In this document: piece by piece, positions 1 to 37,479 of the stretch
Numbering within the stretch: the stretch's first letter is position 1
Layout of the letters: each line of letters begins with the position of its first letter
DNA from: a virus
Virus record (IMG/VR): IMGVR_UViG_3300021375_000078
Span: 1 to 37,479 of that record
Reading direction: 5' to 3' (one strand)
DNA: 37,479 bases
Notes under the pieces: model-generated
What the model saw: the letters and a program-made list of their open reading frames with translations, nothing else
Databases searched by the model: none
What the model was told of the DNA's origin: nothing
Position numbers and translations under genes: made by a program

Positions 1-99
1 AATATCCTTTATTCTTTGTTCGGGGGATTCAGATATATACCCTCTTGATAAAAATGTGCGGCTGTCTTCATTTAGCCAGTAATATTTATTATATTCCAT
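1..99 (-). CDS. nrdA: Ribonucleotide reductase large (alpha) subunit, N-terminal fragment
   Basis: Only the first 33 codons are inside the window; the gene runs off the left edge. The start ATG at 97-99 lies 13 bases after the nrdB stop. The visible residues (a Y-W-L-N-E-D-S-R stretch, then F-L-S-R-G-Y and an E-Q-R-I patch) match the conserved N-terminal block of RNR alpha subunits, which reduce ribonucleoside diphosphates to deoxynucleotides. Position directly behind nrdB supports an nrdB-nrdA operon supplying dNTPs for phage replication. The catalytic core is not visible, so the assignment depends on the N-terminal block and the neighbour. Confidence 0.8.
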   Translation of the reverse strand, partial: MEYNKYYWLNEDSRTFLSRGYISESPEQRIKDI

Positions 100-112
100 A
101 ATTGTTGGTTTA

Positions 113-1093
113 TTAAAATAAGTCATCAACTGTGATGCTTTTACTCTTTTTGTTATAATCTACACTCTTCTTATAAAAGAAGTCTCCTTCTTTGGTTCCT
201 GTAATTTCTACATCAAACCACTCAGTAGACTTTAATAGTTCTGAGTCAACTTCAAAGATTGACTTTATACCTATCTTCTCTAAAGAATTATTAAATCTGT
301 TTTTTATAAAATTTTGAATAGTTTCCTTAGATAGAAACTTTAGCTCCCCTTTTTGAAATATCCAATCTAGTATATCACACTCAGCAGTATAAGCTTTCAT
401 GCATGCAGAATAGATTAGTTCTTCAAACTCTTTATCAAACCACTCAGGATTTTCTTTCTTGATGATATTGATGATCTCAGCTCCAAAATTACCGTGTATT
501 TCTTCTTCTTTACTAGTGGCCTCTACTACGTTAGATATGCCTTTAAAAACATTCTTTTCTTTGTTAAAGCTCATCATAATTAAGAACTGACTAAACAAAC
601 TTACATGCTCTATGAATAAAGAGAATAATAACACAGATTTAGTATACATCTTATTATCTCTAGAACGTGTACCATCCAGGTACTTCTTTAAGTACTTAAG
701 TCTACCAGCAATAGCTGGTACTTCTATAACATTTTGAAACTCTTTCTCAAGACCTAATATTCTTAGCAACCTAGCATATGCATCTTTGTGTCTTACTTCT
801 GACTCAGCAAATGTCATTCCCACATCACCCACTTCAGTAATAGGCATACGTTTATACATATCAGCCCAGAATGTCTTTACATTGACCTCTATCTGTGCAA
901 TTGCAAGCATGGTCTTCTTAATAACATCACGCTCTTCATTAGAAATAGTTATCTTAAAATCTTGTATGTCTTCTGTAAAATTAAATTCTGTATCAATCCA
1001 ATAGGAATGTCTAATGGCATCTTTATATGCTAGGAGTTGGGGGTATTCATATGGTAAAATGTTTGTTCTAGGTTGAAAAATGTTTTTGTTCAT
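113..1093 (-). CDS. nrdB: Class I ribonucleotide reductase small (beta) subunit
   Basis: This 326-residue protein has the usual length of NrdB, which houses the dinuclear metal centre and tyrosyl radical that start nucleotide reduction by NrdA. Metal-ligand motifs are visible: a probable first carboxylate at E69, an ExxH at E99-H102, E162, and a second ExxH at E197-H200. The tyrosine four residues after H102 (Y106) sits where the radical tyrosine of class Ia enzymes is found. It is followed at once by nrdA. The leader upstream carries a short motif (TTTAATAAAC) shared with nrdA and the gene at 1213-1401. The family is secure; subclass is inferred. Confidence 0.93.
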   Translation of the reverse strand: MNKNIFQPRTNILPYEYPQLLAYKDAIRHSYWIDTEFNFTEDIQDFKITISNEERDVIKKTMLAIAQIEVNVKTFWADMYKRMPITEVGDVGMTFAESEVRHKDAYARLLRILGLEKEFQNVIEVPAIAGRLKYLKKYLDGTRSRDNKMYTKSVLLFSLFIEHVSLFSQFLIMMSFNKEKNVFKGISNVVEATSKEEEIHGNFGAEIINIIKKENPEWFDKEFEELIYSACMKAYTAECDILDWIFQKGELKFLSKETIQNFIKNRFNNSLEKIGIKSIFEVDSELLKSTEWFDVEITGTKEGDFFYKKSVDYNKKSKSITVDDLF

Positions 1094-1138
1094 ATATAAT
1101 ATGTTTATTAAATTAAGATATTCCTTATAGGAAGTAAA

Positions 1139-1168
1139 AGCTACACCTTCTAGAATGAAAATGTAGCT
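1139..1168 (-). terminator. Putative intrinsic terminator or attenuator upstream of nrdB
   Basis: On the minus strand a perfect 7-bp stem (AGCTACA / TGTAGCT, at 1162-1168 and 1139-1145) encloses a 16-base loop and is followed by a short T run. It lies between the small gene at 1213-1401 and nrdB and would limit read-through into the RNR genes. The U tract is weak and the loop is long, so it may be partial. Confidence 0.45.
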
Positions 1169-1212
1169 GCTCAGTAATTATAAAGTATGAAATATTTATT
1201 AGAATAAAAAGA

Positions 1213-1401
1213 CTAATCAGTTATATTTACATAACTTAATGTTAAAAAAATTAGACCTACTTCTAAACCTGTTACGGGGCGGTATTTTTTATCCGTACAT
1301 AATACTTCACAGTTGACTGACTTTATACCAAAAAGAGTTTCTGTTGGTAAAAATTCAATATTAAATTTATTTTTAAATTGTATTGGATCTATTTCATTCA
1401 T
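1213..1401 (-). CDS. Small hypothetical protein (62 aa) upstream of nrdB
   Basis: The product is not recognised. It has no clear membrane segment; it holds two cysteines in a C-E-V-L-C spacing near the middle and a hydrophobic C-terminal third. It is the first leftward gene after the divergent control region and uses the same AT-rich leader motif as nrdB and nrdA, which argues that it is a real gene of the same leftward group. Confidence 0.5.
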   Translation of the reverse strand: MNEIDPIQFKNKFNIEFLPTETLFGIKSVNCEVLCTDKKYRPVTGLEVGLIFLTLSYVNITD

Positions 1402-1437
1402 AAATTAAAATTTATTGGTTTATTAAATAAGACAAAG

Positions 1438-1456
1438 CAAAGATAATATATCTTTG
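1438..1456. promoter_or_regulatory. 19-bp palindrome in the divergent control region (operator or paired -7 elements)
   Basis: CAAAGATA and TATCTTTG are perfect 8-base inverted arms around a 3-base centre. Each arm reads TATCTTTG outward, which fits the Bacteroidota -7 promoter consensus TAnnTTTG on both strands. No well-spaced -33 TTTG is seen for either arm, so an operator is as likely as a pair of promoters. It lies between the leftward gene at 1213-1401 and the rightward virion block. Confidence 0.45.
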
Positions 1457-1477
1457 TGTGTTTGAGTTGTTATATTG

Positions 1478-1492
1478 ATACAAAATTTGTAT
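1478..1492. promoter_or_regulatory. Second palindrome in the divergent control region
   Basis: ATACAAA and TTTGTAT form perfect 7-base arms around one base, 38 bp centre to centre from the first palindrome and sharing its CAAA...TTTG core. It is about 34 bases upstream of the first rightward start codon. An operator for a phage regulator is the simplest reading. Confidence 0.4.
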
Positions 1493-1525
1493 ATTATTAC
1501 TATAGTACTTTTAAAAAAACATAAT

Positions 1526-1777
1526 ATGTTTAAAAAAATCATACATGTTCTTTGGACGTTTAGTTTACAAGATTATTGGAGAGCTATTTGGTCAAAGACT
1601 ACAATTGACGAAAAGGCGGAAGCTACATTGGTAGAAATTGTAAAACGTTATAAGCTTACAGCAACAGAATTATCTGATGTAAGCAAAGCAATTAAAGAGG
1701 TTGGCAATCAATTAGCTCATGTACCTAAAGCAGCTGCTGGTAAAACTAAAAAAAGAAAACCTAGTAAAAAAGCATAG
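1526..1777 (+). CDS. Small protein, first gene of the rightward virion block
   Basis: This 83-residue protein has an amphipathic N-terminus, a helical middle (E-K-A-E-A to A-K-A-I-K) and a very basic Lys-rich tail. I start it at the ATG at 1526 because the longer reading from 1475 would run through the palindromic control region. The function is not recognised; placement suggests a virion or assembly accessory protein, and the basic tail could contact DNA. Its stop is two bases before the next start. Confidence 0.65.
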   Translation: MFKKIIHVLWTFSLQDYWRAIWSKTTIDEKAEATLVEIVKRYKLTATELSDVSKAIKEVGNQLAHVPKAAAGKTKKRKPSKKA

Positions 1778-1779
1778 TA

Positions 1780-1914
1780 ATGGCAAGAGTACAAGTAGCA
1801 GTATATGAAAAACCTTCAAGGTCAAAAAGACCTGGGGTTCATGCAAAAAGTAAAAGTTCTAGTTTAAAAACAAGCAAGAACTATAAAAAAAAATATAAAG
1901 GGCAAGGAAGATGA
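1780..1914 (+). CDS. Basic mini-protein (44 aa)
   Basis: The 44 residues are dominated by Lys, Arg and Ser (K-R-P-G-V-H-A-K-S-K, then K-N-Y-K-K-K-Y-K-G-Q-G-R at the end). Similar R-P-G-x-H-A-K mini-proteins occur, from memory, in environmental phage genomes; the function is unknown. Its TGA overlaps the next ATG as ATGA, and the preceding stop is two bases upstream, so translation is probably coupled. Charge suggests nucleic-acid or packaging contact, which is inference. Confidence 0.65.
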   Translation: MARVQVAVYEKPSRSKRPGVHAKSKSSSLKTSKNYKKKYKGQGR

Positions 1915-2012
1915 GACAAATTTGTTTATTAATAAAATGGTTTACAAAAGGTAAAGTTTGTTTAAGACATTGCCGTCAAGGTCTTTGTAAAAAAACTAAA
2001 AGTAGAATATAA
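1911..2012 (+). CDS. Cys/Lys-rich mini-protein (33 aa)
   Basis: A 33-codon frame starts on ATGA with the previous stop and ends on TAATG with the next start. Four cysteines (residues 5, 17, 21 and 26) alternate with Lys/Arg, which could suggest a small metal site, but no standard zinc motif is clear. The exact start/stop coupling on both sides is the main evidence that it is translated. Function unknown. Confidence 0.5.
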   Translation: MRQICLLIKWFTKGKVCLRHCRQGLCKKTKSRI

Positions 2013-2158
2013 TGGGTGAATGGCAATTAGAAATAGCATTCCATTGGCCACATAATAGATTGGCACTGGGATGGGAAATTATTCATCCAGATGAAGAATT
2101 TAATTATAACACTATAAAAGTATACTTATTTTTTGTAACTTTTACATTGGATATATAA
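2012..2158 (+). CDS. Small conserved-type phage protein (48 aa)
   Basis: The frame encodes a Trp-rich N-terminal half (W-Q-L-E-I, H-W-P-H-N-R, G-W-E) and a hydrophobic C-terminal stretch (V-Y-L-F-F-V-T-F-T-L) that could be a beta strand or short membrane segment. It begins inside the TAATG overlap with the previous gene. Composition is unlike random sequence and resembles small proteins I remember beside phage structural genes, but no function is known. Confidence 0.6.
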   Translation: MGEWQLEIAFHWPHNRLALGWEIIHPDEEFNYNTIKVYLFFVTFTLDI

Positions 2159-2169
2159 ACATAAAAAAA

Positions 2170-2382
2170 ATGAATAAAAAAATTACAGCATTACCAACTC
2201 AAAAAACACCAAAAAAAGGTGGTAATTTACTATCATCAGATGGTGGTGAATTAGATAAAATGATGATGGGTTCAATACTTGAAAAAATGCAAAAAGGTGG
2301 AAATGCAAAAAGAATTGCTAGTAAAGCAGATGGGACAGAACAATTACAAGAGTATAAAATAGGTGGGTGGACACACTCATAG
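2170..2382 (+). CDS. Gly/Met/Lys-rich small protein (70 aa)
   Basis: The protein carries K-K-G-G, D-G-G-E, M-M-M-G and K-G-G repeats and ends in G-G-W-T-H-S. It is not recognised. The Gly-Gly style is shared with the 62-residue product at 3450-3638, so both may belong to one class of small virion-associated proteins seen in marine phages. The start ATG follows an A-rich leader 11 bases after the previous stop. Confidence 0.6.
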   Translation: MNKKITALPTQKTPKKGGNLLSSDGGELDKMMMGSILEKMQKGGNAKRIASKADGTEQLQEYKIGGWTHS

Positions 2383-2395
2383 TAAATATTAAAAA

Positions 2396-2989
2396 ATGAA
2401 TATCTTAACTGATGTATTAAGTTTAATTAAAAGATCTGTTTTTGCAAAGAAAGCAAACTTAGACGATGTTCTTATTTTGGGAACTAATGAACAGCCTGAT
2501 ATGACAGGTGTTGCATCACCAATTCCTTATAAGAGTATTAAAGTTATAAAAGTTAAAGACTTTAAAATTGCTTCTGAACATTGTAATCATGCAAATGCTC
2601 CAGCTGTTCCAACAACAAATGGTCAAGTTTATCAAACAACTGTTGTAGATCCTGAAACAGATGAATGTACCGTTTACTTTAGATCTTTAAAGTCTTTAAG
2701 TAGTAATCTTTCCATTGCTATATCTTCAGATAATAATTATGTAGAATTAGAAACAACAGGTGAACCAAATACAGCACAAAGTTTAGGTTCAGGTCAAGTT
2801 GTTTATAGCGGTAAAGTTGGTGAAACACTTCAGTTTAAATCTTTAAGCGCATCAGGTATAGAATTAACTTCTACTGCAAGTGATATTACAATAGGTCCAG
2901 CAACAGCATTAAGGTTAACAGACCCAAATGGACAAGTATGGCAATTAGGCGTAGATATTTCAGGCAACTTAACAACAACCCAAGTATAA
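2396..2989 (+). CDS. Putative virion structural protein, beta-rich (197 aa)
   Basis: The N-terminal 30 residues (T-D-V-L-S-L-I-K-R, then K-K and L-D-D) resemble the start of the large adhesin at 4224-7673, suggesting a shared virion-docking segment. The rest is Ser/Thr/Gly-rich and looks like beta structure, ending with N-G-Q-V-W-Q-L-G-V-D and a polar tail. Its TAA overlaps the holin ATG (TAATG at 2987-2991). A tail or baseplate accessory role is inferred from context, not from a recognised domain. Confidence 0.6.
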   Translation: MNILTDVLSLIKRSVFAKKANLDDVLILGTNEQPDMTGVASPIPYKSIKVIKVKDFKIASEHCNHANAPAVPTTNGQVYQTTVVDPETDECTVYFRSLKSLSSNLSIAISSDNNYVELETTGEPNTAQSLGSGQVVYSGKVGETLQFKSLSASGIELTSTASDITIGPATALRLTDPNGQVWQLGVDISGNLTTTQV

Positions 2990-3444
2990 TGGAAAAGCAA
3001 AAGAAAAAATTTAAAGATACAAAAGTTGGGAAATTTTTGTTAGGGGCTGGTTCAGGTATTGTAGATACAGTTGGAGATCTATTACCTAATTCAGGTGTTT
3101 TAGGTATAGTAAAGAATCTTATTGATAAAGATCCTACATTAAAGCCTGAAGATAAAGAAAAAGCTATGAAACTTCTTGAATTAGATATGATTGAAATGCA
3201 AGAAGTCACAAAACGTTGGGATAGTGATATGAAATCAGATTCTTGGTTAAGTAAAAATACAAGACCATTGACACTGGTCTATTTAACAATTATCACTTCT
3301 TTATACATTGTACTTGATTCATTAGATATTGCATTTGATATAGATGAAAGTTGGGTAGAATTATTAAAGACTTTATTGGTTACAATTTATGTGGCTTATT
3401 TTGGCTCACGCGGATTTGAAAAGTATACAACAATTAAAAAATAG
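2989..3444 (+). CDS. 3TM-type holin (GTA_holin_3TM-like)
   Basis: The 151-residue protein has a basic N-terminus, an acidic helical region (L-K-P-E-D-K-E-K-A, then L-E-L-D-M-I-E-M-Q-E), a conserved-looking S-K-N-T-R-P-L-T block at about residues 87-94, and two hydrophobic helices at about 94-112 and 125-142. This order matches the GTA 3TM holin family, in which the Arg-Pro precedes the membrane region. Such proteins form the inner-membrane lesion that times lysis. I use ATG 2989, in the TAATG overlap, rather than an upstream in-frame ATG at 2938 that would overlap the previous gene by 50 bases. No endolysin is adjacent. Confidence 0.75.
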   Translation: MEKQKKKFKDTKVGKFLLGAGSGIVDTVGDLLPNSGVLGIVKNLIDKDPTLKPEDKEKAMKLLELDMIEMQEVTKRWDSDMKSDSWLSKNTRPLTLVYLTIITSLYIVLDSLDIAFDIDESWVELLKTLLVTIYVAYFGSRGFEKYTTIKK

Positions 3445-3449
3445 AAATT

Positions 3450-3638
3450 ATGAAAAAAACAATGTATAGAAAAGGTGGAAGTACTTATGGAGCTGGTGAT
3501 GGTGACATTACACCGAATAAAGCACGTATGAATCAAATGGCTAAAGGTGGAGGACTAATGGGCTATATGAATGGCGGAGATGTCCTTGACCCAAGTACTA
3601 TGGGATATGGTGGATCAATGAAAATGAAAAAGAAATAA
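3450..3638 (+). CDS. Gly/Met-rich small protein (62 aa)
   Basis: Nearly half the residues are Gly, Met or Lys (Y-R-K-G-G-S-T-Y-G-A-G, K-G-G-G-L-M-G-Y-M-N-G-G, M-K-M-K-K-K). It starts five bases after the holin stop and ends two bases before the next ATG. No domain is recognised. It resembles the 2170-2382 product in style and may be a virion or assembly peptide. Confidence 0.6.
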   Translation: MKKTMYRKGGSTYGAGDGDITPNKARMNQMAKGGGLMGYMNGGDVLDPSTMGYGGSMKMKKK

Positions 3639-3640
3639 CC

Positions 3641-3862
3641 ATGGCAAAAAAAATATCATTCCCGGAAGGAACAGGAAAAATAGAGAATGGATATTTTGAT
3701 CCTACATCAGTATATTCAAAAACTCTAATGAAAAGAAATGCAAAAAAAGTTGCTAAAAGACAAAGAATAGCTAAATCAGGTATTAAATGTGATATGGATT
3801 CTACAAGATCACCTGAACCTGTTCAATCAGCAGCTTTTAAAAAAGGATTTAGAAATAGTTAA
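3641..3862 (+). CDS. Small basic protein (73 aa)
   Basis: A Lys/Arg-rich protein with a central K-R-N-A-K-K-V-A-K-R-Q-R run and a conserved-looking E-N-G-Y-F-D-P segment near the N-terminus. The function is unknown; basic charge and location between holin and decoration-like genes suggest a virion or DNA-contacting role. Spacing to both neighbours is 2-5 bases, so it belongs to the same operon. Confidence 0.6.
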   Translation: MAKKISFPEGTGKIENGYFDPTSVYSKTLMKRNAKKVAKRQRIAKSGIKCDMDSTRSPEPVQSAAFKKGFRNS

Positions 3863-3867
3863 AAATT

Positions 3868-4212
3868 ATGGCACAATTAACAGCTCAACAAATATCACAA
3901 GCTGGTTTAGAACCAACATATGTTACTCCGAGTGTAACTGGTGATCAATTAGCCAATACAGGTAAAGAGTTTTTTCATGTGCAAAACAATGGTACAGTTG
4001 CAATGACTGCAACATTAGTGCCTTATGTTACTACATATCAAGATCCTTCATTAGGTCAATTAGTTAAAGAAAATGCAGTATTAAATTTAGCAGCTGGTGA
4101 AGAAGGTTTTTTGGGACCTTTTGAAATTGCTGCATTTAGCAGTACTGATGGTAATATAACAATAACATGTTCAACTCAAACAAATATATTGGTTGCGGCT
4201 TTGTATTTATAA
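3868..4212 (+). CDS. Putative head decoration / virion surface protein (114 aa)
   Basis: The sequence starts with a helical L-T-A-Q-Q-I-x-Q-A-G-L-E-P segment, followed by beta-like stretches with F-F-H-V-Q-N-N-G-T-V-A-M-T-A-T-L and a G-P-F-E-I-A-A-F motif. This arrangement is typical of small phage capsid-decoration or joining proteins in which a G-x-x-F-x-H-V-x-N-x-G core forms the first strands. The exact role is an inference from pattern and location. Confidence 0.55.
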   Translation: MAQLTAQQISQAGLEPTYVTPSVTGDQLANTGKEFFHVQNNGTVAMTATLVPYVTTYQDPSLGQLVKENAVLNLAAGEEGFLGPFEIAAFSSTDGNITITCSTQTNILVAALYL

Positions 4213-4223
4213 ATAATTAAATC

Positions 4224-7200
4224 ATGAGTGTATATACACAAGAAGTATTAGGACTTTTAAATAGAAATAAAAAGAAAATTAAACTTGATAAGATCAAAGA
4301 TCATTTTGAGTTTGGTAAGTTGTATAGGAATAGTTCTTTAAATACAGGATCTACATATAATCCAACTATGGAGCCATTTGTTATTAAATGGGGAGACTTC
4401 AAGTGTGCTACAGAAGAGGGAATGGTTAGACAAGACCCTACCGGCACTCAAGAACGTTACATTACAATGTGGACAGATCCTGTTTTTCAAGGTGATTGTA
4501 ATACAGCAACTATTACTAAAACAATTATTTCTCAGAATGATCTGGGTACTATTATTAATATTGCTGGAGACACTGTTATAGAAGGAGATTTACAAGTAGA
4601 CCAAAATGCTAATATAAATTTACAACTAACAGCTGGTTCAGCAAATATATTAGACCTTACAGAAGATCGTATAGTTATTGTAGGGCCTAATGGTGAACTT
4701 GAGGATGATGCCAATTTAACATTTGATGGAATAGAATTTAATATTGGTCAGGGTAATTTTACCGTTCAAGTAAATACAGGTAATACTCAGATTATTGGAA
4801 CTTTGGATGTTGATGATCAAGCTACTCTTGCTAGTGCTAATGTTGAAGACCTTACTAATGATAGAATTGTTATAGTAGGAGTTGATGGTGAGCTGGAAGA
4901 TGATGCAAACTTTACAATGGATGGTACAACCTTTACGGCTAATGTAAATGTTATTCATGGTACAGATGTACCAGCAGGTGTACCAACACACACCACAACT
5001 ATAAACTCTAATCTTAAATTAGAAGGCCCTGTTTATGATTCACTAGGATCTGTTGGTGGATTAAATAAAATTCTTGTTGGTTTAGCAGATGGTAGAGTAA
5101 AATGGCAAGATGATGATCTTGTTGAAGCATTAACATATGGATCACTATGGCAAGGAGATCCTACAAACTATAAAGTAGAATTACCAATTGGCACAGTTGA
5201 TCAGATTCTTATTTCTGATGGTACTACATTTTCTTGGCAGGATAATCCTGCAGCAATTGTAGGTGAGGCATGTGATGTTTATAGACTACCACTATGGACA
5301 CCAGATTCAAATACACTGGGATGCTCTATATTAATTCAAGATGGTAACTCTACTACTCCAGCTACTAAAGTTACAATTGAAGGTGAAGCTATAGTAGAAG
5401 GTGATTTACATGTAGAAACTAATACTTTTCTTGAAGGTAATGTTGAGGTCAACGGAACAACAAAATTAGATACACTTGCTCAAGATGATACGCTTGTTCA
5501 AGTTCTTGTAAGAGATGTAGCAAATGATAATTTAATTAAATTTAGAGATGCATCTAGTATTAAACCACAAGTTGGCTTTGATACATTAGACATGTTACCT
5601 GATGGTTGGGCATCAACCGATGGTAACTTTAATGCATATGTAAAGCTTGATGACACAACAACTGCAGTCAAAAATATTAAAGATATGGATTGGCTTGTTG
5701 ATGGAGATAGAGTTGTAGTAATTGCAGAGAATACTAAAACAGGTACATTATTAGCTGATAACGTTATTCAGTTCCCATCATGGCAGTATCCAGGTCCTGG
5801 AGGTAGAGCAGTCTCTAATTTTAGTTCATGGAATCAAGCAAGTATAGATGTTGGGTGGACGGGTGCTGTTAATAATGGATATCAGACCTCAACTCTTTTA
5901 TTTGGTGAAAAAATTAAATTTAAAGCAGAGATGTATGCTGATCCTGGTTCTCTAAATAATCAACTAAACTGGGATGCATGTTGCAAGATATATTCTAATA
6001 ATACATGTCCTACAGGTTCAAATGGTTCAACCACTATTAATGAAGATACATCATTTAGTGGATCATTTAATGGTATTGATGATGGATATGGTGGATATGG
6101 ATTAACATATTCAATTGTAAGCGGTCCTTCAAATGGTACGGTAACTCTTACTGACCCTAGCACAGGAGCTTTTACATATACACCCAATACTAATTACTTT
6201 GGTACAGATGTTATTACATGGGAAGCTACAGATGGGTATTGTACTAGTAATCAATATACTTTTACAATTACAATTAATGCTGTAGATGATGCTCCAGTAT
6301 GGACATCTATTGATCCTGTAACTGCAAATACTTACCCAAATCTAACAGGTGGTGATACATGGACTTACAATTGGACAGTAGCTGATGCAGACACTCCATG
6401 TGCAAGTTTAACTTTCCCATCTCAAACTATACCTTCATGGTTAACGTTTACCAATAATGGTGATTGTACCGGAACACTTTCTGGAACTTTTCCTGCTACG
6501 GGCGGTACATTTTCAGTTCAACTAAATGTTAGTGATGGAACAAGCACTAGTTCACAGTCTTTTGAAATTGGAGGGTTAGCAGTAGATAATGATACATACT
6601 TTGTGACTTGGTTTGATGGTTCTGGATCAATGGATACTACAGGTGTAATTCTTTCAGCAATTTCTAGTACAGCTACTGTGGTTGCTAAATCTGATGGAAG
6701 TGGTTCTGGAACAACTGCCTTACGACTTAATCCAGGTGTTTCAAATGATGTAGGTATGTATGTAGATGACCCATCAGGAGATGCATTTAATGGTTATGAA
6801 CTTCTTGTAGTTGGTATGACTGTTTCTGGTACCGGTATACCTGCAGGAACAACAATTGTAAATGCAACAGGCACACTATTAACCTTAAGCAATAATCATA
6901 CAACTAGTGTTGGTGATATAATTACTTTTGCTAGAACAGCTGCTCAAAAAACTGCTGATTATAATGATATAAGTACATTTAGAAACTTACTTCAAGATTT
7001 TTATGCAACAGGTGGAGTAGAAGGAACACCAGATTTTAATACAGACCCAGCTACAAATGGTGCTAACAGATATGATACTCACGTAAAATTTGGATGGGAT
7101 AATTATAATGCTGAAGGTAATGGAGAAAGACAAATACAATACTTGGCTAACTTAGGTAACCCAATTAATAGAGGTGCAGGACAGCTTTTTGAAAATGCTT

Positions 7201-7673
7201 CTACAGTTGTAGTAATGGCATGGGGTGATGAATCAGATAACTGGTATTACAATCCTGGTAATCCACCCACTCCAGGAAATTTATTTACTGATCCTACTTC
7301 AGGTAATGGTTTAAGAGTTGCCAATGATGTAGCGGAAGTACAACAATTTATAACAACATCAGAAACTAATGCTGGTAGTAATCAAATTTATAGGGGTATT
7401 TGGTTTAGTGTTGCTGATAATACCCTTTATAGACAGATCGGTCAAGGATTACAAAATGGTATAAGTCCTAACTCACAATTTGGAGGCACTTGGACTGATG
7501 CTGATTTATTAACAGCTCAATCATCCGGTTCTCCTACAAGAATACAATATGCAGGACAAACAGGAGACACAGACTATGGAAGTGGTATTGCTGCAAATAA
7601 TACTACAGCAGGGTATTATAGAAGTGTAGTTCTTGCTAAGTTAAATGATAGTGGATTTACAACTTTAACCTAA
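4224..7673 (+). CDS. Large tail/adhesin protein with tandem repeats, cadherin-like and vWA domains (1149 aa)
   Basis: The N-terminal 30 residues resemble those of the 2396-2989 product and may dock on the virion. Residues 139-169 and 204-234 are near-identical repeats (D-R-I-V-I-V-G, then G-E-L-E-D-D-A-N). A beta-rich middle with many E-G-D-L/V-x-V turns runs to about 590. A cadherin/VCBS-like domain covers about 600-695, then an Ig-like stretch with P-S-W-L-T-F. From about 790 a vWA-like domain begins with a full MIDAS motif D798-G-S-G-S, interrupted by a G-T-G-I-P-A-G-T-T beta module at about 815-905. The protein probably binds the host surface with Ca/Mg-dependent adhesion. It is the last and largest gene of the rightward block. 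Confidence 0.75.
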   Translation: MSVYTQEVLGLLNRNKKKIKLDKIKDHFEFGKLYRNSSLNTGSTYNPTMEPFVIKWGDFKCATEEGMVRQDPTGTQERYITMWTDPVFQGDCNTATITKTIISQNDLGTIINIAGDTVIEGDLQVDQNANINLQLTAGSANILDLTEDRIVIVGPNGELEDDANLTFDGIEFNIGQGNFTVQVNTGNTQIIGTLDVDDQATLASANVEDLTNDRIVIVGVDGELEDDANFTMDGTTFTANVNVIHGTDVPAGVPTHTTTINSNLKLEGPVYDSLGSVGGLNKILVGLADGRVKWQDDDLVEALTYGSLWQGDPTNYKVELPIGTVDQILISDGTTFSWQDNPAAIVGEACDVYRLPLWTPDSNTLGCSILIQDGNSTTPATKVTIEGEAIVEGDLHVETNTFLEGNVEVNGTTKLDTLAQDDTLVQVLVRDVANDNLIKFRDASSIKPQVGFDTLDMLPDGWASTDGNFNAYVKLDDTTTAVKNIKDMDWLVDGDRVVVIAENTKTGTLLADNVIQFPSWQYPGPGGRAVSNFSSWNQASIDVGWTGAVNNGYQTSTLLFGEKIKFKAEMYADPGSLNNQLNWDACCKIYSNNTCPTGSNGSTTINEDTSFSGSFNGIDDGYGGYGLTYSIVSGPSNGTVTLTDPSTGAFTYTPNTNYFGTDVITWEATDGYCTSNQYTFTITINAVDDAPVWTSIDPVTANTYPNLTGGDTWTYNWTVADADTPCASLTFPSQTIPSWLTFTNNGDCTGTLSGTFPATGGTFSVQLNVSDGTSTSSQSFEIGGLAVDNDTYFVTWFDGSGSMDTTGVILSAISSTATVVAKSDGSGSGTTALRLNPGVSNDVGMYVDDPSGDAFNGYELLVVGMTVSGTGIPAGTTIVNATGTLLTLSNNHTTSVGDIITFARTAAQKTADYNDISTFRNLLQDFYATGGVEGTPDFNTDPATNGANRYDTHVKFGWDNYNAEGNGERQIQYLANLGNPINRGAGQLFENASTVVVMAWGDESDNWYYNPGNPPTPGNLFTDPTSGNGLRVANDVAEVQQFITTSETNAGSNQIYRGIWFSVADNTLYRQIGQGLQNGISPNSQFGGTWTDADLLTAQSSGSPTRIQYAGQTGDTDYGSGIAANNTTAGYYRSVVLAKLNDSGFTTLT

Positions 7674-7676
7674 AAA

Positions 7677-7703
7677 TATAGGGTGCTGTAATGGCACCCT
7701 ATA
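7677..7703. terminator. Bidirectional intrinsic terminator between convergent operons
   Basis: A perfect 10-bp stem (TATAGGGTGC / GCACCCTATA) with a 7-base loop lies 4 bases after the adhesin stop and 35 bases from the end of the converging leftward gene at 7738. Minus-strand reading places TTTTTA after the stem; plus-strand reading places ATTTA. The GC block stands out in this AT-rich genome. Confidence 0.85.
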
Positions 7704-7737
7704 ATTTACCATAGATACTATAAATTTCTGAGATATC

Positions 7738-8079
7738 TTAACTTGTAAAGAAGTGGATTGTCCAAGCTATTAGCCCGTTTAGCTGTAATAGTACTAGGTT
7801 CCACTGTCTTCTTGTTGTAACTTGTATAAGTACACAAGAGAATCCCATCATGTATAATATAGGGTTAAGGGTCCACTGACCTGCTATAAGAAAACCTACA
7901 CCCATATAACCTAATCTAGTAGCCATTCTTTCAATAGGTGTTAGTTTTCTATCACGAACCATCATTTTAAGAATATTACGCCACCATCTGTATTCACACT
8001 TACGACATGTCTTTTTTTCATCAGTTTTAAACATCCACTCAGAACGTTTCTGTTTACAAACGTTACATTTTCTTTTCAT
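7738..8079 (-). CDS. Membrane protein with N-terminal zinc ribbon (113 aa)
   Basis: Two CxxC pairs (C-N-V-C at residues 5-8 and C-R-K-C at about 25-28) form a probable zinc ribbon, followed by an Arg/Lys-rich linker and two hydrophobic stretches at about 58-72 and 92-110. It is probably a small inner-membrane protein with a cytoplasmic zinc finger. The function is unknown. It is the last gene of the leftward region before the terminator, and its ATG overlaps the stop of a possible 23-residue leader frame. Confidence 0.65.
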   Translation of the reverse strand: MKRKCNVCKQKRSEWMFKTDEKKTCRKCEYRWWRNILKMMVRDRKLTPIERMATRLGYMGVGFLIAGQWTLNPILYMMGFSCVLIQVTTRRQWNLVLLQLNGLIAWTIHFFTS

Positions 8080-8147
8080 ATATCTAAATCTAAATTATTA
8101 TCTATTAGTAATTCATATGTAATATTGGTTAACGAATGAGTTATCAT
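8076..8147 (-). CDS. Possible leader micro-ORF (23 aa)
   Basis: A 24-codon frame ends in an ATGA overlap with the start of the zinc-ribbon membrane protein. It is acidic at the C-terminus and has no known relatives that I recognise. Only the exact stop/start coupling supports translation; it could also be chance in AT-rich DNA. Confidence 0.3.
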   Translation of the reverse strand: MITHSLTNITYELLIDNNLDLDI

Positions 8148-8165
8148 ACCTTGCGGGTGTAAAAC

Positions 8166-8239
8166 GTACCAAGTAAAACACCTTATTTTATTGGGTTTTT
8201 ATTAAAAAAGTACCAAGCTAAAACAATTTTAGTACCAAG
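8166..8239. repeat. Three direct repeats GTACCAAG phased at 22 bp (iteron-like)
   Basis: GTACCAAG occurs at 8166-8173, 8210-8217 and 8232-8239, so the spacings are 44 and 22 bp, close to whole helical turns. Two copies are followed by (C)TAAAACA, and a small palindrome (CTAAAA / TTTTAG) sits between the last two. The 171-base gap 8080-8250 otherwise holds only the micro-ORF. Protein binding by a regulator or replication initiator is plausible. Confidence 0.5.
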
Positions 8240-8250
8240 CATTGGTGTTT

Positions 8251-8556
8251 TCATATCTTAAATAATTCGTAGTTACTATTCTCTGTCTTAAACTTAATAT
8301 AATCTTCACGTTGTTCTATAATCTCTGTTATAGTAGTAGTCTGCCAAGTAAAGAAATTATTAAAGGGAGACATAATTAATGAACGACCAATAGCTGGTTC
8401 TTCAAATTTATCTTTAAATGTATCATCTTCATTCCATTCCAACCATAATACTCTAGCTGATTCTTTTACTAGCTTATCTCTTTCTCGAATTAACCTATAT
8501 TTAGGTTCTTCTGTATCTAAATTTAATAGTAATTTAGGTTGTACTCCTGGTATCAT
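8251..8556 (-). CDS. Hypothetical protein (101 aa)
   Basis: I do not recognise this protein. It is charged, with an R-E-R-D-K-L-V-K-E helix, L-W-L-E-W-N-E-D-D, and a C-terminal half suggesting a small beta domain (F-F-T-W-Q-T-T-T-I-T-E-I). The start at 8556 gives a 16-base gap to the upstream gene; the longer in-frame start at 8631 would overlap that gene by 59 bases and is less likely. Confidence 0.55.
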   Translation of the reverse strand: MIPGVQPKLLLNLDTEEPKYRLIRERDKLVKESARVLWLEWNEDDTFKDKFEEPAIGRSLIMSPFNNFFTWQTTTITEIIEQREDYIKFKTENSNYELFKI

Positions 8557-8572
8557 ATATCTAAATTTTACA

Positions 8573-9073
8573 TTAATCCCACCAATTTTGAATGTTGTGT
8601 TCAATATACGACCAAAGTAATTTATGAGCACGTTTTTGTTTATCTTTACCCAATAAGAACATTTGATGTCTTACTTCATCAATTACTTTCTGATGAGTTT
8701 CATCTACTGCGAAATCATTCCATATTTTCATTTCATAAAATGGATCACCTTTTTCATCTTTGTCTTCTAACTCAACAAAATCATAGTGAGTTTTACCATA
8801 AAGTTTCTCAATGATATCTATATACTCCGTACCATACTCTTCATCATATACTTTCTCTATCAATTCAACAGCAGTCCATATTTTAGCAGCATTTGTTTTA
8901 GCTTCTAATGTATGAGCTTTATCTGATTCTAGGTATTCAGCTGTTCGCTTTAGCTGATATTTAAAAAGTTCTATAGATGAATAATAATCAAAATCATATC
9001 CTTTCCATATAATAGGTATAAAGTCTATTACACGTTTTATTTTATAAAAAAATCTTTTAACTCTCCATTTCAT
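8573..9073 (-). CDS. Hypothetical protein (166 aa)
   Basis: A soluble, mostly helical protein, rich in Tyr, Lys and Glu, with a basic N-terminus (M-K-W-R-V-K-R-F-F-Y-K-I-K-R) and a C-terminal R-A-H-K-L-L-W-S-Y-I-E-H-N-I-Q-N-W-W. This pattern is common in phage proteins near nucleotide-metabolism genes, but the function is unknown. It overlaps the end of the 48-residue gene upstream by 17 bases. Confidence 0.65.
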   Translation of the reverse strand: MKWRVKRFFYKIKRVIDFIPIIWKGYDFDYYSSIELFKYQLKRTAEYLESDKAHTLEAKTNAAKIWTAVELIEKVYDEEYGTEYIDIIEKLYGKTHYDFVELEDKDEKGDPFYEMKIWNDFAVDETHQKVIDEVRHQMFLLGKDKQKRAHKLLWSYIEHNIQNWWD

Positions 9074-9203
9074 AATCTTTAAATATTAATTCAACATACC
9101 ATATACCAAATTCAAATATCAATGCTTTATACCGATCATGATAGTATGCATATGTAATACCGAATGATGTTTGTTCAATGTATTGTCCCTTTCTTATTTT
9201 CAT
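9057..9203 (-). CDS. Small overlapping protein (48 aa)
   Basis: This frame fills the whole gap between its neighbours: it starts 29 bases inside the end of the diphosphohydrolase-like gene and ends 17 bases inside the next gene. It has a Tyr-rich centre (Y-A-Y-Y-H-D-R-Y) and a hydrophobic F-G-I-W-Y-V-E-L-I-F segment. Composition and tight fit support a real gene. Function unknown. Confidence 0.55.
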   Translation of the reverse strand: MKIRKGQYIEQTSFGITYAYYHDRYKALIFEFGIWYVELIFKDYEMES

Positions 9204-9477
9204 TTTCCAATTCTTTTTCTAAGCATGCGAGTGCACGCCATGCTACTTTTGCTGTGTGACGAATTCCATCATCATCTATAGTGCCTGCATCTATAAGATG
9301 TCTAGCAAGTGCATCATAATCATCTTTTGATTTATTACGATCCCAATGTAAAGGTTTATCAGGGTGGTGTTGTTTATTACCTTGTAGCGAAACTCTTGCT
9401 ATTTCCATAAGTGCTTTAGGAAAATATTTTATAACACCAGTAAATACTGGTCTTTCTTTTCTGTCTTTTGCGTTCAT
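9175..9477 (-). CDS. dATP/dGTP diphosphohydrolase-like protein (DUF5664-type, 100 aa)
   Basis: The order F-P-K-A-L-M-E-I-A-R-V-S-L, then a Q-x-x-P-D-K-P-x-H-W segment, D-A-L-A-R-H-L-I-D-A-G and H-T-A-K-V-A-W-R-A-L-A-C-L-E-K-E fits the all-alpha dATP/dGTP diphosphohydrolase N-terminal family of phages. Such proteins hydrolyse dNTPs to dNMPs or regulate nucleotide pools. I start at the internal ATG 9477, preceded by an A/T-rich leader, rather than at 9516. The MazG-like gene at 12244 supports a nucleotide-pool role. Confidence 0.6.
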   Translation of the reverse strand: MNAKDRKERPVFTGVIKYFPKALMEIARVSLQGNKQHHPDKPLHWDRNKSKDDYDALARHLIDAGTIDDDGIRHTAKVAWRALACLEKELENENKKGTIH

Positions 9478-9550
9478 ATTTAATTTTTTAATAGGAGAAG
9501 GGGAATAAGAATGCAAAAACTTATCCCCCTGTTGGTTTATATCTCCCGGA

Positions 9551-9628
9551 CTAAAAGTTGTCCATATTATTATTGTGTGTCATATAAAAACAAAATATTA
9601 TTCCAAAAATAACTAGACACCAAATCAT
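9551..9628 (-). CDS. Possible 25-aa membrane micro-protein
   Basis: A frame starting 2 bases after the DUF932 stop encodes one hydrophobic helix (W-C-L-V-I-F-G-I-I-F-C-F-Y-M) with a polar Asn-rich tail. Its position is right for an operon member. Length makes the call uncertain. Confidence 0.35.
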   Translation of the reverse strand: MIWCLVIFGIIFCFYMTHNNNMDNF

Positions 9629-9630
9629 AT

Positions 9631-10530
9631 TTATTTACCCATATATATATCCTGAACTAACATTTTTTCTGTAATATCCTCATCTATTTCTATAGCTAAG
9701 TCTGTATCAGTTTTATTAATATTTAGTTCAGTATTATCAGAATTTAATTCATATGAATGAAATAAATTATTAACATTATTTATTTTGTTATTAAAACACT
9801 CAGCCGTGACAAAATCATGAAAATTTTGTTGATCAATTAACCAATCCCGCGGGTGTGCTTTTTTTAATGCATGCGTAACATGGTTATAAAATGCCCAAGC
9901 GCTATCATTAGCAACACTATAATCATATGATGGTTTATCCATCTCTTTTTTAATGCAAGATACTTGTTGACTATCTAACATGTCTTCATCAATAAATAAA
10001 CGTCCCACTAGTTCAGATTGTGTTTTAGTACACATGCTTATAGTTTTTAAGGCATCTTTATCTTTTATTATGCGTGCATAGTATTTTTCTGCATTCTTAA
10101 TTTGACTTGAAATTTGATTTCTGATATCCATGTTTGCTGAACCAGTATGTTTTCTTGAATAGTTCATCATATCACCGGCAATCATTCCGTTTGAACATAC
10201 TTTAACATATGCACCAATTGCACATTGAAACCTTGTGCTTTTGTCATAAGAGTTTGTCCAGGAAAACATCATTCCAAGTTCCTCTTCTTCAATTATGGTT
10301 TTATCAACTGGATTAATGGGTTTTAAATAATAAATACCCTGTGCAACATTAGCTCTCATATTAGACCTATATGTTTCATTTGTTATGGAGAATCCGCTTG
10401 CTTGAAGTAGATTCAATGTGTTGTCTATCACTTCTTTATGTGAAACAACTGTGTAAGATTTACCATGATTAGGTAAAGCAGCAGTCTCTAGATATGATCT
10501 AGTTACTTCTGTTGGTTTTGTATATCCCAT
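9631..10530 (-). CDS. DUF932-type phage/plasmid protein (299 aa)
   Basis: The sequence follows the DUF932 pattern: an N-terminal region ending in G-M-M-F-S-W-T-N-S-Y, a C-S-N-G-M-I motif at about residues 112-117, a helical middle, and a C-terminal W-A-F-Y-N-H-V-T-H-A-L-K-K-A-H-P-R-D-W with Q-x-x-F-H-D-F. Members are common on phages and plasmids; the function is unknown though nucleic-acid roles are suspected. The C-terminus beyond about 250 is Asn/Asp-rich and probably flexible. Confidence 0.7.
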   Translation of the reverse strand: MGYTKPTEVTRSYLETAALPNHGKSYTVVSHKEVIDNTLNLLQASGFSITNETYRSNMRANVAQGIYYLKPINPVDKTIIEEEELGMMFSWTNSYDKSTRFQCAIGAYVKVCSNGMIAGDMMNYSRKHTGSANMDIRNQISSQIKNAEKYYARIIKDKDALKTISMCTKTQSELVGRLFIDEDMLDSQQVSCIKKEMDKPSYDYSVANDSAWAFYNHVTHALKKAHPRDWLIDQQNFHDFVTAECFNNKINNVNNLFHSYELNSDNTELNINKTDTDLAIEIDEDITEKMLVQDIYMGK

Positions 10531-10582
10531 ATTATAAACTTTTAATGTGTAAATATAATTAATTTAACTGAGTCAACAAAAA

Positions 10583-10927
10583 TTATTTAACTAATTCTTT
10601 TAATTCTCTTAGTGCTTTACGAACACACCATGGACAATTTTTTTGCTTATACATCCACATAAGATATCCTAAAGGTATATCCATAGGATTTTTACCCTTA
10701 TGTTTCCCAAAAGGCATTGTATTACTACGTGGTGTTTTTAGTATTCTTGTTGGGCCACCTTGCGACCAAGACTCTGAGAATTTGTATGTTTTATTATTTT
10801 TACATGTTACATTTTCATTTGATTTTATACTTCTATTTACTAAATTAATAGGTATTTTGAAATATTCAGATGCCAACTTCTTTGATTCAAATTGTTGTCT
10901 GGTATTCCATTCAATAATTGTTATCAT
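10583..10927 (-). CDS. DUF3820-containing protein (114 aa)
   Basis: The C-terminal half carries the diagnostic M-P-F-G-K-H-K-G-K-N-P-M-D-I-P-L-G-Y-L motif (about residues 71-89) of the DUF3820 family, followed by M-W-M-Y-K-Q and C-P-W-C, possibly a metal or disulfide pair. The N-terminal 60 residues resemble a small HTH-like segment (A-S-E-Y-F-K-I-P-I-N-L-V-N-R-S-I-K-S). DUF3820 proteins occur in phages and bacteria without a firm function. The N-terminal reading is tentative. Confidence 0.65.
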   Translation of the reverse strand: MITIIEWNTRQQFESKKLASEYFKIPINLVNRSIKSNENVTCKNNKTYKFSESWSQGGPTRILKTPRSNTMPFGKHKGKNPMDIPLGYLMWMYKQKNCPWCVRKALRELKELVK

Positions 10928-10944
10928 ATTATATATTATTAGTA

Positions 10945-11778
10945 TTAAAATATATACCTTATTGTGTCCAAAGGAAAGTATTTACTATATATTTCTTTGA
11001 ATTCATCAAGTAATCTTCCTTTATGTTCTAAAGGATATCTCATAACTCCTGATTGATTCTTAACTTCATAAGAACGTCTCATAAGTTCTCTAGCTTCTGG
11101 TGAAGCTTTAGCCATTTGATTTTTATGATTAGTTAATGCAATTACCTCACATTTATTAATACCGGCATTATCCTTCACCATAGAGAAAAGATTATTATAC
11201 TCTTCTTTCCATCCGGGATAAAATACTAGAGGACTGTAATTACAATGTACTTCCCATCCCAAGCCTTTAAGACGATTAATATCTTTTATGCGGCTAGCTA
11301 TTTTTTGCATCTTAGGTTCTAATATATTAGAATACTTCTGAGGCATAAGGCTTACACGTACCCGTGGTGGTTTATTAAAGTGATTTACATCTAGTTTTAA
11401 TAACCCAGGATACTTAGTGGCCATTGTACTATTTAACTGCGCGTGATCATCATAACGTTTAAGATATTTAATCAAGGGTTCTGGCATATGTTTCTGCATT
11501 AATACAAGATCTGAATTACAAGCAACATCTACCATAGTATATATAGGGTCCTGTTGATCAGGTTCCTTATAGTAACCTTTTTCCCAATCAACAACAGACT
11601 GAAATATCTCATCAACATTTGTGTTGACATAAACTCTATTACCATTGTATCTAGACATATAACAATAAGTATCTACACAACCCCCAAAACATCCATAGAT
11701 TATATTGGGAGCTATGCAGTTAGCACTGTTATTATTGTCTTTAGTAACAAGAGTTTTAGTCTTCTGTGTTTTTATCAT
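10945..11778 (-). CDS. Spore photoproduct lyase-like radical SAM protein (277 aa)
   Basis: The protein has three N-terminal cysteines in a G-C-F-G-G-C-V-D-T-Y-C-Y cluster (about residues 30-41) and a C-terminal W-E-V-H-C-N-Y-S-P-L-V-F-Y-P-G-W-K-E-E-Y motif at about 185-204 that is characteristic of SPL-family proteins. SPL repairs UV-induced thymine dimers with a 4Fe-4S cluster and SAM. The cluster spacing is Cx3Cx4C, not the Cx3Cx2C of canonical SPL, so the exact chemistry is uncertain. It overlaps the end of the preceding small gene by 23 bases. Confidence 0.65.
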   Translation of the reverse strand: MIKTQKTKTLVTKDNNNSANCIAPNIIYGCFGGCVDTYCYMSRYNGNRVYVNTNVDEIFQSVVDWEKGYYKEPDQQDPIYTMVDVACNSDLVLMQKHMPEPLIKYLKRYDDHAQLNSTMATKYPGLLKLDVNHFNKPPRVRVSLMPQKYSNILEPKMQKIASRIKDINRLKGLGWEVHCNYSPLVFYPGWKEEYNNLFSMVKDNAGINKCEVIALTNHKNQMAKASPEARELMRRSYEVKNQSGVMRYPLEHKGRLLDEFKEIYSKYFPLDTIRYIF

Positions 11779-11971
11779 CTATTACTTCTACTTCAGCCCA
11801 TGCTACTAAATGTACTACTTCACCATTGTCTCTGGTGCAATAGCTATACATTCCGTCTATGGATCTAAAATTAAGCTCTTCTCCTTCAGTAATCTGAGGA
11901 GCACCTGGCGGTACCTTATCCTCAGTTACTACTTTAATTCTACTATTTCTAGGTACTTTATATAATTCCAT
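11756..11971 (-). CDS. Small hypothetical protein (71 aa)
   Basis: The protein has V-P-R-N-S-R-I-K-V-V, P-P-G-A-P-x-I, I-D-G-M-Y-S-Y-C and V-H-L-V-A-W-A-E-V-E-V segments suggesting a small all-beta domain. It looks conserved but I cannot name it. The ATG at 11971 overlaps the end of the SET gene by 14 bases; a longer start at 11998 is possible. It shares the operon with SET, MazG and SPL-like genes. Confidence 0.6.
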   Translation of the reverse strand: MELYKVPRNSRIKVVTEDKVPPGAPQITEGEELNFRSIDGMYSYCTRDNGEVVHLVAWAEVEVIDDKNTED

Positions 11972-12254
11972 ATAATTGATATTTAGTAAAGAGCTCATCT
12001 CCTTTTTTAATAAATTTTATTGTAGTTAAACGCATTAAATCACCTGTAGATATTAATTTAGCATTGGGCTCATTACTGTGATTAATAAATCCGCCCAATG
12101 GAGTTCTTATATAGTCATTTTCAAACTTATCATTGTACACATGAGTTATTCCAAGTTCAACACCTTTAACAATATCTTGTGTTGCAAATAAACCCAAACC
12201 GTGTACTGAAGAATCTTTTATAGTAAGACCTTCAGGTAATGGTCTATAACTCAT
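11958..12254 (-). CDS. Minimal SET-domain protein, putative protein-lysine methyltransferase (98 aa)
   Basis: All core SET motifs are visible in order: H-G-L-G-L-F-A-T at about residues 18-25 (SAM contact), G-G-F-I-N-H-S-N-E-P-N-A at about 54-65 (the NHSxxPN motif), and K-K-G-D-E-L-F-T-K-Y at about 82-91 (the catalytic-site tyrosine region). SET proteins transfer methyl groups from SAM to lysines. It is shorter than the viral chlorovirus SET of about 119 residues. The target, host or phage protein, is unknown. It overlaps MazG upstream by 11 bases. Confidence 0.8.
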   Translation of the reverse strand: MSYRPLPEGLTIKDSSVHGLGLFATQDIVKGVELGITHVYNDKFENDYIRTPLGGFINHSNEPNAKLISTGDLMRLTTIKFIKKGDELFTKYQLYGII

Positions 12255-12606
12255 TTTTAATATATGCAGATTCAGTACCAGATATAATATCTATATCTTT
12301 CACTTCAATATCTTTTACAAATTGTCCGTTAACCATCTTGCCTGTACGTTTGCTAATTACATTATAAGCTGATTCAAGGCATTCTTCTAATTTAAGTCCT
12401 TGCATTTTAGCTTGAATAATCAGTGTGACCATAATATCACCCATAGCATCAATAATCTCTGCACGGTCATTACTATTAATAGCCGTGCAAAGTTCTGTTG
12501 TTTCTTCTAAAGTTTTAAGAGCTTGGGCCATTGGTGTGGCTTTATCCAAGATTCCTTTTTCTTGTGCCCAGCTTTCAACTGCGCATTCTAATTCAAAATA
12601 ATCCAT
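12244..12606 (-). CDS. MazG-like nucleotide pyrophosphohydrolase (120 aa)
   Basis: The all-alpha NTP-PPase motif is present: L-E-E-T-T-E-L-C-T-A-I at about residues 32-42 supplies the EExxE, and E-I-I-D-A-M-G-D-I-M-V-T-L at about 49-61 the ExxD. These acidic residues bind Mg and the triphosphate. The enzyme hydrolyses (d)NTPs, or alarmone nucleotides in some phages, and would tune the nucleotide pool with RNR. It starts four bases after the DNA polymerase stop in the same operon. Confidence 0.8.
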   Translation of the reverse strand: MDYFELECAVESWAQEKGILDKATPMAQALKTLEETTELCTAINSNDRAEIIDAMGDIMVTLIIQAKMQGLKLEECLESAYNVISKRTGKMVNGQFVKDIEVKDIDIISGTESAYIKNEL

Positions 12607-12610
12607 ATTT

Positions 12611-14602
12611 TTAAAATAATTTTAATTGATTTGACGATACTGTTAATATGCTATTTATTTCTTTTTCAATTGCTTCTAAATAATAAACTTTATTGATGCC
12701 ATAGTTTTCCCATTTTGGCTCTACTTTCATATCATTATATACAGTTTGTAACCATTTCCCGGCTTCTAGCTGTATTTCCCTGCCATCATTTTTATTAAGT
12801 TTAATAATTTTTACACCAGATTTAGAAATATAATATCTATTTATCTTTTGCAGATCTTTTTCATTATAAACTCCGTCTTTTATTGATTTTGCTACTTGTT
12901 TCCAATCACCTTTAGATTTACCACCTATACAATAATCAAGAATATTTTTATTTGTTTCTAAATAATCTTCAGGTAATACATCTTTAACGAAGTATGAATA
13001 GATAGCTTTTGGGATAACTAACTTTGATTTGTTTTTATGTAATTGTAGATTATGAAAATCAAAGCGTCCCTTTAATTTTACAGGAGCATAACTAAACTTA
13101 TCATTATTTACTTTGAATAAATAGTGTGGCTCAGATTGTTTTATTTCTCTCCATTTAGTAATATCTACTTCTTTAAAATTATTTACGCCTATATAATTAT
13201 TTACATCAGCTAAAACAAGTTTCTGATACTCATCATGTTCTAATTGTAAATTAGTTATTTCTTCCCATTGTTTACATATACCTAAATAGTCATCATAATA
13301 CTCTCTTGGTATCATAGTTTCTATACCATCTGTATTCTGAAGCAATGCTACAGCACCTGGTATTCTTTCCATAACCTGCTCATAAAGCATCATTAGAGAA
13401 AGTTGACCATTAATGGTTATCCTCATACATAATTCAGGATCATAAAAGAAACTATTTACATCATTGCTAAGACCAAAAGTTGAATTAAGTATAATCTTAT
13501 ATACATAATTCATTGGATTGCTCTTAGGAATCTTCTTACGCTCCTCAAAGAACCACTCATACTGATTACAAAACTCTTCTTTTGGAAAGTGTCCAGGTGA
13601 CCATTTATTTTTAATGGCTAAATTTGGATAAAATGATGTTACATCTGAAGACATAATTATCATATCATCATTTGATTCATACACTGCTTTTTTTGCAGCA
13701 CCATGTGCACCACCTAATCCAAAATCTGTTTTAACACCTTTATAGTTTACACTATATTTGAAACCACCTTTAAGTTTTGTTGCATCAATTTCTAGTGTCT
13801 TAAATCTATTATGTAAAGATTTAAACTCATCAGAGATAAAAGATACATATGGTAAAATTATATCTGACACTTTAATTGAATCTCTATGTGTTCTCATTTT
13901 CTTTAAATCTCTTTTAGGAATATTTAAATTTTGAGATAAATAATAGCCAAATATTTCTTTACTGATTCTTGGTTCGGAAGCACTAAACATGTTTATACCA
14001 TATGTTTCTGTAAGTTCTTTTCTTAATCCTATTTGTGATTTTGATCTGTTATATATTTCTTTTGTTGACCTAACATCATTAATACAATACTCAAGAATAG
14101 TATCAATTTGCTCTTGTGTAGTAATTTCAGTCTCATGGTGTATTGGCATATCAATAATGTTTTCCCAATCCATACTGTATTGTATCCATTTTAAGCTGGA
14201 GCGTTTGGCAGGATTGTCCCAATGATGTAATTTAAAAACATCTATTTGACCAATCTTCATTTTCCATTGTGGATAGTCACTGAATTCTTTATTATTAGAT
14301 TTTTTAATACAACTCTGGGCATATTTATAAATAATGTTAGCAATATCACAACCACTTAAATTTGACCAATCTTGATGATTATCTAGTATAAAGTGAGTAA
14401 CTTGACCATCAAATGCTAATCCGTTATAAGATATATGCCATTCTTTATTTAATATGTTATCCTGTAAAAAACTAACAAAAGTATTTATATCATTACGTAG
14501 ATCATGCACAACAAAAACTTTAGTCTCAGTAGTCTTATAATTTTCAAATACACCAGTAAAACAATTTTTTAATGTTTCATAATCCATTACCCAATGTTTC
14601 AT
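12611..14602 (-). CDS. Family B DNA polymerase with 3'-5' exonuclease domain (663 aa)
   Basis: The exonuclease domain is intact: Exo I D7-Y-E9, Exo II Y-N60-G-L-A-F-D65, Exo III Y172-C-I-N-D176. The polymerase domain shows motif A D320-V-T-S-F-Y-P, motif B K369-I-I-L-N-S-T-F-G377, and motif C L-Q-N423-T-D425-G. In most family B enzymes motif C is DTD; here the first Asp is Asn, a variant I associate from memory with some Bacteroidota phage polymerases. The presence of a primase and helicase argues against protein-primed replication. Its ATG overlaps the HTH gene stop as ATGA. Confidence 0.9.
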   Translation of the reverse strand: MKHWVMDYETLKNCFTGVFENYKTTETKVFVVHDLRNDINTFVSFLQDNILNKEWHISYNGLAFDGQVTHFILDNHQDWSNLSGCDIANIIYKYAQSCIKKSNNKEFSDYPQWKMKIGQIDVFKLHHWDNPAKRSSLKWIQYSMDWENIIDMPIHHETEITTQEQIDTILEYCINDVRSTKEIYNRSKSQIGLRKELTETYGINMFSASEPRISKEIFGYYLSQNLNIPKRDLKKMRTHRDSIKVSDIILPYVSFISDEFKSLHNRFKTLEIDATKLKGGFKYSVNYKGVKTDFGLGGAHGAAKKAVYESNDDMIIMSSDVTSFYPNLAIKNKWSPGHFPKEEFCNQYEWFFEERKKIPKSNPMNYVYKIILNSTFGLSNDVNSFFYDPELCMRITINGQLSLMMLYEQVMERIPGAVALLQNTDGIETMIPREYYDDYLGICKQWEEITNLQLEHDEYQKLVLADVNNYIGVNNFKEVDITKWREIKQSEPHYLFKVNNDKFSYAPVKLKGRFDFHNLQLHKNKSKLVIPKAIYSYFVKDVLPEDYLETNKNILDYCIGGKSKGDWKQVAKSIKDGVYNEKDLQKINRYYISKSGVKIIKLNKNDGREIQLEAGKWLQTVYNDMKVEPKWENYGINKVYYLEAIEKEINSILTVSSNQLKLF

Positions 14603-14772
14603 ATCTTTTCTTTTTTATTATATTTTACATTATGAAGACCAAAATCAATTCTATAATTATATAAAGTTTTAGATGTAACACCTAAAGCTTCAGCAGCATT
14701 TTCAAGATTTTTATGTTTTTTCAATGCTTTTATTATCATTCTTTTCTTCATTTGATCTAATGTTTCTATCAT
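14599..14772 (-). CDS. Fis-type helix-turn-helix protein (57 aa)
   Basis: The segment I-I-K-A-L-K-K-H-K-N-L, A-A-E-A-L-G-V-T and K-T-L-Y-N-Y-R-I is a clear HTH_8/Fis-like fold as found at the C-terminus of NtrC-type activators and in free phage DNA-binding proteins. It may regulate the operon or bind DNA at replication sites. The start at 14772 is preferred; an upstream ATG at 14808 would increase the overlap with the preceding gene from 62 to 98 bases. Confidence 0.7.
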   Translation of the reverse strand: MIETLDQMKKRMIIKALKKHKNLENAAEALGVTSKTLYNYRIDFGLHNVKYNKKEKI

Positions 14773-15043
14773 TTTCGTAATTTTTAATTGCAGTAAGTTT
14801 TGCTTCAACTAATAGATCCATAATGCAGTCATAGATGCTTTCCACAGCTTTTAATTGATCTGTGTCCAAAGAGGTATTAATCTCTTTATCATATCTATTA
14901 ACAGCATCAATTACTTGTTTAGCTCTATATTTAATTTTGTGTTTATGTAGAAATTGCAATCCATGTGCAGTTTCAGCCATGCATTTATTTAATGCAAACA
15001 ATATATTTATTTCAAGAGATTCCTCAGCGGTCAATTCAGCCAT
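14711..15043 (-). CDS. Hypothetical helical protein (110 aa)
   Basis: An all-helical protein with L-T-A-E-E-S-L-E-I, a Met/Ala/Gly centre, and a Lys/Asn-rich tail that is encoded where the HTH gene overlaps it. It is not recognised. I choose ATG 15043, preceded by an A/T leader; ATG 15064 lies in the same frame. It is the first gene after the terminator at 15063-15090, so a new transcript may begin here. Confidence 0.55.
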   Translation of the reverse strand: MAELTAEESLEINILFALNKCMAETAHGLQFLHKHKIKYRAKQVIDAVNRYDKEINTSLDTDQLKAVESIYDCIMDLLVEAKLTAIKNYENDRNIRSNEEKNDNKSIEKT

Positions 15044-15062
15044 ATTATTATTTATTAGCGCC

Positions 15063-15090
15063 AAAAAAAGCCCAAATCAATGAGCTTTTT
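15063..15090 (-). terminator. Intrinsic terminator after the 15146-15565 gene
   Basis: On the minus strand AAAAAGCTC pairs with GGGCTTTTT (one G-U pair) around a 10-base loop, with T residues continuing after the stem. It lies 56 bases beyond the stop of the upstream gene and partly overlaps the start region of the next one. The alternating A/T arms make it work mainly for leftward transcription. Confidence 0.7.
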
Positions 15091-15100
15091 CTTAACTAGA

Positions 15101-15147
15101 TTAAGTAAGAAGAACTTCTAGGTTAGTCAATTTAAGTAAGAAGAACT
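15101..15147. repeat. Tandem 16-bp direct repeats
   Basis: TTAAGTAAGAAGAACT is present exactly at 15101-15116 and 15132-15147, 31 bp apart, the second copy touching the stop codon of the upstream leftward gene. Together with the terminator next to it, this makes the 15066-15145 gap structured. A regulator site, a duplication or an RNA element are all possible. Confidence 0.5.
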
Positions 15148-15565
15148 ATTGACCAGGTAATATAAGATTAGATTTTTTAGTTTCATTTATATCAACATTT
15201 AAAAATGAATTGTAATCAAATTGCTCTGCATTTATTGCAAACATATTAATAAATAGTTCAATATCATTTTTATCTTGAAGATAAAATTCAGAGAATGTAT
15301 CAACAAGTCTTCTTTCTTCTTTATGTGTTTTACCAGTTTGTTGATTTGGTGCTTTTAATCTTACAGGTTGACCTGTATCATCTAATTTTGGTACCATGTG
15401 ATATGATTGTTTCATAACCTTACTGATAACTGCTAATACGCCTGATGATGGGTCAAACATAGCTTCTACATATGGTGAGTCATTACTCACAGGAATAAGT
15501 GTAAATGATTTTGCATTTCTAAATGCTGAGTTTACCAGCATCATATTTTGTCCTACTTGTGTCAT
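15146..15565 (-). CDS. Conserved-type phage protein of unknown function (139 aa)
   Basis: The N-terminal half has a beta-like pattern (K-S-F-T-L-I-P-V, Y-V-E-A-M-F-D-P, L-A-V-I-S-K-V), and the C-terminal half holds a helix and an I-N-M-F-A-I-N-A-E-Q-F-D-Y-N patch. I do not recognise a family. Location next to replication and nuclease genes suggests a role in DNA metabolism, and its end is marked by the repeat-terminator element. Confidence 0.6.
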   Translation of the reverse strand: MTQVGQNMMLVNSAFRNAKSFTLIPVSNDSPYVEAMFDPSSGVLAVISKVMKQSYHMVPKLDDTGQPVRLKAPNQQTGKTHKEERRLVDTFSEFYLQDKNDIELFINMFAINAEQFDYNSFLNVDINETKKSNLILPGQ

Positions 15566-15577
15566 TGATTTTATTTT

Positions 15578-16153
15578 TTATTTAGTCAAAGATATGGAAT
15601 TTTTTTTTAATAATTTATAAATTATATAACTATTATCAAGCAAAGTTTCCTTTTCTAAATTTGGTGGATCACATACTTCATATATGTTTTTTATTAAATC
15701 TACATCCACTGCTAATTGTTCAGCATATTTCTCATGAACTGTATCTGGAGATAAAAATCCTTGTATGTATAATGAAATCTTTTCTTGTGATTGAAAAAAG
15801 TCTACTATATTAATTTTACTATTAAACGAAATCTTTGAGTATGAACCCTTTATAAAATTTTTAAAATCATAACTTAAAGATTTATAATTAAATATAAACA
15901 AATGTCTATTGTCATCTAACTTAATGTAGTCTTCAAATAATTCATGATTTTGAAGATAATTAATAGCAAATTTTTGAAAATTAGAATTCATTTTTGTTTT
16001 ATACTCACACAAGAATTTATTATCATTGAGAGTAAACACATTCTCCCATGCAATATAAGTTTGCACGGGAACATGTGTTACACCTTTCCTAATCTTTAAT
16101 AAAGGATATAAGAAAACTTTACTCTTTTGAAAATAATCTGTATAAACAGCCAT
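15578..16153 (-). CDS. Hypothetical protein (191 aa) beside the PD-(D/E)XK nuclease
   Basis: An Asn/Lys/Phe/Tyr-rich, AT-driven sequence with no recognised motif. It starts one base after the nuclease stop, so it is translated together with it. It might be a partner subunit of the nuclease, but only the position suggests this. Confidence 0.6.
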   Translation of the reverse strand: MAVYTDYFQKSKVFLYPLLKIRKGVTHVPVQTYIAWENVFTLNDNKFLCEYKTKMNSNFQKFAINYLQNHELFEDYIKLDDNRHLFIFNYKSLSYDFKNFIKGSYSKISFNSKINIVDFFQSQEKISLYIQGFLSPDTVHEKYAEQLAVDVDLIKNIYEVCDPPNLEKETLLDNSYIIYKLLKKNSISLTK

Positions 16154-16154
16154 A

Positions 16155-17144
16155 CTATAATTTAATCTTATTTACTAAGAATTCATAGGGAAGAGTGTAA
16201 TTTCTGGTATCATAATGATGTTTTGCTGTCTTCAAAGCTCCTGATAATCCAGATGCCCAAGCAGACAATGATTCATCTGATACTTCAAATACATAAACTT
16301 GTTTATAAACATCTATTACTACAAATTTAAAAACAATTTTATACTCATCTGCATTTTCCCCTAAAGAATCATATACAAGCTTGCTATATATAGCTGCTTG
16401 TAACCAATAATTATAGAAGTCAACTGTATCTCTAAAGTCTGCTACAGTTTTACCTGTTGTTTTAAGGTCGCAAATTGTAACCACCTTGTTTTCATGATCT
16501 ATAACATAATGATCAACATAACCATGAAGACCAAAAGGGTAACCTTCTAGTTCAGATACTAAATATTGCTCAGCATAACTTTCTATAGGATCTAAATCAA
16601 AATCTGTTTGATTGTTTTCAAATAAAGACATAACATTTGCATTGCTTTTTAATTGATCAACGCTGTCTTTACATTTTTGTAATGTATCTTGATCTATTAC
16701 ATCTACTGAAGGATTAGATAAGAATTTCCAATAAGGTTCATTATCTTCATTTATGACCTTAGCTATTCTTGCCTCATCTGCCTTAAGAGATTGATATAGA
16801 TTCATCTCTTTTAATGAATCAAGCACAATAAAATCTTCTACATCATTTAGTTTTTTTGCATCTGTATGAAAAGACATATTTTTAAGTACTTTTCTAACAC
16901 TGTCAGATGGTGATTTACCAGGAACAACATTAAATTTAGTATTAAAATTATCAGGTTCAAATAATAAACAATGTATAGCTTTACCTTCTATAAGGTGTTT
17001 ATCTGTTTTAACCTCTTTGTCTAATAATATATAGTCCTTGTAAAACAGGGACGGTGAAAATAATAATTTGTTTAAAGAAGAGTAGCTAAAGAAAAAATTC
17101 TCTTTAGCATAAAACTCTTCTTCTTTTTTATGATCTCTATTCAT
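16155..17144 (-). CDS. PD-(D/E)XK-family nuclease (RecB/Cas4-like, 329 aa)
   Basis: The N-terminal S-Y-S-S-L-N-K-L-L-F-S-P-S-L-F-Y-K-D-Y motif and H-L-I-E-G-K-A-I-H are typical of phage RecB-type exonucleases. The core is visible as G-Y-V-D-H (about residue 205), V-T-I-C-D-L-K-T-T-G at about 218-227 (Asp and Lys of D-(x)n-DLK), and W-L-Q-A-A-I-Y-S at about 246-253, the QxxxY motif. It probably processes DNA ends for recombination, working with the Sak4-like ATPase and the SSB-like protein. No four-Cys iron-sulfur cluster is seen. Confidence 0.75.
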   Translation of the reverse strand: MNRDHKKEEEFYAKENFFFSYSSLNKLLFSPSLFYKDYILLDKEVKTDKHLIEGKAIHCLLFEPDNFNTKFNVVPGKSPSDSVRKVLKNMSFHTDAKKLNDVEDFIVLDSLKEMNLYQSLKADEARIAKVINEDNEPYWKFLSNPSVDVIDQDTLQKCKDSVDQLKSNANVMSLFENNQTDFDLDPIESYAEQYLVSELEGYPFGLHGYVDHYVIDHENKVVTICDLKTTGKTVADFRDTVDFYNYWLQAAIYSKLVYDSLGENADEYKIVFKFVVIDVYKQVYVFEVSDESLSAWASGLSGALKTAKHHYDTRNYTLPYEFLVNKIKL

Positions 17145-18288
17145 TTATCATATTTTCTAATTCATCTGCAATATACAAATTTTCTAAATCAATTTTAAAA
17201 ACTTGACTTGTGTCACCACAAATACTTGATATTAAAGTTTTATATAATTTTTCTCTAGTTTTATCTACTGCAAATCTTGTTAATTTTCCATCTTTAGCTA
17301 ATTGATTTAAATAAGCGTTAAAAGAATAAATATTACTAGTATTATGACCACCTTCATAACTTTTCATTCTATTACGTAAAGACTTTACATTTACAGAATT
17401 CCAATTATTTGTGTCTTTGATAAAATCATAATGCCACCAGTATAAATCTGATACAATATTAAAAGACTTTTCTATATTGCAGTTAGCTAGCATCTCTACA
17501 CCCAATGTTCTATTATCTCTATCACTACTTTTTATCATAGCTATAATATTATCATATTGGTCATCTTTCAACACTGCCAACTCAGAGTCTATAATATCTA
17601 ATATATCAGTATCATATACAATCTCAGCATTGCTACTTAGAAAATTTTCATATACTTTTTTATTCTTTTCTTCAATAACTATTACTTTAGTATAATCATT
17701 TTTATACTTATTAACTATATCATAAAATTTATCATCCCACTGTTTTATATGAGGGCTACTACTATAGTAATAATTTTTTTTTAGTGCAACATAAGAGTCT
17801 TTATCAGCATTTTTAATCATTAATTTTAAATAATCTGTACACTCTTGACTAAATAAACCTTCCTCTACTCCTAATTTTATAATATTAAAAAAGTCAACAA
17901 AAGAAACAACATGATTTTCCCATCTAAAATCAAATAGATTTCTTAAAAATTTATAAGATATTACATGTATATCTGCTTTATCTGGATCTCTCACCACTTT
18001 TATATTTTCTTTTTCTTTAAGTAAATCTACTTTTTGTCTAGGTAAACTTAAATTAGGAAATCTATACACAGTCTTATCCTTAATAGAAAAGGTTTTACCC
18101 GGTTTTATATCAGGTATATTTAGATTTTCTATATCTGTTTTACCAAGTTCCCATGAATTACTAAAACCCATAAAGTATTCATTTTTTCTTACACTAAGTT
18201 CAATTGCACCTTTATTAGCAATTGGATTTGCTTTAGAATCACATTGAATAAGATCCATGTTATAATTTATTTGATAAAATGTTTTCAT
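17137..18288 (-). CDS. Unknown protein A of a paralogous pair (383 aa)
   Basis: Not recognised. It shares a co-linear pattern with its neighbour at 18285-19316: residues about 72-110 (L-P-R-Q-K-V, then D-P-D-K-A-D-I-H-V-I) resemble neighbour residues 66-105 (S-L-D-K-I-K, then D-Y-T-E-A-D-L-I-V-T), and later R-D-N-R-T-L-G-V-E-M-L-A-N-C-N-I and N-A-Y-L-N-Q-L-A-K-D-G-K-L also match. The N-terminal module could be BRCT-like, which is weak. It overlaps the next gene by ATGA and belongs to the MoxR/vWA operon. Confidence 0.65.
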   Translation of the reverse strand: MKTFYQINYNMDLIQCDSKANPIANKGAIELSVRKNEYFMGFSNSWELGKTDIENLNIPDIKPGKTFSIKDKTVYRFPNLSLPRQKVDLLKEKENIKVVRDPDKADIHVISYKFLRNLFDFRWENHVVSFVDFFNIIKLGVEEGLFSQECTDYLKLMIKNADKDSYVALKKNYYYSSSPHIKQWDDKFYDIVNKYKNDYTKVIVIEEKNKKVYENFLSSNAEIVYDTDILDIIDSELAVLKDDQYDNIIAMIKSSDRDNRTLGVEMLANCNIEKSFNIVSDLYWWHYDFIKDTNNWNSVNVKSLRNRMKSYEGGHNTSNIYSFNAYLNQLAKDGKLTRFAVDKTREKLYKTLISSICGDTSQVFKIDLENLYIADELENMINE

Positions 18289-19316
18289 ACTAAATATTTT
18301 TTATATTCTTTTTTAACTGACACTTGAAAAACATATAACTCTCTGTTAGCAATATGTATTGCTCTTCTACAAGTAGGCTCTAGATATCTAAAAGATGCTT
18401 TAGTTAATAAATCTTTTTCTTCTAACCATTGTATCATATCATAAGCATTTTTATGATAAAGATCTCCAAAATTAGATTTATCCAACCAATATTGTATGTC
18501 TTTATTTCTATTAAAATCATATGTAATTGCATTACAATCTTGACTTAACTGCCAAAGTAAATGATGATTTTTAGTATAATCTATATTTGGTATAATTGAT
18601 GCGGCCATTTCTTTATCATCACCACCAGCATTAACCATAGACTTTATTTGTTCTACTAATTCTTCTGTTAATTCCATTTTTGATGCTGATGCATGCAGAA
18701 CAGTTTCACAATCAACTGTTGTAATAGCACCGGTATCAATCAAATAAGCAATGTTTACTGCTAAACCTGTAATTAACCATTTATCATACAAACTATCTTC
18801 TATATTAAGACTATAATACCTCATTGAGTCTGTAATTTTTTTAGTTACAATTACATCTTGAACGGAATTTGTAATCAAAGAATTAATAGACGTTGTAGAA
18901 CTACTACATCCACTTGTTGTTTCATAATTCCAAAGTCTAACCATCATTTTTGTTGATGGTATATTTTCTGAATGCTCACAACGTTGACTTATATTATCAT
19001 GAGTAACAATTAAGTCTGCTTCAGTATAATCATTTGTTAATGTTATTTTATGTTCTCTTAATGCAGCTTTAATTTTATCTAAAGATACATCTGCACCTGG
19101 TAATACAAATGCTTTCTTTTTATTAACAAAAGTTGAATCTGTTTCTTTAGATGATTCTAATATATCTTGTATGTTATTATAAGTTGTTTTATCTTCTGTA
19201 ACTAATACTTGTTCTATTACAGATCCAGCAAGGACCCCATATATAGGGTCCCCTGCTAAATCAAAATGAGTCATAGCATTAGCATCATAAAATTGATGTA
19301 CTGATTTATTTGCCAT
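18285..19316 (-). CDS. Unknown protein B of a paralogous pair (343 aa)
   Basis: Diverged relative of protein A (17137-18288). It has A-F-V-L-P-G-A-D-V-S-L-D-K-I-K-A-A-L-R at about residues 69-87 followed by a D-Y-T-E-A-D-L-I-V segment, a helical middle with D-D-K-E-M-A-A-S-I-I-P-N-I-D-Y, and a C-terminal N-A-Y-D-M-I-Q-W-L-E-E-K-D-L-L-T. Its start lies two bases from the MoxR gene stop. The pair may be substrates or adaptors of the MoxR/vWA machine, inferred from position only. Confidence 0.65.
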   Translation of the reverse strand: MANKSVHQFYDANAMTHFDLAGDPIYGVLAGSVIEQVLVTEDKTTYNNIQDILESSKETDSTFVNKKKAFVLPGADVSLDKIKAALREHKITLTNDYTEADLIVTHDNISQRCEHSENIPSTKMMVRLWNYETTSGCSSSTTSINSLITNSVQDVIVTKKITDSMRYYSLNIEDSLYDKWLITGLAVNIAYLIDTGAITTVDCETVLHASASKMELTEELVEQIKSMVNAGGDDKEMAASIIPNIDYTKNHHLLWQLSQDCNAITYDFNRNKDIQYWLDKSNFGDLYHKNAYDMIQWLEEKDLLTKASFRYLEPTCRRAIHIANRELYVFQVSVKKEYKKYLV

Positions 19317-19317
19317 T

Positions 19318-20589
19318 TTATTTCATTGTCATTGTGACGATCTCTGGTATCATCATTAATTTATTAAACTTCTTTTTATTACCATTAAATATTGTACGTA
19401 CAATTAAATACTTGAGATCATTTGTAAAATAATCCTTTGTACATAGCGATTTAAGTCTATCTGTTATCTTTTGAGTTACTGTATTTTCTTTAGAATATAC
19501 AACCGAAAAGTTTCCAAGTCTTGTTGCTAATGTAGATGCAATATCTGCACGATAAGTGTCATCTTTACCAATACAAGATCTTAATTCATTAAGAATATAT
19601 TGTTCATTGTCATGAAGTAATAGATCTTTTGGTGTTACAAGCTTATCAAGCTTATTATTAATAAATGTAGTAAACATAGATGCAAAAGCATCACCAACAC
19701 TACCTTCACCAATCATTTGAATCATACTAAGGTTATCCTCAAAATTATCAAAGCTTGATATTGCATTAAAGAATGTTGTTATGGATCTAGCATTTGTTTC
19801 TTGAGTTACTAACTCTGGATGTAGTAGCAAAAAGTTGATACATCTTGAATCAATATTAGCAGATTCTGCCCATTGAGCCCATACATTAACATCAAACTTT
19901 AGGTTTGCAGTTACATATCTGGTCTTTTGTGCTGAGTCAATACTATTAACCATATAGTCACCATTATCTGGATTTGCAGTTAAAATTATATGCCAATCTT
20001 TTGGTAGTGTCCATGAAATATAGGTTTGACGGTCAATTAATTCCATAACCGCTTGAATAAACCTTGTATCTGCACGGTTCCAGTCATCTAGTAATAAAAT
20101 ACCACCAGCTTTTGCATCAGCAATCCATTCAGGAGCACAATAAGACATTCTGTTCTTACCTGTCATTTTGTATCCATTCTTTAAATACTCTTGCACGGCA
20201 AGTTCATCAACCCACATTCCAACTTTTTTAGTTGTAGTGGTTTGCATATTTGCTAAACTTGATCCTGCTGCTCTTTGAGCTGCAGTAACCATAGATAAAT
20301 CATCTACTTTCTTAACTGGTACTGCTTTTTCTTTATACATCTGAAACTGACGTACAGGAAAACCAACTAAGTCACCTAGCTCTTCTATTTGAGCAAGATT
20401 AAGTTTTACAAATTTTAAATTATTGTCTTGTGCGAGTTCTACTATGGTAGAAGTTTTACCAATGCCTGATTCACCAACAACTTCAACTGATACAGAACTC
20501 TTACCTTCTTCCTGTAAATGTCTATTATTAGTAATTATGTGATTAACAAACCCTTTTAATTCTGTTACATTTAAATTTACTTGTGCCAT
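19318..20589 (-). CDS. MoxR-type AAA+ ATPase (423 aa)
   Basis: Walker A is G-E-S-G-I-G-K-T at about residues 40-47 and Walker B is G-G-I-L-L-L-D-D-W-N-R-A-D near 165-177, followed by a sensor-like T-A-N-P-D-N-G-D-Y. The pattern places it with MoxR/BchI-like AAA+ proteins that act with vWA proteins as protein-remodelling or metal-insertion chaperones. The metallopeptidase-vWA gene lies immediately upstream, as is usual for this pairing. Similar pairs occur in phages with unknown roles. Confidence 0.8.
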   Translation of the reverse strand: MAQVNLNVTELKGFVNHIITNNRHLQEEGKSSVSVEVVGESGIGKTSTIVELAQDNNLKFVKLNLAQIEELGDLVGFPVRQFQMYKEKAVPVKKVDDLSMVTAAQRAAGSSLANMQTTTTKKVGMWVDELAVQEYLKNGYKMTGKNRMSYCAPEWIADAKAGGILLLDDWNRADTRFIQAVMELIDRQTYISWTLPKDWHIILTANPDNGDYMVNSIDSAQKTRYVTANLKFDVNVWAQWAESANIDSRCINFLLLHPELVTQETNARSITTFFNAISSFDNFEDNLSMIQMIGEGSVGDAFASMFTTFINNKLDKLVTPKDLLLHDNEQYILNELRSCIGKDDTYRADIASTLATRLGNFSVVYSKENTVTQKITDRLKSLCTKDYFTNDLKYLIVRTIFNGNKKKFNKLMMIPEIVTMTMK

Positions 20590-20599
20590 TTTTTTTTTA

Positions 20600-21763
20600 T
20601 TAATTTAATTGAATTTTCTTTCCTGGTAACTCTTCATTTATACTACAGTTTGAACTGTGGACCCACAACGTATTGTTAGGACAGTTATCTGGAGTATAAG
20701 CCTCACCATCTGTTAAATATATAAGAGCTGTATAACGCCCTTTATTCTCATTGTAATGATCAATAACTGGTTGGAAGCTTGTCCCACCACGACCATGTAT
20801 TTCCCAATCTTTTTTTGGACTGAATTCTTTAATATCATTTATTTTAGTGTCACATTGTACAACTGTAATTTTATGACCAGTCTTATGCATATGCGTAAGC
20901 TCACTAAAGAATTCCTTTAGTTCATCATTATTTACAGATCCACTTGTGTCAACACCAACACATATATGATTCTTGAATTTAATTTTAAGACCTGGATTAG
21001 CAGCATAACGTTTATTATACTTACGTCTCAGCTTTTTAGTATAAACTATACTAGAGTTACCAATAAATCTTCTCAAATAAGCTTTCCAATCAAACTTGGG
21101 AGGATCAACATGTAGCAATCTTCTAATTAAATCTGCTAATTCACCTGGTATATTACCACATCTTTTTTCTGTAGTTTCTGCCGCGTCTTTTAATTGATGC
21201 TCAATTTGCTTTTGCATTAATTTTTTATCAGCTTCAGGTAATTCATCAAACTCATCCCATGTACTATGGCAATACTGTGACTCACCGTTCATTTGTTGCA
21301 TAAGATTATCTAATGAAGGAGATGTTCCATCTTCTTTAGCTTCCTGTAATAGTTCATAGTACTTTTTTGTACCTGCCCTTTGAGGTAAATTTAGCTCTGG
21401 AAAACTTGATAGTAATAAACCACCTTTAGGTAATTTACTTTCCAGTATGTACTGGTTAATCTCTAAATCAGCAGCTATATTAAATAACTTGTGATCAGAA
21501 TATAGATCTCTTAATAAAAGATGACCAAATGCAATATGCAAAAGCTCATGTTTAATTAATCCAAATCTATGATCTTCACTAAGTTCATTATAGAACTCAG
21601 GGTTTATTGTCAATTGGACACCAATACCTTGTTTGCTTACTCCTGCTGTAGGAATACGCTCACTATATTGTTTATTGATACCAATTAAAAAGAGCCCGTA
21701 AAAGGGCTCTGCAAATATTAAAGTTTTGGTTGTTTTAGCAACCTGATCCTGAATATTAATCAT
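20600..21763 (-). CDS. Metallopeptidase-like / vWA protein (DUF2201-type, 387 aa)
   Basis: The N-terminal domain has a zincin motif H72-E-L-L-H76-I-A-F-G-H, preceded by the conserved E-P-F-Y-G-L-F-L-I patch at residues 19-27. The C-terminal domain is vWA with MIDAS D272-T-S-G-S276 and a later Y-L-T-D-G-E-A. This fusion is the usual partner of MoxR ATPases. A terminator-like hairpin with unusually GC-rich codons lies inside codons 18-25. The start overlaps the previous gene by 8 bases; no later Met gives the conserved N-terminus. Confidence 0.8.
   Translation of the reverse strand: MINIQDQVAKTTKTLIFAEPFYGLFLIGINKQYSERIPTAGVSKQGIGVQLTINPEFYNELSEDHRFGLIKHELLHIAFGHLLLRDLYSDHKLFNIAADLEINQYILESKLPKGGLLLSSFPELNLPQRAGTKKYYELLQEAKEDGTSPSLDNLMQQMNGESQYCHSTWDEFDELPEADKKLMQKQIEHQLKDAAETTEKRCGNIPGELADLIRRLLHVDPPKFDWKAYLRRFIGNSSIVYTKKLRRKYNKRYAANPGLKIKFKNHICVGVDTSGSVNNDELKEFFSELTHMHKTGHKITVVQCDTKINDIKEFSPKKDWEIHGRGGTSFQPVIDHYNENKGRYTALIYLTDGEAYTPDNCPNNTLWVHSSNCSINEELPGKKIQLN
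21691..21710 (-). terminator. Terminator-like hairpin inside the vWA coding sequence
   Basis: On the minus strand AGAGCCC and GGGCTCT form a perfect 7-bp stem with a 6-base loop (TTTTAC), followed by a T run (TTTTAATT). It covers codons 18-25 of the metallopeptidase-vWA gene. The codons GAG, CCC, GGG and CTC are GC-rich where this genome elsewhere favours A/T-ending codons. It could attenuate transcription of the vWA, MoxR and downstream genes. Confidence 0.5.
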
Positions 21764-22061
21764 TTTTCATAATTTTATCTAGTATTTTTTTATAAATAGA
21801 ATGCATTTTTTCTTCTTGTACATAAAGATATAATTCTTGTTTACCTACTATTGGTGTATCAGTAAATGTTACTGCATCAGCAAACTTTTTTCTATGTTTA
21901 AACATCAAAGCTTTATGCATTAACAAATCAATTGCATCATCTTTAAAAGTATTTTTATAAATTTCCCAAGCTATTTCCTGATCATCAGGTAAGCCTTGAA
22001 ACATTTCCTTTAATCTAAAGAATTCTTTTAATGTAATTATTTTGTAATTATTTTTATCCAT
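21756..22061 (-). CDS. Hypothetical protein (101 aa)
   Basis: A soluble helical protein starting with a short basic segment, with F-F-R-L-K-E-M-F-Q-G-L-P-D-D-Q-E and a central D-L-L-M-H-K-A-L helix. Not recognised. It overlaps the RusA-like gene upstream by 25 bases and the vWA gene downstream by 8 bases, so it is part of the same transcript. Confidence 0.6.
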   Translation of the reverse strand: MDKNNYKIITLKEFFRLKEMFQGLPDDQEIAWEIYKNTFKDDAIDLLMHKALMFKHRKKFADAVTFTDTPIVGKQELYLYVQEEKMHSIYKKILDKIMKND

Positions 22062-22414
22062 ACTCCTGGATTCTTTTTATCATATGTATACTGTTCAAAT
22101 GCTGGAATTATAAACTCTGCATTATCATCTTCTATCCAACCGTATTTTACCATATCATCTTGAACTGTTTGTGCAGGATTTAAATAATCAAACTTATGAC
22201 GACTACCTCTGACAAATTCAAAAGATATTTTAACTGGTAAATCATAATTCTTTAAAGCTTCTTTAAAATCTTTGGTATAACCTAAGTATATATCTTTAGT
22301 AGCTTTTCTATAATTCATTACAGCTTTACTTGCTATAAAGTATTTACCGGTCCATCTTCTTCCGTTTTTACTTGACGGAACATTGCCTGGTATCCACCAT
22401 TTTTTATTTTCCAT
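22037..22414 (-). CDS. RusA-like Holliday junction resolvase (125 aa)
   Basis: The N-terminal V-P-S-S-K-N-G-R-R-W and the H-K-F-D-Y-L-N-P-A-Q-T-V-Q-D-D-M-V-K-Y segment followed by W-I-E-D-D-N-A match the RusA family, in which spaced aspartates coordinate Mg to resolve four-way junctions. The length fits (E. coli RusA about 120). It would resolve recombination or packaging intermediates with the other recombination genes. Confidence 0.8.
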   Translation of the reverse strand: MENKKWWIPGNVPSSKNGRRWTGKYFIASKAVMNYRKATKDIYLGYTKDFKEALKNYDLPVKISFEFVRGSRHKFDYLNPAQTVQDDMVKYGWIEDDNAEFIIPAFEQYTYDKKNPGVWIKIITK

Positions 22415-22419
22415 AATTA

Positions 22420-22521
22420 TTAAATTTCATCATTCCAGTCTTCAGGCCATAACTTTTTACCTATTGCTTTTCCAACTATCATTATTACTGCGGCTACTAT
22501 TAGCCAACCTATTGATTTCAT
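22420..22521 (-). CDS. Small single-pass membrane protein (33 aa)
   Basis: The frame encodes one hydrophobic helix (I-G-W-L-I-V-A-A-V-I-M-I-V-G) followed by a basic turn and an acidic Trp-containing tail. It starts 3 bases after the 22525-22830 gene stop and ends 5 bases before the RusA-like start, filling the gap exactly. The function is unknown; a one-helix phage peptide of this kind might modify the host membrane. Confidence 0.55.
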   Translation of the reverse strand: MKSIGWLIVAAVIMIVGKAIGKKLWPEDWNDEI

Positions 22522-22524
22522 AAT

Positions 22525-22830
22525 TTATTCATTTATTTGTTTATATAGTTCTGATATTGCTTTTTCAACAAAATCTGAATCTATGTCATCAACATATATA
22601 CTTTTTTTTCCTTTAGCATCTGTTATAAACTCTACTAAAGCGTATTCTAAATCTGAATCATAATAATATACATCTTCATTTACGTTAATACCATCAGTAT
22701 TATTGCTAGCAATATACACTGAGTAACCATCAGCTGTTGTTTCTTCATAAATGTAAAAATCACATTCATTAGACCACTCATCTGTCAATGTAAATTTAAA
22801 ATGTTCTTGTACTTTTTTAATTTTTTCCAT
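22525..22830 (-). CDS. Acidic hypothetical protein (101 aa)
   Basis: Tyr- and Asp-rich protein with a beta-like start (F-K-F-T-L-T, C-D-F-Y-I-Y-E-E-T-T), then Y-S-V-Y-I-A and D-V-Y-Y-Y-D-S-D. Its strong negative charge suggests a DNA mimic or a protein-binding partner, but this is only a composition argument. It sits between primase and RusA-like genes. Function unknown. Confidence 0.6.
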   Translation of the reverse strand: MEKIKKVQEHFKFTLTDEWSNECDFYIYEETTADGYSVYIASNNTDGINVNEDVYYYDSDLEYALVEFITDAKGKKSIYVDDIDSDFVEKAISELYKQINE

Positions 22831-22848
22831 TTGCTTTTTAAATTTTAA

Positions 22849-23826
22849 TTACTTTTTTAATGTTTCTTTTAATAGCGGTCTTAGCATTGCATGAACTTTA
22901 TCAAACCCATGGGTCTTCATTGCATCAGATACGTCTTTACATATAGTAGGAGTACATCCTTGTATTTTATATGTATTTACATATCTGTCTATTGCTTGCC
23001 TACCCGCTTGATCATTATCAAAAAGTGTTATTATTTTTTTATACTTCTTCTTCAATAATGATATTATATGTGGTTTAATCATTGTATTCTCTGAATCAGG
23101 TGCTACAACTTCTATATTATAACCCATACCTTTCAAACACATTGCATCTTTAAGAGATGAGCATATTATCAAGTATGGCTGATTGTATTTTAATTGATCA
23201 ATACCTTGTATATAATCTTTAACTTTATGAAACTTATGTGATTTGCTTTTTGGTTGATATATTTTATATACTTCACCCTGTTTATCAAGATAACCATAGC
23301 ATAGTCCTGCTCCCACTTGCAATGATCTAAATTTACCATCTTCTTCAATATTCATAGTAAAGTAATCTATTGGTTTTACATTATATGTTTCAAGCATTGT
23401 TTTGCCTATTCTATAATCCAACCAATATTTACGATCTAAAACGGTCCATGTTTTATATTTGATAAAATCTATTTTCCATTTTGGCGCAGGTTTGAAATCT
23501 ATATCTATATTACCACCTTGCTTTATAAAGTTATTGTAATCATCTATCATTTTTCTGGTTGCTGCAGGATAATCTAAACTAAAAAGTAATCTTACTAAAT
23601 CAGCTTTATTACCACCTTTACCTGTAGAAAAGTCTTTAAACTTATACTGCATAATTGTTTTATCAACATATATGCAAAAGCTGGCAGTTTTTTCATTAGG
23701 ATTAAATATAGACTTAATCTTAATGTCTTGTCCCGTCAACTGTTCAGGAAGATCTAAATAGTATTGAAATACCCAATAACTTGGTATATCTGATTCTTCT
23801 AAAATTAAATTTCTTGTGCTAAACAT
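22849..23826 (-). CDS. TOPRIM primase (DnaG-like, 325 aa)
   Basis: The C-terminal half holds a TOPRIM domain: I-I-C-S-S-L-K-D-A-M-C-L (about residues 219-230) and I-T-L-F-D-N-D-Q-A-G-R at about 266-276, the DxD motif. The usual first Glu is replaced by Ser, as in some phage TOPRIM proteins. The N-terminal domain has the position and turns of a CHC2 zinc finger (K-F-K-D-F-S-T-G-K-G-G-N) but no cluster of zinc-binding Cys. It would make RNA primers for the family B polymerase. Confidence 0.8.
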   Translation of the reverse strand: MFSTRNLILEESDIPSYWVFQYYLDLPEQLTGQDIKIKSIFNPNEKTASFCIYVDKTIMQYKFKDFSTGKGGNKADLVRLLFSLDYPAATRKMIDDYNNFIKQGGNIDIDFKPAPKWKIDFIKYKTWTVLDRKYWLDYRIGKTMLETYNVKPIDYFTMNIEEDGKFRSLQVGAGLCYGYLDKQGEVYKIYQPKSKSHKFHKVKDYIQGIDQLKYNQPYLIICSSLKDAMCLKGMGYNIEVVAPDSENTMIKPHIISLLKKKYKKIITLFDNDQAGRQAIDRYVNTYKIQGCTPTICKDVSDAMKTHGFDKVHAMLRPLLKETLKK

Positions 23827-23842
23827 GATCTTAATATATTAA

Positions 23843-23877
23843 AAGAAATAGGCCCAGCGTTAACTGAGCCCTTTCTT
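23843..23877. terminator. Strong hairpin terminator between SSB-like and primase genes
   Basis: The two arms at 23843-23857 and 23864-23877 form a long stem with one bulged base and a 6-base loop; a GC core (CTCAG / CTGGG on the minus strand) is flanked by A/T pairs that give a U-rich 3' side. It lies in the 60-base gap after the SSB-like gene. It probably ends most of that transcript or marks an attenuator before primase. Confidence 0.7.
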
Positions 23878-23886
23878 ATATTAATA

Positions 23887-24561
23887 TTACAGATCAAAAT
23901 CACTACCTGCCACTACTGCTGGTTCAAAATTGTCTGCTTTTGGTGCATTATTTTTAACTATTGGTCTAAAATGATTAACATCATTTCTATTAAATATTAA
24001 TAGATTAGAATTTTCTAAATCTAATGCCTCCAGTGGCGCACCATTTTTGGATCTTTTAGGAAGAAATAAATCATTATTTGTATAACCATCTTTGTTTTCC
24101 CACTCACGTGCACCCAAACAAGCATTGATATATCCGGTATTGCTCAAAAGAAGATTACATTTTACCATAAAGTCTTCAATTGTATTGGCTTGAATTTCAT
24201 CAAGTTCTTTACGTTTATCTAATACTTCTGATAAATATACCATGGCTTTTAATACCTCTGTATCTCTATTTATTTCATTACCATTTTGTAATACAGCATC
24301 TTTATATGGATATGGACTAAATCTTACTCTACCAACTTGACCTTCATATTTTGGTCCATTTGGATTATTCATATCTTTCAAGAAACCATTAAACTCTCCT
24401 ACAATAGGCTCTGATTCAACATGCAAAACAATATTGTATGCATCTGCATCATATGGTGTTTGATCAAATGATATTGAATTAATTTTGATTACTTGATTAC
24501 CCGGTTCAATTACAGGTTTTGTTCCGCCTGACCCTGCAGACATGTCTTTAGTACTTAACAT
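23887..24561 (-). CDS. Putative single-stranded DNA-binding protein (224 aa)
   Basis: A beta-rich protein with I-K-I-N-S-I-S-F, Y-N-I-V-L-H-V-E-S-E and V-G-R-V-R-F-S-P-Y segments that fit an OB-type fold, and an acidic tail ending G-S-D-F-D-L, as SSBs use to recruit partners. It directly follows the Sak4-like ATPase, and SSB-Sak4 pairs are typical of phage annealing systems. The family is inferred from context and tail, not a named motif. Confidence 0.55.
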   Translation of the reverse strand: MLSTKDMSAGSGGTKPVIEPGNQVIKINSISFDQTPYDADAYNIVLHVESEPIVGEFNGFLKDMNNPNGPKYEGQVGRVRFSPYPYKDAVLQNGNEINRDTEVLKAMVYLSEVLDKRKELDEIQANTIEDFMVKCNLLLSNTGYINACLGAREWENKDGYTNNDLFLPKRSKNGAPLEALDLENSNLLIFNRNDVNHFRPIVKNNAPKADNFEPAVVAGSDFDL

Positions 24562-24588
24562 AATTTACTTTTTTTAATTAATTAATTT

Positions 24589-25272
24589 TTATTTATTGTA
24601 TTCTTCAATACAATCTTTTACATATTGTAGGTCATTTGGAATAAACAATTCTTCAAACATACCCATAGGTGATTTACATGTGTTCTCTCCATTGTTTTGT
24701 GTTTCAAAACCATATATAAGTTCACCATCATCATTTTTATTTACTTTACCAAATAGTACAATTGAAAATAGACCTTCCAAAGTTAATGTATTATCAATCA
24801 TTTTACCAATTGTTTTTGCTTTGATTTTTCTATTTCCGTTTATATCAGTGGAATCTTCAGAGTGTGTCAAAAAGATTACAGTTAAGTCTTCTCTTAAATC
24901 TTTAGGAAGCTTTGCAACCTGAGCTAAGTTAGCTGCAATCTGTGTAAACTTATCATAACCTTTTTCATTAGCTCTATCAAAATATTCAAAAGAACTCATA
25001 TACTGCCAATCATCTACAACAATAGTTTTAATGCTTGGCATTTTATCATTGACATGCATCATAGCCTTAATAATACCAGGAGCACTTGCTGCTGATGTTA
25101 AATTACCTTTTGGATTATCTTTAGTTATTTGAGTATACTTACTCTTATAACCCTTAAAAGGTAAAGGTTTATTTGCTATGTTTATAATGAAAGTCTCCTC
25201 TGGTTTTAATGTTCTGATTGAGGTAGACTTTCCTGTACCTGAATCTGCAATTACTAATACGCTTTGTGCCAT
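24589..25272 (-). CDS. Sak4-like RecA-fold ATPase (227 aa)
   Basis: Walker A is A-D-S-G-T-G-K-S-T at residues 9-17, followed by I-R-T-L-K-P-E-E-T-F-I-I-N and K-P-L-P-F-K-G-Y, which are characteristic of phage Sak4-type proteins. Walker B is T-I-V-V-D-D-W-Q-Y-M at about 84-93. Sak4 promotes single-strand annealing and recombination with the phage SSB, which follows here. The size matches the family. Confidence 0.75.
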   Translation of the reverse strand: MAQSVLVIADSGTGKSTSIRTLKPEETFIINIANKPLPFKGYKSKYTQITKDNPKGNLTSAASAPGIIKAMMHVNDKMPSIKTIVVDDWQYMSSFEYFDRANEKGYDKFTQIAANLAQVAKLPKDLREDLTVIFLTHSEDSTDINGNRKIKAKTIGKMIDNTLTLEGLFSIVLFGKVNKNDDGELIYGFETQNNGENTCKSPMGMFEELFIPNDLQYVKDCIEEYNK

Positions 25273-25273
25273 T

Positions 25274-25840
25274 TTATTTAATTAATTTATTGATTACTTT
25301 TGTTAATGTTATTATTGATTGGTTAATATCTTCTAACTTATTTACTAAATCAGTTGATGGATTAGCATCTGGATTAGGTAAATCAAATTTCATATCTTCC
25401 GTTATTCTTAAATCATTATTAGAAATAACATCTGATTTATTTCTATCAGTAACATCATTTATAACTTTTAATTCACTTACTGGTATAAGATGTCTTTGAA
25501 ATCCTGAGCTTGATGTTATTAATTCATATTCATTTTTCCAATGAGGGTTATATTTATGTAAATATAATGTTCTTTTTGGATCTTCAATATCATAATCTAT
25601 ACTGACAAATTCAGTATATATGTTTTCATCTTTTTCAAGTTCACTTGGAAAAAAGCTTACATATAACTCATCTTTACCTTTAGGTCTATAAGCCATCTTA
25701 GGTATATATAGTGCATCTATTTTACCTTCTATTTGAAAGTAATCTTCATGCTCTTCTCTAAGGGCCGCAACTTTTTCTTTTCTTTGTTGTGGTGTTAGTC
25801 CCATCTTTTTGTTATTATTTAAATTTTTAGTATTTATCAT
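25274..25840 (-). CDS. Hypothetical protein between helicase and Sak4-like genes (188 aa)
   Basis: The protein has a helical N-terminus (Q-Q-R-K-E-K-V-A-A-L-R-E-E-H-E-D-Y-F), a beta-rich middle with Y-I-P-K-M-A-Y-R and L-Y-V-S-F-F-P-S, and a leucine/isoleucine heptad at the end (L-E-D-I-N-Q-S-I-I-T-L-T-K-V-I) suggesting a coiled coil. The ATG overlaps the helicase stop as ATGA. Not recognised; a replication-complex adaptor is possible. Confidence 0.6.
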   Translation of the reverse strand: MINTKNLNNNKKMGLTPQQRKEKVAALREEHEDYFQIEGKIDALYIPKMAYRPKGKDELYVSFFPSELEKDENIYTEFVSIDYDIEDPKRTLYLHKYNPHWKNEYELITSSSGFQRHLIPVSELKVINDVTDRNKSDVISNNDLRITEDMKFDLPNPDANPSTDLVNKLEDINQSIITLTKVINKLIK

Positions 25841-26793
25841 CTTCTTTCTTGTTGTCCCGGTGTAGGCATTTCTTCTATTTGCATTTGTTCAAACTTTGCT
25901 TTAAAGAATGACATTCTTGCATCACCATTTCTAGCTTTTAAGAAATGCAATACCAAAGTTCTATCATTTTCTATTATGTATCTATCTGGACCATAAAATC
26001 TAATCTTTTGTTTTGCAGGCCTGTTGATACCTATTAAAGTATCAGCATGCTGTAACATAGCATCTGATCCAAATATGTCTGACTCAAGAATATAATTACC
26101 ATACTTACCATCTATAGCCCTGTCCGGGTTATCTATATTCCTATTCAATTGTGATAAACAAATAAATAAACAAGGATAGTCCCTTTTACACTGTGTAAAG
26201 AATTCACCTAATTCAAATAGCATATCTAATGTACTATTTTGATACGGCGCTCTTTTAACTAACATGCTATGGTCTAAAGTAATTATTGTCTTTGTTCCTT
26301 GATGTTTTACCATATACTGATCTATTTGATCACGCATTTGGTTTACTGTCATAGGTGTAGATATAATATCAACCGGATATTTTACTCTTTCTTTAGCATA
26401 TTCATGACATTTATTTAAAGTATCTTTAGTTAATACACTACCAGCACTACATAGTTCTTTATAAGTTTTACCTGTTATAGAACTAAATTCCCTTATTGCT
26501 GATGTTCTTCCAACCATTTCAAATTGAAATTCTAATACTCTAAATTCATCATTTGGATTTAGCATGAATGATTCTCTAATTATCTGATCTTTAATTAATG
26601 TTTTACCTGAGCCAGGTCTACCACCAATTACAGTTAAAGTGTTCCATTCTAAACCATCGGTAGTTGCATCATTAAATTTAGGCCATGGAGTATAGATTGA
26701 TTTTTCTTCTCCTGTTGACCTTCTAAACATATATTTAAGCGCTTCATTGAATGCAGTATGTTGACCTGCCCATGATTCTTTAGTTTTACTCAT
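25837..26793 (-). CDS. DnaB-type replicative helicase (318 aa)
   Basis: Walker A G-G-R-P-G-S-G-K-T is at about residues 57-65, preceded by W-N-T-L-T-V-I. Further motifs include T-I-I-T-L-D-H-S near 172-179, C-L-F-I-C-L-S-Q-L-N-R at about 212-222, and G-S-D-A-M-L-Q-H-A-D-T-L. It corresponds to the C-terminal RecA-like domain of DnaB/gp4 helicases without the usual N-terminal primase-binding domain. It starts in an ATGA overlap with the 26790 gene, likely its loader. Confidence 0.8.
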   Translation of the reverse strand: MSKTKESWAGQHTAFNEALKYMFRRSTGEEKSIYTPWPKFNDATTDGLEWNTLTVIGGRPGSGKTLIKDQIIRESFMLNPNDEFRVLEFQFEMVGRTSAIREFSSITGKTYKELCSAGSVLTKDTLNKCHEYAKERVKYPVDIISTPMTVNQMRDQIDQYMVKHQGTKTIITLDHSMLVKRAPYQNSTLDMLFELGEFFTQCKRDYPCLFICLSQLNRNIDNPDRAIDGKYGNYILESDIFGSDAMLQHADTLIGINRPAKQKIRFYGPDRYIIENDRTLVLHFLKARNGDARMSFFKAKFEQMQIEEMPTPGQQERR

Positions 26794-27344
26794 ACTACGT
26801 TTTCTTTAAAGTGTTCATCTTCTGTAGATATTCCTTCTATTGTCATATCACAATAGTCTGCTAAAGTAGAGTGCTTTACTCTATGTTTATCTTGCTTACA
26901 TATAAAGTATTGACTTGTTTGCATATACATATACTCCTTGTCTCTATACTCATTAACATACATTTTTGTTGCTTTAATAACATCATCCCATGTATGATCA
27001 TATGTTTCAAAGAACCATCTGAATGCATCACTTAATGCCTTAACATTATTTCTTGCTGGCTTACCACTAGGTAATTTTTTAGCAGGAAATATTTCTCTAT
27101 AAGCATTTATATTGTCTATAAAGTTTTTACCCATTAATGATATATCAGTTTTCTTTTTTGCTTTTATAAAGTAATTATCCATAGTATTAATAAAGAGTTT
27201 GGCTCTAGAAGTTAAAATAAATTTAGCATCTTTTTTTTCTAAATACCCTTCATCAATTAAACTAAGTACATCATCTTTAGTTATGTATGGCAAGGAGACG
27301 CCTTGCTTGATCCCAAATAGAATTTGAAATTGGTTTGGAGTCAT
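26790..27344 (-). CDS. Putative helicase loader / replisome organizer (184 aa)
   Basis: N-terminal residues include a winged-helix-like run (F-Q-I-L-F-G-I-K-Q-G-V-S-L-P-Y-I, S-L-I-D-E-G-Y-L-E-K-K) followed by a helical region with L-S-D-A-F-R-W-F-F-E-T-Y-D-H-T-W-D-D-V. This arrangement resembles phage replication organizers. It lies between the DnaA-like gene and the helicase. Overlap with the upstream gene is 68 bases if ATG 27344 is used, 104 bases from ATG 27380. Confidence 0.5.
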   Translation of the reverse strand: MTPNQFQILFGIKQGVSLPYITKDDVLSLIDEGYLEKKDAKFILTSRAKLFINTMDNYFIKAKKKTDISLMGKNFIDNINAYREIFPAKKLPSGKPARNNVKALSDAFRWFFETYDHTWDDVIKATKMYVNEYRDKEYMYMQTSQYFICKQDKHRVKHSTLADYCDMTIEGISTEDEHFKENVV

Positions 27345-27795
27345 TTTTGCCTTTAATATTTTCTGGAAGATTTCCCACATAATTTTCTAATTCTTTTATT
27401 ATACTATTATAAACACTTAAGGTAAATTTATCTTTAGTATCCATACCATCCTCAACTCTTCTACATGAGTTTATAACTGTTGCATGAGTTCTGTTTAAGT
27501 ACCTCCCTATCCTGTTTTTATTATAACCTAATTTATAAGCTAAATAAGAAAAAGCTTGTACATATGTTATATATTCTTTTTTTCTTAGCCTATTATGCAA
27601 TGACTCTATATATGATAATTCTGGAAAATCACGATAGAATGCTGCTAAAGTTACTATTTCTAAAATATTTAATGTTATCTTATTATCTTCTTTAGGTGGT
27701 ATAAACACATGAAGGTTTATTCCATAATCTGCATAAAATTTACTCTTGAAGTCTTTTATCAGATTTTTTTGTTCAACTAGTTGGTTATCAATCAT
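27277..27795 (-). CDS. DnaA-domain-IV-like DNA-binding protein (172 aa)
   Basis: Residues about 72-115 read R-K-K-E-Y-I-T-Y-V-Q-A-F-S-Y-L-A-Y-K-L-G-Y, then I-G-R-Y-L-N-R-T-H-A-T-V-I-N-S, which is the C-terminal DNA-binding domain of DnaA (the conserved D-H-T-T-V becomes T-H-A-T-V). No AAA+ ATPase domain is present. It probably recognises the phage origin or a promoter. An 18-bp palindrome lies 14 bases upstream of its start, possibly its own operator. Confidence 0.75.
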   Translation of the reverse strand: MIDNQLVEQKNLIKDFKSKFYADYGINLHVFIPPKEDNKITLNILEIVTLAAFYRDFPELSYIESLHNRLRKKEYITYVQAFSYLAYKLGYNKNRIGRYLNRTHATVINSCRRVEDGMDTKDKFTLSVYNSIIKELENYVGNLPENIKGKNDSKPISNSIWDQARRLLAIHN

Positions 27796-27809
27796 TTAAA
27801 TTAAATTTC

Positions 27810-27827
27810 AGTTACACAAATGTAACT
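27810..27827. promoter_or_regulatory. 18-bp dyad upstream of the DnaA-like gene
   Basis: AGTTACA and TGTAACT are perfect 7-base arms around a CAAA centre, in the 36-base gap between the UDG and DnaA-like genes. No T run follows it, so an operator or protein site fits better than a terminator. It contains TTACACA, distantly like a DnaA box. Confidence 0.45.
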
Positions 27828-27831
27828 ATTA

Positions 27832-28542
27832 TTACCATTCTATACAAGTTTTATCTTGTTTTTCTAACTCTAAATTTACTTTATTAAACACATCTTTACA
27901 ATCCCATTCTCCACCTTTATAAGCTGCAGATGCTGGATGTGCTACTTTATAAATTTTCATATTAGATAATAAAGGGGCCCATTCTTCAGCTTTTTTTCCC
28001 ATTAAAACAAATATTAAATTCTTGTTATGTCTATTTAAAGTATCAAACAAATATTCTGTAAATGATTTCCAAAGACCATAGTGTGAACCTATTTTATTTA
28101 TTTCTACAGTAAGCGCTGTATTAATAAGTAATACACCTTGATTAGACCAACGTCTTAGATCACATTCTTCTGGTGTATATATAACTCTACCTGTTTCAGT
28201 AAAATCACCAATTGTTTGTTTAAGTATAAATTGTAATGACTTTTCAGCTTTTCCTTTGTTACTACAACTAAAAGCTATTCCGTCTGCTACACCAAGTTGT
28301 GGGTAAGGATCTTGACCAACTATAACTACTTTTAAATCATCATATGGGCATTCTATAAAAGCATTAAATGTATCTTTGAATTTTGGTGTAAATCTTCTAC
28401 CTTTTTTTACACCATCAGCTAATGAGTTAACAATATAATCAAAGTTTAATCCATTTATATATGGTGATAATACACGTTCCCAGTTACTATCACTTAATTT
28501 ATTATTTATATTATCTCTTAAATTATTTATATCTATTTCCAT
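27832..28542 (-). CDS. ung: Uracil-DNA glycosylase, family 1-like (236 aa)
   Basis: The water-activating motif G76-Q-D-P-Y-P81 is present (the Pro form seen in some family 1 enzymes instead of His), with A-D-G-I-A-F-S following and N-Q-G-V-L-L-I-N-T at about 134-142. The intercalation loop reads H202-P-A-S-A-A207, so the usual Leu that pushes out the uracil is missing. UDG removes uracil from DNA and, in a phage, would keep its genome free of uracil or help replication-repair. The start is 43 bases from the divergent rightward gene. Confidence 0.85.
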   Translation of the reverse strand: MEIDINNLRDNINNKLSDSNWERVLSPYINGLNFDYIVNSLADGVKKGRRFTPKFKDTFNAFIECPYDDLKVVIVGQDPYPQLGVADGIAFSCSNKGKAEKSLQFILKQTIGDFTETGRVIYTPEECDLRRWSNQGVLLINTALTVEINKIGSHYGLWKSFTEYLFDTLNRHNKNLIFVLMGKKAEEWAPLLSNMKIYKVAHPASAAYKGGEWDCKDVFNKVNLELEKQDKTCIEW

Positions 28543-28559
28543 TTTTAGTATATTATTAC

Positions 28560-28567
28560 TATATTTG
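28560..28567 (+). promoter_or_regulatory. Putative Bacteroidota-type -7 element for the rightward gene
   Basis: TATATTTG fits the TAnnTTTG consensus and lies 18 bases upstream of the ATG at 28586, in the only place where a plus-strand promoter is required within the leftward region. No convincing -33 TTTG is seen at the right distance, so the call is provisional. Confidence 0.4.
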
Positions 28568-28585
28568 TTTATTAAAATTTTTATT

Positions 28586-29020
28586 ATGTCAGAAAATAAA
28601 GAAAGATTACAAACTTATGTTACTTATAAATTAGAAGCTACTGTCAAAGATATTAGTGTGTCCGCATCATATATTCCAGCATTACAATCTATGATTACTA
28701 GAAAAATTATGTCAAGTGACAGAATTGATGATATTGGTAACATATTTAAAAAGTTTGAACAAATGGTTCAAAATGCAAAAGATGAAGTACCTCAAGAAGA
28801 GGTGAAGTTATCTTTTGATGAATGGGAAGCTGACTTATATGTTTTATTTTCTTTAGTACAAAATTTTAAGTTTAAAGCTAAAGAACAAGATCTCGAAATT
28901 AAGACAGAGACTACAGCCACTAAAGCTGAATTTGAAGAATTAGCTAAAGAAGCATTTAAAGGTAATGATATTCAAGAAAAATTAAAAGATTTAGAAAGTA
29001 AATTAAAAATAGTTAAGTAA
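28586..29020 (+). CDS. Lone rightward gene, helical unknown protein (144 aa)
   Basis: The only plus-strand gene between 7674 and the right edge. It encodes an acidic, helical protein with E-E-V-K-L-S-F-D-E-W-E-A-D-L-Y-V and a C-terminal coiled-coil pattern (L-K-D-L-E-S-K-L-K). Not recognised. Start ATG 28586 is preferred over 28565, which overlaps the putative promoter element. Its stop abuts the converging gene with no gap. Confidence 0.65.
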   Translation: MSENKERLQTYVTYKLEATVKDISVSASYIPALQSMITRKIMSSDRIDDIGNIFKKFEQMVQNAKDEVPQEEVKLSFDEWEADLYVLFSLVQNFKFKAKEQDLEIKTETTATKAEFEELAKEAFKGNDIQEKLKDLESKLKIVK

Positions 29021-29031
29021 CTATCTTAATT
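29001..29031. other. Palindrome spanning the zero-gap convergent gene junction
   Basis: An imperfect 31-bp palindrome is centred between two stop codons: AATTAA and TTAATT form the outer arms and ATAGTTA / TAACTAT the inner arms around an AG centre. It could act as a weak bidirectional terminator or RNA hairpin; only one G-C pair supports it, so stability is low. Confidence 0.35.
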
Positions 29032-29404
29032 GCATTCCACCAAAGTCTCCTATTTCTATACAAGCTTGTATAGCTAGATTTAATTCTTCTTTATCACATT
29101 TACCAAAAGATTTACAATGCTCTACATTATTTTTAACAAAACATAGACCTGCTTTTCTTTTAACTTGAAGTTTTGCTTCTTCAAAAGTATACCCTAATTC
29201 ATTAGCTATTTCTCTTATCATTGCATGAACTCTTGCTAACTGAGGATTACTACCTTTACCATCTTGTACACCTATAAATAACTCTACGCGTGCACCTTCA
29301 GGCATTTCTTTAAAAAACTTATTATATTTAGTTTCATAAGCTTTTATTGGAAAATGCAACTTCCCTTCTTTTATAACTCCTTGAATAAATAATTGATCTT
29401 TCAT
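29021..29404 (-). CDS. NinB-like recombination-associated protein, tentative (127 aa)
   Basis: The pattern A-R-V-E-L-F-I-G-V-Q-D, N-P-Q-L-A-R-V-H-A-M-I-R-E-I-A, G-Y-T-F-E-E-A-K-L-Q-V-K and a C-terminal L-N-L-A-I-Q-A-C-I-E-I resembles NinB/Orf-type recombination mediators, which bind ssDNA or SSB. The similarity is in layout, not strong identity, so other phage families remain possible. It overlaps the next small gene as ATGA. Confidence 0.45.
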   Translation of the reverse strand: MKDQLFIQGVIKEGKLHFPIKAYETKYNKFFKEMPEGARVELFIGVQDGKGSNPQLARVHAMIREIANELGYTFEEAKLQVKRKAGLCFVKNNVEHCKSFGKCDKEELNLAIQACIEIGDFGGMQLR

Positions 29405-29553
29405 AAATTACAGTATTTTTTAATATCATAAAGCAATGAGATTGCAGCATCTAATTTTCTATTATTATTGCTTTCAGTTAAATCAACTTTTTCTAATAAT
29501 TTTAATGCACCGTTAATTTTTAGACACATTAAATTTTTTTCTTGTTCTGACAT
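29401..29553 (-). CDS. Small helical protein (50 aa)
   Basis: A helical, Lys/Leu/Asn-rich frame that ends in an ATGA overlap with the gene at 29021-29404 and starts 7 bases after the stop of the gene to its right. It fills one of two gaps in the 308-base interval 29405-29712. No family is recognised. Confidence 0.55.
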   Translation of the reverse strand: MSEQEKNLMCLKINGALKLLEKVDLTESNNNRKLDAAISLLYDIKKYCNL

Positions 29554-29559
29554 TACTTT

Positions 29560-29703
29560 TTATTTTTTTATATCCCATAACCAAGCATAATCAGGATCAT
29601 GAGGATCCACTTCATATTCAGTGTGAAATCTTTCTCTTGTCCACACTCCATTTACTAATTTATATACTCTTCCGTCTCTGATTTTTATTTTATCCTTTTC
29701 CAT
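29560..29703 (-). CDS. Small hypothetical protein (47 aa)
   Basis: The frame has a basic start (K-I-K-I-R-D-G-R-V-Y), then V-W-T-R-E-R-F-H-T and P-H-D-P-D-Y-A-W-L-W-D, with Asp/Pro/Trp content that is unlike chance AT-rich sequence. It fills the gap between the 50-aa gene and the gene at 29713. Function unknown. Confidence 0.55.
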   Translation of the reverse strand: MEKDKIKIRDGRVYKLVNGVWTRERFHTEYEVDPHDPDYAWLWDIKK

Positions 29704-29712
29704 AATTTTAAT

Positions 29713-30123
29713 TTACCACCAAGATGAATAATATACATCATCACCATCTTTTACTGCTTTTAAAGCATCTTCTATAAATTGAAGATCTTCTTCTTTATAG
29801 TGATCACTGGAGTTATTACCATAGAAAAATCCTTCTGTTTCTGGTAACATATTATTTTTTATAGCATGTTCTAAGTCTTCTAGATCTTCCCAAGTTAATT
29901 GTACATTAACACAGTTAAACTCTTTTGACTCACCGCCTTTGCTATAATATAATTCTTCCATCCAACCTTGTAAGTTGGGGTGCTTTCTCCAATATTTAAA
30001 TTCTACTGTATCTACAGCATCTGTGTATTCATCTTTTTCTTCATCATATACAGATGTTTCAAAATCCACTGGTTCTTTAATAAACCCTCTTTTTATTCTA
30101 TATGCAAATTGATCTAATCCCAT
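29713..30123 (-). CDS. Conserved phage protein of unknown function (136 aa)
   Basis: The M-G-L-D-Q-F-A-Y start, F-K-Y-W-R-K-H-P-N-L-Q-G-W-M-E-E-L-Y motif at about 43-60, F-N-C-V-N-V-Q-L-T, and D-V-Y-Y-S-S-W-W end match a family I recall as widespread in phages without known function. It is acidic. A one-base overlap with the upstream gene makes it part of the small-gene operon. Confidence 0.65.
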   Translation of the reverse strand: MGLDQFAYRIKRGFIKEPVDFETSVYDEEKDEYTDAVDTVEFKYWRKHPNLQGWMEELYYSKGGESKEFNCVNVQLTWEDLEDLEHAIKNNMLPETEGFFYGNNSSDHYKEEDLQFIEDALKAVKDGDDVYYSSWW

Positions 30124-30392
30124 TATTCATGATATTTTTCTATTATACGTAATTCTAATTCTTCTCCAACCATTGCTAAATCATATATGTCTACAATTGA
30201 AGATGACCCTTCATCATTAGTTAATTCTGCCCATATATGATGTATATCAATAGAAGGTCCATAACCAGGTGTCCCTGGGTCTCCATTTGAATCATACATT
30301 TGATCAGGTTCACCTGGATCATAAGTATATTCCACTTCAACTTCTATATCTTGAAACGGTAATGTTATTTCTGCAGTTAATATTGATGTCAT
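30123..30392 (-). CDS. Acidic hypothetical protein (89 aa)
   Basis: Rich in Asp, Glu, Pro and Tyr, with V-E-V-E-Y-T-Y-D-P-G-E-P and a central G-Y-G-P-S-I-D-I-H-H-I-W. It has the look of an all-beta acidic protein. Overlaps both neighbours by one base. No family is recognised. Confidence 0.6.
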   Translation of the reverse strand: MTSILTAEITLPFQDIEVEVEYTYDPGEPDQMYDSNGDPGTPGYGPSIDIHHIWAELTNDEGSSSIVDIYDLAMVGEELELRIIEKYHE

Positions 30393-30628
30393 TACTTAAA
30401 TCTTAATGCATTAGCAACATATACAAATCCTTGACCACATTTAGTACATTCTGCTTCTGTTTCATTGCGTACTAATTCTACTTCAAAACAATTTGGACAA
30501 GGTGTTTCACCTTCTGTTATAAATTCTTCACATGCTTGGCGTGCAAGACCGTGTATCATTACATCATGTGCACCACGGTAAGCTAATTCTTCTTGCTGTG
30601 CTATAAATATTTCTTTCATTTTTCCCAT
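30392..30628 (-). CDS. Zinc-ribbon protein (78 aa)
   Basis: Two CxxC knuckles, C-P-N-C at about residues 44-47 and C-T-K-C at about 60-63, form a typical zinc ribbon behind a helical N-terminal half (R-G-A-H-D-V-M-I-H-G-L-A-R-Q-A-C). It may bind nucleic acid or a protein. It is followed by an overlapping acidic gene; the in-frame ATG at 30619 could be an alternative start. Confidence 0.65.
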   Translation of the reverse strand: MGKMKEIFIAQQEELAYRGAHDVMIHGLARQACEEFITEGETPCPNCFEVELVRNETEAECTKCGQGFVYVANALRFK

Positions 30629-30643
30629 ATAAACTTATTTTAT

Positions 30644-30787
30644 TCAATTTGTTGTTTTATTAATATATCTATCTTTATCTTTTGCTTTCCACCAATCATC
30701 TAAATGCTTATCAAAGTGGAATCTGTAATCTAAGCCTGTACAAAATGTTTCATCACATCTACTACATTTAATAATTGGTTTACACAT
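30644..30787 (-). CDS. C2H2-type zinc finger mini-protein (47 aa)
   Basis: The spacing is C-x2-C-x12-H-x3-H (C8, C11, H24, H28) with the Phe four residues after the second Cys, and Tyr in place of the usual Leu: the classical C2H2 finger. The C-terminal tail is Asp/Lys/Trp-rich. It starts in a TAATG overlap with the stop of the SF2 helicase gene. A DNA-binding or adaptor role is likely but unproven. Confidence 0.65.
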   Translation of the reverse strand: MCKPIIKCSRCDETFCTGLDYRFHFDKHLDDWWKAKDKDRYINKTTN

Positions 30788-31908
30788 TACTTACTTAAAG
30801 GATTATAATATTTAACTTTTTCTTGATCAAAACCTTTAACTGCATCAGCCACCCATTTTTCATCTTGTGTATCTTTATACATAAGTATATGACATGTAGC
30901 TGTCTCAGTTGGATTTAATCTAAGCAATCTCCCTATTCTTTGAGCAGTCTTTCTTTCATTACCATATGCATGCATTATAATACCCGCTTTAAGATTAGGA
31001 ATTGTAACACCTTCTGATAATTGTAATACGCATGATAATTTATCAATCCTACCATCAGAGAATAACTCAAGATTTTCCTCTGATTTTGCATTTTTAGAAT
31101 GATAACTATGTTTACATATTCTGTCTGCTTGTTTTTGAGTATTAGCAAACACAATACATTTAGCATTTATATTTTTAATTATACTTTTAACATAGCTCTC
31201 TTTACTTGTATAGTCCATAATAGCACGCATTCTCATTATTCTTCCAAACTGTATTTGGTTTGCTGTTTGAGCTTGAGCTAATCTAGACGTTGCATAGTTA
31301 TAATCTTTTTGTTCTGAAGTATACCAAAAACCACCTTTTTTATTTTTTTTCTTTAATGTTGGTAGTTTTGATAGTTCTAATTCATGAATGACTATTTTAT
31401 AATCATTTAATATATTTGAATCAGTTGCATCATCAACTTCAAATATATATTTAATTGGACAATACTTTTCAACAAGTCTTCCTTTTTCAGAACTTTTATT
31501 TCTTGGTGGTGTTCCTGTTAACCCTAATATTTTTCCTTTAAATTTAGATAAAAAAACTTCATGTGATACTTTTAAACTGTGACATTCATCTAAATAGACT
31601 ATATCATAATCATTTGGATTTTGTTTATTAAGTGATAAGTAAGTTGTAAAAGTAATATGATCTTCAAGAATATTATTATTCATTTTATCTAATTCATCAT
31701 ACCAAGACTTCATTACAGATTTTTTTGGTACGGCTACTAATACTTTTATAAATGGATTAAAGTTTGCTAGTAAGTGTTGTATAGCAATTCTTGTCTTGCC
31801 TACACCCATAGATATACCTAAGCCACATCTTTTGTTCTTTAATGCTTGTTCTAAAGCATCATCCTGTACTATATCTCTGGAGATATTAGTTTTACTATGT
31901 TCCACCAT
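30787..31908 (-). CDS. Superfamily 2 helicase (373 aa)
   Basis: Motif I is G-I-S-M-G-V-G-K-T-R-I-A near residues 31-42, motif II is D-E-C-H at about 106-109, motif III is G-L-T-G-T-P-P, and motif VI is T-A-Q-R-I-G-R-L-L-R near the end. The protein is a compact SF2 DEAD/DEAH-like DNA helicase or translocase. I use the ATG at 31908 because the in-frame ATG at 31941 lies in an Asn-rich stretch overlapping a possible membrane peptide gene. It may unwind DNA in recombination or transcription. Confidence 0.85.
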   Translation of the reverse strand: MVEHSKTNISRDIVQDDALEQALKNKRCGLGISMGVGKTRIAIQHLLANFNPFIKVLVAVPKKSVMKSWYDELDKMNNNILEDHITFTTYLSLNKQNPNDYDIVYLDECHSLKVSHEVFLSKFKGKILGLTGTPPRNKSSEKGRLVEKYCPIKYIFEVDDATDSNILNDYKIVIHELELSKLPTLKKKNKKGGFWYTSEQKDYNYATSRLAQAQTANQIQFGRIMRMRAIMDYTSKESYVKSIIKNINAKCIVFANTQKQADRICKHSYHSKNAKSEENLELFSDGRIDKLSCVLQLSEGVTIPNLKAGIIMHAYGNERKTAQRIGRLLRLNPTETATCHILMYKDTQDEKWVADAVKGFDQEKVKYYNPLSK

Positions 31909-31982
31909 AATGTTATTGATATTGTTAGTATTATTGTCCAAACTATTGCTTTTGATAATCTATTTTTTTCATGTTCATTCAT
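31869..31982 (-). CDS. Possible single-helix membrane peptide (37 aa), overlapping the helicase start
   Basis: The frame encodes a basic start followed by one hydrophobic helix (A-I-V-W-T-I-I-L-T-I-S-I-T-L-W-W). It starts 4 bases after the stop of the 31987-32175 gene and overlaps the helicase by 40 bases from ATG 31908. Operon fit and membrane profile support it; overlap lowers confidence. Confidence 0.45.
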   Translation of the reverse strand: MNEHEKNRLSKAIVWTIILTISITLWWNIVKLISPEI

Positions 31983-31986
31983 AACT

Positions 31987-32175
31987 TTAAAATTTTAATA
32001 AAAATAATCTACGTTGATATTTTTTTATCAATAATGTGTTATTTTTAATAGATCTATTTTGTTCTTTATCTTTAAACTCTTTAATTGATGCATCAAATGT
32101 TTTATTTAATGTATCATACTTTAAATGATATAAATAAGTTCTTATATACTCAATATGTTTTCTTTTTCTTCTCAT
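31987..32175 (-). CDS. Small basic protein (62 aa)
   Basis: Strongly basic, with an M-R-R-K-R-K-H start and K-K-Y-Q-R-R-L near the end, a pattern of small DNA-binding or RNA-binding phage proteins. No named motif. It starts three bases from the end of the HNH gene and is in the same leftward transcript. Confidence 0.55.
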   Translation of the reverse strand: MRRKRKHIEYIRTYLYHLKYDTLNKTFDASIKEFKDKEQNRSIKNNTLLIKKYQRRLFLLKF

Positions 32176-32178
32176 GTT

Positions 32179-32421
32179 TTAATGTCTTATTAATGAAAAT
32201 CCTAATTCATATGCTTCTTGTGGATTTGTTTCTATCCATGTGTGACAGTTTCTACATACTGGTAACCATGTAGACTCATTTAGATGATGTTCTCCACGTC
32301 CTTTCTTGTGATGAACTTCTGTAGCATGCAAAGAACACTTATGGATCTTTGCATGACAGATGTTATGATTATATAAATACTCCTTACGCTGTTTAGAATA
32401 AGCAGTATTTATTTTAGCCAT
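32179..32421 (-). CDS. HNH endonuclease (80 aa)
   Basis: The HNH core is visible as E-V-H-H-K-K-G-R-G, N-E-S-T-W-L-P-V-C-R-N-C-H-T-W-I-E, with additional Cys/His before it (C-H-A-K-I-H-K-C) likely forming a structural zinc site. Phage HNH proteins of this size nick or cut DNA and may serve packaging or be free-standing homing-type nucleases. No terminase is adjacent. The start 32421 follows the preceding stop directly; 32454 is an alternative in-frame start. Confidence 0.8.
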   Translation of the reverse strand: MAKINTAYSKQRKEYLYNHNICHAKIHKCSLHATEVHHKKGRGEHHLNESTWLPVCRNCHTWIETNPQEAYELGFSLIRH

Positions 32422-32422
32422 T

Positions 32423-32965
32423 TTACTTGATACTTTTTTGATGCTCATCGGCACTTAATGTAAAATAATTTTTAGGTAATAAACCAATTGATAAAAATTT
32501 AATAATTACATCTTCATAAGTTATACCTAACTCTTTAAATGTAAATGTGTTCTTGTAATCATCTAATGTCTCCTCAGCAGGTATATTTGCTATATACTGT
32601 GCTAATTGAGAACTTTTAAAAGTTTTACTAAGATAAGAATTTACTTGTTTATTACAAAGCATTTGTTTCCAAGCATTTATTTCTCTTTGTCCACGCCGCC
32701 AAACTTTTGTTATTCTACGTTTTTTGTCCCAATGTAGTTTATTAACTTCTTCAGGTTTATAAACATTTAAGCCATGAAGCACACGTTTAAATAAAAAATG
32801 TTGATACGGATTTAATTTATTGTATTCAAATGAGTTTATTATTGATGGAGGATGAAGTTGATATTCTGTTAATAACCCTAAATATTGATATCTTTCTATA
32901 CGTTTACTTAGTTTTAATTCAGCTTCATTAAATTCTAGTTTTGATACTTGTTCTTGAGATAGCAT
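32423..32965 (-). CDS. Hypothetical protein (180 aa)
   Basis: A helical, Lys/Arg/Leu-rich protein (L-S-K-R-I-E-R-Y-Q-Y-L-G-L-L, then K-K-R-R-I-T-K-V-W-R-R-G-Q-R-E-I-N-A-W-K-Q). The central basic region could bind nucleic acid. Not recognised. It is the first gene after the terminator at 33005-33038, so it probably begins a transcript that continues to the helicase. Confidence 0.6.
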   Translation of the reverse strand: MLSQEQVSKLEFNEAELKLSKRIERYQYLGLLTEYQLHPPSIINSFEYNKLNPYQHFLFKRVLHGLNVYKPEEVNKLHWDKKRRITKVWRRGQREINAWKQMLCNKQVNSYLSKTFKSSQLAQYIANIPAEETLDDYKNTFTFKELGITYEDVIIKFLSIGLLPKNYFTLSADEHQKSIK

Positions 32966-33004
32966 TTTACTTGTTTTTATGATTAAGTGAATTATTTAAT
33001 GTAT

Positions 33005-33038
33005 AAAAAAAGTGTGCACTAATATAGCACACACTTTT
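33005..33038 (-). terminator. Intrinsic terminator after the acidic-tailed conserved protein
   Basis: On the minus strand the stem AAAAGTGTGTGC / GCACACTTTT has a 9-base loop, with a slip of two bases between alternative pairings, and is followed by a run of T residues. It starts 24 bases after the stop of the gene at 33062. A clear GC core in AT-rich sequence. Confidence 0.75.
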
Positions 33039-33061
33039 AATATTTATTTAGAAATTAACTT

Positions 33062-33637
33062 TTATAGTTCAAAAGTTTCTTCTTCTAAAACTTCTTCTAC
33101 TTCATTAACTTCACTCATTTCATTAGAATCTTCTACTTCTTCATTATCTGTAGTATCATCTCCATCTAAACCGAATGCTTCAGCTGGTGTTACTGTAGTT
33201 TTAACAGCATTACTGTTAGTTCCATTAGCTTCACGGATAGCTTCCCCATTAGTATGAGCAATTAATACATCCTCAGCTGTTGCATCAGCAACAAAGAATG
33301 TTTTCCTATAAATAGGTTCACCATCAACAGCACAGATAATACCTGTTTCTCCAGCTATTTTAAGATCTCTGTCTGGATCATTATTACTAAATGGTGTAAG
33401 AGACTCTTTTACAATTATTTTACCTGTAAGAGGTGTATTCACGCTTAATTGTAAATTTTGTAGATCATCCATTTTACCATGTAGTAATGTTGATCTATTT
33501 GTACTTTTAACCCAGCCACTATTTCCAAAGACTACTCTTTGTTGTTCTAATCTAATGTGACCGAATTCTGCGTTGTTACTTGATTGGCGAATGATATTAC
33601 CCATATCATCAGCCACGATGTTGACTTTGTTTTGCAT
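33062..33637 (-). CDS. Conserved phage protein with acidic C-terminal tail (191 aa)
   Basis: N-terminal beta-like V-N-I-V-A-D-D-M-G-N-I-I-R, then H-I-R-L-E-Q-Q-R-V-V-F, P-D-R-D-L-K-I-A-G-E-T-G and D-G-E-P-I-Y-R-K-T-F-F. The last 40 residues are almost all acidic and end E-E-E-T-F-E-L. I recall similar proteins in Bacteroidota phages without a firm function; the tail is like that of SSBs. An ssDNA-binding role is speculative. It ends at a strong terminator. Confidence 0.6.
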   Translation of the reverse strand: MQNKVNIVADDMGNIIRQSSNNAEFGHIRLEQQRVVFGNSGWVKSTNRSTLLHGKMDDLQNLQLSVNTPLTGKIIVKESLTPFSNNDPDRDLKIAGETGIICAVDGEPIYRKTFFVADATAEDVLIAHTNGEAIREANGTNSNAVKTTVTPAEAFGLDGDDTTDNEEVEDSNEMSEVNEVEEVLEEETFEL

Positions 33638-33678
33638 TTTTAATAAAATTTAAGAATTAATAAATAATTGAGTGATGA

Positions 33679-33942
33679 TTAATTATCATCTGAATGAAAA
33701 TACGGGTCTTCTAATTTTTCAAAAGCATCAATTTCATCTAAACTTGGTTCATTTTCATCAATGAACAAATCCTGATCATCAGGTGGTATGGAATTTGAAA
33801 AACTATTGTAAAACGGGTTACCCACTTCTTTTGTATATGCTGAGCTAAGACCATTAAGATCTTTATATTCCTCATCTGTAAGAGAAAGATATTGTTCTAG
33901 TGAGCATTCTACTATGCGTCCGCTTGGAAGTTGGATAATCAT
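33679..33942 (-). CDS. Small acidic conserved-type protein (87 aa)
   Basis: M-I-I-Q-L-P-S-G-R-I-V-E-C-S-L-E-Q-Y-L-S-L followed by D-E-E-Y-K-D-L-N-G-L and a Pro/Asp/Glu-rich tail. The start block looks conserved; function unknown. The 110-base gap 33943-34052 upstream shows only a short hydrophobic frame without a usable start. Confidence 0.6.
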   Translation of the reverse strand: MIIQLPSGRIVECSLEQYLSLTDEEYKDLNGLSSAYTKEVGNPFYNSFSNSIPPDDQDLFIDENEPSLDEIDAFEKLEDPYFHSDDN

Positions 33943-34052
33943 CTTTTAATTTATATTCTATAAAGATAACTATTTACTTCTATTGACTCACATATTATTA
34001 TACATTTTAGCACCAGCTTGAAAAATAAAAAGCATAAATATAGCTAACGTAA

Positions 34053-34304
34053 TTATTTTATTGTTAGCTTTCTACCCACTCTTTTTATATATTTAAACGT
34101 TTTAAGCTCTTTTATCCATCTATCTATGCTTGATTGACTTGAGCCAGTGTCATCAGCTAATGTACTTATTGATGGAAAACATGTTCTTTGTTTGTTAGCA
34201 TAGCAAGATAATACACTATACAGTGTTTTAGCACCAATTGATAAATTAGGATCTGTTATTACCTCACGGTTTACTATACCAAATCTATTTTTTTGTGTAT
34301 ACAT
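34053..34304 (-). CDS. Winged-helix / HTH_36-type DNA-binding protein (83 aa)
   Basis: The sequence I-G-A-K-T-L-Y-S-V-L-S-C-Y-A-N, C-F-P-S-I-S-T-L-A-D-D-T, S-S-Q-S-S-I-D-R-W-I-K-E-L and I-K-R-V-G-R-K is the HTH_36 pattern of phage replication initiators and plasmid Rep N-termini. It may bind an origin or regulate early genes. It overlaps the upstream small gene by 20 bases. Confidence 0.75.
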   Translation of the reverse strand: MYTQKNRFGIVNREVITDPNLSIGAKTLYSVLSCYANKQRTCFPSISTLADDTGSSQSSIDRWIKELKTFKYIKRVGRKLTIK

Positions 34305-34476
34305 GATTTTTTAACAACATTAAAATTGCCATATTACTATCTTTTTCTTCAGAAAGCTCTTTATCATTTAAATTATAAAGTTCATTCATTGTGTATCCAA
34401 AATCATATTTAGATTTATTAAGTTTTTTCCAATTTTCAAAATGCAATTGGATCAACTCCTGTGATAGTTTTGCCAT
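34285..34476 (-). CDS. Small hypothetical protein (63 aa)
   Basis: Lys/Asn/Leu-rich with a helical start (L-S-Q-E-L-I-Q-L-H-F-E-N-W). Overlaps its upstream neighbour by 41 bases and the HTH gene by 20 bases, which points to translational coupling. Not recognised. Confidence 0.5.
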   Translation of the reverse strand: MAKLSQELIQLHFENWKKLNKSKYDFGYTMNELYNLNDKELSEEKDSNMAILMLLKNHVYTKK

Positions 34477-34987
34477 TTGGTTCTTTTTTTTCTTTATTGT
34501 TGATTATTGTTATTATATTTTTATGTTCTTTACCATATAACTTCTCTAAATCAAGTGGAGATGTTGATATTTCTTCATATCTTATATTTTTATCTTCATC
34601 ATGAAATAATACCTTTATCTTTAATTGACTATATAATGGATTATATTCAGCTGAGCTTGACCAATTACTGTCTGATATTACTTTAGCATATATCATTCCT
34701 TCATCTGATAATAAACCCATATCTTTTAACACATCTTTTTCATATTTATCACCTTCATAATATCTTAGCGGTTTTAACTTTACTAAATCACCTGGATATA
34801 CTAATTCATATGGTTCTTTTTTAAACATTAGTTCTAATACAAGTTCTAATACATTATCTGAGACATGTGTGGTCATCAAACTTGTTATATGTTCAAAGTT
34901 TAAATTACAATATACATTTTTATTAGTAAACATGCTTGACACAAGATGACTTACTGTTTTTTTTTCTATATTAAGTTTTGTTGACAT
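34436..34987 (-). CDS. Hypothetical protein (183 aa)
   Basis: A soluble protein with T-S-L-M-T-T-H-V-S-D-N-V-L-E-L-V-L-E-L-M and a beta-like middle (P-G-D-L-V-K-L-K-P, Y-A-K-V-I-S-D-S-N-W). It has no recognised motif. It is first after the 34988-35159 structured gap, so it may be under control of that region. Confidence 0.6.
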   Translation of the reverse strand: MSTKLNIEKKTVSHLVSSMFTNKNVYCNLNFEHITSLMTTHVSDNVLELVLELMFKKEPYELVYPGDLVKLKPLRYYEGDKYEKDVLKDMGLLSDEGMIYAKVISDSNWSSSAEYNPLYSQLKIKVLFHDEDKNIRYEEISTSPLDLEKLYGKEHKNIITIINNKEKKEPNGKTITGVDPIAF

Positions 34988-35159
34988 AATTTATTTATTT
35001 TAAATAATTAAACAAACCCTTTCAAACAAGTATTAAAAAAGAAAGGGTGTTGTCTAATTGCGGCGAATACGCCGTTATTACATATTTTTGGCACCTAACT
35101 ACTAGTGTTATTATATTATATATAATTACTGGTACTGTTAGTACATCACTGGTAACGTT
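34988..35159. other. Structured intergenic region (172 bases)
   Basis: No gene is seen. It holds an 8-bp stem ACCCTTTC / GAAAGGGT (35016-35023 and 35041-35048), a GC hairpin CGGCG-AATA-CGCCG (35061-35074), and two ACTGGTA repeats 20 bp apart (35128-35134, 35148-35154) around a GTACT / AGTAC palindrome. It separates the exported-protein cassette from the HTH operon and may carry terminator, operator or RNA signals. Confidence 0.45.
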
Positions 35160-36008
35160 TTATAAAATAAATCTACGTAAATCTGATGGTTCAAATACAA
35201 ACTCTGGTGTATTGATATAATTCATATCATCCAAAGAGTACCAAACGTCTAATGTTACTGGATTTAATAATATATGTTGTTCTTGTGCTGGCATATAACT
35301 TTGAGCAAGCATAAATATTTTACGTCCTGCTTTATTTATTGCCATATCTACCACGGTAATAGCATGTCCTGGAAATCCTCCAGTTACAAACACATCACCC
35401 GGTTGCATATCCCAATAGCTTACTGATTTAGTATCATACCGTTCTATTGAATATGTTCCAGCATAACTCCACACAAGATCCAACCATCTTCTAAATGTTT
35501 TACAAGTGTCTTTACGAGCTTTACCCCATTTAGTTACTATATCACGACCAGCATTAACTGGTGTTGGATTAGCACCTTTAAGATAATCTACATAAGAAGT
35601 TTTATAACCATTTGTAAATGTAAATTGCAATTTATCTAAGAAACCTTTTGAATAATTATACGAGGCTCTTAGATATATAGCTGCATCAGCACAGTGATGT
35701 AAATCTCTTGTACCAATTTCATAGTCAAATACTGCCGCATAAATAAAATTATTATGCTTAATGTCTCCATTATAATATTTAACTTCTGATTTCTCTTTTA
35801 ATGGATGAGCAATCAACCATTCAGAGTATGCGTCTATATTATTTCTTTCATATCCTCCAGGTACTACAAATACAGATGAGATTGACTCATGTTTTAAGTT
35901 TTTACCTTGATATGTTGTTTGTGCACTTACTGTAAGTACGAATAACATAATTACTAATGTCATAACTTGCAGTATTAACACATTCTTACTATATTTTTCA
36001 TCTTTCAT
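35160..36008 (-). CDS. Exported DUF4846 protein (282 aa)
   Basis: An N-terminal signal peptide (hydrophobic I-L-Q-V-M-T-L-V-I-M-L-F-V-L-T then V-S-A-Q) precedes a domain with G-G-Y-E-R, H-P-L-K-E-K, H-H-C-A-D-A-A-I-Y-L-R-A, P-G-H-A-I-T-V-V-D-M-A and L-A-Q-S-Y-M-P-A-Q-E-Q-H, the DUF4846 signature. This family is typical of Bacteroidota and resembles papain/NlpC-like hydrolase folds, with Cys and His at candidate catalytic sites. In a phage it may act in the periplasm, for lysis or envelope remodelling; that is inference. Confidence 0.75.
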   Translation of the reverse strand: MKDEKYSKNVLILQVMTLVIMLFVLTVSAQTTYQGKNLKHESISSVFVVPGGYERNNIDAYSEWLIAHPLKEKSEVKYYNGDIKHNNFIYAAVFDYEIGTRDLHHCADAAIYLRASYNYSKGFLDKLQFTFTNGYKTSYVDYLKGANPTPVNAGRDIVTKWGKARKDTCKTFRRWLDLVWSYAGTYSIERYDTKSVSYWDMQPGDVFVTGGFPGHAITVVDMAINKAGRKIFMLAQSYMPAQEQHILLNPVTLDVWYSLDDMNYINTPEFVFEPSDLRRFIL

Positions 36009-36025
36009 AATTAAGTGATTTAAGT

Positions 36026-36054
36026 AAAAGCCTTACATATTATGCAAAGCTTTT
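36026..36054 (-). terminator. Weak terminator-like hairpin upstream of the DUF4846 gene
   Basis: AAAAGC and GCTTTT pair across a 17-base loop on the minus strand, with possible extra pairs inside. It lies in the 50-base gap between the membrane-protein gene and the DUF4846 gene and could reduce read-through. The stem is short, so the call is tentative. Confidence 0.4.
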
Positions 36055-36058
36055 ATGA

Positions 36059-36379
36059 TTATAAATTTGAAATCCATTCTAGTTCTATTACGCAAAATGG
36101 TACGAATATTATTAAAGTTTTATTTTGCCAAGCAAATCCTAAAGCAATCATAAATCCATACTGAGTAGTTATTTTTGGTAACAACACAACTTTTTCCATG
36201 AATACGGTAAAGAATATTGCGTTTAATATACTTAAGATTGTCATTAATACTATAATAATAAATACAGGTGCATAACCATAACCATATTGCATAAAATAAG
36301 CAATTGTTACTGATACAGCTAACACTGGTAATATTAATACATATAATACTTTTATAAATTTTTTGATTAAGTGTTTCAT
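36059..36379 (-). CDS. Integral membrane protein (106 aa)
   Basis: After a basic start (M-K-H-L-I-K-K-F-I-K) there are two strong hydrophobic helices (about 12-28 and 36-58) and a third weaker one (about 72-98). No family is recognised. It lies between a lipoprotein gene and the DUF4846 gene, so it probably works at the host inner membrane with them. Confidence 0.6.
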   Translation of the reverse strand: MKHLIKKFIKVLYVLILPVLAVSVTIAYFMQYGYGYAPVFIIIVLMTILSILNAIFFTVFMEKVVLLPKITTQYGFMIALGFAWQNKTLIIFVPFCVIELEWISNL

Positions 36380-36391
36380 CTTTCTATATTT

Positions 36392-36877
36392 TTAATTAAT
36401 AAATATTACTTCATCACCAGCATCTATAAACATGTTTATGTCATATGGTATTAAGAACTTATTCCATGTGTTATCTACTTGGTATTCTATTCTTAACTGC
36501 TGTGTAGCATATTGATAATACGATATAACTATTACATCAGCATAACTGTTTATAGTGTTACCTTCATTATCATAGTATGCACTGGCATAATTCATAAATT
36601 CTTCTCCAGTTATAGGCATGTTAACAGATGTTGCATAGTCTACATAATTAGACCAAGCTACTATTAACTTATCTTCAGCTGTTATATCATCATCTTGTGA
36701 TTTATACAATAGATACATATATTTAGTTTGATCCGTTGTTTCTGCATATATTTGAGAGAATAACTTATATTCATCTGGATTATTTTGCACTTCTATTTGT
36801 ACCCCTTCATCAAAGGGCTCTTGCTCACAGCTTATACTTAGGACTGCGAGCAAGAATATTGATATTATCTTCCCCAT
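36392..36877 (-). CDS. Lipoprotein (161 aa)
   Basis: Starting at ATG 36877 the protein has a signal M-G-K-I-I-S-I-F-L-L-A-V-L-S-I-S-C with a lipobox-like L-S-I-S-C. Acidic E-Q-E-P after the Cys resembles the Bacteroidota lipoprotein export signal, so surface exposure is possible. The mature part is Tyr/Asp/Asn-rich. A longer reading from 36910 would put residues ahead of the signal and overlap the previous gene more; the start here gives a 13-base overlap. Confidence 0.65.
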   Translation of the reverse strand: MGKIISIFLLAVLSISCEQEPFDEGVQIEVQNNPDEYKLFSQIYAETTDQTKYMYLLYKSQDDDITAEDKLIVAWSNYVDYATSVNMPITGEEFMNYASAYYDNEGNTINSYADVIVISYYQYATQQLRIEYQVDNTWNKFLIPYDINMFIDAGDEVIFIN

Positions 36878-37032
36878 TTTGATCTTTTGTGTTTCTTTTT
36901 GGGTTTCCAATAGTTCTTTTTAGCGAACTTCTTTTTCTGATTTACAGCTCCACAGGTTCTTGATGAACCACATGACTGTAATACGGGTGCAGTCACAAAT
37001 AGGAATGCACATAAATATAAAATCTTTTTCAT
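36865..37032 (-). CDS. Small basic lipoprotein (55 aa)
   Basis: M-K-K-I-L-Y-L-C-A-F-L-F-V-T-A-P-V-L-Q-S-C is a lipoprotein signal with the lipid Cys at residue 21, followed by G-S-S-R-T-C-G and a Lys/Arg-rich tail. Small outer-membrane lipoproteins of this size are seen in spanin systems, but the basic tail is atypical. It overlaps the next lipoprotein gene by 13 bases and starts 17 bases after the 37050 gene stop. Confidence 0.65.
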   Translation of the reverse strand: MKKILYLCAFLFVTAPVLQSCGSSRTCGAVNQKKKFAKKNYWKPKKKHKRSKWGR

Positions 37033-37049
37033 AATACTTGTTTTTTTTA

Positions 37050-37334
37050 TTAATTATACGATGCAGCATATTCTAAGAAGTCTATAGTATGCTGATTACT
37101 TGTTTCTATTAAACCTTGCTCTTCTGCAAGATATCTTAATCCTTCATTATGTTCTAATTCAATCATTAGATCATTATACGAAGGTGAACCTAATTCTTTA
37201 CGATTAACACGGTTATGTGTCATATCTTCTGTAAATAGATTTACGGTTATATCATTCTCTTTGCTAAATAGGACTATGCCTATAGCATTACCCCATGATA
37301 CAAAGGGTTCTGGATTAATTACTGTGATTTTCAT
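37050..37334 (-). CDS. Hypothetical protein (94 aa)
   Basis: A small soluble protein with a beta-like start (M-K-I-T-V-I-N-P-E-P-F-V-S-W-G) and a helical end (I-E-L-E-H-N-E-G-L-R-Y-L-A-E-E-Q-G-L). Not recognised. It lies just upstream of the small lipoprotein gene in the same leftward direction. Confidence 0.55.
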   Translation of the reverse strand: MKITVINPEPFVSWGNAIGIVLFSKENDITVNLFTEDMTHNRVNRKELGSPSYNDLMIELEHNEGLRYLAEEQGLIETSNQHTIDFLEYAASYN

Positions 37335-37340
37335 ACTTGT

Positions 37341-37479
37341 TTATTTAACGATTATTTTTTTTAATTTTATTAATGCTTGTTCTTTTGTTTCATATTCTTT
37401 AGATACTCTTTTATGTAGTGGTGTAGTCATTATCATTATACGACCTACATAGTAATACCCTTCTTCTGTTCCTAATATG
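37341..37479 (-). CDS. C-terminal fragment of an unknown protein cut by the right edge
   Basis: The last 45 codons of a leftward gene are visible (Y-Y-Y-V-G-R-I-M-I-M-T-T-P and a Lys-rich K-E-Q-A-L-I-K-L-K-K-I-I-V-K tail); the start is outside the window. The stop lies 6 bases before the next start, so it belongs to the same transcript. Function unknown. Confidence 0.5.
   Translation of the reverse strand, partial: ILGTEEGYYYVGRIMIMTTPLHKRVSKEYETKEQALIKLKKIIVK

Follow-up and report, generated by a model that had tools for sequence, protein, structure and literature searches.

A MoxR ATPase and metallopeptidase-vWA pair linked to two protein families in the replication block of marine crAss-like phages

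The pairing of a MoxR-type AAA+ ATPase with a metallopeptidase-vWA protein is already known from bacteriophages, having been found among the core genes of N4-like phages, in jumbo phages and in cyanophages. In phage N4 the two proteins, gp24 and gp25, are encoded by core genes that are middle-transcribed (PMC4193335). The pair has been found in hundreds of phages, and homologues of the vWA protein are present in hundreds of phage records. In crAss-like phages, an AAA+ ATPase is one of four highly conserved genes of the replication block (PMC7886860). The locus described here belongs to a lineage in which the MoxR-vWA pair is invariably tied to two partner proteins, P2 and P1, which provides concrete candidate clients, and comparison with the crAss-like ATPase ATP_43b offers a testable idea of the process that the pair serves. 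The window is the whole stretch of DNA that was analysed, the 37,479 nucleotides of IMG/VR record IMGVR_UViG_3300021375_000078.

The cassette and the phage lineage that carries it

The cassette (Table 1) comprises, in order and on the minus strand throughout, genes for x101, the metallopeptidase-vWA protein, the MoxR ATPase, P2, P1 and an exonuclease-VIII-like nuclease. In the window, x101 and vWA genes overlap by 8 bp, gaps of 10 bp and 1 bp separate vWA from MoxR and MoxR from P2, and overlaps of 4 bp (ATGA) and 8 bp join P2 to P1 and P1 to the nuclease. A sequence-only reading had placed the ATPase, the vWA protein, two large proteins and a PD-(D/E)XK nuclease at 16155-22061, inside a replication and recombination region. 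The gene set is indeed present there on the minus strand, its domains are confirmed, and its neighbours encode RusA, primase, Sak4, DnaB and polymerase. The cassette lies between the RusA, primase, Sak4 and DnaB genes on one side and the exonuclease and polymerase genes on the other, and the primase, Sak4-like and DnaB-like genes (22849-26793, minus strand) follow the gene order of the Crassvirales replication block.

Table 1. Genes and sequence features of the cassette and its surroundings (positions in the window)
Feature	Position	Strand	Remarks
RusA-like Holliday junction resolvase, upstream neighbour	22037..22414	-	phrog_1682, 5e-19
x101, 101 aa, first gene of cassette	21756..22061	-	N-terminal part resembles P2 helical module
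Metallopeptidase-vWA protein, 387 aa	20600..21763	-	DUF2201_N + DUF2201; N4 gp25 homologue
Zincin motif HELLHIAFGH, vWA protein residues 72-81	21521..21550	-	
MIDAS motif DTSGS, vWA domain residues 272-276	20936..20950	-	
MoxR-type AAA+ ATPase, 423 aa	19318..20589	-	phrog_1297; N4 gp24 homologue
Walker A GESGIGKT, MoxR ATPase residues 39-46	20452..20475	-	
P2, 343 aa	18285..19316	-	family without assignment
P2 beta-alpha-beta (BRCT-like half) module, residues 63-107	18996..19130	-	
P2 helical-repeat module, residues 214-253	18558..18677	-	common to x101
P1, 383 aa	17137..18288	-	family without assignment
P1 beta-alpha-beta (BRCT-like half) module, residues 68-112	17953..18087	-	
P1 helical-repeat module, residues 239-278	17455..17574	-	
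PD-(D/E)XK exonuclease, exonuclease VIII-like (DUF3799)	16155..17144	-	phrog_412, PF12684
191-aa conserved protein, downstream neighbour	15578..16153	-	relatives keep order
139-aa conserved protein, downstream neighbour	15146..15565	-	relatives keep order
DNA polymerase, replication block context	12611..14602	-	phrog_1252, 2e-129
Primase, replication block	22849-23826	-	
Sak4-like annealing protein, replication block	24589-25272	-	
DnaB-like helicase, replication block	25837-26793	-	

The vWA protein is of the N4 gp25 type, combining an HExxH zincin with a vWA domain that has a MIDAS. It matches DUF2201_N (7.7e-18) and DUF2201 (3.6e-17), both above the Pfam cut-off, and it can be aligned with gp25, which the alignment finds at 1.1e-118, gp25 itself being part of that alignment. 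HExxH is present in 101/101 relatives, and H72, E73, H76 and H81 are invariant, including in N4, S-TIM5, AD45-P1 and MTATph1; DxSxS is found in 100/101, and GGT and TDG in all 101. The protein also matches phrog_1314 (1.3e-66), whose label 'HNH endonuclease', carried into many records, looks like a misannotation. The ATPase has the Walker A/B core and MoxR-type similarity of the MoxR AAA+ family: it matches phrog_1297 (2e-34), as does N4 gp24 (2.1e-136), while its score against Pfam AAA_5, 18.7 bits, is below the 22-bit cut-off. Among its relatives GxxGxGK[TS] is found in 85/85, GESGIGKT in 84/85 and the Walker B sequence LLLDD in 84/85. These two adjacent genes are thus homologous to both families of the phage pair. 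The PD-(D/E)XK assignment made for the nuclease is backed by matches to phrog_412 (exonuclease VIII, 4.2e-20) and PF12684 (DUF3799 PDDEXK-like, 8e-6), and its DLKT motif is present in 75/75 relatives.

The window is a piece of a marine crAss-like phage of ~115 kb. A complete relative, WLWP01000004.1 (114,697 bp, with a 127-bp end repeat), carries the cassette as a minus-strand block at about 79-85 kb and encodes its terminase, portal and giant proteins on the plus strand. Its TerL finds Crassvirales best in tblastn, at about 25 % identity, and its portal matches phrog_6547 (8e-86); the best matches of the DnaB encoded in the window are mostly Crassvirales. By its TerL, portal and replication genes the phage is Crassvirales-like. 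A Pseudomonadales host, suggested by a MAG contig, was not accepted, since the presence of one phage contig in a genome bin says little about the host.

ATP_43b belongs to phrog_2376, which is found at E about 1e-48 in cr52_1 and cr273_1. In WLWP01000004.1 it gave only E 0.46, and seven relatives from IMG/VR (107-117 kb), which may be fragments because they are classed as linear, had no match to it. The MoxR family phrog_1297 has the reverse distribution. The cassette occupies the slot that holds a different ATPase in other crAss-like phages.

Linkage, structure and evolution of P1 and P2

The cassette genes co-occur far beyond chance, and their order is identical across all marine relatives. 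Had the two large proteins mostly been found apart from MoxR and vWA, the sequence-only reading would have lost its basis; among IMG/VR loci with enough sequence, P2 is accompanied by MoxR in 214/214, by vWA in 211/211 and by P1 in 204/204, counts that include overlapping loci and represent 89 distinct P2 sequences. Wherever a MoxR locus extends far enough downstream, P2 and then P1 follow, the four-gene order is without exception among the fetched marine loci, and x101 precedes vWA in most relatives. The lock of the MoxR and metallopeptidase-vWA genes to two unassigned genes and a nuclease, as originally read from the window, therefore extends through the marine relatives in constant order. 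A nucleotide search with the operon among phages returned zero matches.

P1 and P2 are each encoded in about 200 stretches of IMG/VR, but neither protein matched Pfam, PHROG or PDB sequences beyond the noise level. Nothing was found by tblastn with either protein against phages at E 0.01, and their profiles had zero matches in gut crAss genomes. Matches of single members to PIG-H, DUF4240, phrog_30479 and others were discarded because they are inconsistent among members of the families. AlphaFold2 models were obtained with pLDDT 88.7 for P2 and 87.3 for P1. Four viral protein structures match the P2 model (E about 1e-6), two of them belonging to one phage; CrAss-like virus ctYsL76 and Podoviridae sp. 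ctz6O13 are among the sources of these matches. Neither model has a PDB match at E < 0.001. For both, the best sensible local match in Foldseek is to BRCT domains (probability about 0.5-0.8 over about 45 residues, E about 0.1-2); matches to GabR, a PLP-enzyme and ATP synthase were set aside, with rmsd about 20 A and probability <0.1. Pfam BRCT matches 3/24 of the module sequences, at best with E 0.0054 and amid other noise, and BRCT is absent from the PDB sequence search. These models hint, weakly, that the N-terminal module is BRCT-like.

The two proteins had been described as paralogous. The claim holds in part: BLASTP between them gives a best E of 1.7, hhalign is weak (probability 2-10 %, P 0.003-0.02), and the best ungapped 40-residue segment score is equalled by 8.7 % of shuffles. 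Their modules are collinear, however, residues 63-107 and 214-253 of P2 corresponding to 68-112 and 239-278 of P1, and the first module, compared by eye, has near-identical secondary structure in the two models. On the strength of the collinear modules and this likeness P1 and P2 are probably paralogues, though sequence alone is no proof. The helical module of P2 (hhalign P 0.0015-0.0026) is resembled by the N-terminal part of x101, the ungapped x101-P2 profile score exceeding all 300 column shuffles; that of P1 is resembled more weakly, and the hhalign register of P1 with P2 and x101 is mutually consistent.

Median pairwise identity is 39 % for P1 and 60 % for P2, as against 87 % for MoxR, and the median dN/dS values are 0.49, 0.22 and 0.08, respectively. 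P1 is the fastest-evolving of the eight genes compared, and the rates of P1 and P2 are uncoupled from those of MoxR and vWA. Gene-wide positive selection on P1 is unsupported (dN/dS 0.16-0.79). Between the window and one relative (L001), dS is 0.18-0.19 for P1 and P2 and 0.49-1.27 for the remaining genes; against another (L083) it is 1.07 for P2 and 0.14-0.62 elsewhere. This pattern indicates that P1 and P2 evolve fast and have been swapped between genomes.

What the cassette may do

It is tempting to suggest that this is a replication-stage protein-remodelling cassette of the marine crAss-like lineage, with P1 and P2 as clients or adaptors, that has replaced ATP_43b; we give this reading a little under an even chance. 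MoxR would assemble into a ring driven by ATP, and the metallopeptidase-vWA protein would act as its co-chaperone, binding partners via the MIDAS, while the zinc peptidase, probably active, could cleave or gate these partners. P2 and P1, in each of which a small BRCT-like beta-alpha-beta module is combined with a helical-repeat domain, would be dedicated clients or adaptors bringing the machine to its target, most likely the phage replication-recombination nucleoprotein complex (primase, Sak4, RusA, exonuclease and polymerase), and the cassette would functionally replace the AAA+ ATPase ATP_43b. The more specific proposal, that MoxR and the vWA-zincin with duplicated BRCT-like/helical-repeat partners make up a dedicated replication-recombination remodeller that has replaced ATP_43b in a widespread marine crAss-like lineage, is rather doubtful. 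If true, this would, to our knowledge, be the first case of a MoxR-vWA machine acting at a replication fork. Location in the replication block by itself proves no replication role, and the loss of ATP_43b could have some other cause.

Where the cassette lies in the genome speaks for a role at the replication stage more than for virion maturation: it stands amid replication genes, on the strand opposite the structural block. It is unlikely that the pair assembles, and its zincin processes, structural proteins, with P1 and P2 as scaffolds or clients, although Iyer et al. 2021 proposed an assembly role for the same architecture in group 2.2 jumbo phages (PMC7824862), and a like role has been proposed for ATV, in which there is no peptidase and the MoxR protein p618 binds vWA protein p892 as well as virion proteins (PMC4124505). 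That N4 gp24/25 are middle transcripts, and that MoxR and vWA change far more slowly than the P1 and P2 beside them, also speaks against it.

The fast evolution and exchange of P1 and P2 would also fit a host-directed role, in which these variable proteins deliver host targets to the MoxR/vWA-zincin for unfolding or cleavage in counter-defence or host takeover, much as bacterial MoxR-vWA ternary conflict systems include a variable third protein (PMC7159879). Such a role has a low probability in our estimate, given the replication-block setting, gene-wide dN/dS <1, and a PADLOC search that yielded nothing past a marginal match of the ATPase to BrxF (E 0.007). Counter-defence genes, moreover, are usually patchy in distribution, whereas P1 and P2 are present in every marine relative. 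Least probable is that the linkage is positional only, vWA-MoxR having its own job as in N4-like phages and P1 and P2 being unrelated co-transcribed replication accessories. The uncoupled rates, and reference phage genomes that carry the pair without a P1/P2 match, would agree with this, but the four-gene order has been kept in all fetched marine loci even though P2 and P1 recombine.

Comparison with known systems

In N4 and other Schitoviridae, homologous MoxR and DUF2201-type vWA genes are likewise adjacent and lie among the middle genes, but in the order MoxR-vWA, whereas the window has vWA-MoxR; identity between N4-type and window proteins is 22-29 %. Unlike the window lineage, N4 and SP-076 have no P1/P2 match, and the MoxR-vWA neighbours in MTATph1, S-TIM5, AD45-P1 and SP-076 were considered as possible P1/P2 counterparts, but these genomes gave zero P1/P2 profile matches, as did the tested reference phage genomes carrying MoxR-vWA in general. 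To describe the cassette as a 'phage-specific machine' was too broad, since phages were already known to carry the pair. The group 2.2 jumbo-phage pair has the same architecture, with an N-terminal metallopeptidase fused to vWA (PMC7824862), but is described alone, whereas in the window the pair is firmly tied to P2/P1 and an exonuclease within the replication block.

The bacterial ternary conflict systems (VMAP etc.) combine MoxR, vWA and a more variable third protein in fixed order (PMC7159879); the present cassette differs in gene order, in its metallopeptidase-vWA and in being phage-borne. No VMAP family was among the Pfam matches of P1, P2 and the members of alignment A2, and VMAP-C, which marks the third component of a VMAP-type system, was not found among them. 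Within Crassvirales, the replication block shares with the window the order DnaB, Sak4-like, primase, ATPase slot, exonuclease; the slot holds ATP_43b (phrog_2376) beside a PD-(D/E)XK nuclease, whereas in the marine lineage, where phrog_2376 was not found, it holds RusA, x101, vWA, MoxR, P2 and P1. Crassvirales cr10_1 and the crAss-like MT835473 also have, in the replication block, a CobS/MoxR-like AAA protein with a DUF7192 partner, but this pair is of other families (phrog_249/phrog_1909) and is located between the Sak4 region and primase. What is new here, relative to all of these systems, is the P1 and P2 families, their lock to MoxR-vWA, and the genomic setting.

The cassette and its phage

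The window is an IMG/VR virus record of 37,479 bp. Six of its minus-strand genes encode, in order, x101 (101 aa), a metallopeptidase-vWA protein, a MoxR ATPase, the unassigned proteins P2 and P1, and a nuclease; neighbouring genes overlap by up to 8 bp or are separated by no more than 10 bp. The Pfam and PHROGs matches in the table, together with this order, bear out the MoxR, metallopeptidase-vWA and nuclease set proposed by the sequence-only reading. P1 and P2 of the window lack a family match in either database, and 37–38 relatives of each gave only scattered weak matches. The PHROGs label of phrog_1314, 'HNH endonuclease', appears wrong for the metallopeptidase-vWA family, and has been copied into many phage records.

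Coordinates and family matches of the features discussed
Feature	Position	Matches
Cassette, six genes	window 16155-22061 (-)	
vWA protein	window 20600-21763 (-)	DUF2201_N 7.7e-18, DUF2201 3.6e-17 (Pfam); phrog_1314 (PHROGs)
MoxR ATPase		phrog_1297, 2e-34 (PHROGs)
Nuclease		phrog_412 exonuclease VIII, 4.2e-20 (PHROGs); DUF3799 (Pfam)
Beta-alpha-beta module	P2 63-107; P1 68-112	
Helical module	P2 214-253; P1 239-278	
SET-domain protein	window 11958-12254	PF00856, 1.1e-9
Tail-bearing protein	window 12244-12606	
CobS-like AAA + DUF7192 pair	L254 15003-17133; L255 15063-17239	phrog_249 (CobS-like AAA)

The top matches of the window DnaB are Crassvirales, and the replication genes around the cassette keep the crAss order, confirming its placement in a replication region. 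The related contig WLWP01000004.1 (114,697 bp, 127-bp end repeat) encodes a crAss-type TerL (phrog_6681; ~25% identity to crAss TerL by tblastn) and portal (phrog_6547); its cassette lies on the minus strand amid replication genes, and terminase, portal and a giant-protein block lie on the plus strand. Judged from the DnaB matches, the replication order and this relative's TerL and portal, the source phage belongs to a divergent marine crAss-like lineage of ~115 kb, either within Crassvirales or a sister group. GTDB includes WLWP01000004.1, a complete and circularly assembled genome, in a Pseudomonadales MAG; this placement probably reflects either an artefact of binning or a clue to the host.

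Elsewhere in the replication region a short SET-domain protein adjoins MazG. A short C-terminal tail, approximately '[VI]DIISGTESAY', occurs once per locus in 29 loci on differing, unrelated proteins, mostly MazG-like, with a SET-like protein in loci L028 and L108 and the 9175-9516 family in L205; by its sequence distribution, it is a tail that wanders between proteins.

Linkage, divergence and probable paralogy

Scanning IMG/VR with vWA, P1, P2 and their alignments gave ~240 overlapping loci, with the constant order rusA-x101-vWA-MoxR-P2-P1-nuclease-191aa-139aa. Among loci long enough, overlapping ones counted, P2 is accompanied by MoxR (214/214), vWA (211/211) and P1 (204/204), so the probable paralogues do not mostly occur without MoxR or vWA; MoxR is accompanied by P2 in 215 of 219, the other four being reference phages MTATph1, S-TIM5, AD45-P1 and SP-076. 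That such linkage is positional only seems improbable. Among the distinct full-length sequences (P2 89, P1 85, MoxR 85, vWA 101), Walker, MIDAS and HExxH motifs hardly vary. Split MoxR, vWA or P2 frames in three single contigs (L217, L176, L033) are probably sequencing errors or decaying copies.

Median pairwise identity is 87% for MoxR, 81% for vWA, 78% for the 139-aa protein, 76% for RusA, 65% for the nuclease, 60% for P2, 51% for the 191-aa protein and 39% for P1; median dN/dS, over 665 non-independent pairs, is 0.08 (MoxR), 0.11 (vWA), 0.22 (P2), 0.29 (191-aa) and 0.49 (P1). Between the window and relative L001, dS is 0.19 for P2 and 0.18 for P1 but 0.49–1.27 for other genes; between the window and L083 it is 1.07 for P2 and 0.14–0.62 elsewhere. 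Because P2/P1 depart in this way, comparative sequence data indicate that recombination replaces them while the motor stays conserved.

The suggestion that P1 and P2 are paralogous stands as probable: BLASTP detects no similarity and hhalign only a weak one, but the two modules are collinear, the beta-alpha-beta module aligning without gaps and with near-identical secondary structure. The helical module of P2 recurs in x101, with a profile score above all 300 shuffles. Confident AlphaFold2 models (pLDDT 88.7 for P2, 87.3 for P1) matched no PDB fold at E 0.001; the sensible local matches of both, short of that threshold, are BRCT domains (~45 residues). Four viral proteins match the P2 structure at E ~1e-6. 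One belongs to a CrAss-like virus, and two are encoded by the same podovirus, which shows that P2-like proteins occur as a pair elsewhere too.

Possible role and known relatives

An AAA+ ATPase, ATP_43b, is one of four highly conserved replication-block genes of crAss-like phages (Yutin et al., PMC7886860); by position and family it would be phrog_2376, which stands before the exonuclease in gut crAss phages cr52_1 and cr273_1. phrog_2376 has no match in seven marine relatives of 107–117 kb and reaches only E 0.46 in WLWP01000004.1, whereas MoxR (phrog_1297) is present in all eight; cr52_1 and cr273_1 show the reverse. The cassette may thus functionally replace ATP_43b. The Crassvirales phage cr10_1 also lacks phrog_2376, and has a CobS-like ATPase (phrog_249) and a DUF7192 protein in the same replication block. 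This pair lies between the Sak4 region and primase in L254 and L255, which are cr10_1 and crAss-like MT835473.

The best reading, held at a little short of an even chance, is that MoxR and vWA would form a physical complex acting as an ATP-driven remodeller, perhaps with peptidase activity, that P1 and P2 would be its dedicated, fast-evolving clients or adaptors, and that its target would belong to the replication/recombination stage. A role in virion maturation is unlikely, and counter-defence or host takeover equally so.

The MoxR/metallopeptidase-vWA pair itself is already known, and vWA homologues occur in 385–451 phage records; no paper in the literature library searched contains both 'crAss-like' and 'MoxR'. 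Searches of 11 reference phage genomes, five of them with the MoxR-vWA pair, found neither P1 nor P2. A related jumbo-phage pair was described by Iyer et al. (PMC7824862), and ATV p618/p892 (PMC4124505) and haloviral AAA/vWA neighbours (PMC7911831) are more distant. Homologues of the cassette MoxR and vWA are N4 gp24 and gp25, core genes of N4-like phages carried on middle transcripts and annotated as 'unknown' and 'vWFA domain', respectively (PMC4193335).
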